Positions 1-58,667 of a DNA stretch of 58,667 nucleotides are shown here, in pieces. How positions within the stretch are numbered: position 1 is the stretch's first letter; each line of letters begins with the position of its first letter. The DNA is from Candidatus Desulfarcum epimagneticum (GTDB lineage Bacteria; Desulfobacterota; Desulfobacteria; Desulfobacterales; CR-1), in contig CAACVI010000009.1 in the NCBI GenBank assembly GCA_900659855.1, forward strand, positions 1 through 58,667. The letters are read 5' to 3'. Under the pieces are notes generated by a model that saw nothing but the letters and a program-made list of their open reading frames with translations, was not told where the DNA came from and did not search any database. The translations under genes were made by a program, and so were the position numbers.

Positions 1-164
1 TTAGGGTTCGCTCAAAAATCAGTTTACAATTTTGGGAGTTAAGTCGCCTGTCTGACAAGGCGTGAAAACTTGAGGCATATCGGGATATGCCGAGTTTTCA
101 TAACGCGGTCAGGCAGGATGAATTGGCTTCCAAAATGTAAAATTATTTTTGAGCGAACCCTTAA
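1..164. repeat. Palindromic MITE-like element
   Basis: The first ~37 bases and bases ~128-164 are imperfect inverted copies of each other, each ending in a terminus that reads AGGGTTCGCTCAAAAAT. Inside, further arms pair (CCTGTCTGAC near 50-58 with GTCAGGCAGG near 108-118; GAAAACT/AGTTTTC; GGCATATC/GATATGCC at the tip). The whole element could therefore fold into one long hairpin. It encodes nothing convincing. The left boundary coincides with the window edge, so it could be longer. A 16-base copy of the terminus recurs alone at about 11428-11443. A non-autonomous transposable element or large REP-like unit is the likeliest reading; no target duplication can be checked from here. Confidence 0.7.
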
Positions 165-183
165 TATAAATGCGGCCGGGACA

Positions 184-203
184 GGACGGGAACATTCCCG
201 TCC
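184..203. other. Perfect stem-loop after prpE
   Basis: A 9-bp perfect stem (GGACGGGAA / TTCCCGTCC) with a 3-base loop lies 13 bases past the prpE stop codon. There is no T-run behind it on the minus strand, so it may protect the 3' end or help Rho-dependent termination rather than act as an intrinsic terminator. Confidence 0.4.
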
Positions 204-216
204 ATCCCGGAATGGA

Positions 217-2127
217 TCATTTCCTGGCCCCCGCGTAGCCGATTTCGTTCAGCGAGTCCTCGATTTCCCCCAGGATCGCCGGGTCGTCTATGGTGGCCGG
301 CATTTTGTATTCTTTGTTGTCCGCTATTTTTTTGATGGTTCCCCTTAAAATTTTTCCGGACCGGGTTTTGGGAAGGCGTTTCACCACTGTCGCGGTCTTA
401 AAAGAGGCCACCGGCCCGATTCGGTCCCGAACCATTTGAATGACCTCTTTGATGATCTCGCCATGGTCCCTTGAGACACCCGCGTTCAAAACCAGAAAGC
501 CCACCGGAACCTCTCCTTTCAGCGCGTCCTCCACTCCTAAAACGGCGCATTCCGCCACATCGGGATGATCCGCCAGGGCCTCCTCCATGGCGCCTGTGGA
601 AAGCCGGTGCCCGGCCACATTGATGATGTCGTCGGTGCGGGACATCACAAAGACATACCCGTCCTCGTCAATGAACCCGGCGTCGGCGGTTTTGTAGCAG
701 CCCGGGAACTCATCCAGGTAGGACTCAATGTAGCGCGCGTCGTCGTTCCACAGGGTGGGCAGCGCCCCGGGGGGAAGGGGCAGTTTGACCACAAGGGCGC
801 CGATTTCGCCCGGTTTGACCGGACGGGCGTCTTTGTCCACCGCCTGGACATTCCATCCCGGCGCCGGTTTGGTGGGAGAGCCCTCTTTCACCTTCATTTT
901 CCCCAGCCCCAGGCAGTTGGCGCAGATGGACCAACCGGTCTCCGTCTGCCACCAGTGGTCAATGACCGGAACGCCCAGTTTGTCTTCCGCCCAGTGGAGG
1001 GTGTCGGGATCCAGCCGCTCCCCGGCCAGGAAAAGGGCCTTGAAACCGGACAAATCGTATTGTTTGATCAACTCCCCGTCCGGGTCCTCGCGTTTAATGG
1101 CGCGAAACGCCGTGGGGGCCGTGAACATGGTTTTGACTTTGTGTTCGGATATGACGCGCCAGAACGCGCCGGCGTCCGGGGTGCCCACCGGTTTTCCCTC
1201 GAAAAGAACCGTGGCGCAGCCCATCAGGAGGGGGCCGTAAACAATGTAGGAATGCCCCACCACCCATCCCACATCGGAGGCCGCCCAGTACACGTCGCCG
1301 GCCTTGACGTCGTAGACGCTTTTCATGGTCCATTTCAACGCCGCCATGTGGCCCCCGTTGTCCCGGACCACGCCTTTGGGCTGGCCGGTGGTCCCGGATG
1401 TGTAGAGAATATAAAGGGGATCGGTGGACGCCACCGGAACGCAGTCATGGGGCGCGGCGTTTTCCATTTCGCGCTCCCAGTCGATGTCCCGCCCCTCTTT
1501 CATTCGGGCGGTTTCCATGGGACGCTGCCGGATCACGCATGTCTGGGGTCTGGCCCCGGGATCGGCCATCTCGATGGCCTCATCCAGGAGGGGCTTGTAG
1601 GGGATGACTTTGGACACCTCAATGCCGCACGAGGCCGAGACAATGACCTTGGGCCTGGCGTCGTTGATCCGGGTGGCCAGCTCATTGGAGGCGAACCCCC
1701 CGAAAACCACCGAATGAATGGCGCCCAGCCGGGCGCAGGCCAGCATGGCCATGACCGCCTCCGGGATCATGGGCATGTAAATCAGGACCCGATCCCCCTT
1801 TGCCACACCGTGTTTCGCCATGACCCCGGCGAACCTCGCCACATGGTCCCGCAGCTCCGAATAGGTGAATGTTTGAATCACACCCGTCACCGGGCTGTCA
1901 TAGATCAGAGCGGTTTGCTCTCCCCTGCCCTTTTCGATGTGAAAATCCAGAGCGTTGAAGCAGGTGTTCGTGATCCCTCCCTTAAACCAGCGGTAAAACG
2001 GTTTTTGGGAGTCGTCCAGAACCGCGTCCCATTTTTTGTCCCAGTGGCAGTCATCGGCGATTTCGGCCCAGAACTCCCCCGGGTTCTCAATGGATTTTTT
2101 GTAGGTCTTTTCGTAGAGTTCGCTCAT
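217..2127 (-). CDS. prpE: Propionyl-CoA synthetase (acyl-CoA synthetase)
   Basis: This is a 636-residue AMP-forming acyl-CoA synthetase that joins propionate (possibly acetate too) to CoA through an acyl-adenylate in the cytoplasm. The ATP-binding P-loop YTSGTTGQPKG is at about residues 242-252. The hinge/A8 region RTDDIINVAGHRLS and the C-terminal PKTRSGKILRG, with the acylatable lysine near 592, are intact. The N-terminal domain has the acetyl-CoA-synthetase-type WFKGG motif. PrpE is separated from AcsA by length, the shorter N terminus and overall similarity to propionate-CoA ligases. The start at 2127 follows GGAGG with 7-base spacing; an upstream in-frame start lacks a ribosome-binding site. 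It is the last gene of the acsA-symporter-TPR block but sits behind a terminator-like hairpin. Confidence 0.85.
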   Translation of the reverse strand: MSELYEKTYKKSIENPGEFWAEIADDCHWDKKWDAVLDDSQKPFYRWFKGGITNTCFNALDFHIEKGRGEQTALIYDSPVTGVIQTFTYSELRDHVARFAGVMAKHGVAKGDRVLIYMPMIPEAVMAMLACARLGAIHSVVFGGFASNELATRINDARPKVIVSASCGIEVSKVIPYKPLLDEAIEMADPGARPQTCVIRQRPMETARMKEGRDIDWEREMENAAPHDCVPVASTDPLYILYTSGTTGQPKGVVRDNGGHMAALKWTMKSVYDVKAGDVYWAASDVGWVVGHSYIVYGPLLMGCATVLFEGKPVGTPDAGAFWRVISEHKVKTMFTAPTAFRAIKREDPDGELIKQYDLSGFKALFLAGERLDPDTLHWAEDKLGVPVIDHWWQTETGWSICANCLGLGKMKVKEGSPTKPAPGWNVQAVDKDARPVKPGEIGALVVKLPLPPGALPTLWNDDARYIESYLDEFPGCYKTADAGFIDEDGYVFVMSRTDDIINVAGHRLSTGAMEEALADHPDVAECAVLGVEDALKGEVPVGFLVLNAGVSRDHGEIIKEVIQMVRDRIGPVASFKTATVVKRLPKTRSGKILRGTIKKIADNKEYKMPATIDDPAILGEIEDSLNEIGYAGARK

Positions 2128-2141
2128 CAATCGGCCTCCGT

Positions 2142-2187
2142 AAAACAAAAAGCGCGAAAAAGCGCCCGGCGGGGATTTTTCGCGCTT
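2142..2187 (-). terminator. Intrinsic terminator or attenuator before prpE
   Basis: On the minus strand a 12-bp stem (AAGCGCGAAAAA / TTTTTCGCGCTT) with a GC-rich loop is followed by a T-rich run ending in TTTTTGTTTT. It lies between the TPR lipoprotein stop (2255) and the prpE start (2127), only 15 bases before the start codon. It could end the acsA transcript or attenuate read-through into prpE. Confidence 0.65.
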
Positions 2188-2254
2188 CAGCGGCTTATTT
2201 CGCCGTATGGGGGTTGGATATCATGTTTTTTTGAAATGAATGGCGGCCCGCTGT

Positions 2255-2761
2255 CTAAGGGCCTGTTTTTTCCTTCAGTTTTTCATAGTCTTCCAGATAC
2301 TTGCGTATTCCCTTGTCGCGATCTGGAATGTCTTCAAAAAGCCGCCTGACAAAACCCGGCGGGTCGTCGATTTCAGGGTCCAGCTCAAGGCCCTTTTTGA
2401 AATCGGCCGCCGCTTTTTCATGACGGTCCAGACGGGCATGGGCCACTCCCCGGTTGACATAGGCGTTGGCCATTTCAGGATCAATGGCCAGCGCCTGGTT
2501 ATACGCCTCAATGGCTTCATGGTGTCTGCCCATTGTGTTCAGGGCGTTTCCCCGGCCCAGGTAACCCCCGGGTTTCCGGGGGTTGAAATCGATGGCCGAG
2601 GAAAACTCCCCAAGCGCTTTTTCGGGTTTGTCGAGGTTGAGGCTGGCCACGCCGTCAAGCAGCATGTCGTGATAGACATCGTCATCGCTCTTGGCGCAGC
2701 CGGCCCCGATCATCAAAACAATCAGAAAAAACGCCGCGCTTTTTTTGCCGAACAGGCGCAA
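2255..2761 (-). CDS. TPR-repeat lipoprotein
   Basis: This 168-residue protein has a lipoprotein signal peptide: KK, then a hydrophobic stretch to a lipobox at about IGAGC, with the acylated cysteine near residue 22. About three TPR units follow between residues 35 and 140 (alternating YLGRGNAL, AYVNRGVAHARL and consensus-like DP turns). TPR lipoproteins act as protein-protein scaffolds at the cell envelope; no partner can be named. It starts 9 bases after the symporter stop, so the two are co-transcribed and the protein may assist or sense the transporter. Whether the lipid anchor is in the inner or outer membrane cannot be decided here. Confidence 0.75.
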   Translation of the reverse strand: MRLFGKKSAAFFLIVLMIGAGCAKSDDDVYHDMLLDGVASLNLDKPEKALGEFSSAIDFNPRKPGGYLGRGNALNTMGRHHEAIEAYNQALAIDPEMANAYVNRGVAHARLDRHEKAAADFKKGLELDPEIDDPPGFVRRLFEDIPDRDKGIRKYLEDYEKLKEKTGP

Positions 2762-2770
2762 TTTTCCTCC

Positions 2771-4750
2771 TTATTTTTTTTCCTCGTAAATATCGTGTTT
2801 CAGCGCCTCAAACGCCCCCGCGATATTGGTGGACATCTCCAGCTTAAACGCCAGGAACCACATCATGAAAACGCCGAGGATCCACCACACGATCTGCCAG
2901 ATCCAGATGGGAGACATACCCATGAACCATGCGGAGGGGTTGGAGGGATCTCCGAAAAAGGAGTTGCCCAGCACGCATCCGGGTCCGATGGCAAAGAAAA
3001 ACCACAGAAGGGTGAAAATCCATCCCAGTTTGATGAGGGGTTTTTTGTCCTCAGGCAAAGACGCATGCTCGCGGATGAAGTTGTGATAGGACATTTTTCG
3101 ATCCATCTCATCCTTGTCGGGCTGGGTGAAAAAGCTGATGAGGATGGCGATGGGAAGGTTGAAAAGAATGCCCCATCCGGCGCAGTGAATGGTCAAGGGA
3201 TACGCGCCCCAGGGAAGACCGAATTTAAACTTGAATGTCAAGGTCACCGCGATGATGCCGCAGATCAGTCCGGCCACGATCCCCTGCCGGGTGAGCCAGG
3301 GCCAGTAAAGGGTTCCGATCAAAGCCGGGTACATCATAAATCCGTAGGACACCGCAAGACCCCCCAGCATGACGATGGCGCCGGGGACAAAGGTGGCGAA
3401 AATCAAAGCGGAGACCACCACCATGAGAACCATGAACCGGCCCCACTGGGTCTGCTGAATTTCGGTCATGTCCTTGCGAATATATTTTTTCACGATATCC
3501 CGGGTGAGCATGCCGCTGGCCGTGGACATGTAGGCCGCGCCGGTGGACTGCATGGCCGCCAGCGCGCAGATGGCCAGGATGCCGACGGCGAAGGGGGCCG
3601 CGTCCTTCATGAGATGGATCAGGTACGGCACCAGGTTGGCCTGTTTTCCGCCGATGAGATCGGCCATGGGAAGAATGGTTTCGGTCGCTCCGGCGGGCTT
3701 GAACATCGCCAGCACCCATCCGCCCATTCCCTGGAGAGCGGTGAAAACAAACAGGGCGAAGCCGATTCCCAGGCTGGACGCCCACACCTGCTGAAGGGGG
3801 AAGGGTTTCGGGTCTTTATTCGCGAATCCCCACATGGAAAAGGCCGGGGAAGCGTGAATGCCCATAAGCGCGAACATGTAGGTGAGAATCATCACGCCGG
3901 TCCACGCGCCGCCAACGGCCTTTCCGCCCGCCGGCACCCACTGGATGACGCCCGGAACCGAAATCAGATGGCTGTTTCCGCCCGGGGTGATTTTAAACAC
4001 CGCGCTCTTATGCTGCAGGACCGTTTTGACGGCCTCCGGGTCCGCCCAGCGCGGAACCTCCGATCCGCCTGACTGGATCCAGGCCACAATGTCTCCAAAC
4101 TTTCCGGTCAGCTCGCTCCATCCGCCGGCGAAGTTCACGGAGATAATGCCCAGGGCGCAGATGCCCGCCCAGAGAAGGATACACTGGAGGGTGTCCACGT
4201 AGGCCACTGAACGAAGCCCGCCCAGGCTGACATAAACAAGGACCACCACAGCCAGAAGCCACATGCCTACCGTGACGGAAAACAGGCCGTCCGTCAGGAT
4301 ATTGAACAAAACGCCCGAGGCCCGAAGCTGGATGCCCAGGTAAGGAATGCTGAAAAAAAGCGCCACGATGACGGTGAGGATCCGCATCCATTCCGATTTG
4401 TAATAATCGGAATACATTTCCCCGGGGGTGACATACCCGTAGCGTTTTCCCAAAAGCCACTGTCTTTTTAAGAACAGCACCCCGGTGAACGGGATGGTGA
4501 TGGCATAAAAAGACGCGTACGCGTAGGGAAGGCCGTCACGCCACACCAGGGCCGGGTGGCCCACAAATGTCCATCCGCTGAATGATGTGGCCGTGGCCGC
4601 CAGAACAAAAACCCAGATGTTGAGCTGTCTTCCGGCGATGAAGTAATCCGCCCCGGTTTTCGCGGCCAGATACCCCTTCACCCCAATGGTGATGCAGTAT
4701 GACCAGTACAATAGAACAAAAAAGAAAAGCCAATACACATGTGTTCCCAT
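2771..4750 (-). CDS. Sodium:solute symporter (SSS family)
   Basis: A 659-residue integral membrane protein with about 13 hydrophobic helices and the SSS-family fold. The motif TATSFSGWTFVGHPALV lies near the N terminus, with the conserved GGLRSVAYVDTLQ segment further on. It should import an organic anion with Na+. Its position between acetyl-CoA and propionyl-CoA synthetase genes suggests acetate, propionate or a related monocarboxylate, which is inference. An extra-cytoplasmic loop and a large C-terminal extension make it longer than ActP-type permeases (about 550). The start at 4750 is set by AGGAGG five bases upstream. A TTG start slightly further up is possible but poorly placed. Confidence 0.85.
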   Translation of the reverse strand: MGTHVYWLFFFVLLYWSYCITIGVKGYLAAKTGADYFIAGRQLNIWVFVLAATATSFSGWTFVGHPALVWRDGLPYAYASFYAITIPFTGVLFLKRQWLLGKRYGYVTPGEMYSDYYKSEWMRILTVIVALFFSIPYLGIQLRASGVLFNILTDGLFSVTVGMWLLAVVVLVYVSLGGLRSVAYVDTLQCILLWAGICALGIISVNFAGGWSELTGKFGDIVAWIQSGGSEVPRWADPEAVKTVLQHKSAVFKITPGGNSHLISVPGVIQWVPAGGKAVGGAWTGVMILTYMFALMGIHASPAFSMWGFANKDPKPFPLQQVWASSLGIGFALFVFTALQGMGGWVLAMFKPAGATETILPMADLIGGKQANLVPYLIHLMKDAAPFAVGILAICALAAMQSTGAAYMSTASGMLTRDIVKKYIRKDMTEIQQTQWGRFMVLMVVVSALIFATFVPGAIVMLGGLAVSYGFMMYPALIGTLYWPWLTRQGIVAGLICGIIAVTLTFKFKFGLPWGAYPLTIHCAGWGILFNLPIAILISFFTQPDKDEMDRKMSYHNFIREHASLPEDKKPLIKLGWIFTLLWFFFAIGPGCVLGNSFFGDPSNPSAWFMGMSPIWIWQIVWWILGVFMMWFLAFKLEMSTNIAGAFEALKHDIYEEKK

Positions 4751-4776
4751 ACTTCCTCCTTTCACCGACAGGTTCT

Positions 4777-4810
4777 ACCGGCCCTTCGCCGTTTTCGGTG
4801 GAGGGCCGGT
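4777..4810. other. Intercistronic hairpin between acsA and symporter
   Basis: A 9-bp perfect stem (ACCGGCCCT / AGGGCCGGT) fills the 81-base gap between acsA and the symporter. On the plus strand it is followed by TTTTGTTT, but on the transcribed minus strand it has no T-run. It is therefore better read as an mRNA processing or stability element than as a terminator of this operon. Confidence 0.45.
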
Positions 4811-4831
4811 TTTGTTTATGAAATCAAATCC

Positions 4832-6865
4832 CTATTTACGCACCATTGTCTGAATGTCTTCAACAATTTCGGGATTTGCCAGCGTGGTCACATCGCCCAC
4901 GTCGTTTTGGTTTGAAATGGCGCCCAGCACCCGGCGCATGATTTTTCCCGAGCGGGTTTTGGGCATGTCCTTGACGATCCACACCTTCCGGGGTTTGGCG
5001 ATTTTCCCGATTTCGGTGCTTACCGCGTCTGAAATTTTCTGAGCGAGAGCGTCGCTGGCCTCAAATCCCGGTTTAAGTGAGATATACAGGTCCGGCTCTT
5101 TTCCCTTGATCTCATGGGCCACAGGAACCACCGCCGCCTCGGCCACTTCCTCCACGATCAAGGACGCCGACTCGATTTCCTTGGTTCCCAGCCGGTGCCC
5201 GGACACGTTGATCACATCGTCAATGCGGCCCAGGATCCGGTAATAGCCGTCCTCGGCCTCCACGGCGGCGTCCCCGGTGAGATAGGGCCAGTCCCGCCAG
5301 TCTTTGCTGTCCGGGTTTTTGCAGTACCTCTCGTAGTACTGTTTCACATACCGGTCCCGGTCTCCCCAGATGGTCTGGAACGCCCCGGGCCAGGGATTCT
5401 GGATGCATATGTTTCCGGCCTGTCCCGCGCCCCTTTTGATTTCATTCCCGTCCTCGTCATAGATGATGGGATGAATCCCGGGCATTCCCGGCCCGGCGCT
5501 TCCGGGCTTCATGGGTTTGAGGGCCGGCAGGGTGCTGCATAAAAATCCCCCGGTTTCCGTCTGCCACCAGGTGTCCACAATGATGGCCTCCCCTTTTCCC
5601 ACCTCCTTGTGGTACCATTTCCACACCTCCGGCTCGATGGGCTCGCCCACGGTGGTCATGTGTTTAAAATGGTAGTCGTATTTTTTAGGCTCGTCCGGGC
5701 CGATTTTTCTCAAGGCCCGGATGGTGGTGGGGGCGGTGTGGAAAATATTGACGCCCAGGTCCTGGGCGATGCGCCATGAGCGCCCGGCGTCGGGATAGGT
5801 GGGCACCCCTTCATAGATGACGGTGGAGGCGCATATGGACAGCGGGCCGTAAACAATATAAGAGTGCCCGGTGATCCAGCCGATGTCGGCCATGCACCAG
5901 TACACGTCCTCGGGATGGATGTCCTGGACGAATTTAGAAGTTCCGGCCACATAGGACAGGTATCCGCCGATGCTGTGCTGGCAGCCCTTGGGCTTTCCCG
6001 TGGTTCCGCTGGTGTACATGAGAAACAAAGGGGCCTCGGCCGGCATGGGAACGGGATCCACACGGGCGCCGTAGAAGTCTTTTAAAAGATCATTGACATA
6101 AAAATCCCGCCCCTCCTTCATGGGGGTGGGGCTGGATTCCCGGTCCGGATACCGCTTCCACACCAGGACCTTGTCCACTTTCTGGCCGTCCTTTTCCGCC
6201 AGGTCCACAGCGACGTCCGCGTTTTGCTTGTGGTCCAGAAGGGTCCCGTTTCGGTAATAGGCGTCCAAGGTGATGAGCACATTGCTCTGGGAATCCACGA
6301 TCCGGTCGGCGCAGGCGCGTCCGGAAAATCCGCCGAACACCTGGGAATGGATGACGCCCAGCCGGGCCAGGGCCAGCATGGTGATGGGAAGCTCGGGGGT
6401 CATGGGCATATGGAGGGTGGCCCGGTCCCCGGCCTTTAATCCGGCGAAGTCCCTGAGAAGGGCCGCGAACTCGTTGACCCGGACAAACAGCTCCTGGTAG
6501 GTGATGTGCTCGTATTTTTCATCAAGGGGCTCCGGGACAAAATGGATGGCCGCCTTGTTTTTATTTTTTTCCAGATGCCGGTCCACGCAGTTATAACTGG
6601 CGTTGATTTTTCCTCCCACGAACCATTTCCAGCACGGCGCGTCGCTCGTGTCCAGGATGGTGTGCCAGTATTCATGCCAGTCCAGAAGATCCGCGTATTC
6701 TTTGAAACAGTTGGGGAAATGATCCAGGCCGAACCGGTCATAAATCGTCTCATCCGTCATGTTGGCCTGCGCCACGAATTTAGTCGAGGGGTAATAATAC
6801 TTTTCCTCCTGCCAGTGAACGGCGATCTGGGCTTCGGATGTTTCCACAGTCTCTCTTTCTGCCAT
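4832..6865 (-). CDS. acsA: Acetyl-CoA synthetase
   Basis: A 677-residue AMP-forming acetate-CoA ligase that activates acetate for assimilation or for complete oxidation. The P-loop YTSGTTGKPKG is at about residues 284-294. The GRIDDVINVSGHRLGTKE hinge is present, and PKTRSGKIMRR with the regulatory lysine is near residue 641. The substrate-pocket segment WWQTETGG is intact. The N-terminal ACAS_N region (residues 50-110) and the length match the Acs family. The start follows AGGAGG with 7-base spacing. It heads an operon with the symporter and TPR lipoprotein. Its promoter at 7174-7202 leaves a leader of about 300 bases with strong secondary structure, so post-transcriptional control is plausible. 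Confidence 0.92.
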   Translation of the reverse strand: MAERETVETSEAQIAVHWQEEKYYYPSTKFVAQANMTDETIYDRFGLDHFPNCFKEYADLLDWHEYWHTILDTSDAPCWKWFVGGKINASYNCVDRHLEKNKNKAAIHFVPEPLDEKYEHITYQELFVRVNEFAALLRDFAGLKAGDRATLHMPMTPELPITMLALARLGVIHSQVFGGFSGRACADRIVDSQSNVLITLDAYYRNGTLLDHKQNADVAVDLAEKDGQKVDKVLVWKRYPDRESSPTPMKEGRDFYVNDLLKDFYGARVDPVPMPAEAPLFLMYTSGTTGKPKGCQHSIGGYLSYVAGTSKFVQDIHPEDVYWCMADIGWITGHSYIVYGPLSICASTVIYEGVPTYPDAGRSWRIAQDLGVNIFHTAPTTIRALRKIGPDEPKKYDYHFKHMTTVGEPIEPEVWKWYHKEVGKGEAIIVDTWWQTETGGFLCSTLPALKPMKPGSAGPGMPGIHPIIYDEDGNEIKRGAGQAGNICIQNPWPGAFQTIWGDRDRYVKQYYERYCKNPDSKDWRDWPYLTGDAAVEAEDGYYRILGRIDDVINVSGHRLGTKEIESASLIVEEVAEAAVVPVAHEIKGKEPDLYISLKPGFEASDALAQKISDAVSTEIGKIAKPRKVWIVKDMPKTRSGKIMRRVLGAISNQNDVGDVTTLANPEIVEDIQTMVRK

Positions 6866-6986
6866 AAAACGACCTCCTTGAAATCATTTGCCGGCCGGCG
6901 ATGAAAGGGTCCGGACATCGCCGCCGACGCTGTTTGAATAGCGCGGCCGGGCGGACTTTTGAACGTCCGCTCTGCTCCGGCCGAAG

Positions 6987-7054
6987 AAAACCGGCTTCTT
7001 TAATCATCGCCATCATTACGAATGATGGAAAAACAGATAAAAAAAGCCGGTTTT
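6987..7054 (-). promoter_or_regulatory. Structured leader of the acsA mRNA
   Basis: Inside the predicted acsA 5' untranslated region an 11-bp perfect outer stem (AAAACCGGCTT / AAGCCGGTTTT; 6987-6997 with 7044-7054) encloses a 7-bp inner stem with a 3-base loop (CATCATT acg AATGATG, 7011-7027). No known riboswitch class was recognised. It could be a protein- or RNA-binding regulatory fold or a remnant element. Confidence 0.4.
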
Positions 7055-7173
7055 TATAGAAATGTTTCCCAAAAACTGTGTTGCGCGCAAAATTTACAAA
7101 TTTGACCAATGGATATCTTTCACACAAATTTTACGATTTCGTCAAATTTATGAATGTCATTTTTATTTTAGAG

Positions 7174-7202
7174 AATATAAAAAACCCATGATGATTTGTC
7201 AA
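7174..7202 (-). promoter_or_regulatory. Sigma70 promoter of the acsA operon
   Basis: On the minus strand TTGACA (7202-7197) is followed after exactly 17 bases by TATATT (7179-7174). The region is very AT-rich. The transcription start would be near 7167, about 300 bases upstream of acsA, and no other gene lies between. Confidence 0.7.
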
Positions 7203-7223
7203 GCATAGATTTGCGCGTTTTGG

Positions 7224-7273
7224 AAAAAAAATCCCGGGACGGGAATCATTGAAAAAAAGGGCGCCAAAGCCCC
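7224..7273 (-). terminator. Tandem terminators after the kinase gene
   Basis: Two short GC-rich hairpins follow the sensor-kinase stop at 7309. On the minus strand GGGGCTTTGGCGCCC runs into seven T residues (7273-7252). TCCCGTCCCGGGA then runs into eight T residues (7244-7224). Together they probably end transcription of the long redox/kinase block before the acsA promoter. Confidence 0.55.
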
Positions 7274-7308
7274 ATCATGCGGAAAGCGGGATCAAAGAGA
7301 AAGCGGAA

Positions 7309-9264
7309 TCAGAGGGAAAACGGGGATGAGGAGCCGGAGGCGTCCGGGGGCGGGGAGTCGGGCGCCGTGATGTGGAAACGGGAGCCTTTTCCAGGCGTGG
7401 AGTCCACCTCTATCGTTCCGCCATGCTGGCGGATCATCCGGTTGGCCACAAAAAGGCCCAGGCCCGTTCCCCGTTTTCCTTTTGAGGAGACAAACAGCCT
7501 GAAGATGTCCCGGATGGTCTCCCGGTCCATGCCCACGCCGTTGTCTTTGATTTCAAAAATGATATTCACGCCTTTGCGCCTCATTTTAAACGAAATAAAA
7601 AGCTCTTTTTTGGATTTGGCCTCCGCGCACGCCTGGAAGGCGTTTTCCAGGATGTTCACCAGGGCCGTGTGGAGAATCTCGGTGTCGATCTCGAAATCGC
7701 CGGGCGATTCGTCAAAGTCCCTCAAGAAGCGAATCCGGGTTTTTTTCAGCCGCATCTGAAAGGTGTCGGCCACATCATGGGCGAAGTCCAGCGCGTCCAC
7801 CCGCTGGGTCTCAATGGGCCTTTCTTTGATGTAGTGCAAAATATCCATGACCATGCTCTTGATGCGGTTGACCACGATCTTGATGTCCTCCCATCCTTCC
7901 CGGACGCCTTCCATGTCGTCTTTGGAAAAAGCGGAGTTGACGATGTACATTCCCCCGTCCAGGCTTGTGAGGAGGTTTTTCATGCCGTGGGAGATGCTTC
8001 CGATGAGAAAACCGATGGAGGCCATTCGATCCTGAAGTTTTTTGATCTCCGTAATGTTCACGGACATCTCCATCACCTGGATGATATTCCCGGACTCGTC
8101 TTTCACCGGGTTGGTGTGCACCAGCATGTGGCGCTCCTCCCCGTTTTTCGAGATGGCCGTCTTTTCCATGCTGCGGGGATTGCCGTCTTCAAAGGTCATG
8201 ACCACCGGGCATTTGTCGCAGGGGGAGTTTTCTCTCCGGTACACCTGGTGGCATTTGGAGCCCACGATGTCGTCTCCGAAATTCTCCACAAAGCGTTTGT
8301 TGGCCGCCACAATCTCCAAATCCCGGTTCTGGAGCGAAATGCAGCACGGCGCCTCGTCAAACAGGATCTGGTAACGATGCCGGATGGCGCGAAGCCGTTT
8401 TTGGATCTGATCGGTTTTGGAAATCTCCACATGGCTTTCCACCACCAGCTTGACGTTTCCCCGGCTGTCCCGGATGGGCGCCGTGTGAACAATAACGGGC
8501 GCGCCGGTTTTTTTGATGACGGCCTTTTGCCGGATTCCGACTCCTTTTTCAAAGGTGAGGCGCGCGGGGCATCCTTTCTCTTCCCCGGCCTCTCCGTCAT
8601 ATATCTCCCAGCTCCTTCCCCCCACCCGGACACCCAGGCGCTCCCCGGAGATGACGCTGGCCTCGATGATTTTAAGATGTTTATCGTGAATGGACAGAAA
8701 AAAGGGCGTTTCGCTGACCATGCTGTCCTGGCGCTCCCCGTCCCTGGCCACATTTTCAAAAACGGAAAAGGCCCCTTTGATCAAACGCCCGGCGGAGCCG
8801 ATCCAGTCGGTTTCAGAAGGAAGAGACGCGTCTTTTTCCCTTAAGGCTTCCATGAAGTTTTCATTGAGGTTTTTAAGCTCTTTGAAATTTTTCCTCATGA
8901 CGATTCTTTCGGCGGCCCGTTTCAGCGCCACTTCCAGGGCGTTGATTCCGATGGGCTTGATCACAAAATCGTTGGCCTCGTTTTTCAGGCTCTCGATGGC
9001 CAGCTCAATGTCGGAGAAGCCCGTGGTCATGATGACTTCGGTGTTGCGCTCCCGGGCTTTGATTTTTTTCAAAAGCTCAATGCCGTTGATTCCCGGCATG
9101 TGGATGTCGATGAGCGCGACGGGAGGCGAATGCCGTTGAAAAAGATCAAAGGCTTCGTCGCCGTTTCGGGCCGTGAGCGCCTTGTAGTCCATGCTTTCAA
9201 GAAGCTGTTTTAAATATTTGACGGCGTCTTTGTCATCGTCGGCGATCAATATTGTTTTCTTCAT
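7309..9264 (-). CDS. Receiver-PAS-histidine kinase hybrid
   Basis: A 651-residue soluble signalling protein in the unusual order receiver, two PAS modules, kinase. The N-terminal receiver (1-120) keeps the DD pair, phosphoacceptor D53 (LIDIHMPG) and a K near 105. The PAS modules (about 165-285 and 295-415) both carry cysteine groups; the second has CHQVYRRENSPCDKCP, the pattern of redox- or metal-responsive PAS domains. The dimerisation helix has SISHGMKNLL with the phosphorylatable His. The ATPase lobe has N, NGVGMD and GTGLGLF boxes at the C terminus. No membrane segment is present. It lies 22 bases after the paralogous kinase gene, downstream of hmc, and may tune expression of the redox complexes (inference). 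Confidence 0.85.
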   Translation of the reverse strand: MKKTILIADDDKDAVKYLKQLLESMDYKALTARNGDEAFDLFQRHSPPVALIDIHMPGINGIELLKKIKARERNTEVIMTTGFSDIELAIESLKNEANDFVIKPIGINALEVALKRAAERIVMRKNFKELKNLNENFMEALREKDASLPSETDWIGSAGRLIKGAFSVFENVARDGERQDSMVSETPFFLSIHDKHLKIIEASVISGERLGVRVGGRSWEIYDGEAGEEKGCPARLTFEKGVGIRQKAVIKKTGAPVIVHTAPIRDSRGNVKLVVESHVEISKTDQIQKRLRAIRHRYQILFDEAPCCISLQNRDLEIVAANKRFVENFGDDIVGSKCHQVYRRENSPCDKCPVVMTFEDGNPRSMEKTAISKNGEERHMLVHTNPVKDESGNIIQVMEMSVNITEIKKLQDRMASIGFLIGSISHGMKNLLTSLDGGMYIVNSAFSKDDMEGVREGWEDIKIVVNRIKSMVMDILHYIKERPIETQRVDALDFAHDVADTFQMRLKKTRIRFLRDFDESPGDFEIDTEILHTALVNILENAFQACAEAKSKKELFISFKMRRKGVNIIFEIKDNGVGMDRETIRDIFRLFVSSKGKRGTGLGLFVANRMIRQHGGTIEVDSTPGKGSRFHITAPDSPPPDASGSSSPFSL

Positions 9265-9286
9265 GAAACGCTCACCCGCTTTGGTT

Positions 9287-10429
9287 TTAAAATTTTTCTC
9301 TTTTAAGCCCGGGAGGGAACAGGGGAATCATGATATGGACCCGGGTCCCCTTTCCCGGGGCGGAGTCGACCCGCATATCTCCATGGTGTCTTTGAATCAC
9401 ATCATGGGCGATGAAAAGCCCCAGCCCGGTTCCTTTGTGGCCCTTGGTGGAGAAAAACAGGTTGAACATTTTTTTTTGGGTTTCGGCGTCCATGCCCACG
9501 CCGTTGTCCTGGATGTCAAAGCGTATGTGACGGGGGGTTTTTTTGACGGAAAAGACAATTTTGGGCTTTTTTTGACCGGGAGCGGCTTCGCAGGCGTCCG
9601 CCGCGTTTTCCAGCACATTCAAAAGAGCCGATCTGAGCGGGCTGATATCGATTCGAAACGTTCCCAAAGACGGCCCGATTTTTTTTTCAAACTCAATATG
9701 GCCCTCCCTGGCCTTTGTCTCCATGAATTCAACCATTTCACACAGAAAATCAGACACATGGATTTCGGTGGTTGAGAAATCCCTCTTTTTTGAGTAATAC
9801 AGCACATTGGAAATGAGGCGGCTGATCTGAGCGGACATCCGGGAGGCGATGTCGGCCCCTTCCCTCACCCGGTCCGGGTCATCTCGCCTGATTCCGCTGT
9901 TTAAGATGTGCAGCCCCCCATCCAGGCCGGTGAGCAGTCCCTTCAGATTATGGGATATGGAGCTGATCATCAGCCCCAGGGAGGAAAGACGGTCCTGGAG
10001 AGCGGATTTTTCCCGGATGCTTTCCTCCAGGTTTTCGGTGTAGGCCCGAAGCATCTGGCGCGAGACGATTTTGTTTCGCGCGTTTTTCAACGCCAGGCGG
10101 ATATTTTCGATATTCACGGGCTTGGCGATAAAATCAAACGCGTTATGGCGCAAACACCGGACGGCCAGATCCATATCCCCGTGGGCGGTGAGCACAATCA
10201 CTTCAATTTCGGGGTTTTTCCGTTTGATTGTTTTTAAAAGCTCCACCCCGCTCATGCCCGGCATTTTGATGCCCGTCATCACGATGGACGGCCGGATTCG
10301 ATCCAGCGCCGCAACGGCGTCCGCTCCGTTTTTCGCCTGGTGAACCGCGTGTCCGTCTTCAGTCAGGGCGGTCGCGATCACATTGCGAACCTCTTGATCA
10401 TCATCCACCAGGAGTATCGCGTTTTTCAT
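9287..10429 (-). CDS. Receiver-histidine kinase with degenerate receiver
   Basis: A 380-residue soluble protein: receiver (1-120), coiled linker, His-phosphotransfer helix with SSISHNLKGLL, and a HATPase domain with N-box, DNGVGMD and GTGLGLF motifs. It is a sister of the downstream kinase without the PAS modules. The receiver has the acidic DDD cluster and K103-type lysine, but the residue aligned with D53 of the sister is glycine (MTGIKMPG, codon GGC at 10273-10271). Phosphorylation of this receiver is therefore unlikely and it may work as a constitutive or protein-interaction module. It starts 39 bases after the universal stress protein stop. Confidence 0.85.
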   Translation of the reverse strand: MKNAILLVDDDQEVRNVIATALTEDGHAVHQAKNGADAVAALDRIRPSIVMTGIKMPGMSGVELLKTIKRKNPEIEVIVLTAHGDMDLAVRCLRHNAFDFIAKPVNIENIRLALKNARNKIVSRQMLRAYTENLEESIREKSALQDRLSSLGLMISSISHNLKGLLTGLDGGLHILNSGIRRDDPDRVREGADIASRMSAQISRLISNVLYYSKKRDFSTTEIHVSDFLCEMVEFMETKAREGHIEFEKKIGPSLGTFRIDISPLRSALLNVLENAADACEAAPGQKKPKIVFSVKKTPRHIRFDIQDNGVGMDAETQKKMFNLFFSTKGHKGTGLGLFIAHDVIQRHHGDMRVDSAPGKGTRVHIMIPLFPPGLKREKF

Positions 10430-10468
10430 ATGGCCCCTGTTCCGGCTCTCCTTTGTCGAGCGGCCGCC

Positions 10469-11407
10469 CTAAAGGCTCTGGTCCAGCGCCTTGTCGGGGT
10501 GGTTGACGCTGGCCACCGGACACGCGGAGCGAAGCGCCACCTGCTCGGTCACGCTTCCAAGGGTCGGGTCTTCAAAACCGGCTCCCGGCTCCTTCGTGTG
10601 GTGGGCCATGACAATGAGATCGGCCTGTTTGACCCGGGCGAATTTCAGGATTTCCACATAAGGAACGCCCTCCCACACCTCGAAATCCATCTTCACGGAG
10701 TCGTCCGGCCGGGCCGCGCGGTCCGTCTCCATGCGCCGCTTCGCCTGTTTCACACGCTTTTCCGTCTCAACCTGGCTGTGGGTCCCGCTCATAATCTCGG
10801 CGGATATGTCCAGGGCGTGGAAAACATGCAGTCGGGCGCCTGACTTCACAGCCAGTTTTCGCGCCCACTGGAGGGCGAAATTCGCCGATTTTGAAAAGTC
10901 GGTTCCCACCACGACGCGGGAAAAAAAATCCTGGCCCTCGGGAACCGGTCGGTTGACCACCATCACCGGGCATCTGGCGGCCTTTGCCACCCGGCGCATG
11001 GCGCTTCCCGCGGACCCCGGGCGGGCCGAATCCCCGGGGTCGGGATCATCGGAATGGGCCCCCATGATGACCATGTCCACGTCCTTTTCCCGGGCGATTC
11101 TTAAAATTTCCCGGTAGGGCTGCCCCACGGCGGTTTTGATCGCCGCGTCCACGTCTTTTTCCAAAAGGGACTCATAGGCGCTTCTGATCTCCTCCTCCAC
11201 CCATTGGCCGTAGTCCTCGTCCATGTGGTAATCCTCGCCGGTCCGGCTGTCCGTGATAAACGGGCTGAATCCCCGGGTGGGAACGCCGATGACATGGAAA
11301 ATGATCAGTTTGGAGCCCCAGCGGGCCGCGAAGTCAAAGGCGGCCCGGGCCGCGTTGTCGCACGCCCGTGAGGCGTTGGTGGCGAACAGAACTTTTTTGA
11401 ACATCAT
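10469..11407 (-). CDS. Tandem universal stress protein
   Basis: A 312-residue cytoplasmic protein of two UspA domains (about 1-155 and 160-305). The first starts KKVLFATNAS and ends with a VMVVNRP strand; the second starts SRVVVGTDFSKSAN and ends with GSVTEQVALRSACPVASV. The second domain has the fuller ATP-binding-type glycine motif region. Such proteins bind adenine nucleotides or mediate stress responses. Two adjacent ATG codons compete: GGGAG is 3 bases from the first (11407) and 6 bases from the second (11404), which is the better spaced. The gene sits 34 bases after hmcF and looks like part of the same transcript. Confidence 0.85.
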   Translation of the reverse strand: MMFKKVLFATNASRACDNAARAAFDFAARWGSKLIIFHVIGVPTRGFSPFITDSRTGEDYHMDEDYGQWVEEEIRSAYESLLEKDVDAAIKTAVGQPYREILRIAREKDVDMVIMGAHSDDPDPGDSARPGSAGSAMRRVAKAARCPVMVVNRPVPEGQDFFSRVVVGTDFSKSANFALQWARKLAVKSGARLHVFHALDISAEIMSGTHSQVETEKRVKQAKRRMETDRAARPDDSVKMDFEVWEGVPYVEILKFARVKQADLIVMAHHTKEPGAGFEDPTLGSVTEQVALRSACPVASVNHPDKALDQSL

Positions 11408-11427
11408 GGTCTCCCTTTTCTGTCGAT

Positions 11428-11443
11428 TTTTTGAGCGAACCCT
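11428..11443. repeat. Solo terminus of the 1-164 element
   Basis: The 16 bases TTTTTGAGCGAACCCT match the termini of the palindromic element at 1-164. The copy lies between hmcF and the stress protein gene and overlaps the first base pairs of the hmcF stop codon region. It may be a recombination or excision footprint. Confidence 0.5.
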
Positions 11444-12839
11444 ATGTGGAAGCCTTCAGAGAGCCGGCGCAGGCGTCCACATCCAGCATGCTGATCAGAA
11501 GGGGCTTTAAAAACGACCACCGGATGCCCGTTTTGTAAATTTCCTCCATGTCCCGGATGGCGTCCCAGCAGTTGTGGCACGGCGCGATTACCAGATCGGC
11601 CCCGGTGGCTGTGATCTGGTTGCGTTTCACCTTGAGCCCCCGGTTTCTCTGCTCCCGGTAACGGCCGATTCCGTTCAGTCCGCCCCCGCCGCCGCAGCAG
11701 AAATTATGCTCCTTGGAGGGTCTCATTTCCCGGAAATCCTCGGCGATATAGCTCAAAATCTCCCGCCCGCATTCGGCCAGGCCCGCGTTCCGGACATAAT
11801 TGCAGGAGTCCTGGTAGGTCACGGGGGTCTTGATTTTTTTGGAAGGGTCGATTTTCAGTTTTCCCGTTCTCAGCGCCTCGGCCGCCCATTCCACATAATG
11901 AAAACTTTCAATGGGCGTTTTCCCGGTGCTGATCCCGGCCCAGTAGGGGCCTTCGATGACCGTGGCCCGGTAGGCGTGTCCGCACTCGGTCACCACCATC
12001 CGTTTGGCGTTTAAGCGGTCCATGGCCGAATAGACCGAGCGAACCTGTTTTTTGCATCCCTCCCAGTCCCCGGCGAACATGGCCAGGCTGGTCTCCTCCC
12101 ATCCCACGCTGGGGACGGTCCAGTTTTCGCCGGCCATATGAAACAAAATCGCCGCCTCTCCCAGGTCCTCGGGATAGATTTTGGGCTCCCGGGCGTTGAC
12201 GGTGTACAGAATATCCGCGTTTTCCTTGTCGATGGGGATTTTAAGACCCGGCCATTCCTCCCCGTACTCCTCCTCCATCCATTCGCAGGTGTCCACCCAG
12301 TCCTCGGTGGTCACATCCATCTGGGCCTGGTAAATCCGGTGCATTCCGGAGCCGATTTTCATCTCCCACGGGATAAACCCCTGGGAGAACAAAAGCCCCC
12401 GGACATACCCGAACATGACCCCCACGTCGATTCCAAAGGGGCAGTACAGGCCGCACCGGTTGCAGCAGGTGCATTTGGAGTAGGCCGTGTCCATCATCCG
12501 CATCATAAAGGAGGTGGAGACCCTGCCCCGTTTCTTGATCAGTTTGCCCAAAGTGGATTGAATCTTATAGGACGGGACCTGTTTGGGGTCCTTGTCGTTG
12601 GCCAGGTAAAAAAAGCAGCTGTCGGCGCACATGCCGCAGTGGGCGCATATCTCCAGCCATGTCCGGATCCTGGATTTGCATGTTTTTTGAATCGTGTTCC
12701 AAAGGGCCCGGGTGTCCACTTCCATTCGGGCCATTTCCTCGTAATATTGTTTTCCGCTTTTATCCGCCAGAAGCGCGTGGAGCTGTTCCTTGGTGTCCAC
12801 AGGCTTTCTGTTGCACAGTATTCCCTCAGACATTTTCAC
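11442..12839 (-). CDS. hmcF: Hmc complex iron-sulfur subunit (HdrD-like)
   Basis: A 465-residue cytoplasmic Fe-S protein expected to exchange electrons between the membrane quinone/heme part of the Hmc complex and cytoplasmic redox partners. Two [4Fe-4S] ferredoxin motifs are visible at about residues 67-77 ([11 protein letters not shown]) and 128-138 ([12 protein letters not shown]). Two CCG domains follow, with [18 protein letters not shown] and APCHNCWD motifs as in HdrD. Length matches HmcF of Desulfovibrio (about 460). It is the last gene of the hmc operon and a paralogue of tmcB at 18581. No membrane helices are seen. Confidence 0.9.
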
Positions 12840-12894
12840 GTCTCCCTGTTGTTTTATTTTTGAGCGCGGAACGGTGTGGCGCCGAAGCCCGGCG

Positions 12895-13578
12895 TTACCA
12901 GGCCATTCCCTTGCTTTTTTTCATGCCTCCCCGCTTGATTCCGAAATCCATCCCGATCTGGGCCCTTGAGAAAAAGAACAGAATAAAATGGGACAGCTTG
13001 GTGAACGGAATGGAAATGAGCATGATCTCCCCGGACAGAATATGGGCCGCCAGCCAGAAATCATAATTTCCCAGCTGTTTGTGGGCGATAAAGCCGGTGA
13101 CAAACGGCGCGGCGGCGATGATCAGAAGCACAATGTTGCGCGGGGTGGTGATGATCCTCACCTCCGGGAAGCTGAGTCTCCTTAAAAGAATAATAAGGGC
13201 CGCCACAATGGCCGCCAGTGTGAGAAAATCCGCCATGAAATCCGGCATGCTCCAGAAGCTGAATCCCCACCTCTCCATGAGCAGGTAGTTGTGGCCTTTG
13301 ATGAAAAGAGGGGTGGTCAAAATCGAGATGTGGAACACAAAAGCCACAAACATAAAGCCGAATTTGTTCCGCCATCCCCGGGTCCCTAAGGGCAAAAGCC
13401 AGTATAAAATGGATTTCGCGGCGCCTTTCATGCCGTGATAGCGGTTGACCGAATACGTCACCCGGTCCAGCTGCCAGTCCAGCCCCCTCAAATAAAGGAT
13501 TCCCCGGGCCAGAATTCCCACAAAAAATATCAGAAACGAGCCCAGGGCGAAGGGGCCCGACAAAATTTCATAAATCAT
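12895..13578 (-). CDS. hmcE: Hmc complex cytochrome b-like membrane subunit
   Basis: A 227-residue membrane protein with five or six helices, related to the NarI/DsrM-type gamma subunit that carries b-type hemes and contacts quinones. His residues suited to heme ligation sit in the helices ([27 protein letters not shown]). The start at 13578 is MIYEILSG and overlaps the hmcD stop as TAATG, implying translational coupling; a longer in-frame extension would cover hmcD and is rejected. The C-terminal segment [14 protein letters not shown] is shared in form with TmcC (RAHTGSEFGMVRKA), supporting common ancestry. Confidence 0.88.
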
Positions 13579-13721
13579 TAATCGTCTCCTTCCTCCCGGG
13601 GGTCTCTTCCGGTCAGAAAAAACCAGAATCCCCCGACGCCGGCCAGTATCAGCGCCATCAGGGCGTATATGGAGGCCTTGGTGGCCACCATGAAGTCGTG
13701 AAGTGTGTAAAAAACGTCCAT
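13578..13721 (-). CDS. hmcD: Hmc complex small membrane subunit
   Basis: This short gene encodes 47 residues, starting MDVFYTLHDFMVATKAS and continuing with one hydrophobic helix (about 18-36) and an acidic tail ending PREEGDD. Length and position between hmcC and hmcE match HmcD of Desulfovibrio, a single-helix subunit of unknown role. The ATG is preceded by an AAGGA-type site (AAATCAAAGG) and the stop overlaps the start of hmcE. Without the operon context it would be overlooked. Confidence 0.82.
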   Translation of the reverse strand: MDVFYTLHDFMVATKASIYALMALILAGVGGFWFFLTGRDPREEGDD

Positions 13722-13738
13722 CCTTTGATTTCCTTCTT

Positions 13739-14926
13739 TTATTTGGATGTGTGCGTGTGAATATAATCGGGATGCTCATACAAAACCGGCATCCGGGTCA
13801 CAATAAACCGGTAGGCCAGAACCCCGAGGGTCACGATAAAAACCGAAACGCCGATTTCCATCCAGTGGGGCGCGTATTTCTCGTCCGGGGGCAGGCTCCA
13901 GTTAAAGGCGATGACCGATACGTTGAGCCGGTTGAGCACAATGCCCAGAACGCTCCAGACCGAGGCGATTTTGATGATCCCGACGTTTCTCTCCCGGGTC
14001 CCCACAGCGTAAACAAAACAGGGCGCGGCCACAAAACCGAGCAACTCCAGCAGGAACCAGCCGCCGTAGGGGGTGAAAAGGTAATGCCAGTTGTGGTCGG
14101 CGGCGATTCCCACGATTTTGATGGCCAGGTAGCCCGCCATGACAAAGGCGGCGGCCTTTCCGAATCCCAGGACCACGCCGTCGGCCTCTTTGTGGTGGAC
14201 GTCGTCCATTTTATGGCTGAAAAATCGATGGGCCAGGGAGCTTTCCAGTATCACCATGGAAAGGCCCGCGATAATGCTTGAGACAAAGAAGAAAATGGGC
14301 AGATAGGAGGAATGCCACAGCGGGTGGAGCTTGGACGGGGCGATGAGAAAAAGCGCGCCCAGGGACGACTGGTGCAGCGTGGACAGAACCACCCCGAAGA
14401 TGGTCAGCGCGATGGTGAGCCGGGCCGCGATGTTCCTGAGCCTTTTAAGCCCGAGCCATTCCAGAGCCGCCGGGGAAAATTCGATAAAAAGGACCGTCAG
14501 ATACAGCGCCACGCAAAGGCCCACCTCAAAGAGCAGGGAAGAAGTTCCCTGGCTCACCACAAAGGGGTACCCCAAAGCCAGGCGAACGGGTCTTCCCACA
14601 TCGTAAAGCAGGGCCAGCAGCACCAGGGAGTAGCCCAGAAAACCCGTGAGAATGGCGGGCCTGACGGCGGAATGGTATTTTTTCATCCCGAAAATATAAA
14701 CCGCGGCGGAGGTCACATAGCCTCCGGCGGCCAGGGCCACGCCGCATAAAAGATCAAACCCGATCCATATTCCCCAGGGATAGTCATTGGAAAGATTCGT
14801 CACGGCGCCGAGACCCTTTGAGAAACGCAGAAAGGTGATTCCCAGCCCCGCGATCACAATCAAACCGGCGATGATATGAAACGCCGAGAGATTTTTCTTT
14901 TCTTTTAAGACGCCTTTTTCGGACAT
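13739..14926 (-). CDS. hmcC: Hmc complex NrfD-like membrane subunit
   Basis: A 395-residue integral membrane protein of the NrfD/PsrC family with about ten helices. It is expected to bind menaquinone and anchor the ferredoxin-like HmcB. Features include the N-terminal YPWGIWIGFDLLCGVALAAG segment typical of NrfD proteins and a WHSSYLPIFFFVSSIIAGLSM helix region. The start at 14926 (MSEKGVLKEKK) has AGGAGG eight bases upstream; an in-frame Lys-rich extension further up overlaps the end of hmcB and lacks a site. It lies 34 bases after hmcB and 17 bases before hmcD. Confidence 0.9.
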   Translation of the reverse strand: MSEKGVLKEKKNLSAFHIIAGLIVIAGLGITFLRFSKGLGAVTNLSNDYPWGIWIGFDLLCGVALAAGGYVTSAAVYIFGMKKYHSAVRPAILTGFLGYSLVLLALLYDVGRPVRLALGYPFVVSQGTSSLLFEVGLCVALYLTVLFIEFSPAALEWLGLKRLRNIAARLTIALTIFGVVLSTLHQSSLGALFLIAPSKLHPLWHSSYLPIFFFVSSIIAGLSMVILESSLAHRFFSHKMDDVHHKEADGVVLGFGKAAAFVMAGYLAIKIVGIAADHNWHYLFTPYGGWFLLELLGFVAAPCFVYAVGTRERNVGIIKIASVWSVLGIVLNRLNVSVIAFNWSLPPDEKYAPHWMEIGVSVFIVTLGVLAYRFIVTRMPVLYEHPDYIHTHTSK

Positions 14927-14960
14927 CCTTCGCGCCTCCTTTATTGTTTTTTTAAACTTT

Positions 14961-16043
14961 TTATGATGCTTCTTCTTTTGTCTCAGGCGCCTCATCCTCT
15001 TTAGAGGCTTCTTCCAGCGCCTTTTTCACTTCCCTTTCAATGGCGGCCTTTTTGTCCTTCTCGGCCTTTTTAATGGCCGCCGAAAGCTTTTGGGACGCCT
15101 CTTCGCCGGCTTCGGCCAGGGCCGTTTGAACCGCCTCCCGTTTTTCCTTTTGGGCGATTTTTTCTTTTCGTTTGTTCATGGCGTACACGCCGGTCAAAAG
15201 AACCGGCCACAAAGACACCACCATGGGCACGGCGCCCAGCGCCCCGGATGTGAACTTGGGGGCCGGGACCACGCCCAGATCCTCCCTCATGCCCATCTCG
15301 GAAAAGGGAACCCCGGACAGATACAGCCAGGATGTCCCGCCCATCTCATGCTCCCCGTAGATATGATCCACATAGCGTTCGGGCTTTTTCATGATCCTTT
15401 GCCGGGCGGTCTCCAGAAGCAGGCGGCGTTTGCCGAATGTCAGCGCCTGGGCCGGGCATTTTTCCACGCAGCCGGGGAGCAGTCCTTTTTCAACCCGGTC
15501 ATGGCACATGTGACATTTCTTGATTTCCGGGGAAAAGGCGTCGTCGTATTCGTAAGCCGGGATCCCGAAGGGACACGCGATCATGCAGTACCGGCAGCCC
15601 ACGCACACGGACGGGTCATAAGTGACGGCGCCGCTTTTGGTTTTTTTAAACGCCTTGACAAAACAGGCCGAGGCGCAGGCCGGCTCCAGGCAGTGGTTGC
15701 ACTGTATTTTGCGGTAAACGGTCCGGCCGCGCGGGGTCCCTTTCCCGGGACCGGCGTCATACCGGTTGACCACGGTGAAGGCGCCGGCGTCTGTGCGGCG
15801 TTTCTTTTCAAGGACCCCCAGGTCCGAAAAGGGACGCCGGGGCTCCGGAAGGCCGTTGACCTCTTGGCAGGCCTCCTCGCATTTTCGGCACCCGATGCAA
15901 AAGGCGCTGTCGTACAAAACGCCCAGACTGTCGGGGTGTCCGGAAAAATGGGTGTGGGGAGCGCCCCACGCGGACCTTCCCAGGGCGGATCCCGCCGCCG
16001 CGGCGCCCATCCAGCCCAGAAATTTTCTCCTCGAAACGGACAT
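14961..16043 (-). CDS. hmcB: Hmc complex periplasmic ferredoxin-like subunit
   Basis: A 360-residue Fe-S protein with a Tat signal ([15 protein letters not shown]) exporting it to the periplasmic face. Four Cys clusters of the four-[4Fe-4S] DmsB/HmcB type follow: [11 protein letters not shown] (about residue 50), [25 protein letters not shown] and [22 protein letters not shown] single membrane helix near residues 268-288 ([18 protein letters not shown]) is followed by a Lys/Glu/Ala-rich tail of about 65 residues predicted as coiled coil. It wires HmcA to HmcC. The ATG at 16043 has GGAG six bases away; an upstream TTG is less likely. Confidence 0.9.
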
Positions 16044-16125
16044 AAAATTCTCCAAAATAGCCGGTCAAACCGCAGAACGGGGTTTGACCGGCGTTTTATC
16101 AATCAGGTTTCTTTTAATACCATAA

Positions 16126-17730
16126 TCACTTTTTTGACTTTTTCTCGTCATGACATCCCAGGCAGTCGGTCGAGGCCGGTTTTTGAATATCCATGATCCG
16201 GTGACATTCCATGCACTGCATGTGATAAGCGGCCTTTAAGCCCGGTTTTGAGATGTCTTTTTCATCAAAGGGTTTGCCGTGGCACTCCGCGCAGCCCGGG
16301 GGTTTTTGCGAAGGCGGACTGTTGTGGTGGCAGCCCTGGCACAGGGTGGTTTTGTCCCGGTGAAAGTAAAGGGCCAGTTTGTTGTTTTTGATGTTTTCCG
16401 ACAGCTTCAAAATAATTTTGCCGTGGGGCATATCCACCGGCTCATACTCGTCGGACATGCTGTCGATTCGGACTTTTTCCGGGATCTCATCCTTTTTGAA
16501 TTCATGATGCCCTTCCCTTTTGACCTGGTCCAGGACCTTCCGGGCCGAGACGCCTTTCAGCTCCCCGGCCTTCCCGCCCGCCCCGGATTCGGCGACGGGC
16601 TCCATATGGCACGCCTTGCAGGAATCCGGATTTTCCTGGGGCGACGAGGGAATCTCCCAGTGACACCCCCCGCAGTCTTTCGTATGCTTGACGGCCTCAT
16701 GGCATCCCACGCAGCTTTGCGCGGCGCCGGTCCGGTGCATGGCCTGCTCCAGGCGCACGCCCCTGCCCTTTTCAGACCCCTTCAGGGAATGGCATTCGAC
16801 GCACGAATCCAGGGAGGCGTGATGGCAGACCCGGCATGTGTCGTTGTACGCCTCGTGGTTTTCATGATCAAAGGGGACCCGGCCCATCCTGGGGGTTTTG
16901 GCGAGTTTTTGGCCCTCGGCGGTCTTTTTAATGAAAACGGCGTCGGGCTGTTTCATCTTCATCCGGGTCACAAGGGACGGACGGGACACCTGTTCGGCCC
17001 ATTCGGCGCTGTGACACTGGCCGCACAGAACCGGGCCGGTTTTTTTCTTTTGGGAAAGCGTCTGAGCGTGGCATCCCACACATGAGACATGGGCGGCCTC
17101 CCGCATGGAGGAGCGGTTGTCTTCCCTCTTCTCTTTGTGGCAGTAGCGGCACGAGCCCTCTTTTCCCCTGGCGTAAAAAAGCGCTTTTTTCTTTTCGTCG
17201 TATTCGTGGTGGCAGCGCCCGCATGTGGGGTCCGAGTCTTTCTCAAGGGAGGACGTGTGCCGGAAATGGATGCGTTTGTCGAATTCAACCGGGTTTTCAA
17301 AGGACGGCGCCGTTTTTTTGGCGTCATGGCATCCGCCGCATGTGGTGGGCCCGGTTTTTTCCCTGGTCACGGCGGTCTGCCTGTGACACAGGGCGCATTC
17401 CCGGTGGTAGATTTCCACCAGGGCCTTTTTGTCCAGGTCCGCCGTTCGTTTAAAATGGATGGAGAACTTTCCACCCTCGGACATGTGGCAGGCCGAGCAG
17501 TCGCCTCCTTTTTTTTCAAGGGCCCGGACATGGGCGTCGTGGGGAAACATCACCCGGGGGCGCTCCGGGGGACCGAAAACGTCCATGGAGTCCATGGTCA
17601 TGTTTCCGGACCGGGGGGCCGAAGAGACCGGGGCCTTTTCGGCGCCGCCAATGGCCGGGGGGAAAATCATCACAATCCCCGCCAGGAAAAGAATGGCGGC
17701 CCTGGCAAAAAAATATTTTTTCTTTGTCAT
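16126..17730 (-). CDS. hmcA: High-molecular-weight cytochrome c, 16 hemes
   Basis: A 534-residue periplasmic multiheme cytochrome with a signal peptide (residues 1 to about 30). I count 16 CxxCH motifs, from CSACH near residue 78 to CLGCH near 527, exactly the number known for HmcA. The spacing shows repeated tetraheme cytochrome c3-like units. It receives electrons from periplasmic hydrogenases or other c3 cytochromes and passes them to HmcB and the membrane subunits. It is the first gene of hmcABCDEF, 31 bases after a receiver-protein gene. Many Lys residues are consistent with c3-type docking. The ribosome-binding site is weak. Confidence 0.95.
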   Translation of the reverse strand: MTKKKYFFARAAILFLAGIVMIFPPAIGGAEKAPVSSAPRSGNMTMDSMDVFGPPERPRVMFPHDAHVRALEKKGGDCSACHMSEGGKFSIHFKRTADLDKKALVEIYHRECALCHRQTAVTREKTGPTTCGGCHDAKKTAPSFENPVEFDKRIHFRHTSSLEKDSDPTCGRCHHEYDEKKKALFYARGKEGSCRYCHKEKREDNRSSMREAAHVSCVGCHAQTLSQKKKTGPVLCGQCHSAEWAEQVSRPSLVTRMKMKQPDAVFIKKTAEGQKLAKTPRMGRVPFDHENHEAYNDTCRVCHHASLDSCVECHSLKGSEKGRGVRLEQAMHRTGAAQSCVGCHEAVKHTKDCGGCHWEIPSSPQENPDSCKACHMEPVAESGAGGKAGELKGVSARKVLDQVKREGHHEFKKDEIPEKVRIDSMSDEYEPVDMPHGKIILKLSENIKNNKLALYFHRDKTTLCQGCHHNSPPSQKPPGCAECHGKPFDEKDISKPGLKAAYHMQCMECHRIMDIQKPASTDCLGCHDEKKSKK

Positions 17731-17761
17731 CTGTTAGGTTTCCGTTATGTTCGTTTAATCA

Positions 17762-18124
17762 TTATTCGGCGGCGGGGCCGATGGCCTCTGTCACCACCCG
17801 GATCAAATCTTTGGGATCAAATGGTTTTCGGATCACGGCCCGGGCGTTTTTCACGGCGTGCCGGCCGTCCAGCCCGGTGATCACAATGATGGGAATGTTT
17901 TTAAGTTTTGGGTCTTTCCGAATTTTTCGATAAAATCGCGACCCCCATTCATCGGGCATCTGAAGATCCAGGGTGATCAAATGGGGGGTTTCCTTTTTTA
18001 AAATCTCCATGCCCTCCAGTCCGGTTCCGGCCGAGCGGGTCTCATAGCCATTGTCCTCAAAAAGGGTCAACAGATATTTGACTATGATGGGGTCATCGTC
18101 GATGACGAGTATTTTTCTGGCCAT
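17762..18124 (-). CDS. Single-domain response regulator
   Basis: A 120-residue stand-alone CheY-like receiver with the acidic DDD at 9-11, phosphoacceptor D53 in TLDLQMP, T/S in VITG and K in RKPFD. It has no DNA-binding output domain, so it works by protein interaction or phosphotransfer. The gene is exactly between tmcA and hmcA. Desulfovibrio hmc loci also carry response-regulator genes (rrf1), so a link to control of these complexes is reasonable but unproven. The start has GGGAGG seven bases upstream. Confidence 0.88.
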   Translation of the reverse strand: MARKILVIDDDPIIVKYLLTLFEDNGYETRSAGTGLEGMEILKKETPHLITLDLQMPDEWGSRFYRKIRKDPKLKNIPIIVITGLDGRHAVKNARAVIRKPFDPKDLIRVVTEAIGPAAE

Positions 18125-18143
18125 TTCAAACCTCCCTCATGTC

Positions 18144-18545
18144 TTAGCGCCGGGATTGAACGGGGCGTTTAATGTGGCACTCCCCGCACATAACCGGGCC
18201 TTTTTTCATTTTCCTGTGGCATCCCCGGCAGTTCAAATGATAGGCCTTTCGAAGGGCCGGGGCGTTTCCCGAGGATTTTAAATCGTGACACTCGGCGCAT
18301 CTTTGATCCTCGGAGGACTCGTCCTCCATCTTGACCCCATCCCGGTAAACGTGGTGACACCGGCCGCATTCCTCAATTCCGGCGGCTTCGTTATGGGCGT
18401 CGTGAGGAAAGGCCGCCGGGGGACGCGAGGGTTTTTCAAAGACGCTGTTGTCTATATGGGTCATGTCTTCCTGGGCATGCGCGAAAAAAAACGAAAAAAG
18501 GATTCCGGCCGCCAAAAATAATATTAACCAAGCGTTTTTTTTCAT
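18144..18545 (-). CDS. tmcA: Tmc complex tetraheme cytochrome c3
   Basis: A 133-residue periplasmic cytochrome: signal peptide MKKNAWLILFLAAGILF, then four CxxCH sites (CGRCH, CAECH, CRGCH, CGECH) with upstream His ligands (FPHDAHN, AYHLNC). This is the type II cytochrome c3 of the Tmc complex, which takes electrons from type I c3 and hydrogenase. The start at 18545 is set by AAGGAG five bases upstream; a longer in-frame version lacks one. It lies 35 bases downstream of tmcB, so tmcA is last in a tmcD-C-B-A order. Confidence 0.88.
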   Translation of the reverse strand: MKKNAWLILFLAAGILFSFFFAHAQEDMTHIDNSVFEKPSRPPAAFPHDAHNEAAGIEECGRCHHVYRDGVKMEDESSEDQRCAECHDLKSSGNAPALRKAYHLNCRGCHRKMKKGPVMCGECHIKRPVQSRR

Positions 18546-18580
18546 CCTGTCTCCTTTTGGGGAAATGCCGCCCAAAAAAA

Positions 18581-19933
18581 TCAAAGGGCCTGATCCGGCC
18601 CCGGGACCGGTTTTTCCATGGTCTCGTATATGATGTCGCTGATGAATTTGACCTCCATGCCCACATCATAATGAGAGTTGATGTCTTCCAGGCCGCTGTG
18701 ACAGTTGTGGCAGGGGGCGATGAGAATAGAGGCCCCCTTTTTGCCGGCTTCTTTGAGCTGGTCGGCCTTGACCCGGTTGCCTTTGACCCGGGACTTTTTA
18801 AAGGGAGGGCCGCAGTTGATCACGCCCCCGCCGGCGGCGCAGCAGTAGTTGTGCTCCCGGTTGGGGGTCATCTCCACAAAATTTTCACACAACTCTCTCA
18901 CCACGAACCGGGCCTTTTCATGAAGCCCTCTTCCCCTTGAAACGTTGCACGGATCATGAAGGGTCACGGTTTCTTTTAATTTTTCCTTAATGACGATCCG
19001 GCCCTCCTTAAGCAGGTCGTAATAAAATTCGATGGCGTGGAGGGTCGGGATGGGGGGCATTTTCCATCCCAGCCAGCGGTTGCCCATGTCGTAAACCGAC
19101 CGGAAGGCGTGGCCGCATTCGCCCATGACGATTTTCTTCACCCGGAGGCGGATCGCCGTCTCGAAATGCTCCCGTTTGACCCGGCCCATGATTTCATTGT
19201 CCCCGGTGTACATGGCCATGTCGCTGTTGTCCCATCCCGGCGTGGCGGGCATGGTCCAGTCCGCGCCGGCCGCGTTCATGATCACGGCGGCCTGGTACAG
19301 CAGCTGGGCCTGGAATTTGGGCTCGGGTCCGATGACGGAGTACATGATGTCCGCGCCCTCTTTTTCAATGGGGATTCGCAGGCCGGGCATTTCGGCCCGG
19401 GCCTCCTCCTCCTGCCACTGGAGGGTGTCGGGCCACTCATCGTCTTTCACCCACATCTGGTTCATGGTGGCCGAGTGACTGTGGGCCGTGTCCTGGATAT
19501 ACAGGGGCGTCATTCCCAGGCGGTGGCAGATTCGCCGGACCACCAGAATCATGTAGGCGATGTCGATGCCGAAGGGACAGTACATGGAGCATCGCTTGCA
19601 TATGTTGCACTGGGTCGAGGCGATGACCGCGGCCTGTTTCATGAACTCCGGGCTCACCCTCCCCTTTTTTTTGATCATTTCCCAAAGGGTCTGTTTGACT
19701 TTGCCCGCCGGGGAAAAGGCCGGGTCTTTGTCATTGGAAAGATAAAAATGGCAGGCGTCCGAGCAAAGCCCGCAGTGAACGCAGGTTTTGAGATAATGGG
19801 ACAGCCGGGCGCCTGTCTCTTTGTCGATGACATGTTCGATTTCGGCGGCTATTTTTTCTTCGGTCAATTTTGAGGCGGCGGTTTCCAGCCCCTCGTCCAT
19901 GACGGTTTCATTTTTGATTTCAGCCTTGGGCAT
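18581..19933 (-). CDS. tmcB: Tmc complex iron-sulfur subunit (HdrD-like)
   Basis: A 450-residue cytoplasmic protein with two [4Fe-4S] motifs (CVHCGLCSDAC near residue 51; CNICKRCSMYCP near 109) and two CCG domains (HDPCNVSRG, NYCCAAGGG, APCHNCHSG), the HdrD-type catalytic arrangement. It is a paralogue of hmcF with the same motif order. It probably passes electrons between the Tmc membrane cytochrome and a cytoplasmic acceptor in the sulfate reduction pathway; the acceptor is not established by the sequence. It follows tmcC by 76 bases. Confidence 0.88.
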   Translation of the reverse strand: MPKAEIKNETVMDEGLETAASKLTEEKIAAEIEHVIDKETGARLSHYLKTCVHCGLCSDACHFYLSNDKDPAFSPAGKVKQTLWEMIKKKGRVSPEFMKQAAVIASTQCNICKRCSMYCPFGIDIAYMILVVRRICHRLGMTPLYIQDTAHSHSATMNQMWVKDDEWPDTLQWQEEEARAEMPGLRIPIEKEGADIMYSVIGPEPKFQAQLLYQAAVIMNAAGADWTMPATPGWDNSDMAMYTGDNEIMGRVKREHFETAIRLRVKKIVMGECGHAFRSVYDMGNRWLGWKMPPIPTLHAIEFYYDLLKEGRIVIKEKLKETVTLHDPCNVSRGRGLHEKARFVVRELCENFVEMTPNREHNYCCAAGGGVINCGPPFKKSRVKGNRVKADQLKEAGKKGASILIAPCHNCHSGLEDINSHYDVGMEVKFISDIIYETMEKPVPGPDQAL

Positions 19934-20009
19934 ATTGATTAAACGTCTCCCGGGTTGTGTGTCGCGTCCAACGACGGAAGCGCCGCCGAAGGCGTTTTTT
20001 TAACAAAAA

Positions 20010-20672
20010 TCACCAGTCCCTCGCTTTTCTCACCATTCCGAATTCCGACCCGGTGTGGGCCCGGACAAAGGGGCCGGAGATCATGTGGGACAGTCGGGTG
20101 AAGGGAATGGCCATGAGAAGAATTTCGCCGGACAAAACATGGGCGATCATGAAAAGGCGATAGGGGCCAAGCTGGTGAAAGGCGAAAAAACCGGTGACAA
20201 ATGGGGCGGCCACCATGGCCAGGATGAAAAAATCCGAAGGGGAGGTCAGGAATTTGACTTCCGGCAGAAACAGCCGTCTGCCCAGAAAAAAGAGGCAGGA
20301 GGCGATGACGATGAGCGTCATCACATCCCCCGCGCCTTCGGTTATCACGGCGGTCCATGTCAGATTCCAGCTTTCTTCCCAAAGGGCCCCGTGGGAAATG
20401 ATAAGAGCCGGGGCCGCCATCAGGCAGATGTGAAAGGCGAAGGCGACGACGGTCATGACGGGCCGAAGACGCATATTGGTCGTGGCGAATGGAACGCTCC
20501 ACATGAAAATGGAGCGCAGACTGTATTTGAGACTCATATACGAATAGATGTGTCTCTCTTTTTTATGGATCGAAACAAACATGCCGACCAGATTGAACAG
20601 CAGACCCCCGATCAAAATGATGAATGAGATCCACAGCATGGGGCCGGTCAGAAAATCATAAAGACTCAGCAT
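20010..20672 (-). CDS. tmcC: Tmc complex cytochrome b subunit
   Basis: A 220-residue membrane protein with five or six helices, related to NarI/DsrM and to HmcE. Candidate heme-ligating His residues are in FAFHICLMAAPALIISHG and in IAHVLSGEI/RLSHMI near the C terminus. It should carry b-type heme and link periplasmic TmcA to cytoplasmic TmcB. It lies 22 bases after tmcD. No ferredoxin-like or NrfD-like partner is present, as expected for Tmc rather than Hmc. Confidence 0.88.
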   Translation of the reverse strand: MLSLYDFLTGPMLWISFIILIGGLLFNLVGMFVSIHKKERHIYSYMSLKYSLRSIFMWSVPFATTNMRLRPVMTVVAFAFHICLMAAPALIISHGALWEESWNLTWTAVITEGAGDVMTLIVIASCLFFLGRRLFLPEVKFLTSPSDFFILAMVAAPFVTGFFAFHQLGPYRLFMIAHVLSGEILLMAIPFTRLSHMISGPFVRAHTGSEFGMVRKARDW

Positions 20673-20694
20673 CGCGCGCTCCGATTGATGTGTT

Positions 20695-21966
20695 TTATTT
20701 CAAAACCCGGGCCATCCCGTCCAGGCCCAGAACCGTTCTTTTGTAAATTCCGTCTTCAACGCGCCTCAAAAGGATTTTTTTCCCGTCCGGGGAAAAAACC
20801 GGGTCCCAGGCCGCGTCGCACCGCCTTTCCCACAGCGCGCCATTGATCGCAAACGCCCATTTCCCGTTTATCTCCGCTTTTGCGGCCACATGTTGTCCAT
20901 CCGGGGAAAAAACCGGGTCCCAGATCATGTCAAAGGCGTTTTTCCACAAAACCCCGTCTTTGATGATGGTCCATTTCCCCTTGTGTTTTCCGCGCGCCGC
21001 GATATGACGGCCGTCCGGGCTGAAAACCGGCGCGTCCACATATTCGTCCACGAGACATTTCCATGGCGCGTCATCCACCGCGATGGTCCATTTTCCGAAT
21101 TTGGGGCAAACCGCGGCCGCCACTTTTTCCCCGTTCGGGCAGGCGGACTGGGACCAGAGCTGAATGTAGCGGTTTTTCCATATCATCTCATCGTCCGCGG
21201 CCAGCCCCCATTTGCCTTCCGATTTCACCGGCGCCAGCACCGAGCCGTTCCCGGTGTGGAAAACCGGCCGCCACACGCAGTCGTATCTTTTTTTCCAGGG
21301 CGCCCCGTCCACCACGATGGTGTAGTCATACAAAGTCAAACGGGCCTCGGCCGCCAGGCTCTTTCCGTCCGGGCTGAAGCTTAAGTCCCAGATATTGAGG
21401 AAGCGGCTGTCCCATGCCTTCCCGTTGACGGCGGCGGTGAAGGTTCCCTCCTGGAATTTGAATATCTCCCCTTCCCCCGGGCTTTCAACCTGAACCGACG
21501 CCGCGGTTTTCCCGCCGTCCGGGCTGACGGTCATCCGGGTCATGTAGGGAAAGACGGTCTCCCACAAAACGCCGTCCACCGCCATGCCGTATTTCATCTC
21601 GTCCTGGGCCGCGACGGCGATCTTCGACCCGTCCCGGCTGAACAGGGGGCTCCACACATAGCCGAAGGCCCGGTCCCAGGCCGCGCCGTCCACCGCCATG
21701 GTCCATTCCCCCATGTCCGCCGCCAGGCAGGTCAGACGTCCGTCCGGGGAAAAACGGGGGAGCCATATTTTTTCAAATTCCGACTCCCATCGCCTTCCGT
21801 TGACGGCCATGGTGAACGCCTCTTCGCCGACTTTGACCACAGCGGCGATTTTTTCTCCGTCCGGGCTGACGCAGGGCTCCTCCACCCATTCAAAATCGTC
21901 TTTCCAGTCTTCAAACGGAATCTGTTTCTCGCCTGTTTCCCAGTCCCACAGGGAAAAATCGGGCAT
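20695..21966 (-). CDS. tmcD: Tmc complex tryptophan-rich repeat subunit
   Basis: A 423-residue protein made of about nine tandem units of 42-50 residues. Each has the pattern FSPDGK..AA, a GKWT-like strand and VDGxxWxxxFDxxWxPVF, giving a beta-propeller-like layout rich in Trp. No signal peptide or membrane helix is visible, so it is probably cytoplasmic. TmcD of Desulfovibrio is a Trp-rich protein of the same complex with unknown role; position next to tmcC supports the name. The start at 21966 (MPDFSLWDWETGEKQ) has AGGAGG five bases upstream. It is the first gene of the whole tmc-hmc run. Confidence 0.78.
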   Translation of the reverse strand: MPDFSLWDWETGEKQIPFEDWKDDFEWVEEPCVSPDGEKIAAVVKVGEEAFTMAVNGRRWESEFEKIWLPRFSPDGRLTCLAADMGEWTMAVDGAAWDRAFGYVWSPLFSRDGSKIAVAAQDEMKYGMAVDGVLWETVFPYMTRMTVSPDGGKTAASVQVESPGEGEIFKFQEGTFTAAVNGKAWDSRFLNIWDLSFSPDGKSLAAEARLTLYDYTIVVDGAPWKKRYDCVWRPVFHTGNGSVLAPVKSEGKWGLAADDEMIWKNRYIQLWSQSACPNGEKVAAAVCPKFGKWTIAVDDAPWKCLVDEYVDAPVFSPDGRHIAARGKHKGKWTIIKDGVLWKNAFDMIWDPVFSPDGQHVAAKAEINGKWAFAINGALWERRCDAAWDPVFSPDGKKILLRRVEDGIYKRTVLGLDGMARVLK

Positions 21967-22076
21967 GCGACCTCCTCGTGTTGTTCTGATCAAGACCCGG
22001 GACTTTTAAAATACCCAGCGGTCGGATCAATGGCCAGGTCCTTTGAACTCTCTTAAAAAAAGCCCCAATTGCTAAC

Positions 22077-22103
22077 GTTATACAATTTTACTTTTTAAGT
22101 CAA
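22077..22103 (-). promoter_or_regulatory. Candidate promoter of the tmc-hmc block
   Basis: On the minus strand TTGACT (22103-22098) and TATAAC (22082-22077) are separated by 15 bases, shorter than ideal, within a very AT-rich stretch about 110 bases upstream of tmcD. It is the best sigma70-like candidate in the gap. Confidence 0.35.
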
Positions 22104-22202
22104 ACTTTTTTTTAAAATCGAAAAAACGGGAATAGCGCCGGTCGATGGGATAAAATAAGGACATTTTAAAAAAAAACAACATTTAAAATGGAATTTGACG
22201 TG

Positions 22203-22250
22203 AAAAATAAAACAAGCGCATGGGGAGACAGGGCGTCCCCCATGCGCCTG
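22203..22250 (-). terminator. Terminator of the sulfur relay operon
   Basis: On the minus strand a 10-bp perfect stem (GCGCATGGGG / CCCCATGCGC; 22246-22237 with 22225-22216) is followed by TTGTTTTATTTTT. It begins about 35 bases after the stop of the DsrE-like gene and separates this operon from tmcD. Confidence 0.8.
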
Positions 22251-22282
22251 GATTCTGAAAAATGTCTTTAAAAAAAACCGGT

Positions 22283-22585
22283 TTAAAAGACGACGTACTT
22301 CTCGCACTCCTCAATCATCTCGGCGTTTTTGGCCTGTGTGACAAATTCTTTAAAACCCACGCCGGGCACATCGCCGGACATCCCCCAGCTTCTGAAGCTC
22401 ACATCGCACACAAACAGCTTGGCTTTGCCCACCAGCTCTTCAAATTCGGGTTCCTGGGTGCATAAAACGCCCTGGCCCGTAAAAAAAATTCTCATGTCTT
22501 TGCCTTTGGCGGCGGCCGCTTTGGCAAGATTGACGACATGGCCCAAATTTTTATTGGAATTTACAAGTATGCCCAGATCAGCCAT
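22283..22585 (-). CDS. DsrE-family sulfur relay protein
   Basis: A 100-residue cytoplasmic protein with the DsrE/DrsE-like Rossmann-type fold: a beta strand LGILVNSN, an Ala-rich helix, then IFFTGQGVLC and KLFVCDVSFRSWG. Cysteines at about positions 42, 60 and 94 are candidates for persulfide transfer. It is last in an operon with tusA and a YedE-type transporter, so it probably receives or hands over sulfane sulfur. It cannot be assigned to a named Dsr/Tus subunit from sequence alone. Confidence 0.75.
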   Translation of the reverse strand: MADLGILVNSNKNLGHVVNLAKAAAAKGKDMRIFFTGQGVLCTQEPEFEELVGKAKLFVCDVSFRSWGMSGDVPGVGFKEFVTQAKNAEMIEECEKYVVF

Positions 22586-22618
22586 AATATCATTCCTTAT
22601 CGTTGTAGGTTATGGGGT

Positions 22619-22792
22619 TTACCACCAGCAGATGACCCGGTCAAACGCGAAAATATCGTCCACCACACCGGCCCAGTCCGTGTCATCGGAAAGCAGAACG
22701 GTTTTGGCGCCGCTTGAGTCCGGCGTGACGATATTGATGAGCTGACTGGTCATTTCATCGGGGTCGCTTTTGCAGATATACAGTGTTTTCAT
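22619..22792 (-). CDS. Small TusB/DsrH-like protein
   Basis: This small gene encodes 57 residues, starting MKTLYICKSDPDEMTSQ and ending FDRVICWW. AGGAGG is well placed before the ATG and both neighbours lie within 33 bases, so expression is likely. The beta-strand start, a cysteine at residue 7 and a CW motif near the C terminus are reminiscent of short DsrH/TusB-like sulfur carriers, but this is tentative. It would complete a DsrE-, DsrH- and TusA-like set. Confidence 0.6.
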   Translation of the reverse strand: MKTLYICKSDPDEMTSQLINIVTPDSSGAKTVLLSDDTDWAGVVDDIFAFDRVICWW

Positions 22793-22807
22793 GTTTGCCC
22801 GCCTCCT

Positions 22808-23095
22808 TTAAAAGGGAATGACGACATCGGCTTCTTTCACAAAAGCGCCGATGTCCTCAACGCCGACTTTTTTAAAATCGTATTTTTCAACATTGGCGGC
22901 ATTGTTTGAAAAACGCTCGCCCTCCATTTCATCTATGAACTCCATATTGTCCGAGTACGCTTCGTTCATATCGGCGATTTCATGATCCAAAACCACCATC
23001 TTTACCTCCGCGTCCTCCAGAAGCGCTCCCAGACTGGTCCGCAATCCCTCGTACTGCTGACCGGGCTCTTTAATCAAAACCACGACTTTTTTCAT
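22808..23095 (-). CDS. DsrE/DsrF-like protein
   Basis: A 95-residue protein with an N-terminal strand KKVVVLIKEPG, a helix GLRTSLGALLE, a second strand VKMVVLDHEI and a C-terminal DVVIPF, the layout of DsrE-like small sulfur proteins. It has no cysteine at all, so it cannot carry a persulfide itself and may be a structural partner of the cysteine-bearing homologue at 22283. It lies between tusA and the 57-residue gene with short gaps. Confidence 0.6.
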   Translation of the reverse strand: MKKVVVLIKEPGQQYEGLRTSLGALLEDAEVKMVVLDHEIADMNEAYSDNMEFIDEMEGERFSNNAANVEKYDFKKVGVEDIGAFVKEADVVIPF

Positions 23096-23113
23096 TTCCC
23101 ACGCCCTCTTTTT

Positions 23114-23347
23114 TTATGCTTTTATCAGGTACTTGGTATAGCCCTCATCCATGTCCGCAAGGCTCAGGAACTCATGCTTCTTGTTGACGAAATCAGGAAT
23201 GTCCTTTTTGGACCCCTCGTCGGTTCCCCAAACCTCCAGAACTTCGCCGGCCTTCATTCCCTTAAGCTCTTTTTTTGTTTTCAAAAGGGGCATGGGGCAT
23301 GTGAGCCCTCTTAAATCCAAAACTTTATCCACCTTGACGTCAGACAT
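23114..23347 (-). CDS. tusA: TusA-family sulfurtransferase
   Basis: A 77-residue SirA/TusA protein. The motif DLRGLTCPMPLLKTKKEL contains the persulfide-forming Cys in the conserved CPxP context, and GEVLEVWGTDEGSKKDIP is the second beta-alpha unit. TusA proteins carry sulfane sulfur between enzymes in the cytoplasm. The ATG at 23347 follows AGGAGGAGATT; a longer start has no site. Its position after a YedE-like importer suggests it takes imported thiosulfate-type sulfur or feeds sulfur into the DsrE-like proteins. Confidence 0.9.
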   Translation of the reverse strand: MSDVKVDKVLDLRGLTCPMPLLKTKKELKGMKAGEVLEVWGTDEGSKKDIPDFVNKKHEFLSLADMDEGYTKYLIKA

Positions 23348-23392
23348 AATCTCCTCCTGTTTAAAAGTGATAAACACATAAAAAATGGATCA

Positions 23393-23510
23393 GACGGCAT
23401 CGTAAAAATTCGATATACAAGGCGTGGCGGTTATTTTTAATTGAGGCAATACATGTAGTATGCCTCGATTAAAAATAACCGCTGCGACGCATGTTTTTTA
23501 CGATGTCGTC
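23393..23510. repeat. 118-bp palindromic element
   Basis: The outer arms pair as GACGGCATCGTAAAAA with TTTTTTACGATGTCGTC, the inner arms as about 22 bases around GCGGTTATTTTTAATTGAG and its complement, with an 11-12-base tip. It spans the gap between the YedE-like gene and tusA and overlaps the YedE stop codon by two bases. A half copy lies at 56561-56588. It resembles a non-autonomous mobile element. Confidence 0.65.
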
Positions 23511-24699
23511 AAAAAATGACAAATTTTTCCGTTTCTTCATTCCAATTTGCCAGCAAAGCCCATCCTATGAAAAACAACGCGTATAACGGCAGGGTCACGT
23601 GCCAGGAAATGAGTTCGGGGATAAAAATATTGGGTCCGAAATATGAATAAATGTCCCATTTCATAAACAGGCTCCTGGATACCGCGTTGGCGATGGAAAA
23701 ACAGAACAGGCCCACGATGATCTTGGTGTTTCCCTCTCCCATGCGCCACAAAGCCGAGCTGGCGCAGCTTCCCAGGAGGATCATCCCGGTCCCGAAGAGG
23801 ATTCCCCCTCCGATGGTGCCCAGGCCCACGGGCTGATACACGCCCATGGTGTCCGGCTGCATGTAGGCCCATTTAATAACCGAGGACCCCAGCGCGTAAA
23901 TGGCCAGGCTCAAACACGCCGTTTTCACCATCTCGCCGTCGCCGGTCATCAGGGGGCATCTGAACACCCGCACAAAGCAGAATCTCGTCCGGTGCATCAC
24001 AATGCCGATGAGAAGCCCCAGGAGGAGCAGTCCCCCGATCTTGGCCTGGTCAAAATAAGAGTACACATAGATCACCCCGATCATGATGAAAAAAAGCGCG
24101 ATTCCCATTCCCGGGTGGACTTTTTTCCAGTCAAACCCCTCGGATTTTTCAGGCTGGGGACGCTGTTTCGGGGCCGGAAGCGATTCCACCTCCCACAGGA
24201 CCAGCTTCAGTCCGAAAAAAGCGCCGATCATGACGCCGATGATCATGGTGAACCCGCCCAGGGAAAGGACGCCGATTCCGGAGTAAAAGGCCCCGCCCAG
24301 GCAGCCGCCGGTCATGGACACGCCCACGCCCATAAGGGAGCCGCCGATGATGCCTTTTAAGTATTCCCGGCCCGAGGCGATCTGCCATTTAAACTGCCGG
24401 CTCAAAAGCGCGGAGACAATGGCCCCGAGAATGATCCCGCCGTTGGAGGCCGAAACCGGATGGAGCAGCGGCGACAGGTCCGGAACATCCTGCTTGATTT
24501 TCACCCCGTATCCGATCCATTCGATCCAGTTTCGGTAGCCGCCGGTGACTCCCCATGGAAAATTCCACAAAAAGATCATCAGAACCAGGATGGCCATGAA
24601 TATTCCGCCCAGCCAGAAGGGCCAGTTGTTTTCAAAGACATGGGAGTAGAGCCTTTTGATGTCTTCCTTCGCAAAACCTAAAAAACTTGTCTCTTCCAT
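23509..24699 (-). CDS. YeeE/YedE-family sulfur transporter
   Basis: A 396-residue integral membrane protein with about ten helices and two internal sulfur-transport repeats: GGSLMGVGVSMTGGCLGGAF (first half) and GGGILFGTGMILLGSCASSAL (second half), each with the small-residue plus Cys motif of thiosulfate-type importers. It probably moves a reduced sulfur species across the inner membrane and heads the operon with tusA and the DsrE-like genes. The start at 24699 (MEETSFLGFAKED) is preceded by AGGAG; an upstream extension is not supported. Confidence 0.82.
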   Translation of the reverse strand: MEETSFLGFAKEDIKRLYSHVFENNWPFWLGGIFMAILVLMIFLWNFPWGVTGGYRNWIEWIGYGVKIKQDVPDLSPLLHPVSASNGGIILGAIVSALLSRQFKWQIASGREYLKGIIGGSLMGVGVSMTGGCLGGAFYSGIGVLSLGGFTMIIGVMIGAFFGLKLVLWEVESLPAPKQRPQPEKSEGFDWKKVHPGMGIALFFIMIGVIYVYSYFDQAKIGGLLLLGLLIGIVMHRTRFCFVRVFRCPLMTGDGEMVKTACLSLAIYALGSSVIKWAYMQPDTMGVYQPVGLGTIGGGILFGTGMILLGSCASSALWRMGEGNTKIIVGLFCFSIANAVSRSLFMKWDIYSYFGPNIFIPELISWHVTLPLYALFFIGWALLANWNEETEKFVIF

Positions 24700-25076
24700 T
24701 TCGCTGAAAGCTCCTTTGTGTGGGGTTATCAATTTAAAACGCGGCGTTTGCCGGCGTCGTTGAAATAAAAAAACGCCAAAGAATTTGAGAAAAAACCCCA
24801 AATCCGCTTTGTCGGACTCCGTTCAGCCGGGCATATATAATAATGACCGACTGTGTGGAATGGCGCAAAATTTATTTTTTCTTAAAGATTTTGAAGGACA
24901 ATTGTCAAAAAAATGACAAAAAAAAAAAGAGAGGTTGAATATCCGTGAATATGCTCAAAAGCCTTGTCTGCGGCCTGTTTAAGAATTTTTATTTACCTAT
25001 ACGAGAAAGCTTTTATTGTCAAGAATAAAATCAAAAATCACGGGCCTGGAAGGACAACGGAACGCCCGGGATTTTG
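24700..25076. other. Gene-free AT-rich spacer
   Basis: This 377-base stretch upstream of the YedE-like gene has no coding signal. On the minus strand TTGACA near 24908 and a TATTATAT patch near 24840 could belong to the sulfur operon promoter, but their spacing does not form one clean site. Confidence 0.4.
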
Positions 25077-25915
25077 GGGTAGGGGCGACCCTTGCGGTCG
25101 TCCTTTCGGGCGCGCCCCGGCGTTCAAAACAAAAAACCCGTTTCGCGTCAACAAAACGGGCGTTGATGGGGGTTTTTGCGGCGGAATTTTTTTCGTTTTC
25201 GATATTCACGGGGGCGGTTGACCGGACAAGGGCGACCGCGGGTCGCCCCTACCCCCGGAACGAATGTCGATGGCGCGCCTTTTGAGGGCAGGCACAGGGG
25301 CCTGCCCCTACGCGATGTCGCGTCGTCCAATCTGCCCCTGCCGGGTTTTTGGCGTAGGGGCGATTCGCGAATCGCCCTTTTGGGCGTGCCCCGGTATTGA
25401 AAACAAACGCCGTTCCGCGTCAATTCGGATGTGGATTCGATGGCAGGGGCGAAAAATTTTTCGCCCTGATCAAACCAAACGACATGGATATGATACGGAC
25501 ATGGATTCGGGGTTTGGGGCGCGCGGGGGATTTTTCGGTTTTTCATATTCACAGGAACGGTTGACCGAACAAGGGCGACCGCAAGGGTCGCCCCTACACC
25601 CGAAACCAATGTCAACGGCGCGCCGATTAAGGGCAGGCACAGGGGCCTGCCCCTACGCGATGTCGCGTCGTCCAATCTGCCCCTGCCGGGTTTTTGGCGT
25701 AGGGGCGATTCGCGAATCGCCCTTTTGGGCGCGCCCCGGTATTGAAAACAAACACCGTTCCGCGTCAACGTGGATGTGGATTCGGTGGCAGGGGCGAAAA
25801 ATTTTTCGCCCCTACGGTTCGCCGACGGGGAAACCATTTGTATGGCGAGGGTCGGCCGACGAGGGGCGGTTCGCGAACCGCCCCTACCCCCGGAACGAAT
25901 GCTGGCGGCCCGCAG
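25077..25915. repeat. Array of nested palindromic repeats
   Basis: Short perfect or near-perfect palindromes recur in a fixed order: GGGGCGACCCTTGCGGTCG-type, GGCAGGCACAGGGGCCTGCC-type, AGGGGCGATTCGCGAATCGC-type, GGGGCGAAAAATTTTTCGCC-type and GGGGCGGTTCGCGAACCGCC-type units, joined by conserved 30-60-base linkers. Two long composite units are visible (about 25280-25600 and 25630-25897). Open frames here are repeat artefacts. The same units occur at 26921, 32504, 33560 and 55063. Confidence 0.85.
25630..25897 (+). repeat. Left direct repeat flanking the conflict locus
   Basis: A composite repeat of about 268 bases that matches 32504-32772 in the same orientation with only scattered differences, including identical linkers such as CGGTTCGCCGACGGGGAAAC. 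The pair encloses the FGE-MoxR-TIR operon. Confidence 0.75.
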
Positions 25916-26035
25916 AATTTGAAATCATCCACAACATCCGGGCGTTTTGTCAGGGATCATTCATGCGGATCGCGCCATAGCCGCCCGACCTGCTCCGCAA
26001 GGCCGGGCCGGCATGGCGCGACTTGCCGGCTGTTT

Positions 26036-26857
26036 CTATGCTGGATGACCTTGGGCAAGACGAAAGCCGAAGTTGACCCAGCGAAAGTCAGGCTCGACCG
26101 AGCCGCGGAGCGCGGAGCGGAGGTTCCAGCCGCTGAGGAACCAGCCCCCGCCGCGTAGCGCGCGGAACGCCCCGCTGTCAGAACCAGCGGGATCCACAGC
26201 CACGCCGGGCTTATATTCTCTCTTGCCGTCGAAACACCATTCTCGCACATTGCCATGCATTTCATAAAGTCCCCATGCGTTGCAGGGAAAAGTTTTCACA
26301 TCCACCGTCTTCCCAAGCTTGCCATCATAATTGCTCTGATCAGTTATGAGGATATCTCCAAAACTGAAAGGAGTTTGGGTTCCGGCACGGCAGGCATACT
26401 CCCATTCCGCCTCGGTGGGAAGGCGAAGATGGAGTCCCGGTATTCTGGAATTGATCTTTTGAATAAACTTCATGCAGTCATTCCAGCTCACGCTGTCTAC
26501 CGGACGTCTTTTTCCTTTAAAACGGCTGGGATTGTCTCCCATCACCGCCTCCCACAGTTCCTGAGTACAGACCGTCTCCCCAAGCCAAAACCCTTTTGTA
26601 AGAACCACTTCATGCAAAAGCTCGTCATCGAAACGCTCCGGCTCGTCCTCCGGCGACCCCATCATGAACTGGCCGGGTTTAATCCAGCAAAAACACTGCC
26701 GAACCCCTTTGTATTCAAACGACATCCACAATCCATATTTTCGGTCCTCCCCCCATTCGCTTGCAAATTCCGGGGGGAACGTTTCCGGCATGGCCGGGTG
26801 TGTGAGGATGGGTTTTTCCTGTGTGGATTTCATTTCGACCTGTTGTTTTGATTGCAT
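26036..26857 (-). CDS. Stand-alone FGE-domain variable protein
   Basis: A 273-residue protein that is almost entirely an FGE-sulfatase/C-type-lectin-fold domain (about 50-270): IKPGQFMMGSPEDEPERFDD, RPVDSVSWNDCMKF, LRLPTEAEWEYACRAG and WGLYEMHGNVREWC. The end RALRGGGW...RSA.RG...EPD..W...GFRLAQGHPA is the form found in DGR target proteins. It lacks any signal peptide. It duplicates the C-terminal domain of the upstream 926-residue protein, with close similarity up to the variable tail. A true formylglycine-generating role is unlikely: the domain is of the degenerate ligand-binding type and no sulfatase is near. The Met start has no strong ribosome-binding site; palindromic repeat DNA lies upstream. 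Confidence 0.8.
   Translation of the reverse strand: MQSKQQVEMKSTQEKPILTHPAMPETFPPEFASEWGEDRKYGLWMSFEYKGVRQCFCWIKPGQFMMGSPEDEPERFDDELLHEVVLTKGFWLGETVCTQELWEAVMGDNPSRFKGKRRPVDSVSWNDCMKFIQKINSRIPGLHLRLPTEAEWEYACRAGTQTPFSFGDILITDQSNYDGKLGKTVDVKTFPCNAWGLYEMHGNVREWCFDGKREYKPGVAVDPAGSDSGAFRALRGGGWFLSGWNLRSALRGSVEPDFRWVNFGFRLAQGHPA
26039..26164 (-). other. DGR-like variable region, copy 1
   Basis: Last 42 codons of the stand-alone FGE gene. Compared with 27044-27169, 14 codons change the amino acid. Thirteen of them sit at the exposed positions that are AAC-type codons in DGR templates (residues after GGGW, after RSA, after RG, around EPD and before GFRLA). The invariant frame codons are nearly identical, and similarity continues past the stop codon into a GCCGGC...GCCGGC inverted repeat like an IMH region. 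Confidence 0.65.
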
Positions 26858-26920
26858 GAAATTTTTGATGGTTCAATTTCCATTTATTTTTAAATATTTC
26901 CGGAGACGGGTTTTTTAAAC

Positions 26921-26950
26921 GAGGGGCGGTTCGCGAACCGCCCCTACCCC
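26921..26950. repeat. Single palindromic repeat unit
   Basis: A GAGGGGCGGTTCGCGAACCG-type unit identical in its core to the unit at 25861-25892, located between the two FGE genes. The linker after it (CCCCGAAATGAATGTCGATG) also matches linkers of the main array. Confidence 0.75.
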
Positions 26951-27040
26951 CGAAATGAATGTCGATGGCACGCCGATGGAAAACCGACATCAGCATCCGG
27001 CGTTTCGGTGGGCCGGCATGGCGACCCCTGCCCGCTCTTT

Positions 27041-29821
27041 CTATGCCGGATGACCTTGGGCAAGGCGAAAGCCCTGGTTATCCCAGTGGACGTCGGGCTC
27101 GTTCACGCCGCGGCTCGCGGAGCGGAGGTACCTGCTTTCGTTGATCCAGCCACCGCCGCGTAGCACGCGGTCCTTCCCGCCAACCTGGCCGGTGGGACTC
27201 AGCGCCACACCGGGCTCATATTTTCTCTTGCCGTCGAAGCACCACTCCCACACATTGCCGTGCATTTCATAAAGGCCCCATGCATTACAGTGAAAAGACT
27301 TCAGATTCACCGTACTGGGAAAAGACTTCACATTCATTGTCTTTTTCTGAGATTTCCACTTTTTTCTCCAGGTGTAAGGATAATTTTCATCATAATGGGC
27401 CTGATAGGTTGTGATGGTGTCCCCAAAACTAAAGGGGGTTTGGGTCCCGGCCCGGCAGGCATACTCCCATTCCGTCTCGGTGGGCAGACGAAGATTCAGA
27501 CACGGAATTTTGGAATTGATCTTTTGGATAAATTCCATACAGTCATACCAGCTCACGCTGTCCACCGGGCGTTTTTCTCCTTTGAATTCGCTTGGATTAT
27601 TTCCCATCACCGCTTCCCACAGTTTCTGAGAGCAGGCCGTGTCCGCCAGCCAGAACCCTTCTGTGATAACCACTTCATGCAAAAGCTCGTCATCAAAACG
27701 CCCCGGCTCGTCCTCTGGAGAACCCATCATAAACCGGCCGGGTTTGATCCAGCGGAAACGCTGTTGAACCCCTGCTATAACGAAATCGGCATACATGCCG
27801 TAATCATCATTTCCGAGTCGGTCGCTCCATCGGGGCCAATAGAATCGCTGATCCAGCTCTTCGCCCTGCGGAATGAGAAACAATCCATTTTTATCCCGTC
27901 CCACGGCCTCGGCCCAGGACGGTCTTTCCAGGGATGTGACCGTCAGATCGTCATGATCGGTATGCAAAACCAGACGGTTGGAATCCGAAATGGGAATTTG
28001 GAGCGGTTTCCCGGGGGAAAGATAAAAGAGATCGGATTCTCCGCCATCTTCATCCATCCATTCCGCCTGGAGCGTAAAATCCCCGGAAGTCAATTCCGCC
28101 ACCGGACTGCCCACCGCGCTCCACCCCTCCGGGCCGACTTCGAGTGCGGCGCTCTTGTCGCAAACCACAAACTGTTCGCCCCTTTGAGAGACCTTCAGGT
28201 GAAGCGGGGGGCCGGAATCCTCAAACACCCATGCGATCCTGGACGCATCCATTTGCCGGGGCAGTTTGCAGGACCCTTTCAGACATCTTTCCCGGTTGAT
28301 GATTCCCCACGCCGCCGCGAGGGCCTCGCTCTTTTCCCACATGTTCGGGTGGTCGAATCTTCGGGCGGTGAGTCTGTCAAACCACGCGGTTTCACCACCA
28401 TGCTCCGAAAGGGCGCCCTGCAAAATGGTGGCCACAAACCGGCGCATGAACATTTCCGCCCTGCCCGTGTCTCTCCCCGCCAGCGCCCCGGCGATGAAGG
28501 CTTCCTCCCCCTTCAACGCGTCCGAAAAATAAGAATGGCGATTTTGAATCACATCCAGAACCTTGTCGCGGAATTTTTCGGGTTTTTTTTCTAAAAACCG
28601 TTCAAAATAATCGTCAATGACCTCGTTTTTTAACGCGAAACCCAGGGAGCAGGCGTGTGTGTCCTCATGATTCCAGACGGCGGCCTCTGTTCCGGCGTCC
28701 ACGCTTTTGCGCGGAAGAAGCAGCCTGATGGCCCGAAGCAGGGCGTTTTCCACCCACACAGCCGGGGATAAAAGCCCCAAGAGCCGTTTGGCCCGGGCCT
28801 TTTCGGCCTTTTCATCCGGCGGTTTTTCAAGGGAAAGGGGCGTTTTGATTCGGCGGGACGCGTCCATTCTGGGAAGGCGGCGTCCCCGGTCCCAGCGGAC
28901 CACCTGGAAAACGCCGGTCCATTCCTTTTCCCACCGCCCAGGCGGGCAGGGATTTAAAACCACCGGGACAAAACCGGCCCGTCTGAGCCGTTTTCCGAAC
29001 CGGAGCCATGATTTTAAAAACCTTCCGGTGGAATCAAAGGCGCCGAGATCGCTTGCGATGAGCACAGGGCTTCCCGGCTCCGGCGCCCCGGGGCGCGTTT
29101 TTCGCCGGTCATCCCCCCATTTTCTCCAGGACTCTTCCGGGCCGTTTTCCAGTATATAGGTTTCCAGACCCAGCCGCCCGCGAAGTTTCTCAATCCCCTT
29201 TTGAAGCCCGGACATATCCGACCAGAACGGGGTCAGGCGTGTGTCGAAATCAAGCAGCAGACGGCAGACAGGCGCCCATGCCTTTTTTTGTTCCCGGGGA
29301 AACGCGTCCACAGGCGCCAGCCGGGCCGCCTCCTCCGGGGCTTTGGCCATATCGATTTGACGGGTCTCATGGGTCATTCCCAGGGCGCTTTTGAGAAACG
29401 GCCACATCTGAAACCAGGGAACCAGGGGGGGCTGCTTGGGGGGGGCGATGTCGAGGTTCCGGCGGACCTCTCCGGGCGCAAAAGCGATTGTGTCATCGAT
29501 CCATGCAGGTCTTTCTTTTTTCTCTTTTTCTTTCGTCTTATGACCGGACACCCGCCAGAACCGGGCTTTTTCTTCCGGCTCGAAATAATGCGTCACATCC
29601 TGGGCGTCTGTTTCAGAGGGTTTGATTCCTTCCCGGGAAGGGGGTTTTCTTTTTAAAGGAAGGTCTTCTTTTTTTTCAATCCGGGCATACCCCACCAGAT
29701 CGGCGGCCATATCCAGGCCCTCTTCGCCGAAACGGGTCATCAGGCGAACCAGGTCCCCTCTTCCCGCAGGGGCGTTTCCCCTTTGGGAAAGGGATTTTAA
29801 TGGGGCAGGGTCCGGACTCAT
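27041..29821 (-). CDS. vWA-like conflict protein with C-terminal FGE sensor
   Basis: A 926-residue protein. The N-terminal two thirds resemble the SAV_2336-type proteins encoded next to MoxR ATPases: a charged N terminus, then a degenerate vWA-like region (about 185-345) with LLLDFDTRLTPFW and LIASDLGAF but no intact MIDAS motif, then a helical stretch (350-540). A beta-rich part (550-680) leads to the FGE/C-type-lectin domain from about residue 690 with PGRFMMGSPEDEPGRFDD and LRLPTETEWEYACRAG, ending in the variable tail RVLRGGGW...GFRLAQGHPA. The start overlaps the MoxR stop by four bases (ATGA). Family assignment of the N-terminal part is from memory and moderate. It probably couples ligand recognition to the ATPase and TIR effector. 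Confidence 0.75.
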   Translation of the reverse strand: MSPDPAPLKSLSQRGNAPAGRGDLVRLMTRFGEEGLDMAADLVGYARIEKKEDLPLKRKPPSREGIKPSETDAQDVTHYFEPEEKARFWRVSGHKTKEKEKKERPAWIDDTIAFAPGEVRRNLDIAPPKQPPLVPWFQMWPFLKSALGMTHETRQIDMAKAPEEAARLAPVDAFPREQKKAWAPVCRLLLDFDTRLTPFWSDMSGLQKGIEKLRGRLGLETYILENGPEESWRKWGDDRRKTRPGAPEPGSPVLIASDLGAFDSTGRFLKSWLRFGKRLRRAGFVPVVLNPCPPGRWEKEWTGVFQVVRWDRGRRLPRMDASRRIKTPLSLEKPPDEKAEKARAKRLLGLLSPAVWVENALLRAIRLLLPRKSVDAGTEAAVWNHEDTHACSLGFALKNEVIDDYFERFLEKKPEKFRDKVLDVIQNRHSYFSDALKGEEAFIAGALAGRDTGRAEMFMRRFVATILQGALSEHGGETAWFDRLTARRFDHPNMWEKSEALAAAWGIINRERCLKGSCKLPRQMDASRIAWVFEDSGPPLHLKVSQRGEQFVVCDKSAALEVGPEGWSAVGSPVAELTSGDFTLQAEWMDEDGGESDLFYLSPGKPLQIPISDSNRLVLHTDHDDLTVTSLERPSWAEAVGRDKNGLFLIPQGEELDQRFYWPRWSDRLGNDDYGMYADFVIAGVQQRFRWIKPGRFMMGSPEDEPGRFDDELLHEVVITEGFWLADTACSQKLWEAVMGNNPSEFKGEKRPVDSVSWYDCMEFIQKINSKIPCLNLRLPTETEWEYACRAGTQTPFSFGDTITTYQAHYDENYPYTWRKKWKSQKKTMNVKSFPSTVNLKSFHCNAWGLYEMHGNVWEWCFDGKRKYEPGVALSPTGQVGGKDRVLRGGGWINESRYLRSASRGVNEPDVHWDNQGFRLAQGHPA
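27044..27169 (-). other. DGR-like variable region, copy 2
   Basis: Last 42 codons of the 926-residue gene. The variable codons read ATC AAC GAA AGC AGG TAC ... AGC ... GTG AAC ... GTC CAC ... GAT ... CAG, against TTC CTC AGC GGC TGG AAC ... CTC ... TCG GTC ... TTT CGC ... GTC ... TTC in copy 1. Many end in C, as expected if template AAC codons were mutated at their adenines. The closing GGC TTT CGC CTT GCC segment is almost the same in both copies. Confidence 0.65.
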
Positions 29822-30783
29822 GGACGGCTCTCTTCGGGGTATTTTTGAAGGGCGAACTCGCTTATTTCATTAAGAACTTTAAGCTGCTCTTTTTCATCGC
29901 CCCCTATTTCGTCCAGCGCCCGTAAGATATCAAGATATTCGGCCTGGCCCGGCGCGGGCAGGGCCTGATCCAGGGCCTCTTTTCGGTCGTTCCACAATTG
30001 GCTCGCGGCTTCTTTAAGGATTTTTTCCGGGCAGTCGGGAAAATGAAGCTTTCCCTTTTCCATGAGCCACGGGATCAGCTCGTCTTTTTTTTCCGGAAGC
30101 TTGAGACGCAGGACCATGCAGCGCCTGAGAAAGGCGGAGGGAAGCTCCCGCTCCTCGTTTGTGGTGATGACCACCAGGGGAGGCGGCGCGTTTTCGGCAA
30201 GGCCCACGGACTCATCCATATACGGAACGGCAAAGGCGCCGTTTCCCAGGGTCTCCAAAAGGCCGTTGGGAAGGTCGGCGTCGGCTTTGTCTATTTCGTC
30301 GATCAAAAGCGCGCATCCATCCTGCGGTTTCCAGCCCCGGGGTTTTTCCGGTTTTCGGAATCCGCCCGAGCTTTTTTCAAACTGTTCTTCCGCCGACTCC
30401 CAGTCAAAGGCCCACCACAAAGCCCCGGGGCTCAAAAATCTTAAGGGGTCCAGCATTTTTTCTTTGTATTCCGCCTTGCCCGACACGCCGATGGCCTGGG
30501 CCTCGCCCAGGCGCCCCACAGCGTCGAAATGCCACTGGAGTTCCCGGCATTCGCTCCCCGCGTGGACCACCTCACACACAAACGCCCGCCCCAGGACATG
30601 GGCGGCGGCCCGGGCCAATTGGCTTTTCCCGGTTCCCGGCTCTCCCCGAACCAGAAGCGGCCTTTGGGCGGCCAGCGCGGCCCGGATGGCCCACGCGCTT
30701 TTTTCATCAAACACATGAACTGTCTGGGGCCATGAGCCCACGGGCGGAAGATTGATTTTTTCGTTGGGTTTTATGTCAGTCAT
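29818..30783 (-). CDS. MoxR-family AAA+ ATPase
   Basis: A 321-residue AAA+ protein. Walker A GEPGTGKS at residues 47-54, Walker B ALLIDEID at 158-165, sensor-1 TTNE at 207-210 and an arginine-finger-like LRRC at 218-221 are intact, so it should hydrolyse ATP and form rings. MoxR ATPases remodel partner proteins, often together with vWA-domain proteins; here the partner is the 926-residue vWA-like/FGE protein whose start overlaps this stop. It begins six bases after the TIR gene, giving a tight TIR-MoxR-vWA/FGE operon. Confidence 0.88.
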   Translation of the reverse strand: MTDIKPNEKINLPPVGSWPQTVHVFDEKSAWAIRAALAAQRPLLVRGEPGTGKSQLARAAAHVLGRAFVCEVVHAGSECRELQWHFDAVGRLGEAQAIGVSGKAEYKEKMLDPLRFLSPGALWWAFDWESAEEQFEKSSGGFRKPEKPRGWKPQDGCALLIDEIDKADADLPNGLLETLGNGAFAVPYMDESVGLAENAPPPLVVITTNEERELPSAFLRRCMVLRLKLPEKKDELIPWLMEKGKLHFPDCPEKILKEAASQLWNDRKEALDQALPAPGQAEYLDILRALDEIGGDEKEQLKVLNEISEFALQKYPEESRP

Positions 30784-30789
30784 GTTTTT

Positions 30790-32163
30790 TTACTCCGGTC
30801 TGTTTTCGAAAAATTCCAGCAAAGCGCCATTTAAGTCTATTTCAGACACAATAAAGACGTCGTCTCCTTTTTCAATTGACATCTGCACAAACTTCAATGC
30901 GGGCAAATGGGATTCGCTACACAGCTTGTGATAAACATCTATATCGTTAAAAGCGTTTTCGTCGGGATTCGTTCTGATGCATATATAGTGATACTCTTGT
31001 TTCTTGTTGAGTCTTCCAATTCTCGCGTTCAACTTTTTAATCTCCAGTTCAGACAACTCTGCCGGAGGGTCTGTTTTGTAAACGGCCCGGTATATTTGGC
31101 GTTCAAGAGATAAAAGTCTGCCATCTGTTTCCCACCCGTCATCTGGCCCGCAAGAATTCATCCATCCTTTCCCATAAACATTGGTCCCATCCTGATCACA
31201 ACCAAACCGTGCAAAAGAATCTTTTAAAGCGGTAAAAACAATTTCCACCCCGGCCTCCGTTTCCACAGGAAATTTTATGCTTTCTATTTCAAAATCATCT
31301 CTGTTTTCATGGACCCATTCGTAATCCACAGAAAGCATGACCAGCCGGCCAATGATAGAAAGGGAATTTTTCCACAAATATTTGACAAGATCGAAATCTC
31401 CGCCCTCATCTTTTATGGAGTTGGAACAGTCTTGAAACGCCAAATCCATGATGGGGCATATGGCGTCAACGATATCCTCACTTATCAACATATCGGAAAT
31501 TTTTTCGCTTGTGTCGCCCCCCTTCTTTTCATCGTTCATCATGCCCTTCATCATGACCTTAATTTCAGGGGGTTTGTCTTGTTCATAAATGACGTTTATG
31601 AGAGCTTCGCGAAACGGTTTCATCTTATCCTGGGAAAGGATTCGGCGGATTTTCTTTTTGATATGATTCAGGGTTTCATCCGGTGGGCGGGAAACGTCGT
31701 TTTTTGTCGGTTCTGGCAGGTCAACGTTTCCCTCCCTTTCTTCGACTTTCTTCCCGGTGATTCCCCAAATCAATTTTTTGAGACCTTTCTGGTCATTGAT
31801 ACCTTTGAACTTTATCCATTTTCTGTTTCCGAGGATTGTGCCATCCTCCGGCTTTTTTCCTCCTGGAATTAAAACGGGAATGACTCGAAATTCTTTATTT
31901 TTAATTTGAAGACCCAACACGACATCTATTTCTTCTTGCTGCCAGTCCCCTATTCCGCTTTTCCCCAAAAAAACGGCGCATGAATTTGAAAGTTTCATGC
32001 CATTTTCAAGGTTTGGAATAGTTTTCCCACCGGGGATCAAATCCCAATCATCAAACCAAACCCGCAACTTCAATTCCTTGATCAGATAGGAAGCGATTGT
32101 TTCAACAAAATCCCGTTCTTTAGAATTGTAGCTGATAAAAACATCAAATTTTTCTTCAGTCAT
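30790..32163 (-). CDS. TIR-domain effector protein
   Basis: A 457-residue protein with an N-terminal TIR domain (about 1-140): FDVFISYNSKERDF, RVWFDDWDLIPG and CAVFLGKSGIGDWQQEE, with E77 or E78 as the candidate NADase catalytic glutamate. The C-terminal ~300 residues are acidic and helical and not recognised; they may sense or bind the MoxR/FGE partners. TIR domains in bacterial conflict systems usually cleave NAD+ or make signalling nucleotides. The start at 32163 (MTEEKFDVF) is chosen because a longer frame adds non-conserved residues; it overlaps an upstream 63-codon frame by eight bases. The base composition is lower in GC than the neighbours, suggesting acquisition. Confidence 0.82.
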   Translation of the reverse strand: MTEEKFDVFISYNSKERDFVETIASYLIKELKLRVWFDDWDLIPGGKTIPNLENGMKLSNSCAVFLGKSGIGDWQQEEIDVVLGLQIKNKEFRVIPVLIPGGKKPEDGTILGNRKWIKFKGINDQKGLKKLIWGITGKKVEEREGNVDLPEPTKNDVSRPPDETLNHIKKKIRRILSQDKMKPFREALINVIYEQDKPPEIKVMMKGMMNDEKKGGDTSEKISDMLISEDIVDAICPIMDLAFQDCSNSIKDEGGDFDLVKYLWKNSLSIIGRLVMLSVDYEWVHENRDDFEIESIKFPVETEAGVEIVFTALKDSFARFGCDQDGTNVYGKGWMNSCGPDDGWETDGRLLSLERQIYRAVYKTDPPAELSELEIKKLNARIGRLNKKQEYHYICIRTNPDENAFNDIDVYHKLCSESHLPALKFVQMSIEKGDDVFIVSEIDLNGALLEFFENRPE

Positions 32164-32347
32164 AGATTTTTTCCGTGCGTGGTAACGAATGGTCAAACCC
32201 CCAGTGAATATCCACAATGTCGTCCGGATTCCCTTTGATGACATGGGGTCTTGAAATCAAATTTTCAAGTTTAGTGGTCTTTTTTTCCTCTTGATGGATC
32301 CTGTCGGGAGAATCAGGGGGCAAACCGTCATTCGATGGCTCAGGCAT
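32156..32347 (-). CDS. Possible 63-residue leader gene of the TIR operon
   Basis: A hydrophilic 63-residue frame (MPEPSNDGLPPDSPDRIHQE to PRTEKIYD) whose stop overlaps the TIR start, which would couple translation. No family is recognised, and no clear ribosome-binding site precedes its ATG. It may be a real small gene or the tail of a lost one; the repeat boundary lies about 150 bases upstream. Confidence 0.4.
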   Translation of the reverse strand: MPEPSNDGLPPDSPDRIHQEEKKTTKLENLISRPHVIKGNPDDIVDIHWGFDHSLPRTEKIYD

Positions 32348-32503
32348 ATCGTTTTCAATTCCCTCGGCTATGGCGTTTTGGGATGGCCTTATTTTTTAAC
32401 CACAATGAAGGCGCCAATGTCAATAATGGCGCCTTATGCCTGGCGGCGCAATATAAAAATACGGATGAAATTTTGTATGGGGCGGGAAGGGTTGGTCTGT
32501 TTG

Positions 32504-32772
32504 AGGGCAGGCACGGGGGCCTGCCCCTACGGCGATGTCGCGTCGTCCAATCTGCCCCTGCCAGGTTTCTGGGGTAGGGGCGATTCGCGAATCGCCCTTG
32601 TAGGCGCCCCCCGGTATTGAAAACAAACGCCGTTCCGCGTCAATCTGGATGTGGATTGGATGGCAGGGGCGAAAAATTTTTCGCCCCTGCGGTTCGCCGA
32701 CGGGGAAACCATTTGCATGGCGAGGGTCGGCCGACGAGGGGCGGTTCACGAACCTCCCCTGCCCCCGGAACG
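32504..32772 (+). repeat. Right direct repeat flanking the conflict locus
   Basis: A composite palindromic repeat of about 269 bases matching 25630-25897 in the same order and orientation: CAGGC-type, CGATTCGCGAATCG-type, CGAAAAATTTTTCG-type and GGTTCACGAACC-type units. The last palindrome carries point changes. Open frames here are artefacts of the repeat. Confidence 0.75.
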
Positions 32773-32786
32773 TCGGAGAAAAAAAA

Positions 32787-32815
32787 TTGACACCACTCAG
32801 GAAAAGTAGTATTTT
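32787..32815 (+). promoter_or_regulatory. Promoter of the MazEF-like pair
   Basis: TTGACA (32787-32792) and TATTTT (32810-32815) are 17 bases apart. The transcription start would fall at about 32822, the A of the antitoxin ATG, so the mRNA may be leaderless. It begins 15 bases after the flanking repeat ends. Confidence 0.6.
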
Positions 32816-32821
32816 GGCAGT

Positions 32822-33052
32822 ATGAAAATTAAAACATCTATCACAATGACAGAAGAAGTCCTCAGGGCCATTGATCCTCACATCGGGGAATACAAAAGTC
32901 GATCGGAGTTCATCGAGACGGCGGTTGTCAAATTAATTGCCCAGTTGGCCCGGAAACAAGCTGAGCAACGCGATCTTGAGATCATTAATCAACATGCGGA
33001 CGCGTTCAATATTGAGGCCGAAGACGCCCTGGCTTATCAGGTTCCGCTGTGA
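32822..33052 (+). CDS. Ribbon-helix-helix antitoxin
   Basis: A 76-residue protein with an N-terminal RHH DNA-binding module ([19 protein letters not shown], then [16 protein letters not shown]) and an acidic tail ([18 protein letters not shown]) that would wrap the toxin. It should neutralise the MazF-like toxin and repress its own promoter. The stop overlaps the toxin GTG start by four bases, standard for such pairs. Confidence 0.82.
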
Positions 33053-33381
33053 AACGGGGCGAGCTGTATCGTGTGCGACGGCCATCCTCTAATGATCCGA
33101 AGAAATTCCGGGTATTCGTCATTGTCAGTCGCCAAATTCTCATTGATTCCCGTTTCTCCACAGCGATTTGCGCCCCCGTCTATACCACTTATGACAACCT
33201 CTCCACCCAAGTCCCCATTGGAATCAACGAGGGACTCAAACATGACAGCAGCATTCACTGCGATGAACTCATGAGTCTGCCAAAATCCATGTTGACACAT
33301 TATGTCGGCAAACTCCCCTCCGAAAAGTCACGCCTTCTGGATAGGGCCCTGATCATTGCCCTGCAATTATATAACGAATAA
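33049..33381 (+). CDS. MazF/PemK-type toxin
   Basis: A 110-residue endoribonuclease toxin: N-terminal [20 protein letters not shown] with the RG(E/D) start motif, [10 protein letters not shown] strand, [12 protein letters not shown] and the C-terminal [20 protein letters not shown] with conserved polar residues of the MazF fold. It would cleave mRNA when the antitoxin is lost. It begins with GTG, coupled to the antitoxin. It sits in repeat-rich DNA beside the TIR operon and may stabilise the island. Confidence 0.85.
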
Positions 33382-33559
33382 AAACAAGTATTATGGGAAA
33401 GGACCCTGTTGGACGAAGTGTCCGGCCGCATGGTATTTTCTCTATATCGTTTCATGGCCAAACACATGGAATGTCGGGTTTCGTTCCTTAACCAACCTGC
33501 AGCCGTTGCCCCTGCGGCATCGTGAGATCCAATGAGGCGTGGGAATAGGGTTTGCCGGG

Positions 33560-33816
33560 GATTTTGGGGTAGGGGCGATTCGTGAATCGCCCTTTCGGGC
33601 GTGCCCAGGCGTTGAAAACAAAAAATCCGTTTCGCGCCAATATGGAGGTGGATTCGATGGCAGGGGCGAAAAATTTTTCGCCCCTAAGGTCAAACCAAAC
33701 GCCATGGGTATGATACGGACATGGATTCGGGGTTTGGGGCGCGGGGGATTTTTCGGTTTTTCATATTCACAGGAACGGTTGACCGAACAAGGGCGACCGC
33801 AAGGGTCGCCCCTACT
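33560..33816. repeat. Composite palindromic repeat
   Basis: It contains GGGGCGATTCGTGAATCGCC, the GGGGCGAAAAATTTTTCGCC unit and a terminal AGGGGCGACCGCAAGGGTCG unit with the same linkers as 25360-25600. The terminal unit supplies the stop codon (TAG of TAGGGGCG on the minus strand) of the gene ending at 33812. Bases 33382-33560 between toxin and repeat hold nothing recognisable. Confidence 0.8.
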
Positions 33817-34642
33817 GTACATATTTGTTTCGGATGATTTCAGCAATCGCTTTTGTTTCCCTGAGATTTCTTCCTGTGGTTTTAAGCGCCATTCCCAGGC
33901 CCTGGTCGGTGTCGGGCAGCACAATCTCGATATTGCCTGCGGGGGAAAGCTTGCGGATGATTTTTTTCTCATGCGGATTAAATGGGATTGAATTGATCAC
34001 ACCGATCACATAAGGGGATTTCACTATTTTCCGGGCGAATTTCAGAAGCGTGTCCTTGCCGTGATCATCCCGCAGGACTATTTTTTTGTTTGCGGGCGAT
34101 ATATCGCATTCCACCAATTCGATTTCCGTATTTTCATCCAGCCATTCCCGGAACGCGACTGTTTTAAAATGATCGGGTTCAGCGACGCATAAGACGGTGA
34201 CGGCGCGTTTTTCTTCACCCTGGATTTCCAGTGTATGGGCCATTTCTCGCCAGCGGGGAGCCGAGAGATATCCGATTCCGATGGTCGAATACAGATACGC
34301 CGCCGCAAGACCATACGTTTCCCATTTTTTTCCATCCATTTGAATAAAAAAAGCGTTTTCAATATAGCGTTTTTCCTCAACCGAATCATCATCAATGAAC
34401 GGGTAGCGCGACAGGCCTCTCAAAAGCGTCCCCATCGTCCTGTGATCATTGCAAAAGTCGTTCAAAGTGTAGGCGGGGGCCAAAAAAATCTCATCAAAGG
34501 CGTCTTCGAAGCGTATTTTGTTAAAATGAAATTTGTTCGCTGCTTTAAAGGTGGCGACAAAATCTTTCACACGCTCAAAAGCGCCCGCTTTGGTCTCGCA
34601 AAGGGGTTTGACGGAAAGCTCATTGAATATTAAATCCGTCAC
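33812..34642 (-). CDS. Unrecognised third protein of the DUF262 cassette
   Basis: A 276-residue soluble protein not matched to a family. The C-terminal half (about 150-270) alternates strands and helices: AVTVLCVAEPDH, IELVECDI, KIVLRDDHGKDTLLKFARKI, SPYVIGVINSIPFNP and NIEIVLPDTDQGLG, a Rossmann-like pattern possibly of a nucleotide-binding or nuclease-like fold. It begins with GTG one base after the ATPase stop, so it is co-translated with it. Its stop codon lies in a palindromic repeat, so the natural C terminus might have been altered. It may be the effector of the cassette (inference). Confidence 0.6.
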   Translation of the reverse strand: MTDLIFNELSVKPLCETKAGAFERVKDFVATFKAANKFHFNKIRFEDAFDEIFLAPAYTLNDFCNDHRTMGTLLRGLSRYPFIDDDSVEEKRYIENAFFIQMDGKKWETYGLAAAYLYSTIGIGYLSAPRWREMAHTLEIQGEEKRAVTVLCVAEPDHFKTVAFREWLDENTEIELVECDISPANKKIVLRDDHGKDTLLKFARKIVKSPYVIGVINSIPFNPHEKKIIRKLSPAGNIEIVLPDTDQGLGMALKTTGRNLRETKAIAEIIRNKYVQ

Positions 34643-34643
34643 G

Positions 34644-35732
34644 TCACACCAGTTTCAGAAGCTGATTGTTCCATTCGTCCAGAAAATCTTTGGGATAGGC
34701 GCTCAGCTCCCCTCTTTCGTCCACATCAATTTCAGTGATTTCAGTGTGCTGCTCGTTTTTCGTGGTTTTTTTCGTGAAATAGGAAAATGCCACATCGCTT
34801 GGAGGGATCAGACCGTCTTTGATGGCGACCCGGACGCCGTTGATGATGTGGTCGCTGTGGGTTTCAATAAACAGCTGGACGCCGGCGGCGGCCGACATGG
34901 CCATCAGCTTTCCCAGTTTCACCTGCCCCCTGGGATGAATATGGGCTTCGGGGTTTTCCATGATCAATATGCTTTCTTTCCCCGCGGCCAGAAGAGATGT
35001 GATGATGGATAACACATAGGAGACGCCGAATCCCACATTTCCGGGCCGGAATGAGTCAGTTCGCCCCAGCCCGAGATTAAACCGGTAGTTCAGCAGTATC
35101 TTGTCGATCCCGGGCACTTCGACCACATTCAATGCGATCCCGGGGGAAATTTCGCCAAGCCACCCATTCACCTGGTTCATGAGGGTCAACTCTTGGGTTC
35201 CCTCGTGTTTTAAGCGCTCGTCAATCTTAAAACGGTTTCCGTTGACATGAAGAAAATGGGGCGCGTATTCTCCCCTTTCCCCTATTTTTCCCGATGAAAC
35301 GGACGGTTGGGAGGTTTCATACATCATCATGGGGCCAAGCCGCTCAGCGGAAAGATAGTGAAAGCTGGCGAACAGTCGGGAAAGGGTTTCGGGCGCGTAT
35401 CGCTGTCTGGATTCCAGGAATTCGTATTCCTGGCGATAATCAAAGGACCATTCCAGCCTGCTTGAATCGTCAAGGAACAGGGAAAAATCAATCTTGTCCT
35501 CGGGGGCGAACTGACACAGCGCGTCTTTTCCCTTCCCGATATCCACGAGAGGCCCGTTCAGTTTCAAAATCCCCCCCGACGCGATTTCATCGCTTTGTTT
35601 AAGAAGCAGAAGGGTTTGAATAAACGAGCTTTTTCCCATTCCATTCAGGCCGGCCAGCAGGTTCAACCGCCGGGTGGCCACCTGGATATCTTTTAATGAT
35701 TTAAAGTTTCTAACGCCGATTCCCTTAATCAT
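34644..35732 (-). CDS. AAA ATPase with DUF3696-type C terminus
   Basis: A 362-residue SMC/OLD-like ATPase: N-terminal IGVRNFKSLKDIQV, Walker A GLNGMGKSS near residue 35, ABC-like signature region GVSYVLSIITSLLAAG, Walker B ILIMENPEAHIHPRGQ and the switch His in ETHSDHIING. The C-terminal segment GELSAYPKDFLDEWNNQLLKL has the DUF3696 form. Such ATPases are common regulators in phage-defence operons. It overlaps the upstream DUF262 gene by four bases. No TOPRIM domain is fused. Confidence 0.82.
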   Translation of the reverse strand: MIKGIGVRNFKSLKDIQVATRRLNLLAGLNGMGKSSFIQTLLLLKQSDEIASGGILKLNGPLVDIGKGKDALCQFAPEDKIDFSLFLDDSSRLEWSFDYRQEYEFLESRQRYAPETLSRLFASFHYLSAERLGPMMMYETSQPSVSSGKIGERGEYAPHFLHVNGNRFKIDERLKHEGTQELTLMNQVNGWLGEISPGIALNVVEVPGIDKILLNYRFNLGLGRTDSFRPGNVGFGVSYVLSIITSLLAAGKESILIMENPEAHIHPRGQVKLGKLMAMSAAAGVQLFIETHSDHIINGVRVAIKDGLIPPSDVAFSYFTKKTTKNEQHTEITEIDVDERGELSAYPKDFLDEWNNQLLKLV

Positions 35733-36871
35733 TTAAATAAAATCTCCAATAAAACCTCCGAAACCAGGTTTTGTATTTTTTGGAACCGCGTGACGACTTT
35801 GTTTTTTTTCCCGGTCCCGGACGATATGGCCCCTCGAAAAGAAGAGTCGTCTTTGCAAAGTTCGGCAAAATTTTCAAGGACCCTTTCCTTTTCTGTGATG
35901 AGAGAGAGGCAATCTTTGCGAGGCAGTTTCGCCAGGGCCACGGACCAGACCTCAAAAAGGGCCTTGTTAATGGGCTTTCTTCTGAGGGGATACAAGTCCG
36001 CGTTCCGGAAGGCCCAGTCATTGAATATCCCATGCGCAGTCTCCATGGATTTTATGAAATTTTCTTTGATTTGACCCCTTTCCCGTTTTGAAAGAGACGC
36101 GATCCGTGCCATGGAGCGGTTCAAAAAGGAGTCCAGGTCGGGAACATACTCTTCAGGGGAATGAATGTAAAAGGCGACAAACCGGGTGACGAATTCCCGG
36201 TCCAGCATTCGTGAAGAAGCAATTTTATTTCCCGTGGCCAGCTTGAAAGCGTCAAGTCCGGCCAGATCCGCCACCAATCCCGACGGAATCCCCTGGTTCA
36301 AAGCGTGCCGAATTTCCTGGGAAGTCAGGACCAGTCCGCCGGTGTTGATTCGTTTAAAGATGTTATATTTGACTTGATCCGGTGTTCCGGGCTTGATGAT
36401 ATAGGCGGTCACCTGGGTGGAGTCGATGGTTCGCTTCAGGGTCCGGGGCAGCTCATCATATGTTTTGCCTTCCAGATCTTTTAGAAATTCCAAGCCGTTA
36501 AGGGTCAATTCCTTGTCGATGACGAATTTTTTGAGGGAGGTCAGGCGCTGAAGACCGTCCACCACCAACCATTTTTCATCGTCGGAGCCGTCGAAATAAA
36601 ACGCCGGAAGGGGAAATTTGATCAGTATGGATTCAATCAGCCGGCTTTGTTTTTCCGCCTCCCACAAGTCGTCGCTGCGCTGAAAATCAGCATACAGATC
36701 AATCTCGGGGGGGGTTTGGGAGAGCCGGTCGATCAGGTTGTAAATGGTGGGCGATTTGACATCAATATCGATCTCAGCCGGATTGAAAGGGTCCTCCATA
36801 AGGGAGGACCCCATGTCTTCCTCTTCGACTGGAATTTCCCGGTACAAATCGTCGTTTATTTCATTTTCCAT
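35729..36871 (-). CDS. DUF262 (GmrSD/ParB-like) protein
   Basis: A 380-residue protein whose first half is a DUF262 domain: IYNLIDRLSQTPPEID, QRSDDLWEAEKQSRLIESIL and the key WLVVDGLQRLTSLKKF motif (DGxQR type), which in GmrS-like proteins is a nucleotide-binding/NTPase site. The C-terminal half is helical without an HNH motif, so it is not a full GmrSD nuclease. The ATG at 36871 is preferred over a TTG six bases up. It lies 50 bases after ileS and starts the three-gene cassette. Confidence 0.8.
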   Translation of the reverse strand: MENEINDDLYREIPVEEEDMGSSLMEDPFNPAEIDIDVKSPTIYNLIDRLSQTPPEIDLYADFQRSDDLWEAEKQSRLIESILIKFPLPAFYFDGSDDEKWLVVDGLQRLTSLKKFVIDKELTLNGLEFLKDLEGKTYDELPRTLKRTIDSTQVTAYIIKPGTPDQVKYNIFKRINTGGLVLTSQEIRHALNQGIPSGLVADLAGLDAFKLATGNKIASSRMLDREFVTRFVAFYIHSPEEYVPDLDSFLNRSMARIASLSKRERGQIKENFIKSMETAHGIFNDWAFRNADLYPLRRKPINKALFEVWSVALAKLPRKDCLSLITEKERVLENFAELCKDDSSFRGAISSGTGKKNKVVTRFQKIQNLVSEVLLEILFK

Positions 36872-36921
36872 CGGCAAAACCCATGATTAAGAACATGACG
36901 CATATCCCGCTCGCAAGCCCA

Positions 36922-39741
36922 TCACAAAACCGCCAAAGTCTCCCGGCATCGTTCGCAGGCCGACGGATGCTCCGCGTCGTCTCCCACGGTGGCGTCGATG
37001 ACCCAGCACCGGGCGCATTTTTCGCCGGGCGCTTTTTCCACCCGGATTTTGAGCCCCGGGATGTCGTCGCTTTCGTAGGCGCCGTTGAAATCGCCGTCTT
37101 TGGAGACATCGGCCTTGGAGACGATGAAAAAGGCGCGCAGCTCGTCTTTGTATTTTTCCAGGATGCCCATGAGGTCGTCGTCTTCGGCGGCCAGGGTCAC
37201 GGCCGCGTCCAGGGAATGGCCGATGGTTTTGGCGGCCCGGGCCTCCTCCAGCGCCCGGGTGGCCTCCCCCCGGACCTGCAAAAGGCGCCCCCACGTCTCC
37301 CCGAGTTCCCGGTCGCCCCAGGCCGGGTCGGGCTCGGGAAAGGCGGCCAGGTGAACGCTGGACTCTTTCTTTTCCGCGCCGGGCATATAGGGCCAGATCT
37401 CTTCGGCGGTGAAGGACAGGATGGGCGCCATGATCCGGACAACGGCGTCCAGGATCGCGGCCATGGCGGTCTGGGCGCTTCTTCGCTGATCAGAGGCCGG
37501 GGGCGAGGTGTAGAGCCGGTCCTTTAAGATATCCAGGTAAAAAGCCGAAAGGTCGATGGCGCAGTAATTGTTGAGCGAATGATAGACCGTGTGAAACTCG
37601 TAGGCGTCGTAGGCTTTCCGGGACTTTTGAATGAGACCGGACAGGCTTTTCAAGGCGAAGCGGTCGATTTCGGCCATGGAGGCGAAGGGGACGGCGTCGG
37701 TTTCGGGGTCGAAGTCGGACAGGTTGCCCAGCATGAACCGGCACGTGTTCCGGATTCTCCTGTAGGCGTCGGTGAGCTGTTTCAGGATGGAGCCCGAGAT
37801 TCTCACGTCGTCCTTGTAGTCCGAGGCGGCCACCCAGAGGCGAAGGATTTCGGTTCCGTGCTGCTTGATCACCTTTTCCGGCGCCACCACATTGCCCACG
37901 GATTTGGACATCTTTTTGCCCTTTCCGTCCACCACGAACCCGTGGGTCAGGACCGATTTAAACGGCGCGCTTCCCCGGGTTCCCACGGCGGTGAGAAGGG
38001 AGCTGTGGAACCATCCCCGGTGCTGGTCGCTGCCCTCCAGGTAGAGATCGGCGGGCCAGGACAGCTCGGGCCGGGCCTCTAAAACCGCGGCGTGGCTGAC
38101 CCCGGAGTCGAACCACACGTCCAGGATGTCGGTTTCCTTTAAAAAGACGCCGTGGCCGCAGTCTTCGCACACCGCGTCTTCGGGCAGGATGTCGGACGCC
38201 TCTTTCTCAAACCAGGCGTCGGCGCCGCGCTTTTTGAACAGATCATACACCGCGTCGGCGATGTCTTTGTTTAAAAAGGGTTTTTCGCATTTTTCGCAGT
38301 AAAACACCGGGATGGGGACCCCCCACGCCCGCTGGCGGGACACGCACCAGTCCGGCCGGTTTTCGATCATGCCGTAGATCCGCTCCCGGTCCCGCCGGGG
38401 GACCCATTCCACCCGGTCGATCTCCTCCAGGGCCTTTTGCCGAAGGCCCGTCTGGTCCATGGGGATGAACCACTGGGGGGTGGCGCGGAATATCACGGGT
38501 TTTTTGCACCGCCAGCAGTGGGGATAGGAGTGGCTCATCTTTTCGGTGGCCAGAAGCGCCTTTTTCTCATCCAGCATGGCGATGATGTCCGGGTTGGCCG
38601 AAAAGATGAATTTTCCGCCGAAATGATCCAGCTCATCCACAAAAACCCCCCGGTCGTCCACCGGCGAATAGATGTCCAGACCGTGTTCCAGGCCGGCCTC
38701 ATAGTCTTCCCGTCCGTGTCCCGGCGCCGTGTGAACGCAGCCGGTCCCGGCCTCCAGGGTCACGTGGCCGGCGGAAAGGATCAGGGAGGAGCGGGGATAA
38801 AGGGGATGCAGGCATTCCTTTTTTTCCAACACATCGGCGTCGAACTCGGCCAGGACGGAAAAATCGGAAAAACCGAAGGTGTTCATGCAGGGCTCCACCA
38901 GGTCCCGGGCCATGATCAGCGCCTCGTTTTCGCCGGCGGAGACGGCGGCGTAGCGGAAACGGGGATGGATGGCGATTCCCAGGTTGGCGGGAATGGTCCA
39001 GGGCGTGGTGGTCCAGATGACCACAGACACGGTTTTCCCGGAAAGCCCGGGGACGGCGTCGCTGATGTCGTCTTTTAAGCGAAATTTCACATAGATGGAG
39101 GGGGAGCTTTCATCCGCGTACTCAATCTCGGCCTCGGCCAGGGCGGTCTTGCAGTCGCAGCACCATAAAATGGGCTTTTTGCTTCGGACCAGATCCCCGT
39201 TCAGGGCGAATGAGCAGCATTCCCGGGCGATGGCGGCCTCATAGGCGTAGTTCATGGTCAGGTAGGGGTTTTCCCAGTCGCCGAAAACGCCCAGGCGTTT
39301 GAATTCGTTTCGCTGAATGTCGATGAATTTCTCCGCGTACCGGCGGCAGCGGCGGCGGATGTCAAGGGTCATTTCAGCCGACGGAGCGCCGGCGGTCTTT
39401 TTTTTGCCCATCTCCTTTTCCACATTGTGCTCAATGGGAAGACCGTGGCAGTCCCAGCCCGGAACGTACACGGCGTCGTATCCCGACATCTGTCTGGACT
39501 TGGCCGTCATGTCCTTGAGCACTTTGTTTAAAGCCGTTCCGATATGGATGTGGCCGTTGGCGTAGGGAGGGCCGTCGTGGAGGATGAACGGGGTCCGGCC
39601 CTCTTTTTTCGAGACCTCCCGGATGGTCTGATACAGGCCGGAGTCTTCCCATTGTTTGATCCGCTCAGGCTCTTTTTGAGCGAGGTTGGCTTTCATGGGG
39701 AATGGGGTTTTGGGCAGGTTCAGCGTTTTTTTGTAGTTCAT
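36922..39741 (-). CDS. ileS: Isoleucyl-tRNA synthetase
   Basis: A 939-residue class I aminoacyl-tRNA synthetase charging tRNA-Ile. [14 protein letters not shown] (HIGH motif) is near residue 55 and KKMSKSVGN (KMSKS) near 600. The editing domain includes [16 protein letters not shown], and the C-terminal zinc finger CARCW...CERC is present. Length is normal for bacterial IleS. The start at 39741 has AGGAG close upstream; an extension of eight residues is possible but lacks a site. It is essential housekeeping and anchors the minus-strand run. Confidence 0.97.
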
Positions 39742-39810
39742 TGGCTCCTCGTTATGTGTTTTCATTTTGCGGGTTTGTCATTTCTGAACTCGGGACAAAG
39801 AAAAAACCGA

Positions 39811-40449
39811 TCAAAAAAACGCCGAGGCGTTTTGGATCATTTGATCAAAATCAGATCGGGAAAGCCCGGCGCCCCTGGCCGTTTGAAGGGCCTGGTCCAT
39901 GTCGATGAGGTCCCCGGGCGCGTGGGAGTCGGTGTTCAGAACCATGCGGGCGCCGGTTTCAAGGGCCATTTTCGCCACATGCCCGTTGGCCAGGCAATGG
40001 CCCTTGCGGGCCGAGATTTCCAGGCAGACGCCCCGGTCCCGGGCCAGCTCCGCCTCTTCCCGGGAGATCAGGCCCGGATGGGCCAGAATGTCGATGTCCG
40101 ACTCCAGGGCCGCCCGGTTGGTTCCGGGCGCCACAGGCTCGACAAGGGTTTCCCCGTGGACGATCACCAGCCGGGCGCCCAGTTCCCGGGCCTTTTTCGC
40201 CAGGTCCGGAATCAGGGGCGGCGGAACATGGGTGATCTCGATGCCGGGGATAATGTGAATGTCCATGACCCGGCTTAAGGAATCCGCCGCCTCCACGATC
40301 CGGGGGATGATGAAATCCATGTTGGACATGTCCCCGTGGTCGGTGATGCCCAGGACCCGGATTCCTTTTCGCTCGGCCCGGCGGGCCAGCTCGGCCGGAA
40401 TCAGAACGCCGTCTGAAAAAATGGAGTGGGTGTGAAGATCAATCATCAT
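39811..40449 (-). CDS. PHP-domain phosphoesterase
   Basis: A 212-residue PHP protein: MIDLHTHSIFSDG (metal motif I), GITDHGDM (II), IIPGIEITHV (III), LAHPGL and the C-terminal NTDSHAPGD (IV), a complete set of metal ligands. Such small histidinol-phosphatase-type PHP enzymes hydrolyse phosphoesters, and the substrate here is unknown; a role in histidine biosynthesis is not supported by the context. Starts three bases after the bifunctional nuclease gene. Confidence 0.85.
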   Translation of the reverse strand: MMIDLHTHSIFSDGVLIPAELARRAERKGIRVLGITDHGDMSNMDFIIPRIVEAADSLSRVMDIHIIPGIEITHVPPPLIPDLAKKARELGARLVIVHGETLVEPVAPGTNRAALESDIDILAHPGLISREEAELARDRGVCLEISARKGHCLANGHVAKMALETGARMVLNTDSHAPGDLIDMDQALQTARGAGLSRSDFDQMIQNASAFF

Positions 40450-40452
40450 AGG

Positions 40453-40950
40453 TCATACCATGTATTTTCCGAAATCATCCGTGGAGAGTTTTTCCAGGTA
40501 CTCGGCCCATTTTTTTCCCTGATCGCTTTTGTCCATCATTTCGGACTTCAAATCAATGGTCTTGAAATCCTCCAGCACCCGTTTCTCCACGTATATGGGC
40601 GCCTTGAAGCGCAGGGCCAGGGCGATGGAGTCGCTGGGCCGCGCGTCCACGCTGAAATTCCGCTCCAGCGTCTTGAGATGAATCCGGGCGTAATAGGTGT
40701 TGTCCACAATATCGTTGATTTCCACGCTGGTGACGGTCATGTCCAGTTTGGTCAGGACATTTTTAAACAAATCGTGGGTCATGGGCCGGTCAAAGGCCAC
40801 GCTCTGCAAAGACGCCGCGATGGAGGAGGCTTCTAAAAGCCCCACCCAGACCGGAAGCGCGCGCTCCCCGTCTTCGGATTTTAAGATGACGATAGGAGAA
40901 TGGGTGGATGGATCCACAACCAGTCCGGCGATATTCACTTTGATCAGCAT
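40453..40950 (-). CDS. Bifunctional nuclease family protein
   Basis: A 165-residue BFN (DUF151) protein: VNIAGLVVDPSTHSPIVILK, LPVWVGLLEASSIAASL, and the signature FSVDARPSDSIALALRF. Members have DNase/RNase activity in some bacteria and plants, though the bacterial role is poorly known. It lies between miaB and the PHP gene. Confidence 0.85.
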   Translation of the reverse strand: MLIKVNIAGLVVDPSTHSPIVILKSEDGERALPVWVGLLEASSIAASLQSVAFDRPMTHDLFKNVLTKLDMTVTSVEINDIVDNTYYARIHLKTLERNFSVDARPSDSIALALRFKAPIYVEKRVLEDFKTIDLKSEMMDKSDQGKKWAEYLEKLSTDDFGKYMV

Positions 40951-41005
40951 CTCTTTCTCCTTTCAACCGGTTTGCCCGGTCCGTCTGTTTTTAAGTCGGA
41001 TTAAA

Positions 41006-42418
41006 TCAGGCCAAATCAGGATCAGGCCGCGATTCCCCGAAAGGCGCGCCCTGGGCCGTCCCCCGAAGGGAATGGGGCAGCCCCTTTTCAATCCGGACGC
41101 GAATGATCCGCCCGGGACGGATGTCGGCCCTTTCGCCGTCCCATTCGAAATTCACGACCTTGTTGGAGGACGTCCGCCCGGTCCACTGGGGACGGGGGGT
41201 TTTCTTTTTGCTGGGCCCCTCCACCAGAACTTGCCTGACCGAGCCCTCCAGCGCCCGGTTCTTTTCCAGGGTGTATGCCTCCTGGGCGTCCAGAAGGGTT
41301 TTGAGCCGGGCCTTTTTTTCCCCCTCGGACACCTTGCCCTCGAACTTCAACGCCGCCGTTTTCGGGCGGTCGGAATAAATAAAGGCGAACACGCCGTCGA
41401 AAAAGGCATGGTCCATGAGTTCGAGCGTTTTTTGAAAGTCCGCCCCGGTCTCGCCGGGAAATCCCACGATCATGTCCGTGGTCACGGCGATGTCCGGCCG
41501 GGCGGCCCTGAGTTTCTCGATTTTTTCCAGGTACAGCTCCCGGGTGTATTTACGGTTCATGCGTTTTAAAACCGCGTCGGACCCGGATTGAACCGGGAGA
41601 TGAATATGGCCGCACAGACGGTCCAGGTCCCGAAAGCTTCGGATCAGATCGTCGGACAGGTCCCTGGGATGCGAGGTGGTGAACCGCAGCCGCTTGAGCC
41701 CCGGCGTGTCGTTGATTTCCGCCAGAAGCCCGGGAAAGGACAGGCTCCCGCCTTTTTTGCCGTAGCTGTTCACGTTCTGGCCCAGCAGGGTGATCTCGGC
41801 CACCCCTGAGTCCGTCAGACGACGGACTTCCGCCCGGATGTCTTCCGGGGGCCGGCTGATTTCCCTTCCCCGGACATGGGGCACGACGCAGTAGGCGCAG
41901 AAATTGTCGCACCCTCTCATGATGGTCACAAAGGCGTTCGCGCCGGTTTCCTTAAAGGCGTCCCCGGCGGGCGGCTCCGCGTCCCAATGGACGGACGGGG
42001 CGTTTTCGTCCATGGACACGTCGGCCACGGCGCGTTTTTCATCCTCCACGCGCCGGATGATCTCCGGAAGGCGGTCGATGGCGCCGGTTCCCACGACAAA
42101 ATCAATGCCGTCCGGGCGACCCAGGAGGCGTTCCCCTTCCTGCTGGGCCACGCATCCGGCCACGCCGATGAGAATGTCCGGACGCTTTCGTTTCAGCCGG
42201 GCCATGCGGCCCATGAAGCTTAAGGCTTTCTGATGGGCTTTTTCCCTCACCGAGCAGGTGTTGACGATGATGAGATCGGCTTTTTTCATGTCCGGGACGG
42301 GCTCATATCCCATGGACCGGGCCATGCGCGTCATGCGCCCGGAGTCATAGACATTCATCTGGCATCCGATGGTGTGGACGCACACATATTTCCGGGCGCC
42401 CAAATCAGCGCCTTTCAA
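41006..42418 (-). CDS. miaB: tRNA-2-methylthio-N6-isopentenyladenosine synthase
   Basis: A 470-residue methylthiotransferase that adds the ms2 group to i6A37 of tRNAs. Three Cys of the N-terminal auxiliary cluster are in IGCQMN, NTCSVREKA and GCVAQQEG. The radical-SAM motif RGCDNFCAYCVVP (CxxxCxxC) is near residue 170. A C-terminal TRAM domain with VLVEGPSKKK, GRTSSNKVVNF and RPGRIIRVRI is intact. The C terminus has a short unconserved tail. The start overlaps the upstream secreted-protein gene by 14 bases. Confidence 0.93.
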   Translation of the reverse strand: MKGADLGARKYVCVHTIGCQMNVYDSGRMTRMARSMGYEPVPDMKKADLIIVNTCSVREKAHQKALSFMGRMARLKRKRPDILIGVAGCVAQQEGERLLGRPDGIDFVVGTGAIDRLPEIIRRVEDEKRAVADVSMDENAPSVHWDAEPPAGDAFKETGANAFVTIMRGCDNFCAYCVVPHVRGREISRPPEDIRAEVRRLTDSGVAEITLLGQNVNSYGKKGGSLSFPGLLAEINDTPGLKRLRFTTSHPRDLSDDLIRSFRDLDRLCGHIHLPVQSGSDAVLKRMNRKYTRELYLEKIEKLRAARPDIAVTTDMIVGFPGETGADFQKTLELMDHAFFDGVFAFIYSDRPKTAALKFEGKVSEGEKKARLKTLLDAQEAYTLEKNRALEGSVRQVLVEGPSKKKTPRPQWTGRTSSNKVVNFEWDGERADIRPGRIIRVRIEKGLPHSLRGTAQGAPFGESRPDPDLA

Positions 42419-42821
42419 AGGATACGCTTTGAATATCCTCGACCCTGATCCGGAAATTCCCGAAGGAGGCCGCGCCCATGAACTGATCGCCCCTCTTCAC
42501 GCGCAGCTCCAGCATGTCGCCGTTTTTTAAATGAATTTTCGCCGCGATCCCGTCCCCGGCGTTTAAAAAAAACGCCTCCTGAATGTTTTCAAAATCAACG
42601 GACACATCGGCCCTGCCCATTTTTCCATTGATAAACGTGACCCCGTTGAACGAAAAACGGGTCAGCTCCACCGACACATCCGACTGGTCCGTGAGCCTCG
42701 CGTCGTAATTTTCGACCGGGTCGGGCGGCAGCACGGTGGAGTCGCCGCCCATGTCCCCCATTCCGGAAAAAAGAAGCCAGGCCGCCGCCGCAAAGGCAAG
42801 GGCGCCCCACCGGCGCGTCAT
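42405..42821 (-). CDS. Hypothetical secreted protein
   Basis: A 138-residue protein beginning MTRRWGALAFAAAAWLLFSG, a signal peptide or single anchor. The mature part is a beta-rich domain ending FGNFRIRVEDIQSVSFERR, which resembles small proteins built around a measured-threshold strand (NGDMLELRVKRGDQFMGAASFG). No enzyme motif is present. It lies 10 bases after the DUF4911 gene and overlaps miaB, so it is part of that operon. Confidence 0.6.
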   Translation of the reverse strand: MTRRWGALAFAAAAWLLFSGMGDMGGDSTVLPPDPVENYDARLTDQSDVSVELTRFSFNGVTFINGKMGRADVSVDFENIQEAFFLNAGDGIAAKIHLKNGDMLELRVKRGDQFMGAASFGNFRIRVEDIQSVSFERR

Positions 42822-42831
42822 TCGTTTCAAA

Positions 42832-43050
42832 TTAAAATCCGTCCCTGTCCTCAATTTCCATGTCATGTCTCATTTCCCGTAAAAATGTGTGAGCGTCATC
42901 CTCGCGCCCGGGGGCGATGTTTAACACCACATGCCCGGAGGCGGAGTCGATGGTGGTCATGCCGGCCATTCCGTCATAGGCTTCCAGTATAAATTTAAAA
43001 AAAGCGATCTCTTTTTTTTTAATCCGCAAATGTTTTTGAATGGTTCGCAA
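42832..43050 (-). CDS. DUF4911-type small protein
   Basis: A 72-residue cytoplasmic protein with a FFKFILEAYDGMAGMTTIDSASGHVVLNIAPG core typical of the DUF4911 proteins of deltaproteobacteria; function is unknown. It probably starts with TTG behind a GGGGA-type site and a promoter at 43082-43109. It heads the operon with miaB and the bifunctional nuclease. Confidence 0.65.
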   Translation of the reverse strand: MRTIQKHLRIKKKEIAFFKFILEAYDGMAGMTTIDSASGHVVLNIAPGREDDAHTFLREMRHDMEIEDRDGF

Positions 43051-43081
43051 TCCGCTTTCCCCAACTTGTTTATTTTAAAAT

Positions 43082-43109
43082 ATCATACTCATTTTTCAGT
43101 AAATTTCAA
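43082..43109 (-). promoter_or_regulatory. Promoter of the miaB operon
   Basis: On the minus strand TTGAAA (43109-43104) and TATGAT (43087-43082) are separated by 16 bases in AT-rich DNA, placing the start of transcription about 25 bases before the DUF4911 gene. Confidence 0.55.
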
Positions 43110-43121
43110 GTTTTTTATATT

Positions 43122-43811
43122 TCAGGCCGACTGCTGTCGGACGGGAATATCGCCGCCCATCTTTTTCCATAAACGGATCAACTTGCCAAATGTCGGCATA
43201 TGGCCGGTTTCAATATTTCGATCCGCCAGTTCCTGAAAATAAGGTCTTTCCATGACGATTCCGGGCTTTGACTTGGAATACCGCAATCCTCTTTCGCGCA
43301 GCATGGCTTTCAAATACGCCTCATGAAAGTGAGCCCGGAATTTATAATCGGCCGGGCGCCCCATGTCTTCCGGGTCATCCCGGCTCACGTCATAAAATTT
43401 TTTATACTCTCTCAACGCTTCACCGACCGGGTTCCGTTTCATGATCCGCCGGTTTCCCAGGAACCATGTCTCCATGCAGCAGTTTTGAACCATCACATGG
43501 CAATTCGAAACATGTTCCCCCTCGGATACAATTTCTTTTATTTCCCGAATTTTTGACTCAGGGGTTTCCTCCTCACAATCCACGCAGATGAAAAAATGAT
43601 CGATGTTCCCCCATCCGGCGATATCCCGCAATGATTCCCGAATTCTTTGGCGATATGACGGATACCCATATCCGGCCATTATGAAATAGTGATTTGAATG
43701 AACATCTTCTATTTTTCCCGCTTCAGTCAATTGGGGGAACACATAGCCGATCCAGGCGCGATAGACCTTCTTTTCCGTTCGCCTCCCCTCCACCAGAAAA
43801 TACAGATTCAC
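43122..43811 (-). CDS. RloB/DUF4276-like TOPRIM-type protein
   Basis: A 229-residue protein with FLVEGRRTEKKVYRAW at the N terminus (the VEG.TE motif of TOPRIM-like folds), FFICVDCEEE in the middle (DxE acidic pair), and QNCCMETWFLGNRR as the third conserved block. The combination recalls RloB, AriB (DUF4435) and DUF4276 proteins, which act with ATPases in phage defence; an exact family cannot be fixed. It may cleave nucleic acids. It begins with GTG overlapping the ATPase stop by four bases. Confidence 0.65.
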   Translation of the reverse strand: MNLYFLVEGRRTEKKVYRAWIGYVFPQLTEAGKIEDVHSNHYFIMAGYGYPSYRQRIRESLRDIAGWGNIDHFFICVDCEEETPESKIREIKEIVSEGEHVSNCHVMVQNCCMETWFLGNRRIMKRNPVGEALREYKKFYDVSRDDPEDMGRPADYKFRAHFHEAYLKAMLRERGLRYSKSKPGIVMERPYFQELADRNIETGHMPTFGKLIRLWKKMGGDIPVRQQSA

Positions 43812-44986
43812 TGAATTCCGTCCTCATATTCTTTCAGGTTAAGCAGCCGCATAAAGCGGTCATGGCCGGATCGCGTGTCCAGGGCTGGGATGTCTTTGCC
43901 TTGTATCACGGCGACTTCGGAGCCCTTTCGAGTCACGATGCCCCACTGGGCGGACGGAATATTTTGTATGACATATGGATGATGGCTGGTGGCGATCAGC
44001 TGCAAATGCTGTGAACGGCGCAAAAAACGATCCGTTAATTCAGGCAGACAGTTGACGCCCAGGCTGTTTTCCAGCTCGTCTATGAGAATCACGGTTTCTG
44101 GGGGAGACAGCAATAATTCCAGCAAGTGATGAAAGGTCAGAAACATTCCGGATGATATTCTCGGTGTGACTATCCATCCATCCACGCCTGTCTCCTTGAT
44201 TCCCATCACCAGCCAATCAGTATCGTTAGGAGCTTCCTCGAAAGTTCGGGGATCCAGTTCGCTCAATTTTCCGATTTTTAAATCTTCCACCGTGTCGAAT
44301 ATTTCCATATAGTCATTTTTAACTTTTTCAAATTCGTCGCGATACTCTTCTTGCAGTATAAATCCTTTGACCAATGGCGGAATATTCCGGGCTTCTTTAA
44401 GAGATTTCAAATTATGATAACGCTTCCGGATATCTTTAAAGTCGTAAATGTCATAAGAATAAATGGCAAGACCGCGTGCCCGACTGAAGATCATATGGCG
44501 AAGCGCTTTGTTCAGAGGCGCGATATCTTTTTCATCTCCCAGAAGTGAAATGGCGCTTTCAGCGCTCTTCAGCTTTGGGAGAGGCTCCAGGTTAAAACGG
44601 AACCCTTCGCCATCGCGCGCCACAAGATCCGCGTTGTCATCGCGGATAATGGATTCGCTCAGAAAACGAGATTTTTCATTTGAACGGTCTTCAATTTCAT
44701 CATTGTCTTTATCTGAAAATCTTGAAATGGGAATTTCCGTTATTAAGGAAGTTTCAGCCTTCCATAGAAATTTTTGATTTTCAAACTGAATTTCCATTTC
44801 CCATTGACAGCCGTTGGCTTTATGAGCGCCTTTCAATCCGGCTTCCCGGACACTTTCCAGCGCGTTCAATATGCGGGTCTTCCCCGCCCCCGACTTTCCC
44901 ACCAGAAGATTTAACTGGGAGAAGGACATATCTTGAAGTTTCCAGCCATGCCGTTTGTCAAAAAATCGAAATCGCTTAATTGCCAT
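43808..44986 (-). CDS. AAA ATPase partner of the TOPRIM-like protein
   Basis: A 392-residue SMC-like ATPase: N-terminal Walker A VGKSGAGKTRILNAL near residue 32, Walker B ETVILIDELENSLGVNC, and a switch His in IATSHHPYVIQ. The middle is an acidic, helical insert (about 90-240). Such ATPases paired with RloB- or AriB-type proteins form anti-phage modules. It is coupled with the downstream gene and read away from recJ. The intergenic 44987-45172 holds divergent promoter candidates. Confidence 0.75.
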   Translation of the reverse strand: MAIKRFRFFDKRHGWKLQDMSFSQLNLLVGKSGAGKTRILNALESVREAGLKGAHKANGCQWEMEIQFENQKFLWKAETSLITEIPISRFSDKDNDEIEDRSNEKSRFLSESIIRDDNADLVARDGEGFRFNLEPLPKLKSAESAISLLGDEKDIAPLNKALRHMIFSRARGLAIYSYDIYDFKDIRKRYHNLKSLKEARNIPPLVKGFILQEEYRDEFEKVKNDYMEIFDTVEDLKIGKLSELDPRTFEEAPNDTDWLVMGIKETGVDGWIVTPRISSGMFLTFHHLLELLLSPPETVILIDELENSLGVNCLPELTDRFLRRSQHLQLIATSHHPYVIQNIPSAQWGIVTRKGSEVAVIQGKDIPALDTRSGHDRFMRLLNLKEYEDGIQ

Positions 44987-45172
44987 TTGACTCTCCGTTG
45001 AAAAAACGTTTTAAATGGGCGCCCTTACGGAAAACACATCCCGGCGGACTGTCCTGTTTTAAAGATATAGCGCCATATCCCTTCTTTTTTCAATAAAAAA
45101 CCGTTTTGCTCAAGTTTAATTTCCCCTTGCGTCCGGCCCCGGGATCGGGTATGGAGACATGCGGGAGACGGC

Positions 45173-46891
45173 ATGAAAAAAAACTGGCATATTCTTCAGC
45201 CCGACGACGGGTTTGTGCGAAAAATTCAAAGCGCGTTAAAATGCGGGCGGCATATGGGCATCGTTCTGGCCAACCGGAACATGGCCGAGCCTGAAAAACT
45301 GCCCGAATTCATCAACCCGGCCCTTTCCGGACTCCGGTCCCCATGGCTGCTGAAAGACATGGACAAGGCCGTCCGGCGGATCGCCCGGGCGTTGAAGCGG
45401 CGGGAAAAAATACTGATTTTCGGAGATTACGATGTGGACGGGGTGGCCGCCACGTCCATTCTGCTCGAGTTTCTAACCGCGGCCGGGGCCCGTGTGTCCC
45501 ACTACATCCCCCACCGGATTCAGGAGGGGTACAGTCTGTCGACGGCGCATATCACGGACGTGGCCGCGCCTGAAAAGGTGGATCTCATCATCACTGTGGA
45601 CTGCGGAATCAGCGCCCACGACGCGGTGGCGGCCGCGGCCGAAAAGGGCGTGGACGTGGTCATCACCGACCATCACCGTCTGGACGGCCTCCCGCCGCCG
45701 GCCGCGGCCGCGGTCAATCCCAAGCGGCCGGACTGCGAATCCGGCCTGGACTTCCTGGCCGGCGCGGGGGTGGCCCTGTATGTGGCGATAGGCTTAAGAA
45801 AACATCTGCGCGACATCGGCTTCTGGAAAGACACGCCCGAGCCCAACCTGCTGGGGCTGTGCGATCTGGCGGCCCTGGGAACCGCCGCCGATCAGGTCCC
45901 CATGGTGGATGAAAACCGGATATTGACCCGGGCGGGCATCGACCTCATCAACCGGGGCCCCCGGACGGGCCTGGACGCGCTGATGAAAACCTCGGGCATC
46001 GCCGGCCGGGAGATCGACTCGGAGGACATCCTTTTCAGGCTGGCGCCGCGTCTGAACGCGGCCGGGCGAATGGACCACGCCGGGCAGGCGGTGGACCTTC
46101 TCCTGTCAAAAGACCCCGGGCGGGCCCGAAAAGCGGCCCGCCGCCTTTCGGCGCTCAACGAAGACCGAAAGGCCGGGGAAAATCTCATATTCAAAGACGC
46201 CCTGGAGCGGGTCCGAAAGGACCCGTCTCTTCCCGGAAAGGGGCCCCTGGTTCTTTCCAGCCCCGACTGGCACGAGGGAATCATCGGGATCGTGGCCTCC
46301 CGGCTGGCCGAGAAATTTTCCATGCCCGCCATTTTGATCTCCACCCGAAGCGGGATCGGAAAAGGCTCCGGAAGAAGCGTCCGGGGATTCGACCTTTACC
46401 GGGCGCTGTCCCGGGCCTCCGGGGAGCTGGAGAGGTTCGGCGGACATGCCATGGCGGCGGGCTTTTCCATCCGGGAAAAAAACATTCCCCGGTTTCGCGG
46501 GAATCTTCAAAAAATATCGGCCGAATGTTCAGCGCCCGGCGGCCCCGGCCCGGGGCTTGTGATCGACTGCCGTCTGGATTTCGCCCATATCACCCACCGG
46601 CTCATGAATGAGCTGAAATCCCTTCAGCCTTTCGGTCCGGGAAACGCGGAGCCCCTTTTCATGGCCGAGAACGTGTCCGCCGTGTCCTCCAAAATCCTTT
46701 CAGGCGGCCACCGGCGCATGGCCCTGTCCCAGGACGGGGGAAGAAAAACCCTTCACGCCATCCATTTCAATTTCAACGGCAGCCCCGACATGCCGCCCCC
46801 CACGGTCTTTGAGAAAATCGCCTTCCGTCTTCGCTGGAACCGGTGGAAAAACCAGAAAATCCCCCAGGCTGTGATCGAGGATATTGCTTAA
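45173..46891 (+). CDS. recJ: Single-strand exonuclease RecJ
   Basis: A 572-residue 5'-3' ssDNA exonuclease of the DHH family for recombination and mismatch repair. Motifs visible: FGDYDVDGVAATSI, TVDCGIS, TDHHRL, the DLAALGTAADQVP stretch, and the DHHA1-like GIGKGSGRSVRGFDL with GGHAMAAGFS. OB-like C-terminal segment follows. Length and motif order match RecJ. GGGAG precedes the ATG by five bases. Confidence 0.93.
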   Translation: MKKNWHILQPDDGFVRKIQSALKCGRHMGIVLANRNMAEPEKLPEFINPALSGLRSPWLLKDMDKAVRRIARALKRREKILIFGDYDVDGVAATSILLEFLTAAGARVSHYIPHRIQEGYSLSTAHITDVAAPEKVDLIITVDCGISAHDAVAAAAEKGVDVVITDHHRLDGLPPPAAAAVNPKRPDCESGLDFLAGAGVALYVAIGLRKHLRDIGFWKDTPEPNLLGLCDLAALGTAADQVPMVDENRILTRAGIDLINRGPRTGLDALMKTSGIAGREIDSEDILFRLAPRLNAAGRMDHAGQAVDLLLSKDPGRARKAARRLSALNEDRKAGENLIFKDALERVRKDPSLPGKGPLVLSSPDWHEGIIGIVASRLAEKFSMPAILISTRSGIGKGSGRSVRGFDLYRALSRASGELERFGGHAMAAGFSIREKNIPRFRGNLQKISAECSAPGGPGPGLVIDCRLDFAHITHRLMNELKSLQPFGPGNAEPLFMAENVSAVSSKILSGGHRRMALSQDGGRKTLHAIHFNFNGSPDMPPPTVFEKIAFRLRWNRWKNQKIPQAVIEDIA

Positions 46892-46980
46892 GGTAAAAAA
46901 TCCCTTGATTTTTTCCAACCGGATCATTTATAAAGACCTTTCATGTCACGTTTTTTAACAAAACAATAAGGCGAGTATCC

Positions 46981-47400
46981 ATGTCCAAAACATTCAGACC
47001 CAGCTCCAGGGAGGAAACCCTTCTGTCCAAGATTGAATCCTCCCGGGATTTTGCCCGAAGACGGGCCCTAAACGGCATTCAGGACTGCATCGAGCCCCTT
47101 TCGAACGCCATCGCCACCAAGCTGATCGAAAACGGCCTGGTGGAGACCGCGAACAAAAACGGCCTTCAGGAGCGGATCAGTCAATCCCTGGACAAGCTGA
47201 GCCGGGCCGACGATTTTGATATCGATTACCAGACCTCGCCCTTCCGGGGGCTGGCCCCCCATCCCCATGTGGTGGCGCTTTACCTGACGGCGTTTGTCAT
47301 TGAAAAGCTAATCGACGACAAGGATGTGGTGGATGTTTTCGGATCGGATGAAGACATCTACGTGACCATCGAAGAACAGATCAGAAAATACCTTCCCTGA
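46981..47400 (+). CDS. Hypothetical protein
   Basis: A 139-residue soluble protein with alternating charged helices (RREALNG-like RRRALNGIQDCIEPL, ATKLIENGLVE, HVVALYLTAFVIEKLIDDKDVVDVFG). Not recognised. It lies between recJ and the RNase Z-like gene on the same strand, six bases before the latter, so they are likely co-transcribed. Confidence 0.65.
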   Translation: MSKTFRPSSREETLLSKIESSRDFARRRALNGIQDCIEPLSNAIATKLIENGLVETANKNGLQERISQSLDKLSRADDFDIDYQTSPFRGLAPHPHVVALYLTAFVIEKLIDDKDVVDVFGSDEDIYVTIEEQIRKYLP

Positions 47401-47406
47401 AAAACC

Positions 47407-48417
47407 ATGAGCCCTCGCTTTCACCCCCGGCTGATCCACGGCCCTTTTGGGGACCCCGGCCTGTTTCTGCCCTTCATGTTTGAAAAACGGGCCCTGGTTT
47501 TCGATCTGGGCGACCTGTCTCCCCTTTCCTCCCGGGACATCTTAAAGATCACCCACGCCTTTGTCACCCACGCGCACATGGACCATTTCATCGGATTCGA
47601 CGCGGCGCTTCGGCTGTTTCTGGGCCGGGAAAAACATCTCCATGTCTTCGGCCCCCGGGGAATGATCCGCCATGTGGAGGGAAAGCTGGCCGGTTATGAG
47701 TGGAATCTGGCGCCGAACTATGAGACGGAATTCACGCTCACGGCCGTCGAGGCCGGGGCCGGGCGCATGGCCGCCCGAACCTTCCGGGGCCGGGACCGGT
47801 TCGCCCCTTCGGGCCCTTTGGAGGAAACGCCCTTTTCAGGCGTTCTTTTAGACGAGCCGGGTTTTTTTGTTCGATGCGCCGAGCTGGACCACGGCATTCC
47901 CTGCCTGGGTTTTCTTTTGGAGGAAAAACGCCATATCCACATCAGCAAGGCGGCGCTCGACGACATGGGGCTTTGCCCCGGCCCCTGGATCGGCGCCTTC
48001 AAGGAGGCGGTCCTGACAGGCGCGGACCTCCGAGCCCCCCTTCAGGCCCGGACGACGGAAGGCCGGGGCCGGATTTTTCCCCTGGGGACTTTGATGGAAA
48101 AAATCGCCATCATGGCCCCGGGACAAAAAATCGCCTACGTCACGGACGCGGGGTTCACCCCGTCCAACCGGGAAAAAATCATTGATCTGGCCCTGGGCGC
48201 GGATCATCTGTTCATTGAGGCGACGTTTTCAGACAAAGACTCGGCCCTGGCGGAAAAAAAACGCCATCTCACGGCGCGTCAGGCCGGACGCCTGGCCGCC
48301 GGGGCCGGGGTCGGGAGATTCACCCTGTTTCATTTCTCCCCCCGGTATTATGGAATGGAAGCGGCCATTCAAAAGGAGGCGGAAGAGTCCTTTGGCTCCG
48401 CGCCCATCTCCCCATAG
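47407..48417 (+). CDS. RNase Z-like metallo-beta-lactamase
   Basis: A 336-residue MBL-fold hydrolase. HAHMDHFIGFD is the metal-binding motif; further His/Asp ligands are in DHGIPCLGF, YVTDAGFT, and HLTARQAG...HFSPRY. It resembles the long tRNase Z-type family that trims tRNA 3' ends, though the assignment as true RNase Z is not certain. Its final codons (GSAPISP) lie within the first copy of the 38-base repeat. Confidence 0.78.
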   Translation: MSPRFHPRLIHGPFGDPGLFLPFMFEKRALVFDLGDLSPLSSRDILKITHAFVTHAHMDHFIGFDAALRLFLGREKHLHVFGPRGMIRHVEGKLAGYEWNLAPNYETEFTLTAVEAGAGRMAARTFRGRDRFAPSGPLEETPFSGVLLDEPGFFVRCAELDHGIPCLGFLLEEKRHIHISKAALDDMGLCPGPWIGAFKEAVLTGADLRAPLQARTTEGRGRIFPLGTLMEKIAIMAPGQKIAYVTDAGFTPSNREKIIDLALGADHLFIEATFSDKDSALAEKKRHLTARQAGRLAAGAGVGRFTLFHFSPRYYGMEAAIQKEAEESFGSAPISP

Positions 48418-48436
48418 GCGTCCGACGTCATGGCGG
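48389..48436. repeat. Junction repeat, copy A
   Basis: This copy covers the last codons of the RNase Z-like gene. Its first 38 bases recur exactly at 49237-49274. The following GTCATGGCG continues in copy C (50006-50044). Read on the minus strand, the sequence encodes MTSDAYGEMGAEPK, the C-terminal form of the gene at 49977. Confidence 0.8.
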
Positions 48437-48496
48437 CGGCGGAACAGCGCCGCCTTCGCGGGGCGATCAATATAAAAAATTGATCTCATTTTCATC

Positions 48497-48525
48497 TTGC
48501 GGGATTTTGCCGGGTGCTGTATAAT
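48497..48525 (+). promoter_or_regulatory. Promoter of the first TA module
   Basis: TTGCGG (48497-48502) and TATAAT (48520-48525) are 17 bases apart. The start of transcription would be about 60 bases before the antitoxin ATG. Confidence 0.65.
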
Positions 48526-48590
48526 CAAAAGACTGAGTTTAAGTCTTTATCTCCCTGTTTTTCAACCCGCTGATCATAAAGGCAAAAAAC

Positions 48591-48830
48591 ATGATTCGAG
48601 AATACTTAAAGCCAAAAAGCAAACGAGTGACCGTCAATATCCCGGATGAATTCGTCAATACGGGGATTGAGCTGTTGATTATCCCCATGCGTCAGGCAAA
48701 AAGGCATGGGGATTCCGCCCGGCTGTCTGAAATGCTGGAAAAAAATTTCAAAGCCGCCGGGAATATCCGTATTCCGAAAGAAATCGACATTGACCCATTA
48801 ATGAATAAAATCAATTATGCATTACCTTGA
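48591..48830 (+). CDS. Antitoxin of a PIN-domain TA module
   Basis: A 79-residue protein with a VapB-like strand-rich N terminus (KRVTVNIPDEFVNTGIELLII) and acidic-helical tail. It is not placed in a named antitoxin family. Overlap of 14 bases with the PIN toxin gene implies translational coupling, and a fragment of the pair is repeated at 53163-53276. Confidence 0.7.
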   Translation: MIREYLKPKSKRVTVNIPDEFVNTGIELLIIPMRQAKRHGDSARLSEMLEKNFKAAGNIRIPKEIDIDPLMNKINYALP

Positions 48831-49221
48831 CACCAATATCCTGATTTATGCCTGTGTGAACCAGGATGATGAGAAGATGAAACAAAGTCAGGCTTTTATT
48901 CGAAAATTGCAAAATCGGGATGAGCTTTTGCTTTCTCCTTTAAACCTTCAGGAATTTGTGTTCACACTGTCCAAAATAAATGTCCCCCGAGATCATATTG
49001 AAAGCAGCTACAAACTGTTTCGTCATTTCTGCCGTTATCCCATTCATACCGCTCTTCTGGATGACGCGGTAAGCGCGTGCCTTGAGCTTGATTTTTGCAA
49101 AAATATTAATGACATCATTCATTTAAAATTTTCAGAACAGCATGGCTCCGAGCTTTCCACTTTTGATAAAGATTTCATCAAACTTCAGGATATCTCCCGG
49201 GTAAAAATCAACATTCTTTAA
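48817..49221 (+). CDS. PIN-domain toxin
   Basis: A 134-residue PIN ribonuclease: YLDTNILIYA supplies the first Asp and conserved Asn, NLQEFVFTL the Glu, and STFDKDFIKL the third Asp near residue 119. A VapC-type endoribonuclease cutting tRNA or rRNA is likely. ATG sits inside the antitoxin gene end. Confidence 0.8.
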   Translation: MHYLDTNILIYACVNQDDEKMKQSQAFIRKLQNRDELLLSPLNLQEFVFTLSKINVPRDHIESSYKLFRHFCRYPIHTALLDDAVSACLELDFCKNINDIIHLKFSEQHGSELSTFDKDFIKLQDISRVKINIL

Positions 49222-49236
49222 CATCGCGCGGCCGCG

Positions 49237-49274
49237 CCTTTGGCTCCGCGCCCATCTCCCCATAGGCGTCCGAC
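49237..49274. repeat. Junction repeat, copy B
   Basis: 38 bases identical to 48389-48426, lying between the two TA modules. It is not in a gene here, so it looks like a duplicated piece of the original RNase Z gene end. Confidence 0.85.
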
Positions 49275-49295
49275 GGGAGATTTTTTCCGTTGCCC

Positions 49296-49324
49296 TTGAC
49301 ATCTATATTCAGAATATATACTAT
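49296..49324 (+). promoter_or_regulatory. Promoter and operator of vapBC
   Basis: TTGACA (49296-49301) and TACTAT (49319-49324) are 17 bases apart. The spacer holds the perfect inverted repeat TATATTC-A-GAATATA (49304-49318), a fitting operator for VapB autoregulation. Confidence 0.65.
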
Positions 49325-49367
49325 AAATATATATTTTAAATTTATCCTTAAGACTAAGGAGCCGGCC

Positions 49368-49604
49368 ATGAAACCGCAAACCGCTAAAATTTTTGTAAAC
49401 GGAGGCAGCCAGGCGGTTCGTCTGCCCAAACCGTTCCGTTTTCAGACCGATGAGGTTTTGATCAAAAAAGTCGGCGATGACATCATTCTTTCCCCGCGTC
49501 CGGAATCCTGGGACGACTTTTTCACCCAAACGGCGCTTCCATCCGATGATTTCATGGCGGATCGAAGAGACCTTCCCCCCCAGGAAAGAAAGGATATGTT
49601 TTGA
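49368..49604 (+). CDS. vapB: VapB-type AbrB-fold antitoxin
   Basis: A 78-residue SpoVT/AbrB-like antitoxin: TAKIFVNGGSQAVRLPKPFR is the swapped-hairpin DNA-binding core; the C-terminal ESWDDFFTQTALPSDDFMAD is the toxin-binding tail. AAGGAG precedes the ATG by six bases. It is followed by vapC six bases later. A longer in-frame start is rejected because it would include the promoter region. Confidence 0.88.
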   Translation: MKPQTAKIFVNGGSQAVRLPKPFRFQTDEVLIKKVGDDIILSPRPESWDDFFTQTALPSDDFMADRRDLPPQERKDMF

Positions 49605-49609
49605 CGCAT

Positions 49610-49999
49610 ATGCTGGACACCAGTATCTGTATTTATGTGATCAAAAAGCGCCCCATGGCTTTTCTTGAAAAATTCAACTCGTTCGAAAGAAATGCGCTGT
49701 GCGTGTCCGTGGTCACATACGCGGAGATGAGATACGGCGTTGAGCGCTCTTCGTCCAGGAAAATGAACAGCCGGATCCTGGATAATTTTATTTCCCGCCT
49801 GACGGTTTTTCCATGGGACGCCGACGCCGCTCTGGAATATGGGAAACTCAGGGTCGCCCTTGAAAAAAAAGGAACCCCCATCGGCAATATGGATATGCTC
49901 ATCGCGGCCCACGCTTTGAGCCGGGACTGCGTTCTGGTCACCCACAATGTCCGGGAGTTTTCCCGAATCCAAAATCTCAGACATGAAGACTGGGCATAG
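49610..49999 (+). CDS. vapC: VapC-type PIN toxin
   Basis: A 129-residue PIN ribonuclease beginning MLDTSICIYVIKKRP, with E in VSVVTYAEMRYGVE, and D in NMDMLIAAHAL plus VTHNVREFSRI. It belongs to the VapC group that cleaves initiator tRNA or other RNAs; the target is not known here. The ATG at 49610 is preferred to the TTG at 49601. Its 3' end overlaps the convergent gene by 23 bases. Confidence 0.88.
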   Translation: MLDTSICIYVIKKRPMAFLEKFNSFERNALCVSVVTYAEMRYGVERSSSRKMNSRILDNFISRLTVFPWDADAALEYGKLRVALEKKGTPIGNMDMLIAAHALSRDCVLVTHNVREFSRIQNLRHEDWA

Positions 50000-50957
50000 C
50001 GGCATCCGCGCCCATCCCCCCGTAGGCGTCCGACGTCATGGCGTCGGCGAAAATCTCAAGGGAGCTTGGCCCCAGCCCCAGGCGAAAATCCGTGCGCGCC
50101 TCCAGAACGACCAGGGAGCCCAGGCGTTTTTTCCGGGGCTCGATGATCTCATGAATGAGGCGGCGGCGGCACAGATCAAGCCTTTCCCGACGGTTTCCGA
50201 TGGAGGCCACGATGGTTTGGCGGATGAGATCGTCGTGGCGGTTTTCAAGGGGCGTCACATGAAGGCCCCGGAAAGCCGCGAGCTTTTCATAGACGGCGCG
50301 CGCGCCCCGGGCGCCCAGGACCAGAAGATTCAGGGGTTTTCCCGGCGATCCGTTTTCCGCGAGACGGCGGATCACGGCCTCGGGCGGGGCGAAAGCCCGA
50401 ATGCCCGCGGCGGCGATCTTCCGGGCCCGGGAACGGGACAGGAAACGGGGTCCCAGGCGTTTTCGCAGCTCCCGGGCCGAGCCCAGCGCATGGTCGAGGC
50501 GTTTGGCCTCGTCCGACAGGGTGTTGCAGGGAATGACCACCCGGACGCGCCCGGGACCCCGGTCCATGGCCAAAAGGGCCTGCTGAACCGCCAGCCGGGC
50601 CAGTTTTTGAAAAAAAACCCCGGGCCTGGGCCAGGGCCCTGTCCCGATGAGAATGTCTCCTTTCAGATATCCCGGGTTCTTCGCGCTTCGTTCCAGCGCC
50701 GTCTCCTTTAAAAAGGCCAGGTCCCCGACCACCGTGTGCATGACGCGCCGGTATTCGTCGAAAAACGCATGGCCCTCCGGCGCCAGGACGCCTTCGATGA
50801 GGCGTTTTTCACGGCGCGAGACCAGGCGGAGGTATTCCAGGGAGGCGTCCCGGCCGAAATCCGCGATGACGATGTCGCGGGTGACGGGCATGCGAAGGAG
50901 GTCGGCGGCCAAAGGCGCCTTTTTTCTCCTGGTGACGGCCCTGGGATTCAACGCCAT
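49977..50957 (-). CDS. Aspartate/glutamate racemase-like hypothetical protein
   Basis: A protein of 326 residues from 50957 or 304 residues if it starts at 50891 (MPVTRDIVIADFGRD), which I find more natural. Features include GDILIGTGPWPRPG and VVIPCNTLSDEA with a Cys-Asn-Thr motif of the Asp/Glu racemase superfamily, and a C-terminal NLLVLGARGARAVYEKL segment. The second catalytic Cys was not found, so this is only a fold-level guess. The very end (GGMGADAAMPSLHV) lies inside junction repeat copy C and vapC and was probably altered by the TA insertion. Confidence 0.55.
   Translation of the reverse strand: MALNPRAVTRRKKAPLAADLLRMPVTRDIVIADFGRDASLEYLRLVSRREKRLIEGVLAPEGHAFFDEYRRVMHTVVGDLAFLKETALERSAKNPGYLKGDILIGTGPWPRPGVFFQKLARLAVQQALLAMDRGPGRVRVVIPCNTLSDEAKRLDHALGSARELRKRLGPRFLSRSRARKIAAAGIRAFAPPEAVIRRLAENGSPGKPLNLLVLGARGARAVYEKLAAFRGLHVTPLENRHDDLIRQTIVASIGNRRERLDLCRRRLIHEIIEPRKKRLGSLVVLEARTDFRLGLGPSSLEIFADAMTSDAYGGMGADAAMPSLHV
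50006..50044. repeat. Junction repeat, copy C
   Basis: 39 bases matching copy A (about 48397-48435) with two mismatches. On the minus strand it codes for the final MTSDAYGGMGAD of the racemase-like gene, so it is the native copy that A and B resemble. Confidence 0.8.
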
Positions 50958-53106
50958 GCTGGGCCTGTCCCATATGGAAAAACTCTATGTGGAGTCCATG
51001 GTCTCCAAGCAGACCCTCATCGGCGGGGATATGAAACGAAAAATCGAAAAATCCCTGGCGTTTGGGAAAAACATCCGGAAATTCGTCGGAATGGAAAAAC
51101 TCCTGGAAGAGGCCCGGGGCCACCTGGGGCGCAAATTCCACGTTGAGGAGACTTCGCCCGGAGACGGGTCTATGAAAGCCGATGAACCCTGGGAAGCCGC
51201 TGAATCCGGAATCGATGTGTCCGTGGCCCTGCCCGACGGCGTCATTGTTTACAGCACAAAGGCCTCTTTTAAAAAAACGTCCCTTCCGGGGCCGGTTCTC
51301 GACCTTCCCGCTTTTTCAAAGACTTTGAAAAACGGGAAAAAAACGCCCGGCCACGTTAAGCATGGCGGGGTGTACTTCATCGCTTTGCCCCTCAAGGCCC
51401 CTTTCAAAAAAGCCCCGGCCGGCGCGGCGATCATCACCTTTGACGAAAAACCGGTGAAAAAGCGCGTGGAAAACCTGACCCGGCAAAGCCTCCGGCTCAT
51501 GGCGCTCATTCTGGCCGGGGGGGCCGTCCTTCTGGCTTTGTTTCTGCCCATGGCCGTCGCAAGGAGGCGGGAGTCTGAGAAAATGTCTAAATTCAAAATC
51601 TCCCTTGCGATGTTTTCGGTCATCGCCCTTTGCCAGATCGTGTTCACCGGTTTGAGCGCCCTTTCCTTTAAAAATTATTCCGTCCGGATCGCCAGGGAAA
51701 AAACCGCCGCCCTGACCGCCATGCTTCAAAAGGACATCCATTATCTGCTGAGCAAAGGGCTGCGCATTGAGCGGCTGGCGAAAATGGAGGTCAGGCTCGG
51801 CGAGATCATCGCGGCGGCCCCGGAGCTTGAGCGTGTGGCCATCCATGACGCGGCGGGCCGCCCCCTCTACGCCGCCTCTCCGGGCGGCGTCGTTCATTTC
51901 AGCTCCCACCCGGACGGCCCCGGGGAAGCGCCTGAAACAGCGGACCGGGAGCCTGCTGAGGCCGAATACATCCTGACGCGGAGGCTTTTGAAAGGGGGAA
52001 AAACCCAGGCTTTTTCCCCTGGGGAGGCCGGCGTCATCCGCGCCGTTATCTCCCAAAAAGCGCTGCTGGACCAGATCAAAAAAATCGCCCTGGATTCCGC
52101 CACGGTCCTGGTGATTTCCATTCTTTTTTCCGTGGAAATGCTGATTCTGATCTTTATGCTCATGGAAAAAAAGACGGGCGGAAGAAAAAAGAAAGCGCGG
52201 GCCGGCCCCAAAGCCATTCGTTCGGCGGCCTTTATTTTTCTTTTCGGCTCCAGCCTTTCCATTTCATTTGTCCCCCTTCACATGGGAAAGCTTTACGAGC
52301 CCATTTTCGGCGTTTCAAAAGACATGGCCATGGGGCTTCCCATTTCCATGGAGATGTTTTTCGCGGGCATTTCCATCATGATCTCAGGCGCGTGGCTGGA
52401 CCGCCGGGGATGGCATGAGCCGTTTTTCGCCGGCCTGGCCGCCGCGGCCCTGGGCTCCCTGTATTCCTGGGCCGCGCCCGACGCCCTTCACTTCATCCTC
52501 TCAAGAGGCGCCGTGGGATTCGGATACGGGCTGGCCTGGATGGCCTCCCAGGGATTTGTGATATCCAGGGCCGGCGAGAAAAACAAAAACCGGGGCATCG
52601 CCGAGCTGGTGGCGGGAATATTCGCCGGAAGCATCTGCGGCGGCGCGGCCGGGGCCATGCTGGCGGAAAGGATGGGCTACAACGCGGTGTTTTTGATATC
52701 GGCGGCCATTCTTCTGTTTGTCATCGCCTATGTGTGTCTTTTCATGCGGGGAGCCATTGAAAAGCCCGCCCCCGGAACCCGGAAAAAAACGGACGCTCCC
52801 AGGGGCCTGTTCATCCGGTTTATGCTCAACCGGAACGTGATATGCCTGATTCTTTTAAGCGCCTTTCCCGGCGCCGTGGCCGTCGTGGGCCTTCTCAACT
52901 ATTTCTGCCCCATTTATCTCAACGGAATCGGGGCCTCCCAGTCGGACATCGGACGGTTTTTCATGATCTACGGAATCTGCATGATTTACCTGGCCCCGTT
53001 TTTGAGCCGGCGCATGGACCGGGCCATGAACGACAAACGCTACATGGTCATCAGCGGTCTTTTGGCGGGCCTGGGTTTCATGGCCTTTCATCTGTTTAAA
53101 TTTTGA
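50890..53106 (+). CDS. Sensor domain-MFS transporter fusion, C-terminally truncated
   Basis: A 738-residue membrane protein. It starts with a signal anchor (FFLLVTALGFNAMLG), an extracytoplasmic sensor-like segment (about 30-205), another helix (about 208-225), then a second anchor (240-260) and second extracytoplasmic segment (265-425). After a basic linker comes an MFS-type half with about nine helices: LDRRGWHEPFFAGL is the MFS loop 2-3 motif; AVGFGYGLAWMASQGF is helix 4. It stops at HLFKF before helices 10-12, next to a recombination scar at 53163, so it is probably broken. The ATG at 50890 overlaps the ATG of the divergent gene. Confidence 0.65.
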   Translation: MRRRSAAKGAFFLLVTALGFNAMLGLSHMEKLYVESMVSKQTLIGGDMKRKIEKSLAFGKNIRKFVGMEKLLEEARGHLGRKFHVEETSPGDGSMKADEPWEAAESGIDVSVALPDGVIVYSTKASFKKTSLPGPVLDLPAFSKTLKNGKKTPGHVKHGGVYFIALPLKAPFKKAPAGAAIITFDEKPVKKRVENLTRQSLRLMALILAGGAVLLALFLPMAVARRRESEKMSKFKISLAMFSVIALCQIVFTGLSALSFKNYSVRIAREKTAALTAMLQKDIHYLLSKGLRIERLAKMEVRLGEIIAAAPELERVAIHDAAGRPLYAASPGGVVHFSSHPDGPGEAPETADREPAEAEYILTRRLLKGGKTQAFSPGEAGVIRAVISQKALLDQIKKIALDSATVLVISILFSVEMLILIFMLMEKKTGGRKKKARAGPKAIRSAAFIFLFGSSLSISFVPLHMGKLYEPIFGVSKDMAMGLPISMEMFFAGISIMISGAWLDRRGWHEPFFAGLAAAALGSLYSWAAPDALHFILSRGAVGFGYGLAWMASQGFVISRAGEKNKNRGIAELVAGIFAGSICGGAAGAMLAERMGYNAVFLISAAILLFVIAYVCLFMRGAIEKPAPGTRKKTDAPRGLFIRFMLNRNVICLILLSAFPGAVAVVGLLNYFCPIYLNGIGASQSDIGRFFMIYGICMIYLAPFLSRRMDRAMNDKRYMVISGLLAGLGFMAFHLFKF

Positions 53107-53162
53107 AAAAGTACAATCATGCCTTTTTGTGTCAGACCTCTGTCAAGGGTGTTTCATCATTC

Positions 53163-53276
53163 TGAAAGAAATCGACATCGACCCATTAATGAATGAAATC
53201 AATTATGCATTGCCTTGACACCAATGCGCTGGTTTATGCCTGTGTGAACCAGGATGATGAGAAGATGAAACAAAGT
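53163..53276 (+). pseudogene. Fragment of the first PIN TA module
   Basis: 114 bases nearly identical to 48776-48889: the last ~17 codons of the antitoxin and first ~24 of the PIN toxin, including the overlap. Both ends are lost; it fuses directly to an orphan antitoxin gene. It points to recombination between TA copies. Confidence 0.85.
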
Positions 53277-53286
53277 AATGATCTCC

Positions 53287-53442
53287 ATGCGAAAAGCAAA
53301 TGACGTTGACTTGCCGCGCGGGAAAAAACAGATCACCCTCCGCATAGATGAAGATGTGTACATCTGGTTCAAAGCCAACAGTAAAAAATACCAGACACAT
53401 ATTAATGCCGCGCTCAAGGCGTACAAAGAATCACGAGTATAG
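53287..53442 (+). CDS. Orphan BrnA-like antitoxin
   Basis: A small 51-residue frame, KKQITLRIDEDVYIWFKAN then YQTHINAALKAYKESRV, the RHH dimer core of BrnA antitoxins. The BrnT toxin that normally precedes it is missing, replaced by the TA fragment. It starts with ATG at 53287 or three codons earlier (53278). Function may be lost or it may neutralise toxins elsewhere. Confidence 0.7.
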   Translation: MRKANDVDLPRGKKQITLRIDEDVYIWFKANSKKYQTHINAALKAYKESRV

Positions 53443-53639
53443 ATATGGTTTTTATGTCTGATTATAATCTGTCTTTCCTCGTCCGCCGTCATGGAGCCGT
53501 TCCTTTGGAGCGGCCCTGATTTTTTCCTGAAACTCTTTTGAAGGCTCTTCATATCGGATCACGGCGCTTCCGATTCAAAAACACAGATGGCCATTCATTT
53601 GAAAAGCAAACCACCAAATCCCCGCTCCATGTTTTGCCC
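53443..53639. other. Non-coding remnant spacer
   Basis: No gene or known element is seen between the orphan antitoxin and the palindromic promoter. Short traces of coding-like text do not form a recognised protein. Confidence 0.4.
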
Positions 53640-53710
53640 TTGACATAAAGGATAAATTTTGCATATTATGTCCCTATTAATAGGGACATAATATGCAAAA
53701 TTTATCCTTT
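53640..53710 (+). promoter_or_regulatory. 64-bp perfect palindrome with promoter
   Basis: Bases 53647-53710 form a perfect palindrome with two 32-base arms and no loop, centred on CTATTAATAG. TTGACA at 53640-53645 and TATTAT at 53664-53669 (18-base spacing) form a promoter whose start lies near the palindrome centre. It precedes the DUF4143 ATPase by 34 bases and could be an operator or a cruciform/RNA hairpin. Confidence 0.75.
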
Positions 53711-53744
53711 TTAAAGAGACAATAAAAATTGGTGAAAAAGCGCC

Positions 53745-55091
53745 ATGAGAGAAATCATACAGCAAAGACTTGCCGACGCCGCCGTCATGGAGATGCCGGA
53801 ATTGACCGAACGCGAATGCCGAATTCCGAATATCCCGAACAAAGCATATGCCGTCACGGGCATGCGAAGAGCCGGGAAAACCTGTTTTTTATACCAGATC
53901 ATGAAAAAATGTCTGGACCGTGGCGTCCCGAGATCCCGGCTCGTTTATTTCAACTTTGAAGATGAGCGTCTTGCCGACATCACCGCAAAAGACCTGCATC
54001 TTATTTGTGATGAATACTATGTGATGTTTCCGGAAAACCGCTCTTCCACGGTCTGGTTTTTTTTCGATGAAATCCAGTTGGCGCGGGGCTGGGAAACGTT
54101 TGTTCGGCGAATTCTTGATTCTGAAAATGTCAAAATTTATATCAGCGGCTCTTCCGCCAAAATGTTGAGCAAAGAAATCGCCTCTTCCATGCGCGGCCGA
54201 TGTGTGGATGCGACCCTTTATCCCTACAGTTTTTCCGAATTTTTGAAGAGCCGGAAAATAACGCCCCCTTCCTCGCTTTTAAAGGCGGACAAACAGCTGA
54301 GATCAACGCTTGAAAATCGCCTGCTGAAATATCTTGCGACCGGAGGCTTTCCAGAAGCCATCAATCTTTCCGATCAAAACCGCCATATCTTGCTTCAGGG
54401 ATACGTCAACACCCTGATATTCAGAGATATTGTGGAACGATACAATATCTCGAATATCCACGCGCTTAAAAAGCTCATTCGGCATATCATTCAAAACGCC
54501 GCATGTCGATTCACAGTGAATAAGTTCTACAATCATCTAAAATCACAGGGAATAAAAGCGTCCAAAAACACTCTTCACCAATATATGGAATATCTTCAAG
54601 ACGCTTTTTTGCTTCATACGGTCCCGATTTACACGCAATCCGATCGAAAGCGGATGGTCAACCCTCAAAAAATCTATATAACGGACTCGGGACTGTGCGA
54701 CGCTTACTTCCTTATGAAAATCCCCAATACCGGGCGTATGCTTGAAAACTCCATATTTATGGAGCTTCTCCGTCGAGGCGCCCAAATATTTTATCTCAAA
54801 ACGCCATCGGGATATGAAGTCGATTTTGCGGCTTTTTCTCCTGACGGCTCTGTTCATGCGATTCAGGCGGCGGCGAATATCAGCGAGCCCAAAACGCTTG
54901 AGCGTGAAATTCGCGCTCTTTGCGAAGCGGCCCGAATGCTTCCGGACGCCTCTCTTACGCTGATCACTTTAAGCGAAAACAGGACCATTCGACGCGATGA
55001 TTTAATGATCCGCATTGTGCCCGCATGGAAATGGCTCCTTGAAAGACAGGCGTTTTCTCCTGAAGGGCGCCCGCAAGGGCCGCCCCTATGA
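53745..55091 (+). CDS. DUF4143-type AAA ATPase
   Basis: A 448-residue ATPase of the AAA_14/DUF4143 family. Walker A-like VTGMRRAGKTCFLYQI, Walker B WFFFDEIQ, sensor YISGSSAKMLSKEIASSMRGR; then DUF4143: YATGGFPEA-like LATGGFPEA, YITDSGLCDAYF, NSIFMELLRRG, and the restriction-endonuclease-like SGYEVDFAAF. These proteins are common in mobile or repeat-rich regions; function is unclear. The last residues (EGRPQGPPL) are encoded by a palindromic repeat unit of the GGGCGCCCGCAAGGGCCGCC type, so the C terminus is repeat-derived. Confidence 0.82.
   Translation: MREIIQQRLADAAVMEMPELTERECRIPNIPNKAYAVTGMRRAGKTCFLYQIMKKCLDRGVPRSRLVYFNFEDERLADITAKDLHLICDEYYVMFPENRSSTVWFFFDEIQLARGWETFVRRILDSENVKIYISGSSAKMLSKEIASSMRGRCVDATLYPYSFSEFLKSRKITPPSSLLKADKQLRSTLENRLLKYLATGGFPEAINLSDQNRHILLQGYVNTLIFRDIVERYNISNIHALKKLIRHIIQNAACRFTVNKFYNHLKSQGIKASKNTLHQYMEYLQDAFLLHTVPIYTQSDRKRMVNPQKIYITDSGLCDAYFLMKIPNTGRMLENSIFMELLRRGAQIFYLKTPSGYEVDFAAFSPDGSVHAIQAAANISEPKTLEREIRALCEAARMLPDASLTLITLSENRTIRRDDLMIRIVPAWKWLLERQAFSPEGRPQGPPL
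55063..55090. repeat. Single palindromic repeat unit in coding end
   Basis: A GGGCGCCCGCAAGGGCCGCC unit of the same family as 25572-25600 and 33787-33815. It provides the last codons and stop of the DUF4143 gene. Confidence 0.65.
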
Positions 55092-55605
55092 ACTCGAAAA
55101 AACAAACGATCCCCGCTCATCTGAAATAATGCCCTCGGTGAGATGCTTCCGCGTGACTTCCGCCCTTTTTCCGGCGTCGGTCATGGGATACTTTCCGTAT
55201 GTCTCCCGAATTTTCAAATACGCCCCGGTTAATTTTCGCTCCTCGTCCGTGGTCCATTTTTCAGGATCGGGAAGACCGGTTTGATCCATCGCCGCTTGAA
55301 TCCATTTTAAAATCCAAAAGGCCGATTCTTCCCTCCGGCCCTTTTTTGACCGGAGAGATAACCTCCATCCCAATTTTTTTGGCCGCCTCCACATTGTCAT
55401 CGCCGCCGTAACTCTGGTCTCCCGAAAGTTCTTTGGGCTTCAACCCCAGTTTTGAGGCCGGTTTCAGCGCGGGCAGCTCCGGCAGAATTTGTTTCCGGAA
55501 CAGACCCGGCCAACTGGAATCCAGTATCGCCTTTTTTTTGGCGGGAATATGACTCCATGGGTCAAAAAACAGTAAAATCTTTTTTACTGTTTTATCAATT
55601 TTCAA
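55086..55605 (-). pseudogene. DDE transposase fragment, frame-broken
   Basis: In one frame (55605-55261) the sequence LKPKELSGDQSYGGDDNVEAAK... EVISPVKKGPEGRIGL resembles the catalytic core of DDE transposases (GDQSYGGDDN). The continuation lies in another frame (SAFWILKWIQAAMDQTG ... GKYPMTDAG). Start and end are missing. It marks insertion-sequence decay beside the Stealth gene. Confidence 0.65.
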
Positions 55606-56524
55606 AAGATGATTTGTCGGGATAAAGCCGCTCCAGCATCAAAAACAATTTATAGTTATCCCGATCTTCCGTGACATCGTTCAGACAGTAAAACTTGGGC
55701 CGGGTCTTCAATATTTTTTCAATGCTCTCCCGGCTTAGATAGTGGAATGTGAAACCCGGCTCCCTTTCTATGGTGTGGGGATAGTTCATATCAATAATGT
55801 AATGCATATACATCTGGGTCGCGTTGACGTCATTATAGTCGCGAAATTTGTGACTCATCGTATGATTGGCCTCGTGGGCGAATTCCTTCGCCATCTCTTT
55901 AAATACGGATTTCCTGAAAAAATGAGGCAAATGAAGCTGGGACCGGCGAAAACGTTTGCCGAAACGCTCTTCCAGACACTGGTTGGCATTTTTCATGGAA
56001 GCCCTCCATGGATTCATTTTTTTCTGGTAATTTTTGGGATCATAATCGAACGAGAGCATATGCCCATTTTCCGGGGAATAAAAATCGCGCGTCAACGTCG
56101 GTTGTCCCAAAAAATAATCATCATTGAAATAGATGAAATTTTCGGACAAGCCCGGAATACGATGTAACGCCCACTCAAGCGCAAAGGAATTGAATGTCGG
56201 CAAAAATGAATCGGGCAGGATATCCGTATGCCGCGCTATGGTCAGTTTGGGATGATCAAAATTCATCCACTCGGGATATTGACCGAATGTCAACAGGAAA
56301 ACCCGGTTTGCCCAAGGGGCGAATTTTTCCGCCGCCCTGAGAGAAAACTTCAATTCATCGTTATTTCTATCCCGCATCTCTCCGACAATTTCTTCGTCCC
56401 ATGCGTTGGTCTTCAGCCATTTTTTTTTGAACGAATCGTGTGTCGTTTTATATTGGGGATCAGAATTGTCCACCCAAGTGTATACTATATCAAATTTTTC
56501 TTCCGCGTTTATTGTATGATTCAT
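55595..56524 (-). CDS. Stealth-family sugar phosphotransferase
   Basis: A 309-residue Stealth protein: CR1 FDIVYTWVDNSDPQY, CR2 from RNNDELKFSLRAAEKFAPW to FNSFALEWALHRIPGLSENF/FIYFNDDYFLGQP, CR3 HLPHFFRKSVFKEM, CR4-like segments. These enzymes transfer sugar-phosphates during capsule or exopolysaccharide synthesis. GGAG precedes the start. Neighbours to the right are LicC- and LicD-like fragments, pointing to a phosphate-decorated surface glycan. The stop overlaps the start of a transposase fragment. Confidence 0.85.
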   Translation of the reverse strand: MNHTINAEEKFDIVYTWVDNSDPQYKTTHDSFKKKWLKTNAWDEEIVGEMRDRNNDELKFSLRAAEKFAPWANRVFLLTFGQYPEWMNFDHPKLTIARHTDILPDSFLPTFNSFALEWALHRIPGLSENFIYFNDDYFLGQPTLTRDFYSPENGHMLSFDYDPKNYQKKMNPWRASMKNANQCLEERFGKRFRRSQLHLPHFFRKSVFKEMAKEFAHEANHTMSHKFRDYNDVNATQMYMHYIIDMNYPHTIEREPGFTFHYLSRESIEKILKTRPKFYCLNDVTEDRDNYKLFLMLERLYPDKSSFEN

Positions 56525-56560
56525 GTTCTTTCTTCTCCAAATCAGATAAACCCGTAAAAA

Positions 56561-56588
56561 CGGATCGGACGGCCTCGTAAAAATTCAA
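56561..56588. repeat. Half copy of the 23393 palindromic element
   Basis: GGATCGGACGGCCTCGTAAAAATTC matches the left arm of the element at 23393-23510 (GGATCAGACGGCATCGTAAAAATTC) with two mismatches. It lies just upstream of the Stealth gene; the other arm is absent. Confidence 0.55.
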
Positions 56589-56884
56589 TTGGTTTTTACC
56601 CATTTCCCATTAATCCATAAACGGTCGGGTTTTAAAAAATCGTTCCCATACAGCGCGGACAGCATCCCGTCCGGCTCCCTTAAAGATAAAACGTCCATGC
56701 CGTTGATCCGGCATGGCGAAACCGGCGGAAGCTTTGACGCTATCTTCGAATTTATATAAGTCCCATACAGACCCTCCGGCTCGACACAATCTCCCGATTC
56801 CTCCAAAGCGTTCAACTCCTTTTGGTTTGACGCTTTATGATAAACATATATATCAATATACGGGGCCTGTCGGATGTCACCAAC
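56585..56884 (-). pseudogene. C-terminal fragment of a LicD-like transferase
   Basis: An open stretch without its own start. It contains APYIDIYVYHKASNQ, resembling the (P)xIDIF motif of LicD-family phosphotransferases, and a tail LREPDGMLSALYGNDFLKP like the YG.DY...P end of LicD. A 76-residue frame from 56815 is all that has a start. It is probably the rest of a deleted gene. Confidence 0.5.
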
Positions 56885-56899
56885 TTATTATTAATTTTT

Positions 56900-57463
56900 T
56901 CATTTTAAAAATAAACCTTTTCTATGCGGAGATCTTAAGCGGCCGACAGGAATCTGAAAAATCCTGAATAACGCATACTGAAGGTGCGGAGGGATGACCT
57001 CGGTTATCAAGTCGCCCGAAATTTTAACCACAGTTCCTTCCATCCCGGCTTTATATCTGCTGATCAACGCTATATTGTCATAAGATGTTTCGATGGCCCG
57101 CCTGATTACTTGATTGTCATAGATAATATCTGATTCGATCAATAAAATATCCCCATCAATTTCGGTATGATCAAAAGCCATGGCCAGGGAATAAATATTG
57201 TTTGTCTCCCGATATCGGGCATTATGAACAAATTCAAACGCGATGTTTTCAATGTCGCAAAATTTTTTGTTTATATAATCGACCAGATCGTCGGCGCGAT
57301 AGCCTGTGACAATGACCATTTTCAAAACATTATTTTCAATCAAACTTTTTATGATCCGGGCGATAATCAACTGGCCATCTATCTTTAACATGGTCTTGTG
57401 AGCATTGTTGGTCAAAGGCTTCATGCGATCTCCATAACCGGCGGCCAAAATAATAGCTTTCAT
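56900..57463 (-). pseudogene. LicC-like nucleotidyltransferase, truncated
   Basis: A 187-residue sugar/choline-phosphate nucleotidyltransferase: MKAIILAAGYGDRMKPLTNNAHKT is the signature loop, VIVTGYRADDLVDYI and DILLIESDIIYD (metal-binding Asp) follow. After LITEVIPPHLQ the sequence changes to unrelated YALFRIFQIPVGRL..., and the usual C-terminal ~40-60 residues are missing, so it is probably inactive. It is upstream of the LicD-like fragment. Confidence 0.65.
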
Positions 57464-57577
57464 AATTGTATCCCTTAATCCTTGTTTTCTTTGGAAACAG
57501 ACTCTCATATCCCGGGTAAGAAAGCCATTTCAAAAACACAGACGATTTTTTGAATGGCTTTTTGGGGAAAACAGGGA

Positions 57578-57814
57578 TCATTTCCCGGCCATTCTCCGAT
57601 CATGCGCCGCCGCGAAAGGCAGTCTCACCTGATCCGCCAGCGCGGCCCGGTGCGATCTGAACTTCTTGGAATTTTTGCCCGCGTCAATAAGATCGGAAAC
57701 GATTTCAACGGCGTCATAAAAATACCCGTTTTCCGCGTGCAGAAAATAGCGCCGTTCCTTTGGCGCGGCGCTGATTTTTTCGCGGATGTTTCTCGGCAAA
57801 ACGCTGATGGCCAC
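57578..57814 (-). other. Uncertain coding remnant
   Basis: A frame with plausible composition (ISVLPRNIREKISAAPKERR ... FYDAVEIVSDLIDAGK ... ALADQVRLPFAAAHD) but no recognised family and no convincing start. It abuts a transposase fragment and may be the tail of a broken gene. Confidence 0.3.
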
Positions 57815-57841
57815 AAAGGCTGAATTGAGGGATGGAACATT

Positions 57842-58172
57842 GGCCTTTGAACAGCGACAACGGCAAATACCGCTACAGCAAGCTGGGTGGAAAACGCCCT
57901 TCAAAGCCCTGGCGGCGATGAAGGCAAAGCTGAGGTTTCCAAGTCAGGAGGATAAACCTCAACAACGACTTAAGAAACCAAAATCCGGACGCTGCCACTT
58001 GGTTCGCCTGGTCCGAAGTAACCTCAGGGGAAACATTTTTGGGGAGATGTTTCCCGTTCCGAAGACAGTGAGGCTCGAATATGTGTTGGCCACTATTGAT
58101 GTCAAAGAACAAAAATTAAAACTCTTCCTGGACAAAACCCAGGTGGATGAGTTTGATTACAAAATTTCATAA
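57842..58172 (+). pseudogene. IS481-like transposase C-terminal fragment
   Basis: About 110 residues without a start. The end RLEYVLATIDVKEQKLKLFL... and VDEFDYKIS resembles the tail of IS481-type integrase-core transposases. The catalytic domain is missing. Confidence 0.5.
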
Positions 58173-58229
58173 ATCGTCATTGTGTCTACGATGTCCTGGC
58201 GCTTAACACTTAAAAATCAAAAAACAGGA

Positions 58230-58667
58230 TCAGATCGGGAATCGCCGAGAAAAATGGGGGGCGAAAATGGGGTGAAAACCCAGGAAAAGAGGGGTCGAAA
58301 GGCGTGGAAAGGCTTGGCCCCGGCTGTTTTCCCTGTTTCGACGCCCCCCGGACACCGGCTCCAGGGTCACTTTTCCAAGCCCGGAAAAATCGCATCGGAA
58401 GTTGGCCATATCCGGGAGGTCCATCAATGAAATTCTTGGGGTCAGGTTATGGCTGGGGGCGGATTCGGGCAGAGTGATGAGCCCGTTTCTCTCAAGTTTG
58501 AGAAGCGCTTTTCTGCAGCTGACTTCCTTTAACTTTCCGTTGGGGGAACGCCAGTCCAGCCACAGGCAGACCTCTTGGGACAGCCGGCCCCGGGACAGGG
58601 ACGGGTCTTTTTCCACGGCGCGGCGAATCCTGTCAATGATATCGCCGCTGAAATATTTTTCGCATGC
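58230..58667 (-). pseudogene. DruA-like (DUF4338) gene, broken and cut by window edge
   Basis: The frame runs in from beyond the right edge: IIDRIRRAVEKDPSLSRGRL, then SQEVCLWLDWRSPNGKLKEV and ALLKLERNGLITLPES, the N-terminal helix-turn-helix-like part of DUF4338/DruA proteins. GLGKVTLEPVSG is the last conserved part. The next ~40 residues are unrelated and a stop follows at 58230, so most of the catalytic domain is gone. DruA belongs to Druantia defence systems and related transposase-like genes. Confidence 0.6.

Follow-up and report, generated by a model that had tools for sequence, protein, structure and literature searches.

Do the Tmc and Hmc complexes of Candidatus Desulfarcum epimagneticum come from one transcript, or do two separately expressed gene sets lie side by side? 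An earlier note on the stretch of DNA analyzed here (58,667 nucleotides, the window) had placed tmcD-C-B-A and hmcA-B-C-D-E-F co-directionally in one locus, with only a receiver gene between them and gaps of tens of bases, followed by a stress protein and two kinases. This layout was borne out. The row runs on the minus strand, which the note had not specified, from 21966, the ATG of tmcD, to 7309, and spans approximately 14.7 kb from tmcD to the last kinase. We read it as one co-directional cluster containing a complete canonical Tmc, a complete canonical Hmc and the usual signalling genes, probably transcribed throughout, and give this reading a probability of roughly 65%. The genes are, in order:

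20695..21966, minus strand: tmcD, WD40-like subunit, 423 aa (NF045725, 583 bits, cut-off 440)
20010..20672, minus strand: tmcC, membrane anchor, 220 aa (NF045723, 289 bits, cut-off 240)
18581..19933, minus strand: tmcB, 4Fe-4S / CCG protein, 450 aa (NF045724, 824 bits, cut-off 735)
18144..18545, minus strand: tmcA, acidic tetraheme cytochrome c3, 133 aa from ATG (NF045722, 159 bits, cut-off 114)
17762..18124, minus strand: stand-alone receiver of the DVU0259/DivK family, 120 aa (NF045717, DVU0259_DivK, 164 bits, cut-off 160)
16126..17730, minus strand: hmcA, hexadecaheme cytochrome, 534 aa (NF045713, 577 bits, cut-off 400)
14961..16043, minus strand: hmcB, 4Fe-4S protein, 360 aa from ATG (NF045715, 518 bits, cut-off 420)
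13739..14926, minus strand: hmcC, NrfD-type membrane protein, 395 aa from ATG (NF045714, 655 bits, cut-off 550; PF03916)
13578..13721, minus strand: putative hmcD, small protein of 47 aa (ORF between hmcC and hmcE, assigned by position and size)
12895..13578, minus strand: hmcE, membrane anchor, 227 aa (NF045716, 322 bits, cut-off 275)
11442..12833, minus strand: hmcF, 4Fe-4S / CCG protein, 463 aa (NF045711, 893 bits, cut-off 750)
10469..11407, minus strand: tandem universal stress protein (Usp), 312 aa (PF00582, two stretches)
9287..10429, minus strand: receiver and histidine kinase, 380 aa (PF00072, PF00512, PF02518)
7309..9264, minus strand: receiver, PAS and histidine-kinase ATPase domain, 651 aa (PF00072, PF13426, PF02518)

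The gaps between these genes are 22, 76, 35, 19, 31, 82, 34, 17, -1, 61, 34, 39 and 22 bp, none exceeding 82 bp, with starts chosen by model match, ATG and a purine-rich stretch upstream. In a profile search, nine of the ten Tmc and Hmc subunits scored above the curated cut-offs of NCBIfam equivalog families, and the tenth, HmcD, was placed by position. With the receiver, ten of the 14 genes have such matches. Since 14 neighbours share one direction and ten of them match curated families above cut-off, the pattern is not due to chance. The stress protein and both kinases, each with an N-terminal receiver, were recognized by domain matches. The 651-aa kinase is the last close-packed gene, and the next large minus-strand ORF (AMP-binding) starts 443 bp further on.

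All four genes of a Tmc complex are present: the tetraheme c3 TmcA with four CXXCH motifs, the CCG iron-sulfur protein TmcB, the anchor TmcC, and TmcD. For Hmc we found HmcA with 16 such motifs, HmcB, NrfD-type HmcC, HmcE and HmcF, all above cut-off. The start of HmcB is twin-arginine-like by eye. The true start of hmcE lies inside a longer ORF (12895-13779), the NF045716 match beginning at residue 69 of that ORF. Other identities were rejected. Nhc-type complexes are said in sections of one mutant study to lack the E and F subunits, unlike Hmc (PMC4215793), and HmcA reached 187 bits against a cut-off of 640 for the nine-heme cytochrome. Against DsrMKJOP, the DsrK model gave 210 and 181 bits (cut-off 400) and DsrM 18 (cut-off 300). 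The idea that D-C-B-A is an inverted order was also dropped; untallied inspection showed the same order in nearly all listed loci with all four tmc genes, the exceptions being L197 and L199, where a TmcA match precedes tmcD. Separately, the genome contains a dsrA above its cut-off, and a NiFe hydrogenase beside an ORF that resembles its small subunit and has a twin-arginine start by eye.

Two features mark the upstream end of the row:

22213..22250, minus strand: strong terminator-like hairpin with a T-rich tail (fold -29.1 kcal/mol, the lowest in the fold scan of the window; hairpin, then TTTTATTT)
22077..22103, minus strand: candidate promoter that would serve the entire row (TTGACT and TATAAC, 15 nt apart; picked by eye, weak evidence)

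The hairpin separates upstream DsrE/TusA/YeeE-type genes from tmcD and is absent from the list of a simpler terminator consensus scan. The candidate promoter, with its 15-nt spacer, was missed by a scan for spacers of 16-18 nt. Consensus counts in the window are near chance, with 11 promoters against 8.6 expected and 33 terminators against 28.7. A sigma-54 consensus with up to two mismatches gave no signal across the whole window (17 matches against 26.6 expected), and an Rfam search of the window returned no match at the gathering score. The fold scan, which was run without a shuffle control, also reports hairpins within the row, among them -24.2 near 20290 in tmcC, -13.5 near 18579 at the end of tmcB, -20.0 near 15202 in hmcB, -19.1 near 13622 and -17.4 near 12394. 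Because these fall inside row genes, they represent false positives of the scan or, less likely, attenuators.

At the junction of tmcA, the receiver and hmcA, neither the fold scan nor the junction comparison found a terminator-like site. The promoter consensus scan, at chance overall, listed nothing sigma-70-like between 18144 and 17730 on the minus strand. Non-coding DNA at this junction amounts to only 19 and 31 bp. A single transcript across tmc and hmc is therefore plausible from the sequence. By the earlier note, a single regulon would be refuted if separate strong promoters and terminators lay in the tmcA-hmcA interval, and neither was found there. One strand, short gaps and no terminator-like site at the junction, by which a single transcription unit would be recognized, are all seen. 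Promoters within the row might still uncouple hmc from tmc.

On this reading, RNA polymerase would initiate in AT-rich DNA ahead of tmcD and could continue for about 14.7 kb, across tmcD-C-B-A, the receiver and hmcA-F as well as Usp and the kinases. Extrapolating from work in Desulfovibrio, Tmc would carry electrons from hydrogenase-charged periplasmic cytochrome c3 inward for the reduction of sulfite. Hmc, which has an NrfD subunit, would more likely carry them outward, opposite to Tmc, and contribute to an ion gradient. With the two gene sets joined, both directions of membrane electron exchange could become available at once, adjusted by the receiver, Usp and kinases. The earlier note had taken both complexes as routes from periplasm to cytoplasm. 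In sections of the D. alaskensis mutant study, opposite directions are proposed for Tmc and Hmc (PMC4215793). The same sections relate that reduction of Tmc by type I cytochrome c3 and hydrogenase, with electrons passing inward, was proposed from other species, and that the directions and partners of both complexes are still not fully understood (PMC4215793).

To which gene set does the receiver belong? In 66 of 132 distinct loci (window included), tmcA is followed within 200 bp by the start of a receiver at least 45% identical to the one in the row. A receiver lies within 600 bp of tmcA in 70 of the 132 (window included). None of these 70 shows a terminator-like site over the first 160 bp past tmcA, as opposed to 25 of the other 62 loci; the shuffle control of this comparison preserved dinucleotides. 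Given this difference, the receiver looks like a member of the tmc unit. After the receiver, a terminator-like site within 160 bp occurs in only eight of 66 loci, with shuffles that kept base content only. Its absence there consequently says little, and we dropped it as evidence of fusion.

We then placed the row among 161 tmc loci, window included. The survey comprised the best 80 of 203 confirmed loci; 37 Desulfobacterales loci, one per family label among the matches listed and starting at least 9 kb into their contig; L160-L162, chosen because hmc was already known nearby; and 40 of about 80 usable Desulfovibrionales rows. Some contigs were fetched twice (L075/L130, L066/L153, L090/L129, L096/L157 and others). 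Among 141 distinct tmcB sequences, same-strand hmc genes turn up in the fetched flank of 20, in several arrangements: seven with hmc after tmc, nine with hmc before, three hybrids and the window. These 20 include the hand-picked L160 and L161. Many flanks end at contig ends, which makes the share without hmc an upper bound. Among the 93 loci with at least 9 kb on both sides, 74 have none, six have hmc before, five after, two are hybrid and six have hmc on the opposite strand. Same-strand hmc occurs in five of the 37 one-per-family Desulfobacterales loci (including hybrid L157) and three of the 40 Desulfovibrionales loci. The synteny check proposed for other Desulfobacterales thus turned up joined tmc-hmc in both orders, both recurring there. 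The order tmc then hmc also occurs in Desulfovibrionales: it is found in Desulfovibrionales-type L082, L089, L171, L175 and L176 and in Desulfobacterales L060, L075/L130, L103 and L105. Such an arrangement is not unusual, and it is in print for D. multivorans (PMC5109826).

These relatives bear on the main alternative, namely that tmcDCBA-receiver and hmcABCDEF-Usp-kinases are two neighbouring units, the second driven separately by an internal promoter somewhere in the tmcA/receiver region. Their closeness would then reflect inheritance or chance shuffling, not a shared regulon. Of nine relatives that have hmc after tmc, seven carry a terminator-like hairpin 46-105 bp past tmcA, although this is not a random sample, as L103 and L105 were fetched because both gene sets had already been placed near each other; the window has none. 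In the shuffle-controlled set without these two, the hairpin is found in five of eight tmc-then-hmc loci (window included). Proteomics of D. multivorans, whose locus shares this gene order, also separates the complexes: most Tmc subunits were detected with 17 substrates, but Hmc solely with phenylacetate and phenylpyruvate (PMC5109826). Hmc with Usp and a receiver can form a block alone: Usp and a receiver follow hmcF in ten of 16 hmc loci without a tmc match in the 18 kb read (L107-L122), and hmcA-F, Usp and receiver respond jointly to pressure in D. hydrothermalis RNA-seq, as described in part of that paper (PMC4162548). The term 'tmc' does not occur in its text. In D. alaskensis G20, sections of the mutant study report that tmc mutants were impaired on hydrogen, while hmc mutants were neutral in pooled fitness and had a shorter lag when grown singly (PMC4215793). 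Against two units, the window junction has no terminator-like or sigma-70-like site, and its non-coding stretches of 19 and 31 bp would force the promoter inside a coding gene. Overall, we regard two units as a tentative alternative, less likely than a single cluster. The suggestion of a single regulon therefore stood in part: one transcript is plausible, but proteomics in D. multivorans, the pressure response of D. hydrothermalis and the hairpins of relatives argue against shared regulation.

A further alternative concerns origin: joined tmc-hmc could be an old feature of the group that was lost many times, with the window keeping the ancestral order. The same complex order in L082, L089, L171, L175 and L176 and in L060, L075/L130, L103 and L105 favours this. 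However, arrangements vary: hmc lies before tmc or after it, is permuted, or converges with it. On a tmcB tree built with FastTree from 141 rows, no fewer than 13 changes are required for the same-strand state, as against a mean of 18.9 (range 15-20) over 100 label shuffles; the count is possibly inflated because short-flank loci were scored 'no'. The tmcB rows nearest to the window (L132, L041 and L099) also have no hmc in their fetched flanks, that of L041 being a 4.4-kb contig. We consider an ancestral order unlikely; repeated joining appears to fit better, though not decisively. That subunits were misassigned, the row encoding for instance two Hmc-like or two Tmc-like complexes, is almost certainly wrong: TmcB/HmcF and TmcC/HmcE are homologous and cross-match within pairs, but each subunit exceeds the cut-off of its own family only and stays well below the other (TmcB 824 bits against 367 to the HmcF model, HmcF 893 against 375 to the TmcB model), which refutes this reading.

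Three relatives combine the two gene sets within one row. In L058, L096/L157 and L097, HmcA-HmcB-HmcC are directly followed by TmcD-TmcC-TmcB, and no TmcA, HmcE or HmcF match was found beside these rows. In two of the three genomes, a TmcA-like gene shares a second row with HmcE-HmcF. The third, a draft of unknown completeness, has no HmcF at cut-off and a complete tmcDCBA elsewhere, for which a putative HmcABC-TmcBC(D) hybrid complex would be the straightforward reading. That two gene sets repeatedly meet and trade places across relatives suggests that they may be functionally linked. One could go further and propose that Tmc and Hmc from one mRNA form a two-way electron exchanger here, under one receiver-kinase system and with interchangeable parts, an idea we think quite improbable. 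A genome that packs both complexes into one possible transcript is a natural place to test whether the two have to be produced jointly or are separable. The D. multivorans protein data show that neighbouring gene sets need not be equally expressed (PMC5109826).

How does the row compare with known systems? The tmc genes of D. vulgaris Hildenborough (DVU_0263-0266) encode the same four subunits as the window. Desulfovibrionales-type loci L167, L170, L182, L187 and L193 read tmcDCBA-Usp-receiver-receiver, which we take to be the layout of the D. vulgaris tmc locus itself. The earlier note was right that the two operons are separate in Desulfovibrio insofar as D. vulgaris hmc lies elsewhere, at DVU_0531-0536, with locus tags distant from those of tmc in the relevant part of the source (PMC10920352). 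The Desulfovibrio hmc operon has six subunits in the same order as the window, followed by Usp and, in the section describing D. hydrothermalis, a CheY-like receiver (PMC4162548). In the window, unlike D. hydrothermalis, a DVU0259-type receiver precedes hmcA.

The closest counterparts carry both gene sets. L082, L089, L171, L175 and L176 (tmcDCBA-hmcABCEF-Usp-receiver-kinase) share the complex order and Usp after hmcF with the window. Kinases after Usp were seen in L082 and L089, having been omitted from the listing of the other Desulfovibrionales-type loci. In these five, however, the receiver follows Usp instead of lying between tmcA and hmcA, and their tmc-hmc junctions measure 288-458 bp, with a hairpin in four of five. 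The tmc-hmc neighbourhood of Desulfococcus multivorans, with the same kinds of regulator, was reported in 2016 (PMC5109826). As in the window, strain DSM 2059 has hmc downstream of tmcA1, together with receivers, a universal stress protein and histidine kinases (PMC5109826). In L103/L104, probably D. multivorans, tmcA and hmcA are 5678 bp apart, with a hairpin of -25.2 kcal/mol 85 bp after tmcA, whereas in the window the distance is 413 bp, almost all of it receiver gene, without a hairpin. Compactness therefore distinguishes the window from its relatives, the tmc-hmc junction being unusually tightly packed. The locus is mostly ordinary: it mainly confirms a known arrangement, reported in a related bacterium and packed unusually tightly here.

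The window holds a co-directional Tmc and Hmc locus of 14 genes, which lie head to tail on the minus strand from position 21966 to 7309. TmcD, TmcC, TmcB, TmcA, HmcA, HmcB, HmcC, HmcE and HmcF all scored above the cut-offs of the NCBIfam equivalog models, which also assigned the lone receiver between tmcA and hmcA to the DVU0259 family. The putative HmcD is a 47-aa ORF at the expected position, and HmcA and TmcA contain 16 and 4 heme motifs, respectively. After hmcF come two Usp domains and then two receiver-kinases. The successive gaps in the row are 22, 76, 35, 19, 31, 82, 34, 17, -1, 61, 34, 39 and 22 bp. The order tmcD-C-B-A and hmcA-F and the coordinates given in an earlier note on this DNA are confirmed, and the stress protein and two kinases it placed after hmcF are present.

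The row is preceded by a hairpin of -29 kcal/mol with a T-rich tail (22250-22213), which stands between tmcD and a DsrE-like gene, with TusA and YeeE-type genes beyond. The same window scan, run without a shuffle control, returned weaker hairpins (-24 to -10 kcal/mol) within several genes of the row. Since the hairpin before tmcD is non-coding and the strongest, the others being intragenic and the scan uncontrolled, it is the only site that we read as a likely terminator. The AT-rich stretch after it holds a candidate promoter, TTGACT-15-TATAAC, which was read by eye. At the downstream end (7309), the next large minus-strand ORF, an AMP-binding enzyme, starts 443 bp on.

Behind the hairpin, on the strand of tmcD, lie the DsrE-like gene, a 95-aa ORF that hits no Pfam family, and the TusA and YeeE-type sulfur genes (22283-24801). 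As queries, the four gave no match in the layouts of relatives' loci at bit-score floors of 45 and 50, which short proteins may fail to reach. By eye, a minus-strand ORF at 25148-25837 carries two near-identical copies of one peptide stretch, and plus-strand ORFs that overlap it show like repeats (25148-25980). This suggests that a DNA element is repeated here in the space between genes. At 26036-29821, two adjacent minus-strand ORFs end, by eye, in near-identical stretches that resemble sulfatase-modifying-factor proteins.

The host genome (3.26 Mb, 52 contigs) encodes dsrA and one NiFe hydrogenase. Outside the window, a NiFe hydrogenase large subunit gene of the host (G000:C23:143208-144689; locus L207) has an in-frame TGA (7284 in L207) within the N-terminal metal-binding motif RSCGV-TGA-TYIHA, and its C-terminal DPCIACAVH retains the cysteines. 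A degenerate pattern for this TGA occurred in 8 of 379 Desulfobacterales genomes and the reversed control pattern in none; all six of the eight that were read, the host included, share the flanking motifs and the ending. To our knowledge, selenocysteine, the candidate reading of this TGA, is unusual at that position. UxxC is the only form listed for such subunits in the accessible part of a 2026 review.

We compared ten tmc-then-hmc junctions, from tmcA stop to hmcA start, in the window and nine relatives. A terminator-like hairpin lies 46-105 bp past the tmcA stop in seven of the nine relatives; none was found in the window or in loci L060 and L175. Shuffling the first 160 bp after tmcA gave such hairpins in 0-6% of tries, by group, across 132 distinct loci that omit two of the nine relatives. 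The window junction spans 413 bp, of which just 19 + 31 bp are non-coding and the remainder is the receiver gene. The L175 junction is shorter (288 bp) but non-coding, and the window has the least non-coding DNA of the ten, which makes transcriptional read-through from tmc into hmc plausible. Of the 132 loci, 70 have a similar receiver no more than 600 bp from tmcA; the 160 bp past tmcA contain a terminator-like site in 0 of these 70 and in 25 of the remaining 62. The receiver therefore looks like the final gene of the tmc unit, with hmcA coming straight after it in the window.

A tmc-hmc neighbourhood is not unusual. Among 389 Desulfobacterales genomes, 218 exceeded the TmcB cut-off and 198 the HmcF cut-off. 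We compared 161 tmcB loci, the window and several duplicates included: hmc follows tmc on the same strand in nine (the window among them), precedes it in 11 and lies on the opposite strand in seven; four are hybrids, and 130 have no hmc inside the flank examined, which was often truncated. The same-strand state, found in 20 of 141 distinct tmcB sequences, needs at least 13 changes on the tmcB tree, compared with a mean of 18.9 (range 15-20) for shuffled labels. The state is thus clustered by lineage, yet was gained or lost repeatedly. In that tree, the tmcB rows closest to the window (L132, L041 and L099) have no hmc in their available flanks, one of the three being a very short contig. Tandem duplicate tmcDCBA clusters were seen at L200:7200-15400 and L065:1-7300. 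The host itself has a second TmcB/HmcF-like gene adjoining a TmcC-like gene (G000:C2:21251-22423; locus L206), at 45% to the window HmcF and 40% to its TmcC; the window's queries gave no cytochrome match there.

Three relatives combine genes of both complexes in one row, and two of them have a counterpart locus:
L058:4014-11314, L096:3737-11293 and L097:3767-11320: HmcA-HmcB-HmcC-TmcD-TmcC-TmcB
L209:7514-11967 and L210:8173-12564: receiver-HmcE-HmcF-Usp-receiver-TmcA-like gene

No match to TmcA, HmcE or HmcF lies beside the hybrid rows (HmcD was outside the search). All six L097 genes and the TmcB of L096 and L058 exceed family cut-offs, and the three TmcB are mutual nearest rows in the tmcB tree. 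The counterparts belong to genomes G539 and G540; their TmcA-like genes, at 31-32% identity to the window TmcA, fall below the TmcA cut-off. The two rows of each genome look reciprocally scrambled, and complete, separate Tmc and Hmc complexes are possible there. The third genome, the possibly incomplete draft G541, has no HmcF above the cut-off and carries a full tmcDCBA at another place. The hybrid rows and their scrambled counterparts suggest that Tmc and Hmc modules may be exchangeable. We found no mention of such rows in the available text of PMC10920352, PMC4162548, PMC4215793 and PMC5109826, papers that name the subunits; such rows may still have been described elsewhere.

On the single regulon that the earlier note considered possible, evidence from relatives is mixed. 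Desulfococcus multivorans has two Tmc complexes, most of whose subunits were found on each of 17 substrates, with neither TmcA1 nor TmcB2 detected; Hmc was found only on phenylacetate and phenylpyruvate (PMC5109826). In D. hydrothermalis, the accessible text reports that hmcA-F, Usp and one receiver change jointly under pressure; 'tmc' is absent from that text (PMC4162548). According to the available part of a D. alaskensis G20 study, tmc mutants were impaired on hydrogen (mean fitness -1.6), hmc mutants were neutral in the pool (+0.1) with a shorter lag grown singly, and its authors proposed opposite electron directions for the two complexes (PMC4215793). Both complexes could come from one message, given later balancing by the cell or internal promoters. 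By analogy with Desulfovibrio work, Tmc would move electrons inward, starting at periplasmic c3 and ending at sulfite reduction. Hmc, which has an NrfD subunit, would more likely carry them outward and contribute to an ion gradient, and the receiver, Usp and kinases may tune both.

The analysis shows complete gene sets, their order and packing, no terminator-like site at the junction and a likely terminator before tmcD. The observation in the earlier note holds, and its interpretation is partly supported. A 2016 study of the D. multivorans genome and proteome already placed hmc downstream of tmcA1, with receivers, a stress protein and kinases beside it (PMC5109826). In genome G010, probably that species, a 5.7-kb spacer with a hairpin separates tmc and hmc, in contrast to the hairpin-free 413 bp here. 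The locus is a compact new example of this reported arrangement.
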